From positions 22,351,211 through 22,415,210 of the forward strand of contig NC_092096.1 in NCBI RefSeq assembly GCF_045679555.1: a DNA stretch of 64,000 nt, in the 5' to 3' direction. The notes under the pieces are model-generated. The model was not told where the DNA came from, did no database searches, and worked only from the letters and a program-made list of their open reading frames with translations. Source of the stretch: Salvelinus alpinus. Its lineage: Eukaryota; Chordata; Actinopteri; Salmoniformes; Salmonidae. Position numbers and translations under genes: made by a program. Positions 1 through 64,000 of the stretch are shown here, in pieces (the stretch's first letter is position 1; each line of letters begins with the position of its first letter).

Positions 1-16
1 TAGCCCAAATGACTTA

Positions 17-715
17 GTGTTTGGTCATAAGGTGTGTGGACCTTTAGCAGTGTTGCAGGATGGTTGTTTGCCTGAGGAACCACCTCGGAATCTTATTGAC
101 TATGTAAATGGTTTTAGGTTGAAGTTGTATAGGGCTGGTGAACTAGCGAAAGAGAAACTAAAATGTTCTCAACGGAAAATGAAACTGAAATATGACGGAC
201 AGGCTGAGCTGCGTGAGTTTAGTCCCGGTGATCGTGTACTTGCTCTTCTGCCTCTTGTAAGTTCACCTTTTCATGCAAAATACTGTGGTCCTTTCACTGT
301 GTTGCGTAAAGTGTCAGATTTGAACTATCTTATTGAAACCCCTAGTCATAGGAAGTCCTCTAAATTATGCCATGTGAACTTGTTAAAATCTTATCACTCC
401 CGTGATCTAAGCACAGTTGAAGGCACTCCAGCGGTGAGGTCAGCGTTAACTGCTGCTCCAGTCACTGCATCTTATGGCTTTAATTTGGTGGAGGGGGGAG
501 AAGAGGAGGAAGTTAAAGTTTCGGATGAGGTCTTACAAGGTCGGTTGAAAAACTCCCAGACTTTGCAAAACCTTGGGGTTTTGGTAGACCATTTAGACTC
601 TGAGAAACGTGATGAATTGGTAGCTCTTATTAGAAACTACCCTGTTTTGTTTTCTGACACTCCATCACCATAATATCATTGCTGATGCTCTGTCCCGTGC
701 TCCTTTAACCTAGCT
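17..715 (+). pseudogene. Gmr1-like pol remnant (integrase C-terminus fused to RNase H tail)
   Basis: An open frame from 17 to 673 encodes the end of a retroviral-type integrase, with the GDRVLALLPL strand and the motif CHVNLLKSYH near residues 72-126. It then runs into KRDELVALIRNYPVLFSDTP, the segment that normally precedes reverse transcriptase. Directly after DTPS, in another frame, comes HHNIIADALSRAPLT and a stop at 713-715, which is the normal end of RNase H. About 1.5-2 kb of RT and RNase H coding sequence is therefore missing at a junction near 663-668. The product cannot be functional. Confidence 0.75.
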
Positions 716-953
716 TGTACCTTTTCTCTGTTGACCCCTACCCCTGTCTGTGCCTCTTTTCTCTTAAATTGCTCCCCAGGTACCAGGGCTGCCGAGTTTG
801 AGGGGCGGACAGTCGGCTGGGGGACACGGGGCTACTGCTAGGAGCCGGGATTATTATTTTTTTTGTTTGTTTGTTTTTGGGGAAATTTGAATTATTTTGA
901 ATATGTTGGAGGAAGTTGGGTTGAGGGTGGGACCCTCATTTTAAGGAGGGGGG

Positions 954-1337
954 TGTCACGGCTCCTCCTCTGCAGTGCAGGGGGCGGTTCCTCCTGCAGG
1001 CAGAGGAGGGTCGTTAGTGATTGGAGCCACCTGGGCTCAGGGTATAAAGCTGTCACTAATCACTTCTCTCTCTCTCTCTCTGCTCCTCCAGGTATGCTCA
1101 TGATTTGTTTGTTCCTTTGTCGTTTTGCCTAGTTTTCATTCAGTCATGTTCACACACACATATTCACGCATCCATGCACTTTACATACACCTTACATTAT
1201 GATACTTCCACACCTCATTCCTTTTTCTTAGTTTAAGTTAATAGTTTGTTGTAGAATAAAGAACCTTTTTTAATTGGCCTATACCTGTTGTTTGCGTCCC
1301 CTCATTTTTGTCGCAGGCTCTGAGCCGGCTTGTGACA
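954..1337 (+). repeat. 3' LTR of the Gmr1-like element
   Basis: This is a 384-bp LTR starting TGTCACGG and ending TTGTGACA, a short inverted repeat with the canonical TG...CA ends. It is preceded by a polypurine tract. A TATA-like GGTATAAAG lies near 1040 and an AATAAA poly(A) signal at 1255-1260. The matching 5' LTR is outside the window, so age cannot be estimated here. Confidence 0.8.
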
Positions 1338-1968
1338 AGTGTGCGGGGAGGTGGAATAACCCGCACCGGGCTATGTATGCCAGCCCGAGGAGACGCACTG
1401 GAGACCAGACGCGTTGAGCCGGCCTCATGACACCTGGCTCAATGCCCAATCTAGCCCTACCAGTGCGGGGAGGTGGAATAACCCGCACCGGGCTATGCAC
1501 ACGTACAGGAGACACCGTGCGCTCTACTGCGTAACACGGTGTCTGCCCGTACTCCCGCTCTCCACGGTTAGCCTGAGAAGTGGGCGCAGGTCTCCTACCT
1601 GCCCTTGGCCCACTACCTCTTAGCCCCCCCCCAAGAAATTTTTGGGTAGTACTCACGGGCTTTTCGGGCTTCCGTGCTAGACGTGTCCCCTCATAACGCC
1701 GGTTCCCTTCTCCGGTTGCCTCTGCTCTCCTCAGTGCCTCCAGCTGTTCCCATGGGAGGCGATCCCTTCCAGCCAGGATCTCCTCCCATGTGTAGCAACC
1801 CTTTCCATTTAAAACGTCCTCCCAAGTCCACGAGTCCTGGTTCCTCTGCTCGACATTACGCTGCTTGGTTCTGGATGGGTGGGTGGTTCTGTAACGACGT
1901 TCCTCCTCCTCTTCATACGAAGAGGAGGAGTAGTGATTCGACCAAGGTGCAGCGCGTTGAAATGCCAT
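1279..1968 (-). pseudogene. Gag-like open frame of the minus-strand LTR element
   Basis: The frame starts at an ATG (1968) near the 3' end of the LTR and continues through the interior. It encodes an arginine- and glutamate-rich protein with a SSSSYEEEEERRYR cluster and paired WTWEDVLNGK and YTWEEILAGR segments, which look like an internal duplication. The final residues and the stop codon (1279) come from the neighbouring Gmr1-like LTR, so the natural C-terminus is lost. No enzymatic domain is visible. This is retroelement coding sequence, not a host gene. Confidence 0.55.
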
Positions 1969-2376
1969 AATGAATTTTATTAAACAAGAACAAAAACGAA
2001 CTATACTTGAAATGATTACAAAATAACAAAACGAATGTAGACAGACTAGAACGATGAACTGACATAAAACACGCAGAACGAACGAACAAGTACTTACTAC
2101 AAACAAAATGACGAACGAACGAAACAGTCCTGTATGGTGCAAACAAACACAGACACAGGAGACAACCACCCACAAACAAACAGTGTGAACAGCTAACCTA
2201 TATATGGTTCTCAATCAGAAGACAACGTCAAACACCTGTCTCTGATTGAGAACCATATAAGGCTGATTACAATAGACCTAAACATAGAAACACAAAACAT
2301 AGAAATGCCCACCCAAACTCACGTCCTGACCAACAAAACATACAAAACTAACAGAAAACAGGTCAGGAACGTGACA
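1338..2376 (-). mobile_element. LTR element with gag-like frame, minus strand, truncated
   Basis: Read on the minus strand, the LTR starts TGTCACGTTCCTGACC at 2376 and ends CGTTACA at about 1890 (487 bp). Internal sequence follows until it abuts the Gmr1-like LTR at 1337. The same LTR family, with the same ends, recurs in this window at 19432, 20573 and 24769. A 37-bp segment is duplicated at 1341-1377 and 1463-1499. No reverse transcriptase is seen, so this may be a non-autonomous family; that is an inference. Confidence 0.7.
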
Positions 2377-2507
2377 GCAACGCAGACGCTCGTTGGCGCG
2401 TGCGAGCAGTGTGGGTCCAATAATTGAATAATATAGATTTCTAAATGTATTTTGCAACACTCGCACACGTGACGCGAGCGGTGTAGTCAGCCTGTTACCC
2501 ATGTACC
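2377..2507. repeat. Unclassified GC-rich repeat fragment
   Basis: A short stretch with CpG-containing segments (TCGTTGGCGCGTGCGAGCAG and GACGCGAGCGGTGTAGTCAG) lies between two mobile elements. It resembles interspersed salmonid sequence, but no class can be assigned from what is visible. Confidence 0.3.
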
Positions 2508-3240
2508 GTGAAGAAGTATTTGCTCCCTTTCTGATTCTGATCATATTTTTGATTCTGAATGTTATCAGTTCTTCAACCAAACCTAATATTAGATAAAAGG
2601 AACCTAAAGTTTAGAAATAACAAAAAAATTATATTTATTTTATTTATTTAAATAACAAAGCTATGCAACACCTAATTCCCCTGTGTGAAAAAGTAAGTAC
2701 CTTACACTCAATAACTGGTTGTGCCACCTTTAGCTGCAATGACCACAACCAAATGCTTCCTGTAGTTGTTGATCAGTCTCTCACATTGCTGTGGAGGAAT
2801 TTTGGCCCACTCTTGCATGCAGAACTGCTTTAACTCAGCAACATTTATGGGTTTTCAAGCATGAACTGCTCGTTTCAAGTCCTGCCGCAACATTTCAATT
2901 GGGATTAGGTCTGGACTTTGACTAGGCCATTCAAAAACTTCAAATGTGTTGCTTTTTAGCCACTTTCATGTAGACTCGATTGTGTGTTTTGTATCATTGT
3001 CTTGCTGCATGAGCTGTGCTTCAGCTCACTGGCGGATGTCCTGACATTCTACTGTAGAATTCTCTGATACAGAGCAGAATTCATGGTTCTTTCTATTAAG
3101 GCAAGTCGTCCAGGTCCTGAGCCAGCAAAGCATCCCCAAACCAATACTGAAGGCACTGTACTTATCAAGCACTGCATTTAATCCAGCAACAATTATCTTC
3201 AACTGAAATCTGCCAAAAACAACACAGTTATGCATAGCAG
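2508..3240 (-). mobile_element. Degenerate Tc1-like transposon, 3' half
   Basis: On the minus strand the region reads as the C-terminal part of a Tc1 transposase with several stops. A segment corresponding to the SQSPDLxPIE box precedes a QEWAKIPPQQCERLINNYRK-like segment and a C-terminal AAKGG. The terminal sequence near 2508 (CCGTGAAGAAGTATTTGC) is the kind of Tc1 end that is normally paired. The other end is missing or has decayed, so the copy is truncated and dead. Confidence 0.6.
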
Positions 3241-3381
3241 ATTGCCATATCTTTGTGTCTGTGAACAGCGTTCACCTCATGAGAATGACATGAATCCAGG
3301 GAAAAGTTTATTCTTATTTACAATTTTACCAGACACTCATCAGACACTTATCCAGAGCAACTTACAGTAGCAATTAGGGTT

Positions 3382-4719
3382 ACAGTGCATTCGGAAAGTA
3401 TCCAGACCGCTTGACTTTTTCCACATTTTGTTACGTTACAGCCTTATTCTAATATTGATTTTTTTTTAAACCTCATCTACACACAATACCCCATAATGAC
3501 AAAGCAAAAACAGCTTTTTGAAATTTTTGTAAATGTATTGCATTAAAAAATATATATCACATTTACATAAGTATTCAGACCCTTTACTTTATTGAAGCAC
3601 CTTTGGCAGCGATTACAGCCCTGAGTCTTCTTGGGTATGATACTACAAGCTTGGCACACCTGTATTTGGGGAGTTTCTCCCATTCTTCTCTGCAGATCCT
3701 CTCAAGCTCTGTCAGGTTGGATGGGGATCGTAGCTGCACAGCTATTTTCAGGTCTCTTCAGAGATGTTCGATCGGGTTCAAGTCCGGGCTTTGGCTGGGC
3801 CTCTCAAGGACATTCAGAGACTTGTCCCAAAGCCAGGTTTCCTCCAGACGTGACGCTTGGCATTCAGGCCGAAGAGTTCAATCTTGGTTTCATCAGACCG
3901 GAGAATCTTGTTTGTCATGGTCTGAGAGTCCTTTAGGTGCCTTTTGACATGTGCGTTTTACTGAGGAGTGGCTTCCGTCTGGCCACTTTACCATAAAGGC
4001 CTGATTGGTGGAGTGCTGCCGAGATCGTTGTCCTTCTGGAAGGTTCTCCCATCTCCACAGAGGAACTCTGGAGTTCTGTCAGAGTGACTTTCGGGTTCTT
4101 GGTCACCTCCCTGACCAAGGCCCTTCTCCTCCGAATCCTCAGTTTAGCCGGGCGGCCAGCTACAGGAAGAGTCTTGGTGGTTCCAAATGTCTTCCATTTA
4201 AGAATGTTGGAGGCCACTGTGTTCTAGGAAGACTACAATGGTGCAGATCATTTCTGGTACCCTTCTCCAGATCTGTGCCTCAACATAATCCTGTCTCGGA
4301 GCTCTATGGACAATTCCTTTGACCTCATGGCTTGGTTTTGGTTTGACATGCACTGTCAACTGTGGACCCTTATATAGACAGGTCTGTGCCTTTCCAAATC
4401 ATGTCCAATCAATTGAATTTACAACCGGTGGACTCCAGTCAAGTTGTAGAAACATCTCAAGGATGATCAATGGAAACAGGATGCACCTGAGCTCAATTTC
4501 GAGTCTCATAGCAAAGGGTCTGAATACTTATGTAAAAAAAGTATTTGATCATTTCTTTACATTTGCAAAAATAATCTAAAAACCTATTTTCGCTTTGTCA
4601 TTATGGGGTATTGTGTAGACTGATGAGGATGTATTTTATTTAATCCATTTTAGAATAAGGCTGTAACATAACAAAATGTGGAAAAAGTCAGGGGTCTGAA
4701 TACTTTCCGAATGCACTGT
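3382..4719 (-). mobile_element. Tc1-like transposon with matching terminal repeats
   Basis: The element is bounded by TA dinucleotides and inverted ends (CAGTGCATTCGGAAAGTAT on the left, its complement on the right). Inside, transposase sequence runs on the minus strand. At about 1.34 kb it is shorter than a full Tc1 copy (about 1.6 kb) because the middle of the transposase is deleted. It sits inside a SINE-like repeat, so the SINE is older. Confidence 0.85.
3585..4220 (-). pseudogene. Tc1-like transposase remnant
   Basis: The 4217-3933 part encodes the DNA-binding region, ending in RRKPLLSKTH, which in Tc1 transposases precedes the catalytic core. The part near 3790-3590 encodes [13 protein letters not shown], an in-frame stop, and a C-terminal region ending AAKGA. 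Most of the core with the first two catalytic Asp residues is missing between them. Confidence 0.7.
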
Positions 4720-4954
4720 AAGTGCCTTGCTCAAGGAAACATCAAAAGATTTTTCACATAGTAAGCTCAGGGATTTCAACCTCAACCTGTCGGTAACTGG
4801 CCCAGTGCTCGTAACTGTTAGGCTACCTGCCACCCTTATGACAGATTTGTAACATGCTATGTTCCTGCTCCACAATGTTTGTTTTGATCCCTCTCAAGTG
4901 GAGTGCAGTGTACTTAATAATATACAGGTGAGCAGGTGTTGTAGCCATGCTCAC

Positions 4955-5071
4955 CTCCTCATAAGGGTGCTCTCTAGCAGGCCTCTGAGTAGGGAAGGAG
5001 AGATCCATGAAGTCCACCAGATAGTTGTAGCCATTGTCTATCGGAATGAAGTCCTCATCTGTCTCAATGAC
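4955..5071 (-). CDS. cmah: cmah exon 12, downstream of the stop
   Basis: A 117-bp exon encoding VIETDEDFIPIDNGYNYLVD, then DLSFPTQRPAREHPYEE. It is still open and bounded by good splice sites (ATTTAAG acceptor, GTGAGCA donor). One further exon, for about 70 residues, is expected but is not visible between 1 and 4954. Confidence 0.9.
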
Positions 5072-5429
5072 CTTAAATACATATTACAAACAGTTAGGCT
5101 ACGTTTAGTTGGAATTCAAACAATTTGTGTTATTCACTTATCTGCAGTTATGATAAATACCATATAACTAGAATATGAATAACCAGAATAACCAGAATCA
5201 ATAAACAGAATCTAAAGAATTACTAGAATCTAAAAAGTAGCATAAGAATGAGAAGAATTGGAAAAGAATTGGAAAAGACTTGTTCTAATTTCAACCCTCG
5301 AACCCACTAGATTTGGGTTAAAAATGTATTTTTATTTTTCAAATTGATTGAACATGCCTGGAACAATGGAACCAAGGGTCATAGTCCCTAAAGTGTCAAC
5401 CCTTCCCATCTGGCAATCCAAGCAGCCAA

Positions 5430-5550
5430 AATCAGCTGCTCCAAGGGCAGTTTCCTGGACATAGATTAAGCCTAGTCCTGGACCCCCCCAAAAAATTTGA
5501 TAGAGATTCTCCATTTTTTATTCAGGAATAGGCTTAGTCTGTGTCCGTGA
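5430..5550. repeat. Fold-back MITE copy
   Basis: Inverted halves (AGATTAAGCCTAGTCCTGGA and, near 5530, AATAGGCTTAGTCTGTGTCC) flank a short loop. The same family is better preserved at 44270-44375. It lies in the intron between cmah exons 11 and 12. Confidence 0.6.
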
Positions 5551-6001
5551 GAGCATCCGTACATGTTTTAAACATTCCAGAGATCTACAGAGAGAGAGAG
5601 GAAGTGAATGAAAGGGGTCGCGTTCAGTCGGTACAAAACATTTTAAAATGGAGATTGTCGATTGATAGATTGTCCAATAATAATTATAAATGTCCTTGTA
5701 TGTTTTACTGCCTACTGAAAGCGAGTCAGGAGTAACCAGGAGTGTATTCCTAAATTGCAGACTGTTGCATAAAGTTGTCTAAACCGTTTAGTACAAACGG
5801 AAAACATTTTGTAATGAAGAAAAGTTTATATTGGACAAATTCAGGCTTCCGTTTGGCTCCATGACTAAACGGTAATCGATTTCTGTTGAAAAACGTTTTG
5901 CAACAGTCAGTGACTAATGAATCCACCCCAGGAGTCAGCTTGTAGATGTGCAGTAGAGCACTAAGAGCTGTGAGGACTTTTATATGGACAACAATATTTA
6001 C

Positions 6002-6176
6002 CTGGACAACTAGATTGTAGTTTTTAAACCCTGCTCAGATGTAATAAAATTGGATCCAGCTTTTATGTTTAAATATCTCAGCGGTGATGGCCCTGTTCAG
6101 TTCATCCACGTACAAATCAAAGTCCCAACTGTCCTTATAGATGTTTGTCCCGGACGGAGGGTCGGTGATGGCTTTC
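6002..6176 (-). pseudogene. cmah: cmah exon 11 with in-frame stop
   Basis: A 175-bp exon encoding KAITDPPSGTNIYKDSWDFD and on to AGFKNYNLVVQ. Between KSWIQFYYI and AGFKNYNLVV the codon is TGA (6035-6037, minus strand), where CMAH has Trp in a TWAGF-like segment. Both splice sites (acceptor ACCACAG, donor GTAAATA) are intact and the phase fits. Confidence 0.9.
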
Positions 6177-6284
6177 CTGTGGTTATAGTCAAGTCATACA
6201 TGATTTAAAGTGCATGTTCCCTGGGTTACAACATTAAAAATGAATGAAATAATGTAGGAAAAAACAGAATGTAGAAAGAGAACA

Positions 6285-6640
6285 TAATGGTAGACAATGT
6301 AAGGAAGTGGGGTAATAATGGCGGACAATGTAAGGTTGTGATGTAATAGTGGCAGACAATGTAGGGAAGTGAGGTAATAATGGTAGACAATGTAAGGAAG
6401 TAATGCAATAATGGTAGACAATGTAAGGAAGTAATGCAATAATGGTAGACAATGTAGGGAAGTGAGGTAATAATGGTAGACAATGTAAGGAAGTAATGCA
6501 ATAATGGTAGACAATGTAAGGAAGTAATGCAATAATGGTAGACAATGTAAGGAAGTAATGCAATAATGGTAGACAATGTAGGGAAGTGAGGTAATAATGG
6601 TAGACAATGTAGGGATGTGAGGTAATAATGGTATTGACAA
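6285..6640. repeat. 31-bp minisatellite in cmah intron
   Basis: About 11 tandem copies of a unit containing GGTAGACAATGTAAGGAAGT followed by AATGCAATAAT, with two main variants (AATGCAAT or GAGGTAAT). It lies in the intron between exons 10 and 11. The period is not a multiple of 3 and few stops occur, which produces spurious overlapping open frames on the minus strand. Confidence 0.9.
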
Positions 6641-6757
6641 CAGAGGGAAACATCAACCACCAAAATGTGATTTGTGATGATTGTTGGCATTTCTATGGAG
6701 TATGGACTGATATGACAGACATGGACACACAATTTGCTGATTGATGAGCAATCCTAC

Positions 6758-6898
6758 CGGCTGGGGCTCATCAGAGCCAGGGCCAGATCGAGCACAGCGC
6801 CTGGCTTTGGTGTCCATGTTGTTATGCCTGGAGCGCTCTTCTTGATCAGGGCATTGAGCATCTCCGCGTTGTTTTTCGTGTTAGTTTCCTTAATGTAC
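6758..6898 (-). CDS. cmah: cmah exon 10
   Basis: A 141-bp exon encoding YIKETNTKNNAEMLNALIKK, then TTWTPKPGAVLDLALALM. It has the WTPxPGAxLDL block of CMAH. The donor GTAGGAT is weaker than the others. Confidence 0.88.
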
Positions 6899-7043
6899 CT
6901 GTCAGTTAACTTATGTCAGTTGTCAATGTCAAGTTGGGATGCAACTTATATTGAGTGACTGAAATTGAAGCAATAAGAGGGGCCAAAACCTAACCTGAAC
7001 TAGAACGGAACTTTTACACAAAAGAGTAAACGTTTTGTGATAC

Positions 7044-7179
7044 CTGTCTGAGGGATGTGCTTCCACAAAGTAACCGGCAAACGGGCAGTAGATCTTGGGC
7101 TGCAAGGACTTTACCAGCTGGGCCTTGTAGTTCATGAGCTTCTTCCTTTCATTCTTGATGAAATCGGCTTTCCAGCTCT
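7044..7179 (-). CDS. cmah: cmah exon 9
   Basis: A 136-bp exon encoding SWKADFIKNERKKLMNYKAQ, then LQPKIYCPFAGYFVEAHPSD. The acceptor is CCCTGCAG and the donor GTATCAC. Confidence 0.93.
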
Positions 7180-7465
7180 CTGCAGGGAGAAACCGACACT
7201 AGTCAATGAGTGAATCTGTTGTGTTTCCTTGATTCCTCGCTTCCTCTCGTCTTGCCTCCTCCTCAAAATGCATTGGAGGAGAACATCCGAGGGAAGGAAC
7301 CTCAGATCTGTTCCGATGTGCTTTGAGGAGGAGATAAGGAGAGAGGAAATACAATTGAGATTCACTCCATGTGCAGGCAATAGCAAGGAACACCCAAGGG
7401 AGCAATTCATTTCTCTGTTATTTGTCTGGCTGTACACTTGGACGCTGTATACCTGCCCACCTCAC

Positions 7466-7603
7466 CTGTGTATTTTCCTCCACTGAAGGTCATGGGGAAG
7501 CCAGACGCCCCCCCAGCAAAGTCGCTCATCATCAGGTCTACATTGTGGGGCAGTCGGCCGTAGTTTGGCCTGGTGCAGTCCACCGTGTTGAGGATCATAT
7601 GAC
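7466..7603 (-). CDS. cmah: cmah exon 8
   Basis: A 138-bp exon encoding HMILNTVDCTRPNYGRLP, then LMMSDFAGGASGFPMTFSGG and KYT. Nearly every residue matches the family pattern. The donor is GTGAGGTG. Confidence 0.94.
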
Positions 7604-7867
7604 CTGGGTGGGAGAACCAGGATCAGATGCACCCGTCAAATGAGATAAGGTTGAGATAAGGCTTTGAGGTGCATTGTATGCCTACCAGGTGGCACTGGCA
7701 TATACTTTTAATACTGAACTGACAATGACCTGAATCAGACAGGATGTGCACGTTCAATAAAATAATGAGGCTTAATTATCCTGATGGAACCCATCTTTAT
7801 ATGGATGTATAATCTGTAGGTGGATAAGGTGTGATGAAAGTCAGAATGTGTGACCTGTCTGTGCTTG

Positions 7868-8410
7868 TACACTGACTGTACAAAACATTAGGAACACATG
7901 CTCTTTCCGTGAAATAGACTGACCAGGTGAATCCAGGTGAAGGGTATGATCACTTATTGATGTCACTTGTTAAATCCACTCCAATCAGTGTAGATGAAGG
8001 GGAGGAGACAGGTTAAAGAAGGATTTTTAACCCTTGAGACATGGATTGTGTATGCGTGTCATTCAGAGGGTGAATGGGCAAGACAAAATATTTAAGTGCC
8101 TTTGAACGGGGTATGGTAGTAGGTACCAGGCACACCGGTTTGAGTGCGTCATGAACTGCAGCGCTGCTGAGTTTTTCATGCTCAACAGTTTCCCGTGTGT
8201 ATCAAGAATGGTTCACCCAAAAGAAATCCATCCAACTTGACACAACTGTGGGAAGCATTGGAGTCAACATGGGCCAGCATCACTGTGGAACGCTTTCGAT
8301 ACCTTGTAGAGTCCATGCCAATAGAGTCCAATTGAGGTTGTTCTGATGGCAAAGGGGGGTGCAACTCAATATTAGGAAGGTGTTCCTAATGTTTCGTACA
8401 CTCGGTGTAT
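7868..8410. mobile_element. Non-autonomous TIR transposon
   Basis: It is bounded by near-matching inverted ends (CACTGACTGTACAAAACATT and its counterpart AATGTTTCGTACACTCGGTG), with TA on both sides. It is about 540 bp, too short for a transposase, although a degenerate transposase-like segment may be present. It lies in the intron between cmah exons 7 and 8, and resembles an abundant salmonid element. Confidence 0.7.
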
Positions 8411-8411
8411 A

Positions 8412-8515
8412 TACCACTTAGCAGACCCTTTTATGAAAAGTGACTTCCTGTGAATGCAGGAATTGAACCCAGGACTCTGGTGAAGCTAGCACCATGTGCT
8501 CTTACAAAGGACATG
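8412..8515 (-). repeat. Decayed tRNA-derived SINE fragment
   Basis: A tail-like CACTTAGCAGACCCTTTTAT is followed by GGAATTGAACCCAGGACTCT, whose complement resembles a B box (GGTTCAATTCC). The order is that of fish tRNA-derived SINEs on the minus strand. Strongly diverged. Confidence 0.4.
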
Positions 8516-8524
8516 ATGACTAAC

Positions 8525-8606
8525 CTTTATATTCAACAATGATACAGGTGTCCATTTCGGGGTGCACTTCATCCTTCAGAATCATGAATCTGAGGTGCTC
8601 ATCAAT
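8525..8606 (-). CDS. cmah: cmah exon 7
   Basis: An 82-bp exon encoding IDEHLRFMILKDEVHPEMDT then CIIVEYK. HPEMDTCIIVEYKG is a strongly conserved CMAH block. The donor is GTTAGTC. Confidence 0.92.
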
Positions 8607-8703
8607 CTGACGGAGATAACAGGAGAAGGTTATTAAAGAACCTTTTGACAGAGGTTCTTGTACCGTATAAACTGTTCATTCAAAGTGAGCTGTTAATGCT
8701 TAC

Positions 8704-8770
8704 GTTTTGCCAAATGCCGAAGGGAACTACGTTGATATTTGTCAGCTGCACCTGTCTTTTCTCCAGCATC
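8704..8770 (-). CDS. cmah: cmah exon 6
   Basis: A 67-bp exon encoding MLEKRQVQLTNINVVPFGIW plus QN. The conserved block LTNINVVPFGIWQ identifies it. The donor is GTAAGCA. Confidence 0.9.
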
Positions 8771-8863
8771 CTGTAACATGATTCAAATGAGGACAGCATA
8801 AACCCACTAAGGGGACACCCTCATTTGTTTTATGGTTGTAAAACCATGTTAGTGTGGCATATA

Positions 8864-10492
<1,629 letters not shown>

Positions 10493-10510
10493 TATGTAGA
10501 GAACCCTTAC

Positions 10511-10591
10511 CAGAACACTGGCCTTGATGTGTCGCCTACATAAATAGGAACATCGGGTCTCGTCGCAGAGAGGGATTTCAAGGTTGGGTAG
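10511..10591 (-). CDS. cmah: cmah exon 5
   Basis: An 81-bp exon encoding YPTLKSLSATRPDVPIYVGD then TSRPVFW, as in CMAH. The donor GTAAGGG lies at 10504-10510; a Sleeping Beauty-type transposon starts about 11 bases after it. Confidence 0.92.
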
Positions 10592-10699
10592 CTGAAAATA
10601 CATTTCAGGAATTATCTTAACTTCCTGCCTTCTGTGTGCTCATCCTCATAAGGAAAATTGGAATCAACATTTCTGCTTATTTCCGGAATTGAAATTAGG

Positions 10700-10954
10700 G
10701 TCCCACTTTAAACTAACTACAACTTATAAAGGCTCAATATAGCTTACATAAATGCTTCACATATCTATAAAACTATCTCATACTTTATAAATGGTGTATA
10801 AACATATAGTTCATCCACCATTTATACACCACCCTTTATACACCATTTATAGAATATGACACGCTTATAGATGATCTGTGAAGTATTTGTGTAGTGCTTC
10901 AGAAACTTCATGCATGCTATAAATCGCCTTTATAATTCGTTTAGTGGGACCCGA
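10700..10954. repeat. Fold-back MITE in cmah intron
   Basis: Inverted ends GGGTCCCACTTTAAAC on the left and GTTTAGTGGGACCC on the right flank an AT-rich middle that is itself palindromic around TTATACACCATTTATA. No coding capacity. It lies between cmah exons 4 and 5. Confidence 0.65.
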
Positions 10955-11104
10955 AATTATAAATACATTGAAATCAGTCGTGGCTGGTGGGTGGAGATTG
11001 CGGAGGACGGGCTCATTGTAATGGTTGGAATAGTATGTGTTTGATACGTTCAATCCATTCCCTTACAGTTTCACTGAGCCCATTCTCCCATATCATTCCA
11101 TTTT

Positions 11105-11571
11105 ATTCTACCATACTCCATACAGTTACCTTCTCTACATACCTGTACCATACTCCATACAGTTACCTTCTCTACATACAGACACCATCTCTACATACCT
11201 GTACCATACAGGCACCATCTCTACATACCTGTACCATCTCTACATACCTGTACCATACAGGTACCATCTCACATACCTGTACCATACCCCATACAGGCAC
11301 CATCTCTACATACCTGTACCATACTCCATACAGGTACCATCTCACATACCTGTACCATACCCCATACAGGCACCATCTCTACATACCTGTACCACATTCC
11401 AAACAGGCACCATCTCTACATACCTGTACCACATTCCATACATGTACCATCTCTACATACCTGTACCACATTCCATACATGTACCATCTCTACATACCTG
11501 TACCACATTCCATACATGTACCATCTCTACATACCTGTACCACATTCCATACATGTACCATCTCTACATAC
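11105..11571. repeat. Minisatellite repeating the cmah exon 4 donor
   Basis: About 13 tandem copies of units of 20-46 bp, most regularly 37 bp, run up to the exon 4 boundary. Read on the minus strand (sense for cmah) each unit has TACAGGTATGTAGAGATGG. The real junction reads CTCAGGTATGTAGAGATGG, so the donor and its first 14 intron bases are repeated in the intron. One unit (near 11175) lacks the CAG before GTATGT. Confidence 0.9.
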
Positions 11572-11762
11572 CTGAGGTGATCGGAGTGCATGTGGCTGAT
11601 GTAGATGAGGTCGGCCATGCGCAGCCTCTCCATGGAGTCAGCAGGGGGCTCGTGGAGCAGCCACCAGCCCCTGGCGAAGGCCGGACCCGTCAGCCAGGGG
11701 TCGAATATCATCTTCTTCCCCCCTAGCTGGAGCTCCATGCATGCATGGGTGAGGTAGGTCAC
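11572..11762 (-). CDS. cmah: cmah exon 4 (metallo-beta-lactamase motif)
   Basis: A 191-bp exon from VTYLTHACMELQL to ISHMHSDHL. It carries the conserved FDPWL and FARGWWLLHEPP segments and the HxHxDH motif expected to bind a metal. The donor CAG/GTATGTAG directly adjoins a tandem array that repeats the same donor. Confidence 0.93.
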
Positions 11763-12140
11763 CTGGAGGAACATGAAGGTCGAGTTGAGCGGAGAATCTT
11801 GTCGCCCGACGTGCTATCTTTTTAGATTTGCGTGCGGCGCGTTTGACCATCAATCACATTGATATAAATATCCTGTCGGCCATATGGGGAAACACTCAGA
11901 GGTGTCGGAGTTGGGACTGTCGTTTCTGTGTCTCTGGAATTTAAATGAACACATAGGAGAGATGGTCAAAAGTCATCTGTGACCAACTGTCACTCAGAGT
12001 CCCAGCAATGTGTCCTGCACTGTTTTTGGGCATGGCTGTGATCGGAGGTCTATCCCAATACGTCATCTAGAATCTTGGATGGCGGTTGGTGAAAGCTTTC
12101 AACCTTTGCCCATCTCCCTTATGTGTCCCAGGCTTAAGTT

Positions 12141-12246
12141 TTGCACTGCAGCCTTTCAGGTGAGAACACACCCTCAGATCTCACATTATAAAGCTTGGCA
12201 CTGCAGCCTTTCAGGTGAGAACACACCCTCAGATCTCACATTATAA
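12141..12246. repeat. Two-copy tandem duplication, about 54 bp
   Basis: The segment GCACTGCAGCCTTTCAGGTG and on to CAGATCTCACATTATAAA is present twice in a row, nearly identical. It lies in the intron between cmah exons 3 and 4. No function is apparent. Confidence 0.85.
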
Positions 12247-12648
12247 AAATGGTGATGAGATCAAAGATCAGTCAAAGATTTTATAGACACACAACTCGGT
12301 TATCATTTTAAGGCTAATATTTTATTCACTCCGGGTAATTACTAACTGCCTTGGATCATAGCTAGTGTTTGTGTTCTTGTCACAAATTTGTGACTAAACA
12401 TGGGAATGTGTTCCAGATTAGTTTCAACCAGCCTGGTGAAGACATCTTTTTCATGACGAGACCAAAATCACAACCAGATAAACATATTTTTCTGACCTTA
12501 ACAAAACGTCTTTATACAACCAGTATACATCCTGACCATGACGTCATGTAAGATGTCATAATGTAATTGCAACCAGTTTTGCCCACTGGGAAAGGCCTCA
12601 GATCTGTCCAGCCGTGGGTGTGTGGTGTGTGTGACGCGCTGTACTCAC

Positions 12649-12758
12649 AGTCACCTCTCCCTCCTGCAGTTCCTGTGGATCCTGAGGGTCTGCCAACCAG
12701 GGTTCCCAGACGATCACCTCCACGAGCTGAAGACCACCCTCGTCCGTCATCACAACGT
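12649..12758 (-). CDS. cmah: cmah exon 3
   Basis: A 110-bp exon encoding DVVMTDEGGLQLVEVIVWEP and on to QEGEVT. Its donor is GTGAGTAC. A 3.8-kb intron separates it from the upstream exon and holds a Sleeping Beauty-type element, a LINE 3' end and a Tc1 copy. Confidence 0.9.
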
Positions 12759-12832
12759 CTGAGTTAGCAAAATCAAGCCAAAGTCAAAACTCTTCCGATG
12801 AATAATCTAATTACTTTTATTTTATTATCTTA

Positions 12833-14338
12833 AGTTGAAGTCGGAAGTTTACATACACCTTAGCCAAATACATTTAAACTCAGTTTCACAATTCCTGACA
12901 TTTAATCCCAGTAAAATTCCCTGTTTTAGGTCAGTTAGGATCACCACTGTATTATAAGAATGTGAAATGTCACAATAATAGTAGAGAGAATGATTTATTT
13001 CAGCTTTTATTTCTTTCATCACATTCCCAGTGGGTCAGAAGTTTACATACACTCAATTAGTATTTGATAGCATTGCCTTTAAAATGTTTAACTTGGGTCA
13101 AATGTTTTGGGTAGCCTTCCACAAGCTTCCCACAATAAGTTGGGTGAATTTTGGCCCATTTCTCCTGACAGTTTGTGTAACTGAGTCAGGTTTGTAGGCC
13201 TCCTTGCTCATACATGCTTTTTCAGTTCTGCCCACACATTTTCTATAGGATTGCAGTCAGGGCTTTGTGATGGCCACTCCAATACCTTGACTTTTTTGTC
13301 CTTAAGCCATTTTGCCACAACTTTGGAAGTATGCTTGGGGTCATTGTCCATTTGGAAGACCCATTTGCGACCAAGCTTTAACTTCCTGACTGATGTCTTG
13401 AGATGTTGCTTCAATATATCCACATAATTTTCCATCTTCATGATGCCATCTATTTGTGAAGTGCACAAGTCCCTCCTGCAGCAAAGCTCCCACACAACAT
13501 GCTGCCACCCGTGCTTCACAGTTGGGATGCTGTTCTTCGGCTTGCAAGCCTCCCTCCTTTCCTCCAAACATAACGATGGTCATTATGGCCAAGCAGTTCT
13601 ATTATTGTTTCATCAGACCAAAGGACATTTCTCCAAAAAGTACAATCTTTGTCCCCATGTGCAGTTGCAAACTGTAGTCTGGCTTTTTTATGGCGGTTGG
13701 AGCAATTGCTTCTTCCTTGCTGAGCGGCCTTTCAGGTTATGTCAATATAGGACTCGTTTTACTGTGGATATAGATAATTTTCCTGAGCAGTATGACGGCT
13801 GCGTGGTTCCATGGTGTTTATACTTGCGTACTATTGTTTATACAGATGAACGTGGTACCTTCAGCCGTTTGGAAATTACTCCCAAGGATGAACCTGACTT
13901 GTGGAGGTCTACAATTTTTTTTCTGAGGTCTTGGCTGATTTCTTTTGATTTCCCCATGATGTCAAGCAACAAGGCACTGAGTTTGAAGGTAGGCCTTGAA
14001 ACATCCACAGGTGCACCTCCAATTGACTCAAATTATGTCAATTAACCTATCAGTAGCTTCTAAAGCCATGACATAATTTTCTGGAATTTCCCAAGCTGTT
14101 TAAAGGCACAGTCAACTTAGTGTATGTAAACTTCTGACCCACTAGAATTGTGATACAGTGAATTATAAGTGAAACAATCTGTCTGTAAACAATTGTTGGA
14201 AAGATTGTGTCCTGCACAAAGTAGATATCCTAATTGACTTGCCAAAACTATAGTTTGTTAACAAGAAATGTGTCGATGGTTGAAAAACAAGTTCTAGTTA
14301 CTCCAACCTAAGTGTATGTAAACTTCTGACTTCAACCG
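12833..14338 (-). mobile_element. Sleeping Beauty-type Tc1 transposon, copy 2
   Basis: Same family as the copy at 8864, with ends AGTTGAAGTCGGAAGTTTAC (first base lost) and CTGACTTCAACCG, flanked by TA. It is about 1.5 kb, with more internal deletions than copy 1. It lies in the cmah intron between exons 2 and 3, in the same orientation as copy 1. Confidence 0.92.
13208..13990 (-). pseudogene. Sleeping Beauty-type transposase remnant
   Basis: The minus-strand frame 13567-13208 covers part of the catalytic core with [20 protein letters not shown] and QSPDCNPIENVWAELKK. The N-terminal part up to about 13990 is broken by indels. As in copy 1, Met replaces the His before DNDPKHT. It is inactive. 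Confidence 0.85.
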
Positions 14339-14628
14339 TACATATAGACATATTAAACATCTGACTTATTATTTACATTGTGTTCCTCATGTCATTTTTA
14401 GACGGCCGAAGGAATGGACAGCTGGAGCTGGGCACTCAACCAACAGGACGCTGAACAGCGTCTACCTCCACTTCATAAGACTGCTAAATAGTTAGTTAGC
14501 CAATAGCTACCTGGACTATCTGCATTGACCCTTTTTGGACTAACTCTTTTGACTCATCACATACGCTGCTGTTACTGTTTATTATCTATCCTGTTGCCTA
14601 GTCACTTTACCTCACCTGTGTGTACATA

Positions 14629-16210
14629 CAGTAGGGAGAACAAGTATTTGATACACTGTCGATTTTGCAGGTTTTCCTACTTACAAAGCATGTAGAGGTC
14701 TGTAATTTTTATCATAGGTACACTTCAACTGTGAGAGACGGAATCTAAAACAAAAATCCAGAAGATCACATTGTATGATTTTTAAGTAATTAATTTGCAT
14801 TTTTTTGCATGACATAAGTATTTGATCACCTACCAACCAGTAAAATTCCGGCTCTCACAGACCTGTTCGTTTTTCTTCAAGAAGTCCTCCTGTTCTCCAC
14901 TCATTACCTGTATTAACTGCACCTGTTTGAACTCGTTACCTGTATAAAAGACACCTGTCCACACACTCAGACTCCAACCTCTCCACAATGGCCAAGACCA
15001 GAGAGCTGTGTAAGGACATCAGGGATAAAATTGTAGACCTGCACAAGGCTGGGATGGGCTACAGGACAATAGACAGCAGCTTAGTGAGAAGGCAACAACA
15101 GTTGGCGCTATTATTAGAAAATGGAAGAAGTTCAAGATGACGGTCAATCACCCTCGGTCTGGGGCTCCATGCAAGATCTCACCTCGTGGGGCATCAATGA
15201 TCATGAGGAAGGTGAGGGATCAGCCCAGAACTACACGGCAGGACCTGGTCAATGACCTGAAGAGAGCTGGGATAACAAGCTCAAAGAAAACCATGAGTAA
15301 CACACTACGCCGTCATGGATTAAAATCCTGTAGCACACCCAAGGTCCCCCTGCTCAAGCCAGCGCATGTCCAGGCCCGTCTGAAGTTTCCAATGACCATC
15401 TGGATGATCCAGAGGAGGAATGGGAGAAGGTTGTGGTCTGATGACACAAATAGAGCTTTTTGGTCTAAACTCCACTCGCCGTGTTTGGAGGAAGAAGGAT
15501 GAGTACAACCACAAGAACACCATCCCAAGCATGGAGGTGGAAACATCATTCTTTGGGGCTGCTTTTCTGCAAAGGGGACAGGACGACTGCACCGTATTGA
15601 GGGGAGGATGGATGGGGCCATGTATCGCGAGATCTTGGCCAACAACCTCCTTCCCTCAGTAAGAGCATTGAAGATGGGTCGTGGCTGGGTCTTCCAGCAT
15701 GACAACGACCCGAAACACACAGCCAGGGCAACTAAGGAGTGGCTCCGTAAGAAGCATCTCAAGGTCCTGGAGTGGCCTAGCCAGTCTCCAGACCTGAACC
15801 CAATAGAAAATCTTTGGAGGAAGCTGAAAGTTCGTATTGCCCAGCGACAGCCCAGAAACCTGAAGGATCTGGAGAAGGTCTGTATGGAGGAGTGGGCCAA
15901 AATCCCTGCTGCAGTGTGTGCAAACCTGGTCAAGAACTACAGGAAACGTATGATCTCTGTAATTGCAAACAAAGGTTTCTGTACCAAATATTAAGTTCTG
16001 CTTTTCTGGTGTATCAAATACTTATGTCATGCAATAAAATGCAAATGAATTACTTAAAAATCATACAATGTGATTTTCTGGATTTTTGTTTTAGATTCCG
16101 TCTCTCACAGTTGAAGTGTACCTATGATAAAAATTACAGACCTCTACATGCTTTGTAAGTAGGAAAACCTGCAAAATCGGCAGTGTATCAAATACTTGTT
16201 CTCCCCACTG
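14629..16210 (+). mobile_element. Tc1-like transposon (AGAACAAGTATTTGATA family)
   Basis: Ends CAGTAGGGAGAACAAGTATT and the complement of CAGTGGGGAGAACAAGTATT, flanked by TA, with long inverted arms that also contain an internal copy of AAGTATTTGAT (IR/DR type). It is inserted into a LINE 3' UTR. A sister copy lies at 20783-22399. Confidence 0.93.
14988..15994 (+). pseudogene. Tc1-like transposase, frameshifted
   Basis: It starts ATGGCCAAGACCAGAGAG and ends GFCTKY. Open parts are 15137-15502 (DNA-binding domain to the core) and 15608-15994, which has [20 protein letters not shown] and [15 protein letters not shown] with the second catalytic Asp and the Glu. Small deletions (near 15075, 15390, 15435 and 15525) shift the frame, and the first Asp region is disrupted. 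It is inactive. Confidence 0.9.
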
Positions 16211-16612
16211 TATCTACCTCAATTACCTCATACCCCTGCACATCGACTCAGTACTGGTACCCCATGTTTATAACCAAGTTATCATTGACTCTGTACTGGT
16301 ACCCCGTGTATATAACCAAGTTAGTTACTCATTTATTCCTCCTGTTATTATCTTTCTATGATGTCTTTTCTCTCTGCATTGTTGGGAAGAGCCAGTAAGT
16401 AAGCATTTCACTGTTAGTCTACATCTGTTGTTTACGAAGCATGTGACGTAACATTTGATGATCAGTATCACACAATGTGTACAAATATACACAAGTTGTC
16501 AGAAAACACAAAAGATTAGACATACCCTTACATATGACCTTAAATGGCAAATAGACTAATTCAAAAGCCATTCAATAACCTTTCAGTTTGAGAAAATGGC
16601 AGCTCAACTTAC

Positions 16613-16704
16613 CCAGCTCATCCTGTGTGAAGCTGTCGGGAGGGTTCACATACTGCATAGTTGAGACGTTCAGCTTCCAGTAGTGTTTTGTACATTGGAC
16701 CGTC
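16613..16704 (-). CDS. cmah: cmah exon, Rieske second half
   Basis: This 92-bp exon encodes TVQCTKHYWKLNVSTM with Rieske Cys73 and His76, then VNPPDSFTQDEL. Its donor is GTAAGTTG. The phase fits both neighbours. Confidence 0.92.
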
Positions 16705-16767
16705 CTGTATCAGAAAAACCTTTCAGTCCCATTGAATAGATATGTTATATCTAAGCCTCAGTATTAA

Positions 16768-16926
16768 AGAGGAAGTTCAGGATTTTACAACTTGATGTTA
16801 GATGGTTCCTCAGCCTGAAAGTAATCTATGGGCCAGGAGAAACTGTAATCCATGGTTCGGTATTCTCTAAACAGCCGCTACAAACTCCAGCTACCTTTAG
16901 TTGTAGAGTCCTGAACTTCCCCTTTA
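16768..16926. repeat. Fold-back MITE next to the cmah exon 1 donor
   Basis: Inverted ends TTAAAGAGGAAGTTCAGGAT and GTCCTGAACTTCCCCTTTAA are nearly perfect complements. The right end is only 4 bases from the donor GTAAGTA of the first cmah coding exon. The outer TTAA could mark a piggyBac-type target, but this is not certain. Confidence 0.75.
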
Positions 16927-16937
16927 AGTCTACTTAC

Positions 16938-17164
16938 CTTCCATCTAAGTCCTCTATGTCTTTGATGAACAGGCCTCCTTGGTGTTTGCATTGGCTCTTG
17001 CAGGCCTTCAGCTCTCCATTTTCTTTGTATATGATGTAGCACTTGCCATCATCTGGGCTCTTCTTAAAGTTGATGCCATCTTTGAGTGAGAACACTGCCT
17101 CAGAGTCCAGGGACAGAACTGTCTTTGAAGACTGGGCTGTCATTTGAGTGGTGGAATTGAAGTG
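16938..17164 (-). CDS. cmah: cmah first coding exon (Rieske, first half)
   Basis: Acceptor CTCATCAG precedes 21 bases of 5' UTR. The ATG at 17143-17141 opens a frame of 68 codons plus 2 bases, ending at donor GTAAGTA (16931-16937). It carries CKHQGG with Rieske residues Cys52 and His54. The acceptor implies at least one noncoding exon upstream, not identified here. Confidence 0.92.
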
Positions 17165-17624
17165 CTGATGAGAAAAGTAGGGGAGTATAAGTGGATGGTA
17201 CTCGTAAGAAGAATTGACAGGTGAACAAAACAGTCATAGATAAAGGCAACAAAATCTATCCAGTATATTACAAGTTGCAACAGGGAGATACTTCCAGCAC
17301 AGAACCAGAGAAAATGTCTAACTGGCCTTATATCCTATTCAGCAGACAACTGTTCTGTAAACATCAGCCCCAGAAGCTTGTGGGAAGCCCAAACAAAAGT
17401 AAGTGACATTGCTACAGAATCACAGTGTTCCGACAATACAATAATAATCAGTGTCCTCGGTCCTTGTATCTCCAGTCTGGCATCAAACACTATCAACAGA
17501 TGTGAGTTTAATCCATAACATACAGCATCGAGGCAAGTGACCATTGTCGTGGAGAATCGTCTCAGAAATATAACACTTGTGAATTCAATATAGGCTTTTA
17601 AAACAAATATATCAGAAGCCTAGA
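17165..17624. other. Upstream cmah intron, nothing recognised
   Basis: This is the stretch upstream of the cmah first-coding-exon acceptor. I see no conserved coding block, no terminal repeats and no clear promoter. A noncoding first exon could lie here or further right. Confidence 0.4.
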
Positions 17625-18211
17625 TTGTCCGCGGAACACACACTGTCTCAGAGTACTGGAGGTCATTTTGCAGGGCTCTGGCAGTGCTACTCCTTGCACA
17701 AAGGCGGAGGTAGCGGTCCTGCTGCTGGGTTGTTGCCCTCCTACGGCCTCCTCCACGTCTCCTGATGTACTGGCCTGTCTCCTGGTAGCGCCTCCATGCT
17801 CTGGACACTACGCTGACAGACACAGCAAACCTTCTTGCCACAGCTCGCATTGATGTGCCATCCTGGATGAGCTGCACTACCTGAGCCACTTGTGTGGGTT
17901 GTAGACTCCGTCTCATGCTACCACTAGTGAGAGCACCGCCAGCATTCAAGTGACCAAATCATCAGCCAGGAAGCATAGGAATTGAGAAGTGGTGTGTGGT
18001 CACCACCTGCAGAATCACTCTTTTATTGGGAGTGTCTTGCTAATTGCCTATAATTTCCTCCTTTTGTCTATTCCATTTGCACAACAGCATGTGAAATGTA
18101 TTGTCAATCAGTGTTGCTTCCTAAGTGGACAGTTTGATTTCACAGAAGTGTGATTGACTTGGAGTTACATTGTGTTGTTTAAGTGTTCCCTTTATTTTTT
18201 TGAGCAGTGTA
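17625..18211 (-). mobile_element. Tc1/mariner-like transposon, 5' fragment
   Basis: The terminal sequence near 18211 (on the minus strand TACACTGCTCAAAAAAATAA) is followed by an open frame from 17949 down to 17640. That frame starts in [20 protein letters not shown] and continues [20 protein letters not shown], a helix-turn-helix of the Tc1 type. The catalytic core and the other end are absent. Confidence 0.8.
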
Positions 18212-18593
18212 TGTATTATGCCTATAGTCCATCTGTTGGTCATTTGGGTGGCACCCTCCTTTGTCTCCCTCTGACCTCGGTATGTCCAGCTATCCTTTGC
18301 ACTCATGGCCTTGCTTTCCTGTCCTATACATTAGACAATGCACTTTAAGTGACGCCTTTTCCTCTATACCCTAAGCCATTATGTCTGTTATGTCTTGGTT
18401 TCCTGTTCCCTCCAGCCTGTGGCCATTACCTCAAGTCTGCTATTCTTTTCTTGTGGTCTAATGTACACCTGTCTTGCTCATTAGTGTCATATCTGTCTCT
18501 ATATGTAACAATAACTACTACACCATCAACTCGAGTATCAGAAACAAAACACTGGAAATCATGTATTACAGAAAGGGGAAATATATGAATATG

Positions 18594-19070
18594 CGGTAAC
18601 ACTACTTGACACCTAGTGTCATAACACGGTCATAATCATGTCATACTATGTCATAACATCTGACATAACTTGTCATATGCTCATAACACTGTTCCATATG
18701 TTTAGACCTGTTGTGACATATTACAATATTTTATGGGTGGTTATGACACAAGTTTCAAAACCCACAAAACCTACCACACAAGGCAAAACATTCCATTACA
18801 CCATAGCCTATGTGTCAACAGTATTTTTTTAAATTGACCATATTAAATTATCATTGTAATTGCGCACAACATTATGTCAGACATGCACTTACCCCAATGC
18901 TCTGTTTCTGATGACTGGGATGAATGCAAGAGCAGAAGCAGGACAAGACACCCTCTGACAGATAACTGATATAAGGGCATGTACGTGACAGGCCCATCTG
19001 GCGTATATGATTATGGTCATAATGCTTCTTGACAGTCTCAAAGTGTATTTTCTTAGTCCAAGTAAAGTGA
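18594..19070. repeat. Possible degenerate TIR repeat rich in GTCATAA
   Basis: The left part repeats TGTCATAACA-type motifs many times (18618-18750). The right part ends in a CCAAGTAAAGTGACA stretch that partly complements the left GTAACACTACTTGACAC. This fits a decayed fold-back element, but the ends are poorly matched. Confidence 0.35.
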
Positions 19071-19317
19071 CACAGGATGGTCACATTGTCATAAAGTGTA
19101 TTTTCTACAAGTTGTTTAAAATATGATAGAGTGAGAGACCTGAACCTACATTTTAGACAATAGCACAGATTCAAAGAACGAAACATTATACCGTTATATT
19201 TACATGTTCATGGTTAGTTCAAATGATTATCTAAATTCAAACAAATGTCAGTTCCTCATAGAGTACTGTGACACTTTGGGAACTAAATATTACATTGCAA
19301 TGTATGGAATTATCAGG

Positions 19318-20052
19318 AGCAGACCTGGGTACAAATATATGCGTATTTATATTTAAAAAAACGTATTTTATGTGTGAATATGAGTTGGTCAAAATTCGCT
19401 ACCTCTTAACATTTCCTACAAATAGCTTACTTGTAACGGCTGTTGGTGGAAGAAGGAGTGGACCAAAACGCAGCGTTGTAAGTGTCCATGTTAATATTTA
19501 TTTTAACTCAGAACACTAAAACAAAATAACAAAATTAGACCAACACGAAACAGTTCTGTCTGGTGCAGACAGAGACAGAAAACAACCCACAAACACAGGT
19601 GGGAACAGGCTACCTAAGTATGATTCTCAGAGACAACGATAGACAGCTGCCTCTGATTGGGAACCATACCAGGCCAAACACAGAAATATAAAAAAATACA
19701 AAGTACATAGAACACCAGACATTGAATGCCCACCCAAACTCACGCCCTGACCAACCAAAATAGACATAAAAAGGATCTCCAAGGTTAGGGCGTGACACTA
19801 CTATCTGAAAACAATTTTCAAATATAATTTCCAAACACATTCTTCCAAATACTCTAGGAACAAACAGAAAGCAGGTTCAAATGCATAGAGTATCTCAATA
19901 TTTTTATATTTCAATATTTTCAAATGCAGAAAAATGCTTTTGAAGTTTATTCCCAAATACATTCCAATATTCAACTACTTGTATTTAAGTAAATACTTAC
20001 TTCAAAATGTCTTTGAAAGTTATTGAAATACCCCAAATTTGAACCTGGGTCT
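19318..20052. repeat. MITE split by a solo LTR
   Basis: Inverted ends AGCAGACCTGGGTACAAAT and ATTTGAACCTGGGTCTGATT flank AT-rich DNA. The solo LTR at 19432-19797 sits inside. The layout implies a MITE first and the LTR element later. Confidence 0.6.
19432..19797 (-). repeat. Solo LTR, minus orientation
   Basis: A 366-bp unit that on the minus strand starts TGTCACGCCCTAACCTTG and ends CAACAGCCGTTACA. The flanks TTACT and CTACT form a diverged 5-bp target duplication. The family is shared with copies at 1890-2376, 20573-22575 and 24769-30294. No internal region remains. Confidence 0.8.
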
Positions 20053-20059
20053 GATTAGG

Positions 20060-20572
20060 AGACTATTTTTGGGTTGTAAGAGCAATCAACCTCAATTCAT
20101 TGTTTTTTTTAAATTTCAGCTCATATGACTGAAATTCATCCAAAGCTAACTTGTATACTTGAAATTCAATTAACAGTTTAATTTATGTAAACTACCATGA
20201 GCAAAATATGTAAATTAGCTAAATGTTTTAATGCTATTAAGTGCTATCCTCTGGGAAAACAATGTACATGTTTGTAGCGAAATAAATGAAATTCAATATT
20301 ATAATGTATTTATGTTAAACTTTTGCCTGTCACCTTTAAACAATGTACAGATCTTAATAGTCACAACATAGCAAATATTAAGAGAGAAGCATAAATACTA
20401 AAGAGCATTACCTTGTTACCTGTTATGTTGACTTGACACATTGGAATTTGAAGTTTAGACCCAGATGAGTCTTTCTTTGTGCATTTGCATTGAGCAGTGA
20501 ACAAATTGTTGGTGCTTAACAAGAAGAAACGAGTGTTTGCCTCAGGAAATCCACTCGAAAGAAAAGAGGTAC
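20060..20572. other. AT-rich spacer, nothing recognised
   Basis: No terminal repeats, conserved coding block or tandem structure is visible. A 92-codon minus-strand open frame here has no recognisable motif and looks like chance. Confidence 0.4.
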
Positions 20573-20782
20573 TGTAACGGCAGCCTTCCCTCTCCACAAG
20601 AAGAGAGGGTGTAACAGGGATCGGACCAACACGCAGCATAGCCAGTGCTCAACATGTTTAATAAAACGATAAACACGATACAAAATAACATGTGGCAAAC
20701 CGATACAGCCCTAGCTGGTGCAGCAAAAACACAAAGACAGGAAACAACCACCCACAAACCCCAACACAAAACAAGCCACCTA

Positions 20783-22399
20783 CAGTGGGGAGAACAAGTA
20801 TTTGATACACTGCCGATTTTGCAGGTTTTCCTACTTACAAAGCATGTAGAGGTCTGTAATTTTTATCATAGGTACACTTCAACTGTGAGAGACGGAATCT
20901 AAAACAAAAATCCAGAAAATCACATTGTATGATTTTTAAGTAATTCATTTGCATTTTATTGCATGACATAAGTATTTGATCACCTACCAACCAGTAAGAA
21001 TTCCGGCTCTCACAGACCTGTTAGTTTTTCTTTAAGAAGCCCTCCTGTTCTCCACTCATTTCCTGTATTAACTGCACCTGTTTGAACTCGTTACCTGTAT
21101 AAAAGACACCTGTCCACACACTCAATCAAACAGACTCCAACCTCTCCACAATGGCCAAGACCAGAGAGCTGTGTAAGGACATCAGGGATAAAATTGTAGA
21201 CCTGCACAAGGCTGGGATGGGCTACAGGACAATAGGCAAGCAGCTTGGTGAGAAGGCAACAACTGTTGGCGCAATTATTAGAAAATAGAAGAAAATAGAA
21301 GAAGTTCAAGATGATGGTCAATCACCCTCGGTCTGGGGCTCCATGCAAGATCTCACCTCGTGGGGCATCAATGATCATGAGGAAGGTGAGGGATCAGCCC
21401 AGAACTACACGGCAGGACCTGGTCAATGACCTGAAGAGAGCTGGGACCACAGTCTCAAAGAAAACCATTAGTAACACACTACGCCGTCATGGATTAAAAT
21501 CCTGCAGCGCACACAAGGTCCCCCTGCTCAAGCAGGCGCATGTCCAGGCCCGTCTGAAGTTTGCCAATGACCATCTGGATGATCCAGAGGAGGAATGGGA
21601 GAAGGTCATGTGGTCTGATGATTCAAAAATAGAGCTTTTTGGTCTAAACTCCACTCGCCGTGTTTGGAGGAAGAAGAAGGATGAGTACAACCCCAAGAAC
21701 ACCATCCCAACCGTGAAGCATGGAGGTGGAAACATCATTCTTTGGGGATGCTTTTCTGCAAAGGGGACAGGACGACTGCACCGTATTGAGGGGAGGATGG
21801 ATGGGGCCATGTATTGCGAGATCTTAGCCAACAACCTCCTTCCCTCAGTAAGAGCATTGATGATGGGTCGTGGCTGGGTCTTCCAGTATGACAACGACCC
21901 GAAACACACAGCCAGGGCAACTAAGGAGTGGCTCCGTAAGAAGTATCTCAAGGTCCTGGAGTGGCCTAGCCAGTCTCCAGACATGAACCCAATAGAAAAT
22001 CTTTGGAGGGAGCTGAAAGTCCGTATTGCCCAGCGACAGCCCCGAAACCTGAAGGATCTGGAGAAGGTCTGTATGGAGGAGTGGGCCAAAATCCCTGCTG
22101 CAGTGTGTGCAAACCTGGTCAAGAACTACAGGAAACGTATGATCTCTGTAATTGCAAACAAACGATTCTGTACCAAATATTAAGTTCTGCTTTTCTGATG
22201 TATCAAATACTTATGTCATGCAATAAAATGCTAATTAATTACTTAAAAATCATACAATGTGATTTTCGGGATTTTTGTTTTAGATTCCGTCTCTCACAGT
22301 TGAAGTGTACCTATGATAAAAATTACAGACCTCTACATGCTTTTTAAGTAGGAAAATCTGCAAAATCGGCAGTGTATCAAATACTTGTTCTCCCCACTG
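20783..22399 (+). mobile_element. Tc1-like transposon, nearly intact
   Basis: A 1617-bp element with ends CAGTGGGGAGAACAAGTATT and their exact complement, flanked by TA. It is the same family as 14629-16210 but better preserved. Long inverted arms carry an inner copy of AAGTATTTGATCACC. It lies inside a solo LTR. Confidence 0.95.
21151..22183 (+). pseudogene. Tc1-like transposase with one early lesion
   Basis: The ATG at 21151 opens the frame, but codon 46 (Trp in relatives) is TAG, next to an 11-bp duplication of AAAATAGAAGA. After that a 290-residue frame (21311-22183) is open. It has the first Asp in [12 protein letters not shown], the second in [18 protein letters not shown] and the Glu in [15 protein letters not shown]. 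The usual HDNDPKHT is YDNDPKHT. This is a recent copy with a single disabling lesion in the DNA-binding part. Confidence 0.92.
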
Positions 22400-22621
22400 T
22401 ATATATGATTCCCAATCAGAGACAACACAAAACACCTGCCTCTGATTGAGAACCATATTAGGCCAAACATAGAAACAGACAAAGTAGACACACAACATAG
22501 AATGCCCACCCAGCTCACGTCCTGACCAACACTAAAACAAGCAAAACACACAAGAACTATGGTCAGAACGTGACAGGTACAGAGAGAGGTGAACAAAGAG
22601 ATTAAAAAGGTGAGATGCCTG

Positions 22622-22895
22622 TACAAGGATAAGGTGCAACAGATAATGTCACAGGGAGACTCTCCAGTACAAGGATAAGGTGCAACAGATAATGTCACAG
22701 GGAGACTCTCCAGTACAAGGATAAGGTGCAACAGATAATGTCACAGGGAGACTCTACAGTACAAGGATAAGGGGCAACAGATAATGTCACAGGGAGACTC
22801 TACAGTACAAGGATAAGGGGCAACAGATAATGTCAGAGAGACTCTCCAGTACAAGGATAAGGGGCAACAGATAATGTCACAGAGAGACTCTGCCT
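22622..22895. repeat. 46-bp tandem repeat inside LINE sequence
   Basis: About six copies of a unit starting TACAAGGATAAGGTGCAACA and ending GGGAGACTCTCCAG. Variants AAGGTG and AAGGGG are grouped in runs, so the array grew by successive duplication. The period is not a multiple of 3, so it breaks the LINE frame. Confidence 0.88.
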
Positions 22896-23158
22896 GGACG
22901 GGCATTAAGAATATGGCAAAAGCCCCCTTCAAAGCGAAGCAATGTATCGATCCCCGCCCGGATTGTTATACCTATCTCAAAAACCTCTCATCCATCTGCA
23001 TCAAATGACTGCAGACCTGTCTCTCTTACCTCTATCTTGATTAAATCTATTGAAAAGATCATCAAGACATACATCATCAACACCACCAGTCACCTTCTTG
23101 ACCCCCTCCAATTTGCATACCGGTCAGAGAGGGGAACAGATGATGCCAACCTCTAGCT

Positions 23159-23351
23159 CAGGGGTGTCAAACTCATTCCATGGAGGGCCTAGTGTCTGCT
23201 GGTTTTTGTTTTTTCCTTTCAGTTAAGACCTAGACAACCAGGTGATGGGAGTTCCTTACTAATCAGTGACCTTAATTCATCAATCAAGTACAAGGGTGGA
23301 GCGAAAACCCACAGACACTCGGCCCTCCGTGGAATGAGTTTGACAGCTGTG
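23159..23351. mobile_element. hAT-type MITE with perfect 8-bp target duplication
   Basis: A 193-bp element with ends CAGGGGTGTCAAACTCATTC and GAATGAGTTTGACAGCTGTG, bracketed by CTCTAGCT at 23151-23158 and 23352-23359. An 8-bp duplication is the hAT hallmark. It is inserted in LINE sequence. Confidence 0.92.
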
Positions 23352-23451
23352 CTCTAGCTCTTACATCTGGTGTACGTGCATTTGGAGGGCAGTAAAACTC
23401 ATATGCATATCATGTTCACAGATTTCTCCTCAGCATTTAACACAGGGAAGT

Positions 23452-24625
<1,174 letters not shown>

Positions 24626-25470
24626 TAATATTTTAAAAATATATTAACGCACCGTGCAACGATTATCAAGATTTTACTGAGTTACAGTTCATATAAGGAA
24701 ATCAGTCAATTGAAATAAATTCATTAGGCCCTAATCTATGGATTTCACATGACTGGGGATTCAGATATTGTCACGCCCTGACCGTAGAGAGCTTTTTATG
24801 TCTCTATTTTGGTTTGGTCAGGGTGTGATTTGGGTGGGCATTCTATGTTATTTTTTCTATGTTTTGTATTTCTTTGTTTTGGCCGGTATGGTTCTCAATC
24901 AGGGACAGCTGTCTATCGTTGTAAACTGTTTCGTGTTGGAACCATACTTAGGTAGCTTTTTCCCACATGGTTTTTGTGGGTAGTTAATTTCTGTTTAGTG
25001 TTTTCACCTTACAGGACTGTTTCGGTTATTCTCGTGTTTATTTTTGTTATAGTGTTCAGTTTGAATAAAACAAGCATGAACACTTTTTATTTTTTTATTT
25101 TTTTTATTTCACCTTTATTTAACCAGGTAGGCTAGTTGAGAACAAGTTCTCATTTGCAACTGCGACCTGGCCAAGATAAAGCATAGCAGTGAGAACAGAC
25201 AACAACACAGAGTTACACATGGAGTAAACAATAAACAAGTCAATAACATGGTAGAAAAAAAGAGAATCTATATACAATGTGTGCAAAAGGCATTAGAGGT
25301 AGGCAATAAATCGAATAATTACAATTTAGCAGATTAACACTGGAGTGATAAATCATCAGATGATCATGTGCAAGTAGAGATACTGGTGTGCAAAAGAGCA
25401 GAAAAGTAAATAAATAAAAGCAGTATGGGGGGGTGAGGTAGGTAAATTGGGTGGGCTATATACCGATGGA

Positions 25471-28400
25471 CTATGTACAGCTGCAGCGATCGGTTAGCTG
25501 CTCGGATAGCAGATTTTTAAAGTTGTTGAGGGAGATAAAAGTCTCCAACTTCAGAGATTTTTGCAATTCGTTCCAGTCGCAGGCAGCAGAGAACTGGAAG
25601 GAAAGGCGTCCAAATGAGGTTTTGGCTTTAGGGATGATCAGTGAGATACACCTGCTGGAGCGCGTGTTGCGGGTGGGTGTAGCCATCGTGACCAGTGAAC
25701 TGAGATAAGGCGGCACTTTACCTAGCATAGCCTTGTAGATGACCTGGAGCCAGTGGGTCTGACGACAAACATGTAGCGAGGGCCAGCCGACTAGGGCATA
25801 CAGGTCGCAGTGGTGGGTCGTATAAGGTGCTTTAGTAACAAAACGAATGGCACTGTGATAAACTGCATCCAGTTTGCTGAGTAGAGTATTGGAAGCTATT
25901 TTGTAGATGACATCGCCGAAGTCGAGGATCGGTAGGATAGTCAGTTTTACTATGGTAAGTTTGGCGGCGTGAGTGAAGGAGGCTTTGTTGCGGAATAGAA
26001 AGCCGATTCTTGATTTGATTTTGGATTGGAGATGTTTGATATGAGTCTGGAAGGAGAGTTTGCAGTCTAGCCAGACACCTAGGTACTTATAGATGTCCAC
26101 ATATTCTAGGTCGGAACCGTCCAGGGTGGTGATGCTAGTCGGGCGTGCGGGTGCAGGCAGCGAACGGTTGAAAAGCATGCATTTGGTTTTACTAGCGTTT
26201 AAGAGCAGTTGTAGGCCATGGAAGGAGTGTTGTATGGCATTGAAGCTCGTTTGGAGGTTAGATAGCACAGTGTCCAAGGAAGGGCCGGAAGTATATAGAA
26301 TGGTGTCGTCTGCGTAGAGGTGGATCAGGGAATCGCCCGCAGCAAGAGCAACATCATTGATGTATACAGAGAAAAGAGTCGGCCCGAGAATTGAACCCTG
26401 TGGTACCCCCATAGAGACTGCCAGAGGACCGGACAACATGCCCTCCGATTTGACACACTGAACTCTGTCTGCAAAGTAGTTGGTGAACCAGGCAAGGCAG
26501 TCATTAGAAGAACCGAGGCTACTGAGTCTGCCGATAAGAATATGGTGATTGACAGAGTCGAAAGCCTTGGCCAGGTCGATGAAGACAGTAATGTCTTTTA
26601 TCGATGGCGGTTATGATATCGTTTAGTACCTTGAGCGTGGCTGAGGTGCACCCATGACCGGCTCGGAAACCGGATTGCACAGCGGAGAAGGTACGGTGGG
26701 ATTCGAGATGGTCAGTGATCTGTTTGTTGACTTGGCTTTCGAAGACCTTAGATAGGCAGGGCAGGATGGATATAGGTCTGTAACAGTTTGGGTCCAGGGT
26801 GTCTCCCCCTTTGAAGAGGGGGATGACCGCGGCAGCTTTCCAATCCTTGGGGATCTCAGATGATACAAAGGAGAGGTTGAACAGGCTGGTGATAGGGGGT
26901 GCGACAATGGCGGCGGACAGTTTCAGAAATAGGGGGTCCAGATTGTCAAGCCCAGCTGATTTGTATGGGTCCAGGTTTTCCAGCTCTTTCAGAACATCTG
27001 CTATCTGGATTTGGGTAAAGGAGAAGCTGGGGAGGCTTGGGCGAGTAGCAGCGGGGGGGGGCGGGGCTGTTGGCCAAGGTTGGAGTCGCCAGGAGGAAGG
27101 CATGGCCAGCCGTTGAGAAATGCTTGTTGAAGTCTTCAATTATCACGGATTTATCGGTGGTGACCGTGTTACCTAGCCTCAGTGCAGTGGGCAGCTGGGA
27201 GGAGGTGCTCTTGTTCTCCATGGACTTTACAGTATCCCAGAACTTTTTGGAGTTAGAGCTACAGGATGCAAATTTCTGCTTGAAAAAGCTGGCCTTTGCT
27301 TTCCTGACTGACTGCGTGTATTGGTTCCTGACTTCCCTGAACAGTTGCATATCGCGGGGGCTCTTCGATGCTATTGCAGTTCGCCACAGGATGTTTTTGT
27401 GCTGGTCGAGGGCAGTCAGGTCTGGAGTGAACCAAGGGCTATATCTGTTCTTGGTTCTGCATTTTTTGAACGGAGCATGCTTGTCTAATATGGTGAGGAA
27501 GTAACATTTAAAGAATGACCAGGCATCCTCAACTGACGGGATGAGGTCAATATCCTTCCAGGGTACCCGGGCCAGGTCGATTAGAAAGGCCTGCTCGCAG
27601 AAGTGTTTTAGGGAGCGTTTGACAGTGATGAGGGGTGGTCGTTTGACCGCGGACCCGTGGCGGATACAGGCAATGAGGCAGTGATCGCTGAGATCTTGAT
27701 TGAAGACAGCAGAGGTGTATTTGGAGGGCACGTTGGTCAGGATAATGTCTATTAGGGTGCCCATGTTTACGGATTTAGGGTTGTACCTGGTGGGTTCCTT
27801 GATGATTTGTGTGAGATTGAGGGCATCAAGCTTGGATTGTAGGACTGCCGGGGTGTTAAGCATATCCCAGTTTAGGTCACCTAACAGAACAAACTCTGAA
27901 GCTAGATGGGGAGCGATCAATTCACAGATGGTGTCCAGGGCACAGCTGGGAGCTGAGGGGGGTCGGTAGCAGGCGGCAACAGTGAGAGACTTATTTCTGG
28001 AGAGATTAATTTTTAAAATTAGAAGTTCGAACTGTTTGGGCATAGACCTGGAAAGTATGACAGAACTTTGCAGGCTATCTCTGCAGTAGATTGCAACTCC
28101 TCCCCCTTTGGCAGTTCTATCTTGACGGAAAGTGTTATAGTTGGGTATGGAAATCTCAGAATTTTTGGTGGCCTTCCTAAGCCAGGATTCGGACACGGCA
28201 AGGACATCAGGGTTGGCAGAGTGTGCTAAAGCGGTGAGTAAGGCAAACTTAGGGAGGAGGCTTCTGATGTTGACATGCATGAGGCCAAGGCTTTTTCGAT
28301 CACAGAAGTCAACAAATGAGGGTGACTGGGGACATGCAGGGCCTGGGTTTACCTCCACATCACCCGAGGAACAGAGGAGTAGTAGGATGAGGGTGCGGCT

Positions 28401-28757
28401 AAAGGCTATCAAAACTGGTCGCCTAGAGCGTTGGGGACAAAGAATAAAAGGAGCAGATTTATGGGCGTGGTAGAATAGATTCTGGGCATAATGTGCAGAC
28501 AGGGGTATGGTGGGGCGCGGGTACAGCGGAGGCAAGCCCAGGCACTGGGTGATGATAAGAGAGGTTGTATCTCTGGACATGCTGGTCTCAATGGGTGAGG
28601 TCACCGCATGTGTGGGGGGTGGGACAAAGGAGGTAACAGAGGTACGGAGAGTGGAACTACAGGGTCCATTGCAAACCAAAACAATGATAATGATAACTAG
28701 CCTGAACAACAGTATGGAAGGCATATTGATATATGAGAGAGACATACAATAAGGCAT
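25471..28757 (-). pseudogene. LINE polyprotein (2A, endonuclease, reverse transcriptase), two frameshifts
   Basis: The first frame (28757-26946) starts with a hydrophobic N-terminus (ILLFRLVIIIIVLVCN, residues 15-30). The 2A-like motif GDVEVNPGP follows at 132-140, then an APE endonuclease with VNIRSLLPK, SESWL, LLGDLNWDM and SDHCLI. Frame is lost at a G/C run near 27050-27063. The second frame carries the first RT blocks (YKSAGLDNLDPLFLK to HGCTSATLKVLNDI) and is lost at a 7-bp deletion near 26595. The third (26439-25471) has GVPQGSILGPTLFSVYIND, the catalytic HLYADDTILY and a stop after DRCSCT. Few lesions suggest a young copy. Confidence 0.9.
28338..28364 (-). other. 2A-like translational recoding motif in the LINE
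   Basis: The encoded string is GDVEVNPGP, matching D(V/I)ExNPGP. It is preceded by the leucine-rich stretch SRTLILLLLCSS, the usual context. In known 2A peptides the ribosome releases the upstream product after NPG and resumes at Pro. That would free a 139-residue N-terminal product from the endonuclease/RT protein. 2A-like motifs have been reported in several APE-type LINE clades. Confidence 0.85.
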
Positions 28758-29948
28758 AAAGTGATTGCAGGTCTTGATTGGGAGAGCTAGCTAAAACAAC
28801 AGGTAAGATAACAGCAGCAATAACAGGGTGCTAGTCTAACACAGCAACAACAGGTAAAAATGGCGACGACTACGCAGAGAGGGTCGGATTAACTACACAC
28901 AGATCCTGAGTTAAAGCACAGAGCCGACAGATAAAACACAAATAAACAGAATGGAGTACCGTGAATTAATGGACAGTCAAGCATGCATCAGCTATGTAGC
29001 CAAGTGATCATAGTGTCCAGGGGGCAGCCGTAGATGGAGCAGGGAGGCCTCCACTAAGCTAGCACGCGGCGTTTAAAGTTAGTAGCCCGGGGGGGTGGTC
29101 TGCTCAGACGGAGGGGGTCTGCTCAGACGTGGTCGTGTCGACAGAGAATCCAAGCCGGATGGCGAAAGAGAGGTTGTGAATTGTAGAATTGTGTTTGCTA
29201 ACTGGTGCTAGCTTCGTGGCAGTGGCGCTAGCTGCAAGCTAGCTGTGAGGATCAGAAGTAGTGGCTCAAGGATTACGGCAGGAATCCGGCGTTGTTGTCG
29301 AGAGACAGTCCGATGCTGGTAAATTGGTGAGTAATATCCAGGCTAATAACAGGGCTGGTGTCTGTGCAGAAGGTAGGTCCAGTCCAATTGGCAAAAAAGG
29401 TGTTGTAGCCCAAGAATTCGCTGGTAGACCTCTTCGGCTAGCCGGCAGATGGGCCTAGCTCGAGGCTAGCTCAAGGCTAACTGGTGCTTGCTTCGGGACA
29501 GAGGTGTTAGCCAGTAGTAGCCACTCGGTTGCAGCTAGCTAGCTGTGATGATACGGTGTAATTGTCCAGAGCTTGCGTCAGGAATCCGGTGATGTGGTAG
29601 AGAAAAAGCAGTCCTATATGCTCTGGGTTGATATCGCGCTTGCAGACTGGCAGGTATTGGCCCGGTATTGAAGCTGGCTGTGTCCGAGTTGAGGGTGAAG
29701 ACCGCAGCAGTGGCTAACTGACTACTAGCTAGTAGCTAGTTATCTGGCTAGCTTCTGATTGGGGTTACGGTTCTAAAGTATAAAAAAAATAGCAGGTCCG
29801 TACCACATTGGGTGAGGCGGAATGTAGGAATGTATATTCAGTTCCTAGATGGAAAGTGAAATTAAAATATATACGAAATGTATACGAAAAATACGGAGAC
29901 TATTTACACGGGACAAGACAAGACAAAGACACGTCTGACTGCTACGCC

Positions 29949-30246
29949 GTCTGGAGTGAACCAAGGGCTATATCTGTTCTTAGTTCTGCATTTTTTGAAC
30001 GGAGCATGCTTGTCTAATATGGTGAGGAAGTAACTTTTAAAGAATGACTAGGCATCCTCAACTGACGGGATGAGGTCAATATCCTTCCAGGGTACCCGGG
30101 CCAGGTCGATTAGAAAGGCCTGCTCGCAGAAGTGTTTTAGGGAGCGTTTGACAGTGATGAGGGGTGGTCGTTTGACCGCGGACCCGTAGCGGATACAGGC
30201 AATGAGGCAGTGATCGCTGAGATCTTGATTGAAGACAGCAGAGGTG
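29949..30246 (-). repeat. LINE internal segment duplicated at its own 5' end
   Basis: This 298-bp segment is almost identical to 27419-27717 of the adjacent LINE and in the same orientation. It covers the last part of the endonuclease and the start of the linker. It joins directly to the LINE 5' UTR on one side and to the interrupted LTR on the other. Confidence 0.88.
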
Positions 30247-31459
30247 CGCTTTGGTCCGATGATTCCTCTTCTTCAGACGACGAATACCGTTACAGATATG
30301 CATCTGTTGGTCACAGATACGCCATGGGCGTGGATCAGAGAACCAGTCAGTATCTGTTGTGACCACAATTTGCCTCATGCAGCGCAACACATCTCATTCG
30401 CATCGAGTTGATCAGGATATTGATTGTGGCCTGTGGAATGTTGTCCAACTCCTCTTCAATGGCTGTGTGAAGTTCAGCTTCCAGGAATTGTGAACTGATC
30501 CTTGTGACATGGGGCCGTGCAGTGTGATGCTGTGATGATGAGGTGATGGCGGCAGAGGAATGACATGATAATACACTGGTGGAAAAGCTACCCAATTGTC
30601 ATACTTGAGTAAAAGTAAAGATACCTTAATAGAAAATGACTCAAGTAAAAGTGAGTCACCCAGTAAAATACTACTTGAGTAAAAGTCTAAAAGTAGTTGG
30701 TTTTAAATATACTTAAGTATCAAAAGTAAATGTAATTGCTAAAATATACTTAATTATCAAAAGTAAAAGTACAAATAATTAAAAATTCCTTATAATAAGC
30801 ATACCAGATGGCACCGTTCTTGTTATTTTATTTACCGGAAAGCCAGGGGCACACTCCTACACTCAGACATAATTTACAAATTAAGTGTGTTTAGTGAGTC
30901 CGCCAGATCAGAGCGGTAGGGATGACCAGTGAGGACTGCAAAGATAGCCTGCAGAGTTCTGTCTTACTATCCAGGTCTGTACCCAAACAATTTGAGCTTC
31001 TACTTCTAAAAATGCACCTTTCCAGAAACACGTAACTAACTCGCCCTCCAAATACACCTCTGCTGTTTTCAATCAAGATCTCAGCGATCACTGCCTCATT
31101 GCCTGCATCCGTAATGGGTCTGCGATCAAACGACCACCCCTCATCATTGTCAAACGCTCCCTAAAACACTTCTGCGAGCAGGCCATTCTAATCAACCTGG
31201 CCGGGGTTTCCTGGAATGACATTGACCTCATCCCGTCAGTAGAGGATGCCTGGTTATTCTTTAAAATTGCCTTCCTCACCATCTTAAACAAGCATGCTCC
31301 ATTCCATAAAAAAAAAAAAAGGAATAGATATAGTCCTTGGTTCACTCCAGACCTGTCTGCCCTTGACCAGCACAAAAACATCCTGTGGCGTTGTGCATTA
31401 GCATCAAATAGCCCCTGTGATATGCAACTTTTCAGGGAAGTTAGGAACCAATATACACA

Positions 31460-32877
31460 TGTCGTGTCTTTGGCTATGCCAGATTAATTGCTATGACATG
31501 CTATTCTATAAAATAATTTCTCCGTAATTAATATTACCTGATTGAACTAATCATGTAAATATAATTAACTAGAGAGGGACACCACGAAATAATATTTATA
31601 GAGCTGTTATCTTCCGAATAAGCTCTTAAAGATTTAGTAATATTTTACATCCATAGCAGTCACATTAATCGTAATTTTATTCAGTCTCATCTGAAAGTGG
31701 TAAATCCTTGGTTATCTGCAAGAATCCTGGCTAACAAGTTGAATCAGCAATACAAAATTGGGTTTAATTATTTATTTACTAAATACCTAACTAATCACAC
31801 AGAATCACACATAAACAATTAAATCATAACTTGATCACAAATTGCCGTCATAAAGAAAAACGTCCCTTCTGGCAGAATAGATATGACAGCTTGTTACACA
31901 AAGAAAGGGGGCGGGATTTTAGTGAAAGAGCGGGAGACTGGAACATAGGCGAAGCTGTACCATCGTAAATACAGTATCTTATGCATTCTAAATTACCGCC
32001 CATTTGAAAAAGGAAAATGCAATAAATATTTACTCTGAGCTGCGCTTCACTAGGTTGGCGGTAGATGGAAGACCGTATCGCCAACCCGAGTCCTCTGTCC
32101 TTTGAAGAATGTCTCTGGTGGTCACTGGATACGTTGGAGTAACGTCGATGTGTAGTAGACGGGATACTCTGACTGTCCTTACTAACCTGCGTTTGTAGCA
32201 GCTGTTGCTAACTCAACGGCTAGGAGGTATCACTTCTGTAGTGAATACGAGTTCAAAGTTCATACCATTCACAACCAAAGTCCATGCTGCTGTTGGCTTA
32301 GTTCTGTAGTTATTATCTGAACCATTCTGACACCGGATCGTCATCCTAGTGTCCCCGGAACAGGAAGTTATATTTTTGTCAATGGCTTTTATAGTGGAGG
32401 GAGAGGGGTGTGTCTGAAAAGTTTATAACCCATGTCTCTTCACAGGGGCGGGCCCCTGGTTGAGCAGAAGCCAAGCTTATGAAAACCCAAATCTCTCATT
32501 TGGAAGCTAAAATTACATTTAATCTCTTCACAAATAATTTCATAATCAAACATTTGAATTTAACAACAATTCCATGTGAATCCGATACCTCTGACGTTTA
32601 GACTTTCCACAGTAGAGTTTATGTCATTCTATCATTGATGAGAATGTGTCAGAGGGCAACCGAACTGACATAATATACCTTAAGTACCACCGGATATGTT
32701 CAGTTGGTCGGATTACCAGAATATAGTTCATTACCCCCCAACTTCTGATGTTCCCAGAATCTCTATGTTAACCAATGGGTTTTCTTATGTCACATCAGTT
32801 ATAGTAGGGAGAGAGAAAAAGGGGGAAAGAGGTATTTATGACTGTCATAAACCTACTCCCAGGCCAACGTCATGACA
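31460..32877 (-). repeat. Solo LTR of about 1.4 kb, family unassigned
   Basis: The unit begins TGTCGTGTC and ends GTCATGACA. It is bracketed by CACA at 31456-31459 and 32878-32881, a 4-bp target duplication. A TATAAAAG box on the minus strand (near 32386-32394) suggests minus orientation. No coding sequence is seen. The length and 4-bp duplication fit a Ty3/gypsy or endogenous retroviral LTR. Confidence 0.75.
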
Positions 32878-34740
32878 CACAGGAAGTTAGGAAAGCTAAG
32901 GCTAGCTTCTTCAAACAGAAGTTTGCATCCTGTAGTACAAACTCAAAAAAGTTCTGGGACACTGTAAAGTCCATGGAGAATAAGAGCACCTCCTCCCAGC
33001 TGTCCACTGCTCTGAGGCTAGGAAACACTGTTACCACCAATATATTCACTATAATTGAGAATTTCAATAAGCATTTCTCTACGGCTGGCCATGCTTTCCA
33101 CCTGACTACCCCTACCCCGGTCAACTGCCCGGCACACTCCAGAGCAACCCGCCCAAGCCCCCACCATTTCTCCTTCACCCAAAACCAGATAGCTGATGTT
33201 CTGAAAGAGCTGCAAAATCTGGACCCCTACAAATCAGCCGGGCTAGACAATCTGGACCCTCTCTTTCTAAAATTATCTGCCGAAATTGTTGCAACCACTA
33301 TTACTAGCCTGTTCAACCTTTCTTTCGTATCGTCTGAGATTCCCAAAGATTGGAAAGCTGCCGCGGTCATCCCCCTCTTCAAAGGGGGTGACACTCTAGA
33401 CCCAAACTGCTACAGACCTATATCCATCCTACCCTGTCTTTCTAAGGTCTTCGAAAGCCAAGCTAACAAACAGATTACCGACCATTTCGAATCTCACCGT
33501 ACCTTCTCCGCTATGCAATCTGGTTTCAGAGCTGGTCACGGGTGCACCTCAGCCACGCTCAAGGTCCTAAATGATATCATAACCGCCATCGATAAGAGAC
33601 ATTACTGTGCAGCCGTATTCATCGACCTGGCCAAGGCTTTCGACTCTGTCAATCACCACATTTTTATTGGCAGACTCGACAGCCTTGGTTTCTCAAATGA
33701 TTGCCTCGCCTGGTTTACCAACTACTTCTCTGATAGAGTTCAGTGTGTCAAATCTGAGGGCCTGTTGTCCGGACCTCTGGCAGTCTCTATGGGGGTGCCA
33801 CAGGGTTAAATTCTCGGGCCGACTCTCTTCTCTGTATACATTAATTATGTCGCTCTTGCTGCTGGTGATTCTCTGATCCACCTCTACGCAGACGACACCA
33901 TTCTGTATTCTTCTGGCCCTTCTTTGGACACTGTGTTAACTAACCTCCAGACGAGCTTCAATGCCATACAACTCTCCTTCCGTGGCCTCCACCTGCTCTT
34001 AAATGCAAGTAAAACTAAATGCATGCTATTCAATCGATCACTGCCCGCACCTGCCCGCCCGTCCAGCATCACTACTCTGGACGGCTCTGACTTAGAATAC
34101 GTGGACAACTACAAATACCTAGGTGTCTGGTTAGACTGTAACCTCTCCTTCCAGACTCACTTTAAGCATCTCCAATCCAAAATTACATCTAGAATCGGCT
34201 TCCTATATCGCAACAAAGCATCCTTCATTCACGCTGCCAAACTTACCCTCGTAAAACTGACCATCCTACCGATCCTCGACTTCGGCGATGTCATCTATAA
34301 AATAGCCTCCAACACTCTACTCAACAAATTGGATGCAGTCTATCACAGTGCCATCCGTTTTGTCACCAAAGCCCCATAAAGCCCCAAACCCACCACTGCA
34401 ACCTGTACTCTCTCGTTGGTTGGCCCTCGCTTCATACTCGTCGCCAAACCCACTGGCTACAGGTTATCTACAAGTCTCTGCTAGGTAAAGCCCCGCCTTA
34501 TCTCAGCTCACTGTTCACCATAGCAGCACCCACTCGTAGCACACGCTCCAGCAGGTATATCTCACTGGTCACCCCCAAAGCCAATTCCTCATTTGGTCGC
34601 CTTTCCTTCCAGTTCTCTGCTGCCAATGACTGGAACGAACTGCAAAAATCTCTGAAGCTGGGGATTCATATCTCCCTCACTAGCTTTAAGCACCAGCTGT
34701 CAGAGCAGCTCACAGATCACTGCAACTGCACATATCTCAT
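32878..34740 (+). pseudogene. Reverse transcriptase of LINE copy 2, with stops
   Basis: An open part to 33809 includes SFFKQKFASCSTNSKKFWDT, YKSAGLDNLDPLFLKLS, VFIDLAKAFDSVNHHIF and MGVPQG. The next codon is TAA where the sister copy has Ser (GVPQGSILG), a single-base nonsense change. The frame then resumes with YADDTILYSSGPSLDTVL and continues to TKAP at 34379, where a 9-10 bp repeat of AAAGCCCC disrupts it. Confidence 0.85.
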
Positions 34741-35779
34741 CTGTAAACAGCCCATCTATCTACCTCATCCCCATACTGTATTTATTTATCTTGCTCCTTT
34801 GCACCCCAGTATCTCTACTTGCACATTCATCTTCTGCACATCTACCATTCCAGTGTTTAATTGCTATATTGTAATTACTTCGCCACCATGGCCTATTTAT
34901 TGCCTTAAATCCCTTATCTTACCTCATTTGCACTCACTGTATATAGATTTTTTGTTTTCTTTTTTTATTGACTGTATGTTCTGTTTATTCCATGTGTAAC
35001 TCTGTTGTTGTATGTGTCGAATTGCTATGCTTTATCTTGGCCAGGTCGCAGTTGTAAATGAGAATTTGTTCTCAACTAGCCTACCTGGTTAAATAAAGGT
35101 TAAATAAAAAAATAAGCGCGTGAATTGGACCATTTTCCTGTCCTGCATTCAAAATGTAACGAGTAATTTTGGGTGTCAGGGAAAATGTATGAAAGTACAT
35201 TTCTTTAGAAATGTAGTTAAGTAATAATATAAATAGTAAAGTACAGATACCCCCCCCAAAACTACTTAAGTAATACTTTAAAGTATTTTTACTTAAGTAC
35301 GTTACACCACTGCGACAATGGGCCTCAAGATCTCATCACGGTACCTCTGTGCATCGAAATTGCAATCGATAAAATGCAATTGCTTAAGCCTGTCCATACC
35401 ATAACCCCACCGCCACCATGGTGCACTCTGTTAACAACATCCTCAAACCCCTCACCCACACGACGCCATACACATGGTCTGCAGTTGTGAGGCCCTCTGC
35501 AGTTTTATTTTCCCCAGCACAAGGTGCACCGGTGTATTGAGCATGTTGTTTAATCAGCTTATTGATATGCGATGCCTGTCAGGTGGATGGATTATCTTGG
35601 CAAAGGAGAAACCCCTCCTCTGTTCACTAACAGGGATTTAAACAAATGTGTGCACAAAATTTGAGAAACTTTTTGTGCTTATGGAACATTTCAGGGATCT
35701 TTTAATTCAGCTCATGAAACATGGGACCGACACTTTACATGTTGCATATATATTTGTATCAGAATAGATAGGCCGTGAC

Positions 35780-35890
35780 TGGCCTCACACTCCAGTACAA
35801 TAGGTGGCGGTGTATACACCTAAAAGTTGGATGCGATCCGTCAACCAAATCCCGAAGAAGATGACGAAGAAGAAGAAGAAGAAGCAGCTG
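35780..35890. repeat. Short interspersed repeat upstream of ccdc107
   Basis: GGCCTCACACTCCAGTACAA and TAGGTGGCGGTGTATACACC are followed by GTTGGATGCGATCCG and a GAAGAAGAAGAAG tail. This is a common fish repeat, but I cannot give its class. The next 190 bases up to the ccdc107 ATG should hold its promoter; no TATA box is evident. Confidence 0.45.
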
Positions 35891-36078
35891 TTTATCTTCA
35901 GTCAGCACCGTTCGTATGTACCTCAATAGTCAGCACAGGATTTAAGTGGTTTTCAGCATGAAATGGCAATGAGTCAGTTTCCCTTCTGCGTAATAGCCTG
36001 GAAACGCTAAAGATTCGGTGTTGCACGTCTGGACCAAAGCCTCCGGTTGTTTTCGTCACTGTTCTGGTGCAGAAGGAT

Positions 36079-36217
36079 ATGGTTTTCTCATCGTCCCAGC
36101 AAGTGGTGGTCGCATTTACGGCGGTGTTGTTTGCATTTGTGGTGTTCCCTAGAATGTTCGGCGTAGGGTCCGGAGCGAAGGAAACTAGAGGTTTTGATGC
36201 ACGCTACAACAGAAAAG
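36079..36217 (+). CDS. ccdc107: ccdc107 exon 1
   Basis: It encodes MVFSSSQQVVVAFTAVLFAF, then VVFPRMFGVGSGAKETRGFD and ARYNRK. The ATG at 36079 is the first in frame. The donor is GTAGCATG. Confidence 0.8.
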
Positions 36218-39200
36218 GTAGCATGAATTTTAAAATAGTATTTGAATTGGCAATGTGACTGTACCGTCATATTGTGTAGGCCTATGCAATGTTTTGCTCC
36301 TGCCATGGTATATTTGTTTAGTAGCCTAACGTTTTACTATGTTCAACATTGTCAAACTTATTTAAAACAAGATATCTGTCTGTTTGCAAAAGTGTGCAAC
36401 ATCGTAGCCTCTTAAGCCTTTAGCAATAAGACAACTGTCATGAATAGGCCTGTTCATCACCATCGTCTTCAAATTGTCTCATGTTGTTTCTCAGCGGGTC
36501 CGGGACCAGGACCAGGTGCAGTGAGAGGGCAGCCGGTCAACAAGAACACGGCTGGCTCCATGAATAAAGCTCAGACCCTGGAGAACATGCAGCAGATGAA
36601 GGTGCTGATGGAGCAGGAGATGAAGGGTGACAAATACAAAACCAACAGCAACAAGGGCTATGTGTTCACGCTGATGCCGCTCTACGCCGTCGGAGTCGGC
36701 CTCTTTGCAGCATACAAATTTCTGAAGGTATAGAATGGAGCAGGAATTCCACCATTGAAAAATGTTGTTGCGGTGATGATTGTGATGGGGTTGCTGGGGG
36801 ATATCTAAACATGCAAGCACACACACACACACACACACACAGACAGACACAGACAGACGGACACACGTGATTGTATGAACTATGGTAATACTGGCAGTCT
36901 GAGCCTGAGTGGACTAAACACACATACGGCTCAGACTGTTGATATCTCCCTTCTATCTCTAAGATCAAGTCTGCAGATGACTCTCAAGCCCAAAAGAACA
37001 AGGATGCCAAAGGTCCCAAGAAGTCGGAGGAGACAGGTGTGTTCTGTGTCCATGTGGTGTGCCACAACGGTCTGTTTGCATACCTTTGTTTATCTTACCC
37101 ATCATGCAGATGCTTTTTTTTACATGGTTTTACATGGTGGTGGCTTTGTCTCTTTCTATAGAGAATCAGCTGTTTGTTTTACATGGTGGTGGCTTTGTCT
37201 CTTTCTATAGAGAATCAGCTGTTTGTTTTACATGGTGGTGTCTCTTTCCATAGAGAATCAGCTGTTTGTTTTACATGGTGGTGGCTTTGTCTCTTTCTAT
37301 AGAGAATCAGCTGTTTGTTTTACATGTTGGTGGCTTTGTCTCTTTCCATAGAGAATCAGCTGTTTGTTTTACATGGTAGCTTTGTCTCTTTCCATAGAGA
37401 ATCAGCTGTTTGTTTTACACGGTAGCTTTGTCTCTTTCCATAGAGAATCAGCTGTTTGTTTTACATGGTGGTGTCTCTTTCCATAGAGAATCAGCTGTTT
37501 GTTTTACATGGTGGTGGTGTCTCTTTCCATAGAGAATCAGCTGTTTGTTTTACATGGTAGCTTTGTCTCTTTCCATAGAGAATCAGCTGTTTGTTTTACA
37601 TGGTGGTGTCTCTTTCTATAGAGAATCAGCTGTTTGTTTTACATGGTGGTGGTGTCTCTTTCCATAGAGAATCAGCTGTTTGTTTTACATGGTAGCTTTG
37701 TCTCTTTCCATAGAGAATCAGCTGTTTGTTTTACATGGTAGCTTTGTCTCTTTCCATAGAGAATCAGCTGTTTGTTTTACATGGTAGCTTTGTCTCTTTC
37801 CATAGAGAATCAGCTGTTTGTTTTACATGGTGGTGTCTCTTTCCATAGAGAATCAGCTTACAGAGCTGGAGCAGCGGCTAGCGCAAACAGAGAAGATGCT
37901 CAACTCCATTCTCACCCAACTGGACCCATTGACAAGTTGGTAAGTAAGCCAACTGACCCATAAACCACGGAGCTCCGGTTTGTCGTCTTTTTCTGTGTAA
38001 ATATTGCTCTGTAAATAATACCCCATGTAATTAAATACATGTCTGTCGTGATTAAGACCAGTTTATCCTGACCAGGTAGTTACAGCAGTTATTAGGGGAC
38101 GTTGCATGGTCTTGATAAACTGTTGACACTTTTGACCCTGCTGAATCTAAGAGCGTTTATGGAAATGGGACTCTGGGTGGGGTGTGTTGACCAGGCACCA
38201 AATGGGAGATAGTGTTTTACCGACGCACATTTCTGTATCAATTGGGTGTTGGGTGAAGTGGCCCCTAGGGCCTAGACCTTGAGTTTTGACTCTCGGTTTC
38301 GCATTTCCCAAGACTAATGGTTAGGATTGGGGAAGCTGATCCTAGATCTGTACCTAGAGAAACTTCACCCCGGAGCTATGACCTGAACCTACGAAGGGCA
38401 ACCGGTCAGGGACTGCGTGTCTCAGAGTTCTGTCCTCAGTGACCCTGCTCTCTCCTGGCCATTTCACTCCTCTCCAGTGTCAAGTCTGTGGCCCAGGAAC
38501 AGAAGAACGAGATCATGTCCCAGCTCCAGTCCATCCGCCACCTGATGAAGAAGAGAGGCATGGACTGTCCACCCCTTAACATTGAAGGTATGTGGCCCCA
38601 CCTCCTGCTGGGACATGTTCATTAGGCACCAAATGGAAGAATACAGACAAATAGGGACTACTTTGGGTTTCAGTTATCAAAGGTGCATACGCACACAAAA
38701 AAGACTAAACCTTACGTTCTGCAAGTTTTCCCGCTATGGTTGGTATTTATCATATTTGAACTTGATACGCTATGGTTGGTATTTATCATATTTGAACTTG
38801 ACAGGAAAGTGTGCGTATCTTCACACACATCTCAGAATCTGCCTACTCACAACTTCTTGTGGTTGAAGAATTGTATCGCAAGCAAATATTGTTATTTTGT
38901 GGAAGCTGCGTTGCTTGGTGACACCGGAATTACTGTAATTACTAACAATGCTGATAAACACAAAGCGTAAATGATAAAACAGATTTTCCGTTGGTAAGGA
39001 GATCGCTGGGCTTGTATATTTATTATGCAAATCAATCATATCGCAGGACATTGTCCTTTTCTGACATGAATGGTTTATTCCTGCTACTATATGACAAATA
39101 ATTACCATTCAATAGTTCAAGCTACCTGACAGGAAATAGACCGGCAGCCTAGGCTATTTCAAGTATTTAACAGTAGGCTATGGGGTAGAGTATTACCGTG

Positions 39201-40325
39201 CAGGAGTGTGACCTCATAACATATTTAATTTCAGAGTCTATACCAAGGCAGGAGATAGAAACACAATCTATTGATGAACAAAATATTGAGCAACAGTTGG
39301 TCTTTTGTTTTGAAGCGGTGTGGGCTGTAGCACTTAGTTTAACATTTCTCAAATAGACCGTCAATCTTGCGGAATTTGCAGCCAGAGTTTGGGTCTCGCA
39401 TGTTTAGTTTGAAAAAGTCACTGTAAAAAGATTCAAACATTCTGCCAACACCCACAATTTGTTGGGTACGCAGATTTTAGGATCTCCACGTGCCCAGAAT
39501 TTAGTTTGAAATTCAGCACAATTGATAAATGAGGCCCCTGGATAAAAATAAACTATTTTGTTTTCCGTTGCAACAAAAAAATACACTTTTAAAATGTTTT
39601 CTGTTGTGTTCCCTATTTTATATTACTTTGGTTTTCTTGGTATGGTATCCAAAATGGGCCAGGTTGGAGCACCTCTCTCCTGAATGGTTTGGCATTCAAC
39701 TCCAAAAAGTAACTTTCTGACAATTTTTATTTTATTTTTTTACTGTGAACAAACATGTATGGAAAGTTTTTTTGGGGGGGGCAAAATTAAATTAACTTTA
39801 TTTGTCTTGGGGGAAAGGAGTTGGGCAGCAAGAGTCACACACCCCATCATACATGATCCACATGAGTAGTATTGACATCATGACTCAAACACACCCATCC
39901 TGAAATGGGGTGTCTATTTGCGGCGCACGGTCGCAACTTTTGCCCTTTTCCGTCTTTCAGAGCCGCAGTGCGAGAGGAACCTGGATGACCTCATCGAGTC
40001 TCTGGCAGCCCACGGCGACACCTCGCCAGAGGTGGTCGCTCCTGCGGAGGACGATCAAAGTGGTGTCGTGAAAGAGGAGGAGCCAGTCCACCTCCAGCAG
40101 CACCGCCCTGAATCCAAGGATGAGTACTCAGCAACCGGCGCTGAGGAGGAGGACATGCCCTCCTTGGATGATTCTTGTGAGACCGACATTGAGGACATGG
40201 GCCCAGCCCAGAGCATTCCAGAAGAAAGGCCTTCAACTGGGCTCAGACGACGCAACAGGCTGGAATGAACAGAAAAAAGGGCTTGTTTTAAACTGTACAT
40301 GAATAAAGCCATACATGTATTTTCT
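36079..40325 (+). CDS. ccdc107: Coiled-coil domain-containing protein 107
   Basis: Six exons (36079-36217, 36495-36727, 36964-37036, 37849-37939, 38478-38587, 39961-40268) join in frame into 317 residues; all junctions are GT/AG and phases agree. The protein has an N-terminal hydrophobic signal or anchor (VVVAFTAVLFAFVVFP), a second hydrophobic segment GYVFTLMPLYAVGVGLFAAY, a charged linker, a coiled coil with LEQRLAQTEKMLNSILTQLD, and an acidic C-terminus. The LAQTExxLNxxxxQLDPL block and the preceding YK-ended membrane segment identify CCDC107, a little-studied membrane protein. Start: ATG at 36079 in GGATATGG context. No stop or frameshift is seen. Function in the cell is not established. 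Confidence 0.85.
36495..36727 (+). CDS. ccdc107: ccdc107 exon 2
   Basis: A 233-bp exon from the glycine/proline-rich GPGPGPGAVRGQP through TLENMQQMKVLMEQEMKGDK to the hydrophobic segment and FLK. The acceptor is TTTCTCAG, the donor GTATAG. Confidence 0.85.
36818..36840. repeat. (CA)n microsatellite in ccdc107 intron 2
   Basis: A 23-bp run of CA followed by AGACAGACACAGACAGACGG, a compound tract. Confidence 0.95.
36964..37036 (+). CDS. ccdc107: ccdc107 exon 3
   Basis: A 73-bp exon encoding IKSADDSQAQKNKDAKGPKK and SEET, a lysine-rich linker. The donor GTGTGT is unusual but usable. Confidence 0.75.
37121..37860 (+). repeat. Minisatellite repeating the ccdc107 exon 4 acceptor
   Basis: Sixteen tandem copies of a 43-, 46- or 49-bp unit. 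Each has TCTCTTTCCATAG (or CTATAG) plus AGAATCAGCT, then GTTTGTTTTACATGG and a variable GGTGGTGTC or TAGCTTTGTC part. The last copy is the real acceptor and start of exon 4 (37849). All unit lengths equal 1 modulo 3, so use of an upstream acceptor would change the frame. Confidence 0.95.
37849..37939 (+). CDS. ccdc107: ccdc107 exon 4 (coiled coil)
   Basis: A 91-bp exon encoding ENQLTELEQRLAQTEKMLNS and ILTQLDPLTS. The acceptor TTCCATAG and the first exon bases AGAATCAGCT are the last copy of a 16-copy array occupying the preceding intron. Confidence 0.9.
38215..38370. repeat. Decayed fold-back MITE
   Basis: GAAGTGGCCCCTAGGGCCTA at the left and CTAGAGAAACTTCACCCC at the right are imperfect complements, with GCTGATCCTAGATCTG between. 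It lies in ccdc107 intron 4. Confidence 0.4.
38478..38587 (+). CDS. ccdc107: ccdc107 exon 5
   Basis: A 110-bp exon encoding VKSVAQEQKNEIMSQLQSIR, then HLMKKRGMDCPPLNIE. The acceptor is CTCTCCAG, the donor GTATGTGG. Confidence 0.88.
38588..39960. other. ccdc107 last intron
   Basis: A 1.37-kb intron with an imperfect two-copy duplication (CTATGGTTGGTATTTATCAT at 38733 and 38770) and AT-rich DNA. No gene is recognised inside. Confidence 0.6.
39961..40268 (+). CDS. ccdc107: ccdc107 last exon
   Basis: A 308-bp coding exon after acceptor GTCTTTCAG. It encodes PQCERNLDDLIESLAAHGDT, a long acidic tail, and ends TGLRRRNRLE with a TGA at 40266-40268. Confidence 0.88.
40302..40307 (+). terminator. ccdc107: ccdc107 poly(A) signal
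   Basis: AATAAA lies 34 bases after the ccdc107 stop. The 3' UTR is therefore very short, with cleavage expected around 40320-40330. Confidence 0.8.
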
Positions 40326-41050
40326 CATTCTTCATGGCACTACTGCAGTCTGTTCAATAATGCTCTTGCTTTTGGCTCGCAGTTGAATAAGAAAGGGCAG
40401 CTATCAATGTGAAAGGATTTTGTCCAAGGTTGTGTGTGATGAAGGTGATTTTTCTGTGCCATCCCTTAAAGCATAGCAGACCCCTGGCTAGGCCTATGTG
40501 TAGGGTTAGTGCTTACTCCTGACAAATAAAATCCCCAGAAGCATAACTCCATATAACCTTTGACTTAGGTCTGGAGGTTTTCCTTGTCACCTGAGTTTTC
40601 CATCCTTGAAACAAACATTAGTTAGTATGTAAGGCACCTGTAAATGTGTTTTCGTCACGTGACTGCTGCTTGGAAACCCTGTACATCTCATTATATGCTG
40701 CCATCTTTTAGAAAGGGTCTTTACGGCCCTAAATATCAAGACTCCAAAGTGTGTGTTATGCAATCCTGCAACTGACATCCGTATGTCATAGAATAGTCAA
40801 AATAATAAAAAATGTCAAACATAGTTAACTATAAATAGCTACATTTAGGTTTTTTCTACTACGTACTCGAGTCTACAAGATACAAGTGCAACCTTGTGAC
40901 GTTTGGCTTGTGGTATGATTTGCCTGTTTTCAGACATCTTATGCATGCGGTTTTCTCTGAAACTGATCTTGAATGTCCTGGTGAATACAACTGCATGAGT
41001 TATCTTACTGGAGGGAGATGCAGGACAATCATGAATGTATTGATGACGTA
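40326..41050. other. Intergenic DNA, nothing recognised
   Basis: No conserved reading frame, tandem unit or terminal repeat is visible between the ccdc107 end and the next MITE. Confidence 0.5.
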
Positions 41051-41054
41051 GTCT

Positions 41055-41905
41055 AAATCAGGGCTCTCCAACCCTGTTCCTGGAGAGCTACTGTCCAGTG
41101 GGTCTCTCCAACCCTGTTCCTGAAGAGCTACTGTCCAGTGGGTTTCTCTCCAACCCTGTTCCTGGAGAGCTACTGTCCAGTGGGTTTCTCTCCAACCCTG
41201 TTTCTGAAGAGCTACTGTCCAGTGGGTTTCTCTCCAACCCTGTTCCTGGAGAGCTACTGTCCAGTGGGTTTCTCTCCAACCCTGTTCCTGGAGAGCTACT
41301 GTCCAGTGGGTTTCTCTCCAACCCTGTTCCTGGAAGCTACTCTCCAGTGGGTTTCTCTCCAACCCTGTTCCTGGAGAGCTACTGTCCAGTGGATTTCTCT
41401 CCAACCCTGTTCCTGGAGAGCTACTGTCCAGTGGGTTTCTCTCCAACCCTGTTCCTGGAGAGCAACTGTCCAGTGGGTTTCTCTCCAACCCTGTTCCTGG
41501 AGAGCTACTGTCCAGTGGGTCTCTCCAACCCTGTTCCTGAAGAGCTACTGTCCAGTGGGTTTCTCTCCAACCCTGTTCCTGGAGAGCTACTGTCCAGTGG
41601 GTTTCTCTCCAACCCTGTTCCTGGAGAGCAACTGTCCAGTGGGTTTCTCTCCAACCCTGTTCCTGGAGAGCAACTGTCCAGTGGGTTTCTCTCCAACCCT
41701 GTTCCTGGAGAGCTACTGTCCAGTGGGTCTCTCCAACCCTGTTCCTGGAGAGCTACTGTCCAGTAGGTTTCTCTCCAACCCTAATCTAGCACACGTGATC
41801 CTAATAATTAGCTGGTTGATAAGGGGAATCCAGTTAGTTATAACGGGTTTGTGTGAACCTACCGGAGGCTAGCTCTTCAGGAGTAGAGTTGGAGAGCCCT
41901 GGTCT
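41055..41905. mobile_element. MITE carrying an internal 42-bp minisatellite
   Basis: Inverted outer ends, CAGGGCTCTCCAACCCTG at the left and GTTGGAGAGCCCTGGTC at the right, enclose the array. After the array come CTAATAATTAGCTGGTTGAT and GCTCTTCAGGAGTAGAG, the normal interior of such an element. The repeat unit is the left arm of the MITE itself. Confidence 0.8.
41068..41785. repeat. 42-bp minisatellite (about 17 copies)
   Basis: The unit is GGTTTCTCTCCAACCCTGTT plus CCTGGAGAGCTACTGTCCAGTG, with a few 38-39 bp variants. As 42 is a multiple of 3, open frames of up to 244 codons appear on both strands (repeating LSNPVPGELLSSGF and others). These are not genes. Confidence 0.95.
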
Positions 41906-42147
41906 GAATTAATTTGCGTTCTGTTTGGGCCTTTGTCTGGTTTTGTAGTTGAGATTAAGCACTATATGTGTATTTAGCCAACACAACCATGCATTTTTCT
42001 CTTATTTTATATTTGTTTCCTTTTTAGTATTTTATGTGAACTATCGTTGACTGTAGTTAACACAGAAGTTAGCCTCTGGTTAGCACCAACCCAGTGAAAC
42101 TACAGGATAGAACAGAAATCAAATAATCTCATTGGTTTCGCCTTAAA

Positions 42148-42228
42148 TTGCACCCTACCTATTCCCTATATAGTAGGCCTCTGGTCAAAAGTAGTGCACT
42201 ATGTAGGGAATATGGTGACATGATCTGT
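42148..42228. repeat. Fold-back MITE
   Basis: ACCCTACCTATTCCCTATAT and its near-complement GTGCACTATGTAGGGAATAT flank GGTCAAAAGTAGTGC. Typical short palindromic fish MITE. Confidence 0.65.
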
Positions 42229-42972
42229 GTAGTAATACTGTACCAGCAATCAAATAATCACGTTGTCTGTGTAGAAATGCTGTACCACAAGACTTTTCAA
42301 AACACTGACAAATATCTTGTCTTGTGATAACTATAGCTTTGGAGCAAATATTTAGCGAACACACAATTCATATATCTGGAGACTATAGAAACACTGCCAT
42401 GTTTGTCTCCTGTTTGAGAGGCCATTTGTCTGCTAACTCTATTTATTTTGTATAGCTGTGCTCTTGGGTATGCATAACTGAGGAACGTTGAAAGATGGGA
42501 GAAAATGTTCCACTCCTTACTAGAAAATAAAGGTGCTATGTGGCAACCCTTTTTTGTGAATATTTACTCCATTTCATGAATCTGTTTGATGGATTGATTT
42601 GATTTGCAGTATCATTCATACCTCAGGCTGGCTCGTGGTTGAATGAGCTAAGCACAATAGAGCTTTAAGTCAAAAACCAACCCACAGCAGGCAGTGGATA
42701 TCTACTGCTATAATTACACTGAGAGAAGAGCAGTCGGACTGCTCTGTGTGTAATGGTCCTCTGTATACAGAAGATGGCGGTAGAGGAACACAATACTTCA
42801 ACGCAATTCCCCAGCAGAATCTTTGTCAGACGCTCAATACTTCTAGACCTGCTTGTATCTGAGCAAAATCAAAATGTCAGTTCAAATGTAAAACATGTAA
42901 ACTATTGCCTCTCTACATTGAGAGAGATCACACATTGTCTGATCGTTGCCTTATAACTGTATATGCCTCTAA

Positions 42973-43085
42973 CCAGACACTGTTATCCAAAGCAACTTAC
43001 ACTGTGTATGTGATTCCCTGCAGGAATTGAACACACAACCTAATCCTGGATGTTGCTGCTTCATGCTCCAACGGAGCTGTATAGC
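42973..43085 (-). repeat. Decayed tRNA-derived SINE
   Basis: CCAAAGCAACTTACACTGTG and GGAATTGAACACACAACC recall the tail and B-box complement of fish SINEs. Strongly diverged. Confidence 0.4.
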
Positions 43086-43662
43086 AGTCAGAACCGCATT
43101 GCCTTGACTGAATGTCAAACACTTCAAAAATAATTGACCAGATGTTTTAGCAAGAGGGAAGACATTTTTTAAGAAACATTAAAATCCCTAAATAATATCC
43201 TGAAGCTATATGAGCTAGACATGTACTGTATACTTGTAGCTTAATTGTGAAGGTTCACAGTAATTCACCACAAATTAATATGCCTCTTTTAATTAGCAGA
43301 ACGCACCTCAGTTTCCATCTAATCAGGTCAAAATTCACCCCAGAGATTCAACCGACTTTCACTGCAATACCCGAGCTTGTCAATTAGTTAAATAAACTGA
43401 AATTACCCTCAGTGGCAGCAAAGGGAGTCCTTTCACATGTAACCAGTGCTGTGACACCAGGGTCATGTTCATCAGGCACCAAATGTTTTGAGTTACATGC
43501 CGTATTGAACCCTGTGGTTCTGCTTGTTGTGGTCCTCTTTTCCACACCCACTAAACCCTGTTAAGGAAACTACAGGTTAATAGCGCAACTGACGTCATTT
43601 GAAATTTAGAGTTCAAATCACTTTCCAAACTTGAATAATGCATATGAATATGCTGTTTAGCC

Positions 43663-43950
43663 GAAGGCTGTGTTTACACATCCACCCTAAGAACCCAAAA
43701 CGGATTTTCATCCTATATCTGGTCTTTTTTTCCGAAAGTCCACACTCAGATTTACATGTGACACATATCAGATTTGCGTATTCACACTGATGTAGGCTCT
43801 GAACCAGCACACAGATGCTGGTGCTATAAATCAGAAGTCAAAAGATCAGATTCCATGTGTTGTTTTGTTGTTGCTGTTTACACATTAGGGAGAAGTTCAA
43901 ATAGGTATCAGATATGCAGAAGATATGAATTGGGCTGCCTGTGTAAACTA
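43663..43950. repeat. MITE-like repeat with inverted ends
   Basis: The left end, AAGGCTGTGTTTACACATCC, and the right end, TGGGCTGCCTGTGTAAAC, are inverted relatives. Repeated CAGATTTxCxTGTGACA-type motifs lie between. No coding capacity. Confidence 0.5.
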
Positions 43951-44269
43951 AGATAGGCTATGTCACCAAACGGAAGCAAACTATACCAAAACCCTTACTA
44001 ATTTGGGTTGTGTCCAGAAGTTTATTGTGATGGTTCACTCAAACTGTCTTAGTATTTGTTTAATAGCCCACTGTTAATACGATCCCAAACAGTTTTGCAT
44101 GTCAGTAGTCAAGTTTTCAAGATGGAGCACTTTCAGCCTGACGTTCAGTGGTCCTGTGCGTACACAACCTTTAATCGTTATTCCTTTGTCTGCCAATTTA
44201 CACTAAACCTGTAGTATAGGACCACTTAGACTGAGTAAAGTCCTGAATGTTTCTCAAAGGGCTGGTTTC

Positions 44270-44375
44270 CCAGACACAGATGAAGCCTAGTCCTGGACTA
44301 ACCAATTTTTATGGAGATTCTCAATTGAGCATGTTTTTTAGTCCAGGACAAGGCTTCATCTGTATCCTGTAAACC
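44270..44375. repeat. Fold-back MITE
   Basis: TGGTTTCCCAGACACAGATG with AAGCCTAGTCCTGGACTA is mirrored by TAGTCCAGGACAAGGCTTCA with TCTGTATCCTGTAAACCAGC. It is a near-perfect hairpin about 105 bp long, the same family as 5430-5550. Confidence 0.8.
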
Positions 44376-45084
44376 AGCACATGGTGTTTGCTGAAGCTCT
44401 GTGTGGTCTAAAGACACCCATTGTCTGCCAGGGTATTGTCTGCCAGGGTATTGTCTTGGACTAGTTTGCAATGTAGTCTTTCCTTGATTCTTTGTGTCCT
44501 CTCTCCACCTTCATCGTGGAGGACAAACAGAATTGTAGATGCTTGTTCATTGGACATCTTAAATGTCAGCAAGCTAGTCTACTGGGAGAGAGAGAGAGCA
44601 GGGAGAGCTCATGATCTGGGATAAAATTAGGATAGGCCGAACAGGACGGCACAAAAAGTTCATGCTGAAATGACGGCAAGGAGGTTGTGTGTTTGTGTGT
44701 GTGTTCAGGAACACTGCATCTCAGCCTTCACAAGGTCACTTTCTCATAGTTCTGTGAAAGAGTTAGCTGATGTTTGAAAAGGCTTCCTATTGGCAAGGCT
44801 TTGCCAATTCAGTAAGCTCTCAGGACTTTGTATAGAATGAATCGCTTCTTAACAGCCTTCTCTATCACAATTGTAACTAATTATCTTTCATTTACATCCT
44901 CAGAGGCAAACTTGTCAAACCCTTTTGAACAAAATGCATTTTTTTGATTAGGCTAATATCCATGAAAACCTTTTAGTTTCCTGACTATAATAATGTCTTT
45001 GGTCAAATGGGAGTAGCTTACAGTGAACAAAACATACTAGTGGTCCTTATGCTGGACGTGAGCCATGTTACAATTCCCATCAAG

Positions 45085-45240
45085 TGGCTTAACCCTTTTG
45101 GCGCAATGAGTGATTGCTTTTCATACCAGCGACCCGGGTTCACTTCCCTGCCCCGCCATTCGCTACAATACTATGGCTCCTTGCTCTTGAAGAAAGTATC
45201 TTGTTGCCATAGCTCCTTGCCAAATGTTAAATGTTAGCTA
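45085..45240 (+). repeat. tRNA-like SINE head
   Basis: TTGGCGCAATGAGTGATTGC resembles an A box, and GACCCGGGTTCACTTCCCTG contains a B-box-like GGTTCACTTCC about 45 bases later. A short 3' body follows. It is not a functional tRNA: the stems do not pair well. Confidence 0.45.
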
Positions 45241-45976
45241 AGTGCTGCTATCTGTTCTGTTTTTGTATCAGGCCTGATTTGACACATTCAGACTAGTGCC
45301 ATTTGAATTTGTCTTAGTTGATTTGCTCTGAAAATATTAATTTGTCTGAACTGTGTAAAATAAGCTGTGAGTACCACACAATGGAAGGTCAAACATTAGC
45401 CATTAAGCTAAGCTAGTTGAAGGGTATTTTTTAGGAAATGTCTCTACTCATATGAACCCCCTCCTAGTTTTATGAAAATGTAATCTTTCTGAAAGATGTA
45501 CATTATATTGTTTATATTAGCTGCTTAAGTTATAGTTGATTCAGATGAAATATATCCATGATATAGATATTAGGCCTACTAGACAGAGAGGGTGGGTAGA
45601 CCAGAGACATATATTTAAAGAGTTTGGGCATTGTCCTTTCTGCATCTAAATGTGTCTCTGGGGTAGACTATGGCTTAAAATATGAAAAAATGATTGTGTA
45701 AAAATTGAACTTGCACTTGAACCCAAATGCATTCAAACCCAGGCTGCAAGACCCCTCCCTGGAGAAATGGCCACGCAGATCTACATGGCTGATATGGGCA
45801 GCCTAGGAACCACCTTGGCTCTCTGAAACTTATTTTTTACCCTTCACTTCCTGATAAAGATCAGCTCTCTGGCAGTCTGGCTGTTCTATTTTTAGCAAAG
45901 CGCTGTGGTCGAGGGGGGAAATAGATAGGTGCTGCTGGTTGTTTGGTTCTTGTATTGGTCATGTGGAAGTAGACCT

Positions 45977-46087
45977 CCCACTGGGCACACACTGGTTGAA
46001 TCAACGTTGTTTCCATGCCATTTCAATTGAATTACATTGAACCAACATATGGATTAGACATTGAATTGGCATCTGTGCCCAGTGAGC
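45977..46087. repeat. Fold-back MITE
   Basis: Ends CACTGGGCACACACTGG and TGTGCCCAGTG are inverted. GTTGAATCAACGTTGTTTCC and ATTGAACCAACATATGG continue the mirror. About 110 bp. Confidence 0.75.
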
Positions 46088-46727
46088 TGTTTATTAGGAA
46101 AGACCCTTTCAGTCCACATGTGCTGAAGGCCATAATGATGAATGGCTCCCAATAGTATTAAACAAAACGCCAATGAAACAGACGGTTAAACTGCTCTGAT
46201 CAGAACCATCTCACAGATTGAGGCTCCATTTTGAGAAAAAGCCTAGTTATTCTCTTCTCCTTTTCTATTTACAGCCCAATAGTATATGCAGGCTATAGCC
46301 TACTCTTCTCATTGGCTACGGTTTGTAAATTGTAATTATTTTTTTTTTTAAACAAATCAACTTTGAATGGGAGTGGAGTTTTCCCCCTTTGTAGATGAGA
46401 AATGAGTTTTCATTACTGTTCAGTCGAGCGTGGCACGTTTTTACGGCATGTACATCGGGGAATATGATGCGCGTAATTATAGCTATCCTCCTCTCAAGGC
46501 CTCATCCCGTTGATTGAGCTGCGCTGAGCACATCAAAGGAGACTCGCTCTCTAGTGCCACCCAACCAAGTGTAGACATTCAAAGAGATGTCACATTTTAG
46601 GCTTGAATGTCTTGATTTCACGACGTCTTTATTTAGTTTATTTTCCGCATTGGCTAATTCCCAGCACTTTTGTAGCGTATAGGCCTATAGCTATTGCGTT
46701 AGTACATAGGCCTATGCGTTATGTTAC

Positions 46728-46902
46728 TCCAAAAAGGGCTCTATGCTTGCTTAATGTATGGCAACACTTAAGGTTCTGTATAGAACCGAAATTGGTTCCA
46801 TATAGAACCATTGCGTTCCATATAGGCTTCCATATTGGGTTCTATTTGGAACCAAAATAAAAAATGTTGGTTAAATCCAGAACCTTTTTTTCTAAGAGTG
46901 TA
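46728..46902. repeat. Degenerate GGTTCTA/TAGAACC repeat
   Basis: Alternating GGTTCTGTATAGAACC and GGTTCCATATAGAACC motifs end in CTTTTTTTCTAAGAGTG. This is a common palindromic fish MITE, partly decayed. Confidence 0.6.
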
Positions 46903-48046
46903 TTGTGGCTGATCTATTCAACAAGTTAACCAGAGAGAGAGACACACTGACCTGACCAGTTCTGTTTTGCTCTTGGCAAGTGGTCCGAATCACGAGTTAT
47001 TATGAGAATGTAATTGATAGCCAATGTTGCTCGAATTAAACCACTCAGCATGCCATGTAGGCTAAATCAACGTGTTGAAATACAACCCAACAAATGGAAC
47101 CGAAAGTTTAACTATTTTCCTGCGGTTGCTGATGTCACAGATGTAAGGTGCTGAAAGGACAGCTCCCTCGCTTTGAAAGCGCATCTCGCGTCATTGTGAA
47201 ACCAGATCGAAGATAATTCCTATAAATAATTGCACAATGAAATGTAGGACCACACTCTGTGATGGAAATAGAACGGGAACCACGTGAGACATGTTTTTCA
47301 GTCAAGCAATCTGACCTGTTGAGAACACTCACGTTCAACATCTTATTTCGGCGAATCATAAAAGCTGAAAAAAGTTGCACTAGATATTCGTTGGCATAGA
47401 TTTCAACTATTTTGATTGCCAATCCAATAATGAGTGATCGTTGCTACATAGCAACATGAGCACGTGTGAGAGGATCGCTAGTAACACGGACGCACACACA
47501 CACTATAGCAACAGACAACCTGTGTACAGAAAGGGAGAGGGTGTGCCCTTGACGTCGTTTCTCGTCAAAGACTCACATTTCGGAGAGAACCATATCCAGG
47601 TTTGCTTACTTGCTATTCATCACGGCATTGTCATGACCTTTAACAAAAAGGGCACAGAGCTCAAGGTTACAAATCAATAATTGGAATGGTTTCGTTTGAC
47701 TTCACCTGTCCAAGTGTTGAGCGGAGAAGAGAGTAAAGACACCCCCAAGGCACACATAACCGGCGCTGCCTGTGCTTGGAGCTACTGGCTGACAGATCCT
47801 TCGCACAAGGAGGAACTAGAGGGAGTCTGACACGCGATAAGATCCTCTCTTCCAACTCACCAACAACGATGAGATTGGTAAAGCACTTTCACCGAGCGTA
47901 ATGAGAGCTCCAGGCTGAATTTGGAGTGGCTGCTCTCAGCTGAATCCAAAAGGGCTTTCGTGAGATTTTCTAACCAAACTGGGTGTGTACAGCACCGTGC
48001 CCGCTGTTACTCTGGACTGCACTCGATATACCTTATTTACCAAGTC
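46903..48046. other. Upstream region of the kcnc2-like gene
   Basis: About 1.1 kb with no coding frame that resembles a gene. The 47870-48046 stretch is probably 5' UTR. No TATA box or other clear promoter element can be assigned. Confidence 0.4.
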
Positions 48047-48094
48047 ATGTCTTATACAGAGCGATGGGTAAGTTCGACGACAACGAGAGGATAA
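48047..48094 (+). promoter_or_regulatory. Short uORF overlapping the kcnc2-like start
   Basis: An ATG 17 bases before the main ATG opens a 15-codon frame ([15 protein letters not shown]) that ends at a TAA inside the main coding sequence (48092-48094). Overlapping uORFs usually reduce translation of the main frame, if this part is in the mRNA. Confidence 0.5.
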
Positions 48095-48615
48095 TCCTCA
48101 ACGTTGGGGGAACCAGGCACGAGACGTACAAGAACACGCTGAGGACACTGCCGGGGACTCGGCTGGCCCTTCTTGCCTCCGATTCTGACATCGAGTCCGT
48201 TTTGGATCAGCTGCAACAAGTCCCCGGCTTCATAGAGTACAACACGCGGAACAACGAATACTTTTTTGACCGCCACCCAGGGGTATTCGCTTATGTCCTT
48301 AACTACTATCGAACCGGGAAACTCCATTGCCCAGCAGATGTTTGTGGTCCGCTGTTCGAGGAAGAGCTGTCCTTCTGGGGAATCGATGAGACGGACGTGG
48401 AGCCATGCTGCTGGATGACCTATCGCCAACACAGGGACGCCGAGGAGGCGCTCGACGTGTTCGACATAAACGTTGACAATGGAGACGACGACGAAGAGAC
48501 GGGGAAAAGACTCGGAATTGAGGAAGTGGTTGATCCTAATATCAGCCGCTGGAAAAAGTGGAGACCTGTGATTTGGAATCTATTTGAGGATCCCTATTCT
48601 TCCAGAGCGGCAAGG
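48064..48615 (+). CDS. kcnc2: Kv3-type voltage-gated K+ channel, first coding exon
   Basis: 184 codons from ATG (48064) to a donor GTAAGA at 48616. It encodes the cytoplasmic T1 tetramerisation domain: [16 protein letters not shown], then [20 protein letters not shown]. The zinc-binding HX5CX20CC motif follows (HCPADVC, 20 residues, then CC). After [14 protein letters not shown] comes an acidic linker, then [12 protein letters not shown] just before the first membrane segment, where Kv3 genes have an intron. MGKxxxNERxILNVGG, LALLAS, KRLGIE and SSRAAR favour KCNC2 (Kv3.2) over the other Kv3 genes. No lesion is seen. The S1-S6 exons lie beyond the window. Confidence 0.87.
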
Positions 48616-50156
48616 GTAAGAGCGCGCGCTTGTGTGGAGAGCTCACATAACAGTCCATGCACAACAAGTTCCCCCGATTCCTTCTTTGCACAGAAAAGTG
48701 TAATTACATTAGACATCAATTCCTCCTAATAAAATAAAAATGATTACACAAATATAACATACATTATACATTATTAACATTTTTAAATTCGTTGTAAGGG
48801 ACATAGGTTGTCTGCTTATTCACATTTCAGTGTGCATAAAATATGATTTCCCCACGACTGCTTTCATAAACACATTTTAAACTTGAATATAGTTCAATAA
48901 TTAAACTCGATATTTTTCCTCTTTTTGTCATACACAAGTATGCATCTAAACATATCAATGCACTATACTTGTGGTGCGTAAATACATATTTAAGTTAAAC
49001 TACACTACCGATCCATGATAATGAGAATAAGTAGAAATATTTAACGAATTAGATGACAGTTTTTTTTCCTGATACCACCAAATGAGTTTTTTTTCTTCTG
49101 TCGGTTGTGTTTGTTTGATATTGAGCATGACGTGTGATAGAGGGGTGATGGAATGGTCCATCGCTCAACAGAGATAGGCTAATGTAGAACCTGTGGTTAG
49201 ACACACCACCATATTACCAAATCGAGCCATTTATCTGCTGTCCTACACCAGAAACATTACGTATTTGTACCATTTATCTGCAGTCCTACACCAGAAACAT
49301 TACGTATTTGGCCTTAAGCCTACATTTACGAACAAGATTCGGGCGGTTATTTATTTAAAATTATTAATTCATTTCAAAATATAAGTTTAAAACATATCAA
49401 TTAATTTTAAATGTTTACCGCAGTAACTCACAACATGAGCCTAAATTCGATTATTGCAACAATGTAAACATGACCTTGAATTGATTGTTTTTGATTGAAA
49501 TGCTCATGGGCAATTTTACCTGTTGGAGTGAGATGTGCCCCGCATATTAATAGCCTGTGAGAGAAAGTATTTCAGAATCTTTACGTATCGCAGAGGGCAT
49601 TAGACTAATTGTCACTTACAATTGACTCTTTTGCATACTTGGTTATCTATCAGTTATTTATTGTTGATTTAAGTCGAATTCTATAGGTTGCTGTCAATCA
49701 TTTGTTCATTGTACACCTGGCAAACGTGTCTTCTCTTACTGAAATGTTAGGGTGAGCCTCCTACATATATATCTACCTATCAGTCCACACCTTATCCATG
49801 CGAACTGTATGCTCACATGACCAGTGAAGGACCTGGGTTTACTGGCCTGCAGTTGTTTTGCTCAATAGGCAGTAAATAACCATCTTATTGGCCGACTGGC
49901 TGTGGAGTCAGCGCTCCAGAGGCTCCTGGCCACTGTCATGTCACAATGTGTACCCCATCCTTTTCAGACTCTAATATGACCTCCTGTCTCATCTCCCTCC
50001 TGCCTAAACGGCCTTGTTTATATCCAGCTCATCTCTCACTGGCAGGAGGCCCATTAATAGCATATCCCTGGGGAGATTGTGCTGATGATGGTGCCTTGAA
50101 ACAGACAGGTCCGTCTTGAGCTAATAGAATAATGAAGCCAGCAAAGCTTGTCACTC
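48616..50156. other. kcnc2-like intron, first part
   Basis: No coding exon is recognised. A two-copy tandem duplication of about 41 bp (CATTTATCTGCTGTCCTACA with ACCAGAAACATTACGTATTT) lies at 49228-49311. The rest is AT-rich unique-looking sequence. Confidence 0.55.
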
Positions 50157-50265
50157 AGAGTAGGAGTGCTGATCTAGGATCAGATCCCCACTACCCATGT
50201 AATCATTTTCCATTATGATCGAAAAGGCACAACTGATCCTATATCCGTCCTGGGCTAAAGGCTAG
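50157..50265. repeat. Fold-back MITE, decayed
   Basis: GTAGGAGTGCTGATCTAGGA at the left is partly mirrored by GATCCTATATCCGTCC at the right, with CATTTTCCATTATGATCG between. It resembles a common fish hairpin repeat. Confidence 0.55.
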
Positions 50266-50401
50266 CGCTACCGCTTACAATGAACGGGACATGGACATGG
50301 ACTCATGCAATAAATCCCACTACGACCTCTGACGAGAGACATCAAACATGCAAAATGACAATATAGGAGGAAGGTCGCTTCGAGGAATATAACATTGTAC
50401 A

Positions 50402-51789
50402 TTGCGTGAAAGCCCATATGACTGTGTGATCTCGCTTTCCATGGCCGATGTGAGCAAAACGTTAAAACAGGTTAACAATCATAAGGCCGCCAGGCCAGAT
50501 GGAATACCAGGGCGTGTTCTCAAAGCACGCGCAGACCAGCTGGCAGGTGTCTTCACAGACATTTTCAATCTCTCCTTGTCCCAGTCTGTAATCCCAACAT
50601 CATTTTAATTGACCACCGTTGTCCCTGTTCCCAAGAGCTCCAAGGTAACCTAACTAAATGACAATCGCCCTGTAGCACTCACATCTGTAATTATGAAGTG
50701 CTTTGAAAGGCTGGTCATGTCACACAACAACACCATGGCCGTGCATGACTCCAACACCATCATCATGAGTCAGCCAACAGGGAGGAGGTCAGAGACTTAG
50801 CAGTGTGGTGCTAGGACAACAATCTCTCCCTCTATGTTAGTAAGACCAAGGAGCTGATTGTGGACTACAGGGAGGAGGTCAGAGACTTAGCAGTGTGGTG
50901 CTAGGACAACAATCTCTCCCTCTATGTCAGTAAGACCAAGGAGCTGATTGTGGACTACAGGGAGGAGGTCAGAGATTTAGCAGTGTGGTGCTAGGACAAC
51001 AATCTCTCCCTCTATGTCAGTAAGACCAAGGAGCTGATTGTGGACTACAGGGAGGAGGTCAGAGACTTAGCAGTGTGGTGCTAGGACAACAATCTCTCCC
51101 TCTATGTCAGTAAGACCAAGGAGCTGATTGTGGACTACAGGGAGGAGGTCAGAGACTTAGCAGTGTGGTGCTAGGACAACAATCTCTCCCTCAATGTCAG
51201 TAAGACCAAGGAGCTGATTGTGGACTACAGGGAGGAGGTCAGAGACTTAGCAGTGTGGTGCTAGGACAACAATCTCTCCCTCTATGTCAGTAAGACCAAG
51301 GAGCTGATTGTGGACTACAGGGAGGAGGTCAGAGACTTAGCAGTGTGGTGCCAGGACAACAATCTCTCCCTCTATGTCAGTAAGACCAAGGAGCTGATTG
51401 TGGACTATAGAAGAAAGAGGGGAGAGCACACTCCCATCCACATCGACAGAGCTTTTGTGGAGCGGGTCGAGAGCTTCAAGTTCCTTGGTGTCCACATCAT
51501 TAAGGACTTAAAATGGTCCACACACACCCGCACAGTTATGAAGAGGGCACGACAACAGCTCTTTCCCCTCAGGAGGCTGAAAAGATTTGTCATGGGCCCT
51601 CAGATCCTCAAAAAGTTCTACAGCTGCACCATCGAGAGCATCTTGACTGGCTGCATCACCACCTGGTATGGCAATATCACCGCCCTTGACAGCAAAGCGC
51701 TACAAAGGGTGGTGCGGACCGGAAAACGGTATCGAAGCGTTGGCTCTCAGACCAACAAGCTCAGAGACAGCTTCTACCCCAAGCTATAA
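50402..51789 (+). pseudogene. LINE reverse transcriptase, internally deleted and amplified
   Basis: 50402-50608 encodes an RT start ([20 protein letters not shown]) and [15 protein letters not shown]-type sequence. 51310-51789 encodes the end, with DLAVWCQDNNLSLYVSKTKE, VESFKFLGVHI and a C-terminal ALQRVVRTGKRY. The catalytic YADD/FADD region is deleted. The middle holds seven in-frame 90-bp repeats. It belongs to the Rex1/CR1-like group by the KFLGVHI and VSKTKELIVDY segments. Confidence 0.8.
50780..51410 (+). repeat. 90-bp tandem repeat within the RT coding sequence
   Basis: Seven copies of a 90-bp unit (30 codons, REEVRDLAVWC-x-DNNLSLYVSKT and on to ELIVDY), nearly identical. Six copies have TAG at position x and the last has CAG (Gln). 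The array therefore amplified a unit that already carried a stop. Confidence 0.95.
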
Positions 51790-51849
51790 GGTTGCTAAAT
51801 AGCCAGAATGCGAAATAGTCAATTAATGTTACCTGAACTGTCTGCACTG

Positions 51850-52075
51850 ACTCTATCTTGCCCTGACCCTGTGCACATCCACTTTATATACACACAATAT
51901 ACACACTCACTCACACACACTAAGCTTTTAAACCCTCACATATTCACAAACACTACACACACACACGCATACCGACACAACACAAACACACACACACGCA
52001 TACCGACACAACACAAACACACACACATACATACATACACGCACATTCACACAGACACACTTTTACACTCATTAT
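51850..52075. repeat. CA-rich tract with short tandem units
   Basis: ACACACACGCATACCGACAC and following bases are repeated twice (51958-52016) within a broader (CA)-rich region of the LINE 3' UTR. Confidence 0.8.
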
Positions 52076-52099
52076 TTGCTGCTGCTACTCCGCTCTTTA

Positions 52100-52225
52100 T
52101 TTTACCCTTATTATTATCTATCCTGATGCCTAGTCACTTTACACTGCCTTCATGTACATATCTACCTCAAATACCTTATTATTATCTATCCTGATGCCTA
52201 GTCACTTTTCCTCTGCATTCATGCA
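52100..52225. repeat. 68-bp array, left part
   Basis: About 1.8 units of the 68-bp repeat TACATATCTACCTCAAATAC, CTTATTATTATCTATCCTGA, TGCCTAGTCACTTTACCCTG, CCTTCATG, cut from the main array by a Tc1 insertion. Confidence 0.9.
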
Positions 52226-53830
52226 CAGTGGGGCAAAAAAGTATTTAGTCAGCCACCAATTGTGCAAGTTCTCCCACTTAAAAAGATGAGAGAGGCCTGT
52301 AATTTTCATCATAGGTACACTTCAACTATGACAGACAAAATGAGAAAAGAAAATCCAGAAAATCACATTGTAGGATTTTTAATGAATTTATTTGCAAATT
52401 ATGGTGGAAAATAAGTATTTGGTCACCTACAAACAAGCAAGATTTCTGGATCTCACAGACCTGTAACTTCTTCTTTAAGAGGCTCCTCTGTCCTCCACTC
52501 GTTACCTGTATTAATGGCACCTGTTTGAACTTGTTATCAGTATAAAAGACACCTGTCCACAACCTCAAACAGTCACAATCCAAACTCCACTATGGCCAAG
52601 ACCAAAGAGCTGTCAAAGGACACCAGAAACAAAATTGTAGACCTGCACCAGGCTGGGAAGACTGAATCTGCAATAGGTAAGCAGCTTGGCTTGAAGAAAT
52701 CAACTGTGGGAGCAATTATTAGGAAATGGAAGACATACAAGACCACTGATAATCTCCCTCGATCTGGGGCTCCACGCAAGATCTCACCCCGTGGGGTCAA
52801 AATGATCACAAGAACGGTGAGAAAAAAATCCCAGAACCACACGGGGGGACCTAGTGAATGACCTGCAGAGAGCTGGGACCAAAGTAACAAAGCCTACTAT
52901 CAGTAACACACTACGCCGCCAGGGACTCAAATCCTGCAGTGCCAGACGTGTCCCCCTGCTTAAGCCAGTACATGTCCAGGCCCATCTGAAGTTTGCTAGA
53001 GAGCATTTGGATGATCCAGAAGAAGATTGGGAGAATGTCATATGGTCAGATGAAACCAAAATAGAACTTTTTGGTAAAAACTCAACTCGTCGTGTTTGGA
53101 GGACAAAGAATGCTGAGTTGCATCCAAAGAACACCATACCTACTGTGAAGCATGGGGGTTGGAACATCATGCTTTGGGGCTGTTTTTCTGCAAAGGGACC
53201 AGGACGACTGATCCGTGTAAAGGAAAGAATGAATGGGGCCATGTATCGTGAGATTTTGAGTGAAAACCTCCTTCCATCAGCAAGGGCATTGAAGATGAAA
53301 CGTGGCTGGGTCTTTCAGCATGACAATGATCCCAAACACACCGCCCGGGCAACGAAGGAGTGGCTTCGAAAGAAGCATTTCAAGGTCTGGAGTGGCCTAG
53401 CCAGTCTCCATATCTCAACCCCATAGAAAATCTTTGGAGGGAGTTGAAAGTGCGTGTTGCCCAGCAACAGCCCCAAAACATCACTGCTCTAGAGGAGATC
53501 TGCATGGAGGAATGGGCCAAAATACCAGCAACAGTGTGTGAAAACCTTGTGAAGACTTACAGAAAACGTTTGACCTCTGTCATTGCCAACAAATGGTATA
53601 TAACAAAGTATTGAGATAAACTTTTGTTATTGACCAAATACTTATTTTCCACCATAATTTGCAAATAAATTCATAAAAAATCCTACAATGTGATTTTCTG
53701 GATTTTTCTTTCTCATTTTGTCTGTAATAGTTGAAGAGTACCTATGATGAAAATTACAGGCCTCTCTCATCTTTTTAAGTGGGAGAACTTGCACAATTGG
53801 TGGCTGACTAAATACTTTTTTAACCCACTG
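52226..53830 (+). mobile_element. Tc1-like transposon (GGGGCAAAAAAGTATTTAGT family), copy 1
   Basis: A 1605-bp element with ends CAGTGGGGCAAAAAAGTATT and a slightly mutated complement (AATACTTTTTTAACCCACTG), inserted in the 68-bp array. The left TA is CA. It is the same family as 56072-57652. Confidence 0.94.
52592..53614 (+). pseudogene. Tc1-like transposase with two single-base indels
   Basis: Starts [20 protein letters not shown]. One extra A in an A-run at about 52825 and one missing C near 53387 shift the frame, giving open parts 52592-52861, 52854-53426 and 53360-53614. Otherwise it matches the intact copy at 56438 almost throughout. The usual Pro in LNPIENLW is kept. Confidence 0.93.
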
Positions 53831-55757
53831 TACATATCTACCTCAAATACCTTATTATTATCTATCCTGATGTCTAGTCACTTTACCTTGCCTTCATGTA
53901 CATATCTACCTCAAATACCTTATTATTATCTATCCTGATGCCTAGTCACTTTACCCTGCCTTCATGTACACATCTACCTCAAATACCTTATTATTTTCTA
54001 TCCTGATGCCTAGTCACTTTACACTGCCTTCATGTACATATCTACCTCAAATACCTTATTATTATCTATCCTGATGCTTAGTCACTTTACCCTGCCTTCA
54101 TGTACACATCTACCTCAAATACCTTATTATTTTCTATCCTGATGCCTAGTCACGTTACCCTGCCTTCATGTACACATCTACCTCAAATACCTTATTATTA
54201 TCTATCCTGATGCTTAGTCACTTTATCCTGCCTTCATGTACACATCTACCTCAAATACCTTATTATTATCTATCCTGATGCCTAGTCACTTTACCCTGCC
54301 TTCATGTACATATCTACCTCAAATACCTTATTATTATCTATCCTGATGCTTAGTCACTTTACCCTGCCTTCATGTACACATCTACCTCAAATACCTTATT
54401 ATTATCTATCCTGATGCTTAGTCACTTTACACTGCCTTCATGTACATATCTACCTCAAATACCTTATTATTATCTATCCTGATGCTTAGTCACTTTACCC
54501 TGCCTTCATGTACACATCTACCTCAAATACCTTATTATTATCTATCCTGATGCCTAGTCACTTTACCATGCCTTCATGTACATATCTACCTCAAATACCT
54601 TATTATTATCTATCCTGATGTTTAGTAACTTCACACTGCCTTCATGTACATATCTACCTCAAATACCTTATTATTATCTATCCTGATGCCTAGTCACTTT
54701 ACCCTGCCTTCATGTGCACATCTACCTCAAATACCTTATTATTATCTATCCTGATGCTTAGTCACTTTACACTGCCTTCATGTACATATCTACCTCAAAT
54801 ACCTTATTATTATCTATCCTGATGCTTAGTCACTTTACCCTGCCTTCATGTACAAATCTACCTCAAATACCTTATTATTATCTATCCTGATGCTTAGTCA
54901 CTTTGCACTGCCTTCATGTACATATCTACCTCAAATACCTTATTATTATCTATCCTGATGCCTAGTCACTTTACCATGCCTTCATGTACACATCTACCTC
55001 AAATACCTTATTATTATCTATCCTGATGCTTAGTCACTTTACCCTGCCTTCATGTACACATCTACCTCAAATACCTCATTATTATCTATCCTGATGCTTA
55101 GTCACTTTACCCTGCCTTCATGTACATATCTACCTCAAATACCTTATTATTATCTATCCTGATGCTTAGTCACTTTACCCTGCCTTCATGTACATATCTA
55201 CCTCAAATACCTTATTATTATCTATCCTGATGCTTAGTCACTTTACCCTGCCTTCATGTACATATCTACCTCAAAAACCTTATTATTATCTATCCTGATG
55301 CCTAGTCACTTTACCCTGCCTTCATGTACATATCTACCTCAAATACCTTATTATTATCTATCCTGATGCTTAGTCACTTTACCCTGCATTCATGTACATA
55401 TCTACCTCAAATACCTTATTATTATCTATCCTGATGCTTAGTCACTTTACCCTGCCTTCATGTACATATCTACCTCAAATACCTTATTATTATCTATCCT
55501 GATGCTTAGTCACTTTACCATGCCTTCATGTACACATCTACCTCAAATACCTTATTATTATCTATCCTGATGCCGAGTCACTTTACCCTGCCTTCATGTA
55601 CACATCTACCTCAAATACCTTATTATTATCTATCCTGATGTTTAGTCACTTCACACTGCCTTCATGTACATATCTACCTCAAATACCTTATTATTATCTA
55701 TCCTGATGCCTAGTCACTTTACCCTGCCTTCATGTACACATCTACCTCAAATACATT
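53831..55757. repeat. 68-bp minisatellite, main block
   Basis: About 28 tandem copies of the 68-bp unit, with alternating TGCCTAG/TGCTTAG and TACATATC/TACACATC variants. The unit is a segment of a LINE 3' UTR (compare TTATCTATCCTGTTGCCTAG at 14583). Confidence 0.96.
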
Positions 55758-56071
55758 GTACCTCTGCACATTGATCTGGTACTGGTACTTCCCGTATATA
55801 GCTCCACATTGATCTGGTACTGGTACTCCCTGTAAATAGCTATACATTGATTAGGTACTGATACTCCCGGTAAATAGCTCCACATCGATCTGGTACTGGT
55901 ACTCCCTATATATAGCTCCACATTGATCTGGTACTGGTACTTCCTGTATATAGCTCCACATTGATCTGGTACTGATACTCCCTGCATATACTGTAGCTCC
56001 ACATTGATCTGGTACTGGTACTTCCTGTATATAGCTCCACATTGATCTAGTACTGGTACTCCTTGTATATA
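55758..56071. repeat. 38-bp array, left part
   Basis: About eight copies of the 38-bp unit (AGCTCCACATTGATCTGGTA, CTGGTACTCCCTGTATAT). The first follows CATTGTACCTCTGCACATTG, the unexpanded LINE 3' UTR junction. It is split from the main array by the Tc1 element at 56072. Confidence 0.93.
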
Positions 56072-57652
56072 CAGTGAGGCAAAAAAGTATTTAGTCAGCC
56101 ACCAATTGTGCAAGTTCTCCCACTTAAAAAGATGAGAGAGGCCTGTAATTTTCCTCATAGGTACACTTCAACTATGACAGACAAAATGAGAAAAAGAATT
56201 CCAGAAAATCACATTGTAGGATTTTTAATGAATTTATTTGCAAATTATGGTGGAAAATAAGTATTTGGTCACCTACAAACAAGCAAGATTTCTGGCTCTC
56301 ACAACCCTGTAACTTCTTCTTTAAGAGGCTCCTCTGTCCTCCACTCGTTACCTGTATTAATGGCACCTGTTTGAACTTGTTATCAGTATAAAAGACACCT
56401 GTCCACAACCTCAAACAGTCACACTCCAAACTCCACTATGGCCAAGACCAAAGAGCTGTCAAAGGACACCAGAAACGAAATTGTAGACCTGCACCAGGCT
56501 GGGAAGACTGAATCTGCAATAGGTAAGCAGCTTGGCTTGAAGAAATCAACTGTGGGAGCAATTATTAGGAAATGGAAGACATACAAGACCACTGATAATC
56601 TCCCTCGATCTGGGGCTCCACGCAAGATCTCACCCCGTGGGGTCAAAATGATCACAAGAACGGTGAGAAAAAATCCCAGAACCACACGGGGGGACCTAGT
56701 GAATGACCTGCAGAGAGCTGGGACCAAAGTAACAAAGCCTACCATCAGTAACACACTACGCCGCCAGGGACTCAAATCCTGCAGTGCCAGACGTGTCCCC
56801 CTGCTTAAGCCAGTACATGTCCAGGCCCGTCTGAAGTTTGCTAGAGAGCATTTGGATGATCCAGAAGAAGATTGGGAGAATGTCATATGGTCAGATGAAA
56901 CCAAAATAGAACTTTTTGGTAAAAACTCAACTCGTCGTGTTTGGAGGACAAAGAATGCTGAGTTGCATCCAAAGAACACCATACCTACTGTGAAGCATGG
57001 GGGTGGAAACATCATGCTTTGGGGCTGTTTTTCTGCAAAGGGACCAGGACGACTGATCCGTGTAAAGGAAAGAATGTATGGGGCCATGTATTGTGAGATT
57101 TTGAGTGAAAACCTCCTTCCATCAGCAAGGGCATTGAAGATGAAACGTGGCTGGGTCTTTCAGCATGACAATGATCCCAAACACACCGCCCGGGCAACGA
57201 AGGAGTGGCTTCGTAAGAAGCATTTCAAGGTCCTGGAGTGGCCTAGCCAGTCTCCAGATCTCAACCACATAGAAAATCTTTGGAGGGAGTTGAAAGTCCG
57301 TGTTGCCCAGCAACAGCCCCAAAACATCACTGCTCTAGAGGAGATCTGCATGGAGGAATGGGCCAAAATACCAGCAACAGTGTGTGAAAACCTTGTGAAG
57401 ACTTACAGAAAACGTTTGACCTCTGTCATTGCCAACAAAGGGTATATAACAAAGTATTGAAATAAACTTTTGTTATTGACCAAATACTTATTTTCCATCA
57501 TAATTTTCAAATAAATTCATTAAAAATCCTACAATGTGATTTTCTGTCATAGTTGAAGTGTACCTATGATGAAAATTACAGGCCTCTCTCATCTTTTTAA
57601 GTGGGAGAACTTGCACAATTGGTGGCTGACTAAATACTTTTTTGCCCCACTG
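56072..57652 (+). mobile_element. Tc1-like transposon with intact transposase frame, copy 2
   Basis: A 1581-bp element flanked by TA. The outer 80 bp of the two ends match with only about two differences (CAGTGAGGC versus CAGTGGGGC; TTTTCCTC versus TTTTCATC). The inverted arms extend to about 200 bp and contain inner direct repeats (AAGTATTTGGTCA). The right arm lacks about 25 bp present in the left. It is inserted in the 38-bp array. Confidence 0.96.
56438..57460 (+). CDS. Tc1-like DDE transposase, full-length 340-residue frame
   Basis: The ATG at 56438 opens an uninterrupted frame of 340 codons, the normal length for Tc1 transposases. An N-terminal helix-turn-helix region ([20 protein letters not shown]) and a second DNA-binding segment ([20 protein letters not shown]) precede the catalytic core. 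The triad is D153 ([11 protein letters not shown]), D244 ([12 protein letters not shown]) and E279 (IENLWRELK), with 34 residues between D244 and E279 (DD34E). One unusual residue is His277 in DLNHIENLW, where relatives, including the copy at 52592, have Pro. It catalyses cut-and-paste transposition at TA sites if active. Confidence 0.93.
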
Positions 57653-59279
57653 TAGCTCCACATTGATCTGGTACTGGTACTCCCTGTGTATAGCTCCACA
57701 TTGATCTGGTACTGGTACTCCCTGTATATAGCTCCACATTGATCTGGTACTGGTACTCCCTGTTTATAGCTCCACATTGATCTGGTACTGGTACTCCCTG
57801 TATGTGGCTCCACATTGATCTGGTACTGGTCCTCCCTGTGTATAGCTCCACATTGATCTGGTACTGGTACTCCCTGTATATAGCTCCACATTGATCTGGT
57901 ACTGGTACTCCCTGTATATAGCTATACATTGATCTGGTACTGGTACTCCCTGTATGTGGCTCCACATTGATCTGGTACTGGTCCTCCCTGTGTATAGCTC
58001 CACATTGATCTGGTACTGGTACTCCCTGTTTATAGCTCCACATTGATCTGGTATTGGTACTCCCTGTGTATAGCTCCACATTGATCTGGTACTGGTACTC
58101 CCTGTATATAGCTCCACATTGATCTGGTACTGATACTCCCTGTGTATAGCTCCGCATTGATCTGGTACTGGTACTCCCTGTATATAGCCCCACATTGATC
58201 TGGTACTGGTACTCCCTGTATATAGCTCCACATTGATCTGGTACTGGTACTCCCTATATATAGCTCCACATTGATCTGGTACTGGTACTCCCTGTATATA
58301 GCCCCACATTGATCTGGTACTCCCTGTATATAGCCCCACATTGATCTGGTACTGGTACTCCCTGTGTATAGCTCCACATTGATCTGGTACTGGTACTCCC
58401 TGTATATAGCCCCACATTGATCTGGTACTCCCTGTATATAGCCCCACATTGATCTGGTACTGGTACTCCCTGTGTATAGCTCCACATTGATCTGGTACTG
58501 GTACTTCCTGTATATAGCTTCACATTGATCTGGTACTGGTACTCCCTATATATAGCTCCACATTGATCTGGTACTGGTACTCCCTGTATATAGCTCCACA
58601 TTGATCTGGTACTGGTACTCCCTATATATAGCTCTACATTGATCTGGTACTGGTACTCCCTGTATATAGCTCCACATTGATCTGGTACTGGTACTCCCTG
58701 TATATAGCTCTACATTGATCTGGTACTGGTACTCCCTGTATATAGCCCCACATTGATCTGGTACTGGTACTCCCTGTATATAGCTCCACATTGATCTGGT
58801 ACTGGTCTCCCTGTATATAGCCCCACATTGATCTGGTACTGGTCTCCCTGTATATAGCCCCACATTGATCTGGTACTGGTACTCCCTGTATATAGCTCCA
58901 CATTGATCTGGTACTGGTCTCCCTGTATATAGCCCCACATTGATCTGGTACTGGAACTCCCTGTATATAGCTCCACATTGATCTGGTACTGGTACTCCCT
59001 GTATATAGCTCCACATTGATCTGGTACTGGAACTACCTGTATATAGCTCCACATTGATCTGGTACTGGTCTCCCTGTATATAGCCCCACATTGATCTGGT
59101 ACTGGAACTCCCTGTATATAGCTCCACATTGATCTGGTACTGGTACTCCCTGTATATAGCTCCACATTGATCTGGTACTGGTACTCCCTGTATGTAGCTC
59201 CACATTGATCTGGTACTGGTACTACCTGTATATAGCTCCGCATTGATCTGGTACTGGTACTCCCTGTATATAGCTCCAT
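57653..59279. repeat. 38-bp minisatellite, main block
   Basis: About 43 copies of the 38-bp unit, with variants lacking 8 bases (CTGGTCTCC) or carrying GTGTATAG, GTATGTGG and CCCCACATTG. Overlapping minus-strand frames (repeating YREYQYQINVELYTGSTSTR and others) are artefacts of a period of 2 modulo 3. Confidence 0.96.
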
Positions 59280-59480
59280 TCTTGTGTATTTTATCATATT
59301 CCTCTTGTGTTAGTTACTATTTTATTTTGTATTATTATTTTTAAACTCTGCATCGTTGTGAAAGGTTCGTAAGCAAGCATTTCACTGTACAGTCTACACC
59401 AGGTGTATTCAGGGCATGTGATAAATACAATTTGATTTGATCAGCATGCCTTCTCTGAGACACTTTATGAATAAAGGACC
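59280..59480 (+). other. LINE 3' terminus and short spacer
   Basis: The LINE 3' end is at 59280-59442, followed by 38 bases with TGCCTTCTCTGAGACACTTT before the next minisatellite. Confidence 0.7.
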
Positions 59481-60110
59481 TGGCCACTCTCCCTTTTGCT
59501 ATTGATACATAGCTACACTGGCCACTCTCCCTTTTGATACATAGCTACACTGACCACTCTCCCTTTTGATACATAGCTACACTGGCCACTCTCCCTTTTG
59601 ATACATAGCTACACTGGCCACTCTCCCTTTTGATACATAGCTACACTGGCCACTCTCCCTTTTGATACATAGCTACACTGGCCACTCTCCCTTTTGCTAT
59701 TGATACATAGCTACACTGGCCACTCTCCCTTTTGATACATAGCTACACTGGCCACTCTCCCTTTTGCTATTGATACATAGCTACACTGGCCACTCTCCCT
59801 TTTGATACATAGCTACACTGGCCACTCTCCCTTTTGATACATAGCTACACTGGCCACTCTCCCTTTTGATACAAAGCTACACTGGCCACTCTCCCTTTTG
59901 CTATTGATACATAGATACACTGGCCACTCCCCTTTTGATACATAGCTACACTGGCCACACTCCCTTTTGCTATTGATACATAGATACACTGGCCACTCCC
60001 CTTTTGATACATAGCTACACTGGCCACTCCCATTTTGATACATAGCTAGCTGGCCACTCCCTTTTGATACAAAGCTACATTGGCCACTCCCCTTTTGATA
60101 CATAGATACA
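59481..60110. repeat. 32-bp minisatellite
   Basis: About 19 copies of TGGCCACTCTCCCTTTTGAT plus ACATAGCTACAC, with a 38-bp variant carrying TTTTGCTATTGATAC. Minus-strand Cys/Val-rich frames over it are not genes. Confidence 0.95.
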
Positions 60111-60209
60111 GTCAGTAACAAAGTTATTTATTTATTTGATCCCTCTTTTTCTCCTGCATCTTGACATAACTTGTCAATCAAAGTCTCCATTAGATAACTG
60201 TCTTTGACC

Positions 60210-63200
60210 CCACACCAGAAGTATAGAGAGCACCAGACCAGGAGGATAGAGAGCACCACACCAGGAGTATAGAGAGCACCACACCAGGAGGATAGAGAGC
60301 ACCACACCAGGAGGATAGAGAGCACCACACCAGGAGTATAGAGAGCACCACACCAGGAGGATAGAGAGCACCACACCAGGAGTATAGAGAGCACCACACC
60401 AGGAGTTTAGAGAGCACCACACCAGGAGTTTAGAGAGCACCACACCGGGAGTATAGAGAGCACCACAACAGTAGGATAGAGAGCACCACACCAGGAGTAT
60501 AGAGAGCACCACACCAGGAGTTTAGAGAGCACCACACCGGGAGTATAGAGAGCACCACAACAGGAGGATAGAGAGCACCACACCAGGAGTATAGAGAGCA
60601 CCAGACCAGGAGGATAGAGAGCACCACACCAGGAGTATAGAGAGCACCACACCAGGAGGATAGAGAGCACCACACCAGGAGTATAGAGAGCACCACACCA
60701 GGAGTTTAGAGAGCACCACACCGGGAGTATAGAGAGCACCACAACAGGAGGATAGAGAGCACCACACCAGGAGTATAGAGAGCACCACACCAGGAGTATA
60801 TAGAGCACCACACCAAGAGTATAGAGAGCACCACACCAGGAGTATAGAGAGCACCACACCAGGAGTATAGAGAGCACCACACCAGGAGTATAGAGAGTAT
60901 AGAGAGCACCACACCAGGAGTATAGAGAGTATAGAGAGCACCACACCAGGAGCATAGAGAGCACCACACCAGGAGTATAGAGAGCACCACACCAGAAGTA
61001 TAGAGAGCACCAGACCAGGAGGATAGAGAGCACCACACCAGGAGTATAGAGAGCACCACACCAGGAGGATAGAGAGCACCACACCAGGAGGATAGAGAGC
61101 ACCACACCAGGAGTATAGAGAGCACCACACCAGGAGGATAGAGAGCACCACACCAGGAGTATAGAGAGCACCACACCAGGAGTTTAGAGAGCACCACACC
61201 AGGAGTGTAGAGAGCACCACACCGGGAGTATAGAGAGCACCACAACAGGAGGATAGAGAGCACCACAGCAGGAGTATAGAGAGCACCACACCAGGAGTTT
61301 AGAGAGCACCACACCGGGAGTATAGAGAGCACCACAACAGGAGGATAGAGAGCACCACACCAGGAGTATAGAGAGCACCAGACCAGGAGGATAGAGAGCA
61401 CCACACCAGGAGTATAGAGAGCACCACACCAGGAGGATAGAGAGCACCACACCAGGAGTATAGAGAGCACCACACCAGGAGTTTAGAGAGCACCACACCG
61501 GGAGTATAGAGAGCACCACAACAGGAGGATAGAGAGCACCACAACAGGAGGATAGAGAGCACCACACCAGGAGTATAGAGAGCACCACACCAGGAGTATA
61601 GAGAGCACCACACCAAGAGTATAGAGAGCACCACACCAGGAGTATAGAGAGCACCACACCAGGAGTATAGAGAGCACCACACCAGAAGTATAGAGAGTAT
61701 AGAGAGCACCACACCAGGAGTATAGAGAGTATAGAGAGCACCACACCAGGAGCATAGAGAGCACCACACCAGGAGTATAGAGAGCACCACACCAGGAGTA
61801 TAGAGAGCACCGCACCAGGAGGATAGCGAGCACCACACCAGGAGTATAGAGAGCACCACACCAGGAGGATAGAGAGCACCACACCAGGAGGATAGAGAGC
61901 ACCACACAAGGAGGATAGAGAGCACCACACCAGGAGGATAGAGAGCACCACACCAGGAGGATAGAGAGCACCACACCAGGAGTATAGAGAGCACCACACC
62001 AGGAGTATAGAGAGCACCACACCAGGAGTATAGAGAGCACCACACCAGGAGTATAGAGAGCACCACACCAGGAGGATAGAGAGCACCACACCAGGAGGAT
62101 AGAGAGCACCACACCAGGAGTATAGAGAGCACCACACCAGGAGGATAGAGCGCACCACACCAGGAGGATAGAGAGCACCACACCAGGAGTATAGAGAGCA
62201 CCACACCAGGAGGATAGAGAGCACCACACCAGGAGTATAGAGAGCACCACACCAGGAGGATAGAGCGCCCCACACCAGGAGTATAGAGAGCACCACACCA
62301 GGAGGATAGAGAGCACCACACCAGGAGGATAGAGAGCACCACACCAGGAGGATAGAGAGCACCACACAAGGAGGATAGAGAGCACCACACCAGGAGGATA
62401 GAGAGCACCACACCAGGAGTATAGAGAGCACCACACCAGGAGTATAGAGAGCACCACACCAGGAGTATAGAGAGCACCACACCAGGAGTATAGAGAGCAC
62501 CACACCAGGAGGATAGAGAGCACCACACCAGGAGGATAGAGAGCACCACACCAGGAGTATAGAGAGCACCACACCAGGAGGATAGAGCGCACCACACCAG
62601 GAGGATAGAGAGCACCACACCAGGAGTATAGAGAGCACCACACCAGGAGGATAGAGAGCACCACACCAGGAGTATAGAGAGCACCACACCAGGAGGATAG
62701 AGAGCACCACACCAGGAGTATAGAGAGCACCACACCAGGAGGATAGAGCGCCCCACACCAGGAGTATAGAGAGCACCACACCAGGAGGATAGAGAGCACC
62801 ACACCAGGAGGATAGAGAGCACCACACCAGGAGTATAGAGAGCACCACACCAGGAGGATAGAGCGCATCACACCAGGAGTATAGAGAGCACCACACCAGG
62901 AGGATAGAGAGCACCACACCAGGAGTATAGAGAGCACCACACCAGGAGGATAGAGAGCACCACACCGGGAGTATAGAGAGCACCACACCGGGAGGATAGA
63001 GAGCACCACACCGGGAGTATAGAGAGCACCACACCGGGAGGATAAAGAGCACCACACCAGGAGGATAGAGAGCACCACACCAGGAGGATAGAGAGCACCA
63101 CACCAGGAGGATAGAGAGCAACACACCAGGAGGATAGAGCGCACCACACTAGGAGTATAGAGAGCACCACACCAGGAGTATAGAGAGCACCACACCAGGA

Positions 63201-64000
63201 GTATAGAGAGCACCACACCAGGAGTATAGAGAGCACCACACCGGGAGTATAGAGAGCACCACACCGGAAGGATAGAGAGCACCACACCGGGAGTATAGAG
63301 AGCACCACACCGGGAGGATAGAGAGCACCACACCAGGAGTATAGAGAGCACCACACCAGGAGTTTAGAGAGCACCACACCGGGAGGATAGAGAGCACCAC
63401 ACCAGGAGTATAGAGAGCACCACACCAGGAGTATAGAGAGCACCACACCAGGAGTATAGAGAGCACCACACCAGGAGTATAGAGAGCACCACACCAGGAG
63501 TATAGAGAGCACCACACCAGGAGTATAGAGAGCACCACACCAGGAGTATAGAGAGCACCACACCGGGAGGATAAAGAGCACCACACCGGGAGGATAGAGA
63601 GCACCACACCAGGAGGATAGAGAGCACCACACCAGGAGGATAGAGAGCAACACACCAGGAGGATAGAGCGCACCACACTAGGAGTATAGAGAGCACCACA
63701 CCAGGAGTATAGAGAGCACCACACCAGGAGTATAGAGAGCACCACACCGGGAGTATAGAGAGCACCACACCGGGAGTATAGAGAGCACCACACCGGGAGG
63801 ATAGAGAGCACCACACCGGGAGTATAGAGAGCACCACACCAGGAGTTTAGAGAGCACCACACCAGGAGTTTAGAGAGCACCACACCAGGAGGATCGAGAG
63901 CACCACACCAGGAGGATAGAGAGCACCACACCGGGAGTATAGAGAGCACCACAACAGGAGGATAGAGAGCACCACACCAGGAGTATAGAGAGCACCACAC
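60210..64000. repeat. 23-bp minisatellite with higher-order structure, runs off the edge
   Basis: About 165 copies of ACACCAGGAGTATAGAGAGC plus ACC. Common variants are GGAGGAT for GGAGTAT, ACCGGG or ACAACAGG for ACCAGG, and GAGTTTAG. Rare variants recur at exact multiples of 23 bp. Because 23 is not a multiple of 3 and the unit has no stop on the minus strand, all three frames stay open for hundreds of codons (up to 646). No gene is implied. Confidence 0.97.

Follow-up and report, generated by a model that had tools for sequence, protein, structure and literature searches.

Exon 4 of ccdc107 begins at a 3′ splice site that is present in 16 tandem copies; the authentic boundary is the final one, and the other 15 lie within the preceding intron. 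This boundary falls between positions 37848 and 37849 of the 64,000-nucleotide stretch of DNA that was analyzed (C11:22351211–22415210; hereafter the window). Because the repeat unit spans the exon–intron boundary, the array is a large new example of an already known phenomenon, the mirage. We assign a probability of about 0.72 to the reading, drawn from the sequence, that this mirage minisatellite is tolerated through exon definition and that its decoy acceptors are unproductive. An earlier sequence-only reading had proposed that the real splice site terminates a tandem series, and both an exact motif count and the demonstration of a real exon 4 confirm this proposal.

Gene model and make-up of the array

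The ccdc107 gene comprises six coding exons on the forward strand that encode 317 amino acids with no internal stop and extend over 4190 nt from ATG to stop. The coding part of exon 1, from the ATG to the donor (36079–36217), was defined by its open frame, GT donor, and homology, whereas exon 2 (36495–36727), exon 3 (36964–37036, ending in GAGACAG/GTGTGT, where the slash marks the splice junction), and exon 5 (38478–38587) were defined by AG/GT boundaries, frame, and homology. Frame and homology likewise define exon 4 (37849–37939; 91 nt, ENQLTELEQRLAQTEKMLNSILTQLDPLTS, with donor TTG/GTAAGT) and the coding part of exon 6 to the TGA (39961–40268). In this gene model, intron 3 is 812 nt in length (37037–37848). 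The product matches the Pfam family RIC3 (PF15361) at 1.2e-38, and a protein search returned 401 matches at E ≤ 0.001, 120 of which were listed. CCDC107 is the name of several listed matches from salmonids, pike, eel, and other fish, and the gene name given by the sequence-only reading was therefore right. The best 12 of the 401 matches, which are from salmonids where named, share 93–97% identity with the product. This level of identity, together with the uninterrupted 317-amino-acid frame, indicates that exon 4 is real.

The sequence ATAGAGAATCAGCT occurs exactly 16 times in 37037–37939, with the final occurrence at the exon 4 boundary. The AG ends of the 16 acceptors are located at 37161, 37210, 37253, 37302, 37351, 37397, 37443, 37486, 37532, 37578, 37621, 37667, 37713, 37759, 37805, and 37848. 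TRF reports one array in intron 3 (37138–37858, forward strand; period 46, 15.7 copies, score 1130, with a higher-order period of 135), which occupies about 88% of the intron; it consists of 15 full units of 43, 46, or 49 bp and then extends 10 bases into exon 4. The earlier count of sixteen copies thus holds for acceptors, but there are only 15 full units plus the authentic boundary. The 15 AG spacings (eight of 46, four of 43, and three of 49) all equal 1 modulo 3, as had been said of the unit lengths, and this rule is obeyed by 30 of 30 units in the two ccdc107 copies of this assembly (see below). We rejected the rule as a sign of selection because unit lengths change in 3-nt steps, in a GGT-rich stretch.

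Each repeat unit spans the end of the intron, with its ATAG, and continues through 10 nt of exon 4 sequence. Positions −1 to −4 and −6 to −15 are invariant before all 16 AGs, as are positions +1 to +22 (including the ten exon-copy bases) after the 15 upstream AGs, and the base preceding ATAG (position −5) is C in 12 of 16 copies and T in the other four. The 21-mer TCTTTCYATAGAGAATCAGCT occurs 31 times in the 2.37-Gb genome, 16 times at this locus and 15 times in its second copy, and the reversed control pattern of this core yielded no occurrences in the same 2.37 Gb, so that the count greatly exceeds a chance level. Because the exact core is found only at these two places, the repeat appears to have arisen in place. 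A match on C2 (L003, 67% identity) was rejected, as it is an unrelated 21-bp minisatellite.

Acceptor quality and the outcome of upstream choice

Judged by sequence, every copy in the array is a complete acceptor, with a branch-point-like TTTAC, a pyrimidine tract, ATAG, and the first 10 exon bases. The authentic ATAG of the gene model (37845–37848) shares its entire 23-nt context with four of the 15 decoys (those ending at 37253, 37486, 37532, and 37667), a fifth differs by 1 base, and the others differ by 3 or 4. Motif counting places the most upstream decoy at 37158–37161 and the decoy nearest exon 4 at 37802–37805; use of the latter would add 43 nt and shift the frame. In the authentic acceptor, the A of the TTTAC (yUnAy; 37822–37826) precedes the G of the AG by 23 nt, and the corresponding A lies 23–29 nt before each of the 16 AGs, although these assignments are pattern matches only. 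The view that the 15 upstream sites are potential decoys is supported by this near-equality with the real site. All 16 sites read AG/AGAATC, and thus the AG/GT juxtaposition of a recursive splice site is absent. NAGNAG tandem acceptors, which are neighboring acceptors 3 nt apart, similarly present a choice of acceptor, but the ccdc107 acceptors are spaced 43–49 nt apart and each has its own branch-point-like motif.

Because the nearby sequence cannot separate the real acceptor from at least four decoys, the discriminator should lie farther from the site, most likely in the exon body. Purines make up 67% and U 11% of the 45 nt past the real AG, compared with 36–44% purine and 40–47% U past the 15 decoys. 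With an approximate donor matrix, the exon 4 donor scores 5.09 within a range of 0.99–5.96 for the five ccdc107 donors. The best of the 73 GTs in the array scores 0.52, which is under all five real donors, although the exon 1 donor (0.99) is not far above it. By this approximate matrix, the suggestion that the array serves as a source of cryptic exons is not borne out, albeit with a small margin relative to exon 1. Exon definition favors an acceptor adjoining an exon body, and the purine-rich body of exon 4 together with its good donor would favor the last acceptor by this route. We therefore infer that exon definition picks the last acceptor. RNA accessibility was rejected as the discriminator, since the values predicted for the 16 AGs do not set the last one apart. 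An intron that carries 16 near-identical complete acceptors represents a natural competition experiment on splice-site choice.

Because the units equal 1 modulo 3, the reading frame changes from each retained unit to the next. The incoming frame passes through the first unit without a stop; in the second, the TAG of the acceptor itself falls in frame in 10 of 10 distinct unit types of both copies, and two of these types (46 nt, with GGTAGC) have an additional earlier in-frame TAG. When we computed the products of upstream acceptor choice with exons 4–6 otherwise spliced as usual, full-length protein was obtained from none of the 15 upstream sites. Fourteen of them yield products of 172–180 amino acids that terminate 201–796 nt before the last exon junction, always in the second retained unit (eight at the acceptor's own TAG and six at the earlier TAG in GGTAGC). 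The nearest upstream acceptor, 43 nt upstream, yields a frameshifted product of 226 amino acids whose stop lies 8 nt before that junction. By the 50–55-nt rule for nonsense-mediated decay, the 14 RNAs should be decay targets and the nearest-acceptor RNA should not. The earlier proposal that the frame is retained when three units are included is correct as arithmetic, but an in-frame stop intervenes. Three units do not rescue the product, since a stop in the second retained unit ends translation for 14 of the 15 upstream choices and the frame is shifted in the remaining one.

Second copy and junction use in homologues

A second ccdc107 copy is present at C11:22193469–22195271, with all six exons and 16 acceptors (spacings of 49, 43, 49, 49, 46, 46, 40, 46, 46, 43, 49, 46, 46, 46, and 43). 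Twelve of the 15 units are identical in order between the copies, and of the other three, one carries a substitution, one has lost 3 nt, and one has gained 3 nt. Aligned over 708 bases, the two copies are separated by 1 substitution and 3 gap runs, and the downstream flank is just as close, with 1 substitution over 2099. Acceptor number is equal (16 and 16), and hence no length variation was seen between the copies that would bear on the splicing buffer or length-dependent switch put forward as possibilities in the sequence-only reading. The concern that the array might be an assembly artefact with a single true acceptor is made unlikely by this second contig, which also holds 16, and by the related array on a metagenomic contig (P0121, below).

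The contig carrying the second copy (207 kb, C11:22140718–22348463) is flanked on each side by a 100-N gap and contains the region of the window a second time. Over the part compared, which left out some 96 kb of the second-copy contig, its order largely follows that of the window's contig apart from insertions and inverted blocks. The last 1.1 kb of the contig preceding it aligns at 97% with the start of the window's contig, which suggests a retained alternative haplotype; this stretch is itself repetitive, with weaker overlapping matches. Contrary to this interpretation, about the last 3.3 kb of the second-copy contig is without another full copy. Overall, the second ccdc107 copy is probably the other haplotype (allele). 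No ohnologous ccdc107 was found in this assembly, where the 12 protein matches are accounted for by six exons in each of the two copies on C11.

The canonical exon 3/exon 4 junction is carried by every one of the homologues listed (120 of 401). The junction motif is present in 119 of 121 fetched proteins, the exceptions being P0095, with one substitution, and P0121, which is a genomic read-through rather than a homologue match. Six entries solely from the source 'lgn' (P0001, P0004–P0007, and P0010; 313–317 amino acids) derive from contigs of 1124–1998 nt and therefore look spliced, given that the ccdc107 gene here covers 4190 nt. However, the homologue junctions are not proof that splicing ignores the decoys, because the source species may or may not carry the array. 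A one-unit isoform search (six candidates) returned no array-derived protein at E ≤ 10, a negative limited by decay, clustering, and length filters. The two-unit search returned only P0121, which contains intron sequence, and no spliced array-derived form. Decoy isoforms could be missing from protein databases because decay would hide them.

P0121 is a metagenome-derived 'hypothetical protein' of 127 amino acids from a 2292-nt JGI contig. It reads ccdc107 exon 3, intron 3, and then '...SLSIENQLFVLHGGCVSFHRESAVCFTWWLCLSP', and it aligns to both copies described here. By codon count, its first acceptor would lie 123 nt into the intron (125 nt in the window) and it would hold two 46-nt units, if the final stop corresponds to the acceptor's TAG. 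This sequence shows that some other salmonid-like genome or haplotype carries a related array. The P0121 array and the near-identity of the two copies also match what would be expected for a constrained element.

Relation to known boundary repeats and competing explanations

Tandem repeats across an exon–intron boundary were named mirages in amphioxus Adh3 and were found in the globin genes BflGb6 and BflGb9 (PMC3087553). The BflGb6 mirage consists of an intron 3′ end plus the 5′ part of an exon, with 6 repeat units on one haplotype and 3 on the other; splice signals are kept in many, but not all, repeats, and the transcripts use the authentic copy (PMC3087553). Adh3 data and globin RT-PCR suggest that regular splicing is undisturbed (PMC3087553), and the Adh3 mirage (Canestro et al. 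2002, as cited in PMC3087553) has units of 10–72 bp and reported somatic instability. The ccdc107 array likewise has a unit that spans the boundary, in 16 copies. It differs from BflGb6 in its 16 acceptors versus 6 and 3 units and in its unit length of 43–49 bp versus 150–160 bp. It differs from the amphioxus mirages as a group in its salmonid host, in the equal copy number of its two copies, and in that every upstream choice is computed to be unproductive.

A second salmonid case is found in irak3. In rainbow trout, intron 4 holds four repeats of the first 15–17 nt of exon 5, placed immediately before that exon (4 or 5 repetitions are listed), and the unit is about 40 bp with a TAG acceptor (PMC6763605). 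This array is also present in the genome analyzed here, where four exact matches (C11:11469161–11469297, within L035, C11:11468801–11469700, minus strand) are spaced 39, 39, and 40 nt apart in transcript order and the last copy continues into RNHRLVITYSDVIEGTRHFHQ. This 50-amino-acid fragment has as its best solved-structure matches the human-type IRAK3 chains 6ziw and 6ruu (E 1e-8), and Pfam gives it only a sub-threshold kinase match (E 0.034). Each copy reads CTAG/GTAGAA, which places the acceptor directly before a GT, in contrast to the AGAATC that follows the AG in ccdc107, and the irak3 array is smaller in both copy number (4 versus 16 acceptors) and spacing. Three of three upstream irak3 acceptors meet a stop in the frame of the last copy. 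The presence of the irak3 array in both rainbow trout and this genome suggests that boundary-spanning arrays recur and persist among salmonids. How often boundaries are amplified in this manner, which the sequence-only reading had asked, is thus answered in part, in that the literature names mirages and a second salmonid array exists. Our literature searches, made without the term mirage, returned nothing about ccdc107, and published work may already describe salmonid mirages or this locus.

Other boundary repeats and intronic sites have led to different outcomes. In human segmental duplications, internal tandem repeats at exon–intron boundaries made novel introns, mostly with alternative transcripts (PMC2812944). 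Whereas those repeats created introns, the ccdc107 array multiplied an old acceptor within an existing intron; both are minisatellites that alter boundaries. Zhuo et al. in 2007 reportedly also described introns derived from tandem arrays. Human decoy exons promote intron retention and are rarely spliced in (PMC12017769). Like the ccdc107 decoys, these are non-productive intronic sites, but they have both splice sites and regulate intron retention, whereas the ccdc107 array appears to offer only acceptors.

We propose that the array across the intron 3/exon 4 boundary grew in place by ordinary slippage or unequal exchange. The spliceosome would join the exon 3 donor to the last acceptor, the only one that a purine-rich exon body follows, at a distance of 91 nt from the exon 4 donor. 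Rare RNAs made from upstream acceptors would be unproductive because the second retained unit places in frame a TAG, either the one in the acceptor or another lying a few bases ahead of it, and most of these stop-bearing RNAs would be removed by nonsense-mediated decay. Because such products would be rare, unproductive, and mostly decayed, the array would be tolerated as near-neutral baggage, perhaps with a small leak in ccdc107 mRNA output. Minisatellite growth can evidently cross a coding splice boundary yet leave the gene intact.

Alternatively, the 15 competing acceptors might slow or misdirect intron 3 splicing and so generate decay-prone or intron-retained RNA, with array length setting ccdc107 output. 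Each unit is by sequence a full acceptor, none of the 15 upstream choices is productive, which is what a poison switch would require, the P0121 sequence carries a related array, and intron retention is what human decoy exons promote, seldom being spliced in themselves (PMC12017769). We nevertheless regard such regulation as unlikely, given that known decoys have both splice sites whereas the array GTs reach at most 0.52 (approximate matrix, against 0.99–5.96 for real donors), that acceptor number is constant at 16 and 16 between the two copies, and that amphioxus mirages are reported not to disturb splicing (PMC3087553). A broader and distinctly speculative form, to which we give long odds, is that the salmonid mirages of ccdc107 and irak3 are recurrent and inherited and persist as poison-acceptor arrays; two or more retained ccdc107 units would frame a stop, and array length could then set the loss of pre-mRNA. 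It is improbable that the array is instead an intermediate of intron gain or boundary sliding, in which a unit would later be recruited as a small exon and the rest would become a new intron. The same proposal was made for amphioxus mirages (PMC3087553) and boundary repeats did make novel introns in human duplicates (PMC2812944), and the sequence indicates that a 24-nt unit exon ending in ATG/GTAGCT would preserve the frame. However, the in-array donors are weak by the approximate matrix, exon 4 has a conserved start across the homologues listed (120 of 401), and no new exon was seen.

The two remaining explanations strike us as very improbable. Tandem arrays are error-prone in assembly and a probable false duplication is present on the same scaffold, which might indicate a stuttered sequence with a single true acceptor, but two separate contigs carry 16 acceptors each in the same unit order with private differences, P0121 runs from intron 3 into two units, and the array units differ among themselves. 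Upstream acceptors might also diversify the protein by appending array-coded peptide to CCDC107, and the first retained unit is indeed open in the incoming frame; scarcely any weight can be given to this idea, however, because no upstream acceptor regains the exon 4 frame without a stop and no such protein appeared in the isoform searches.

An overlap between an array and a splice junction is not in itself remarkable. Coverage by minisatellites of period 20 or more is 18.4% for the window as a whole and 5.75% for its first 50 kb, a density estimate based on 15 arrays (period ≥20) chosen by hand with 18617–18677, 51955–52034 (short), and nested rows excluded. Under naive random placement, with the other arrays covering 4.3% of positions 1–50000, the probability that at least one of 10 junctions is overlapped is about 0.36. 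The notable part is that an intact coding boundary ends 16 copies.

Several other features were observed in the window. A second large minisatellite (41064–41782; 42 bp, 17 copies) lies just 3′ of ccdc107, and the region 53829–64000 is dense in minisatellites with periods of 68, 38, 32, and 23 bp, including a 23-bp-period array that runs from 60210 to the window end (64000) and for which periods of 46 and 69 fit as well. Seven repeats of a 90-bp unit (50777–51407) continue into an open frame (51265–51789) with a Pfam ALKBH8_N match (1.4e-8), probably a piece of a reverse-transcriptase-type element. The open frame at 47974–48729 encodes a BTB_2 domain of the potassium-channel tetramerisation type (6e-27) and is presumably Kv3-like.
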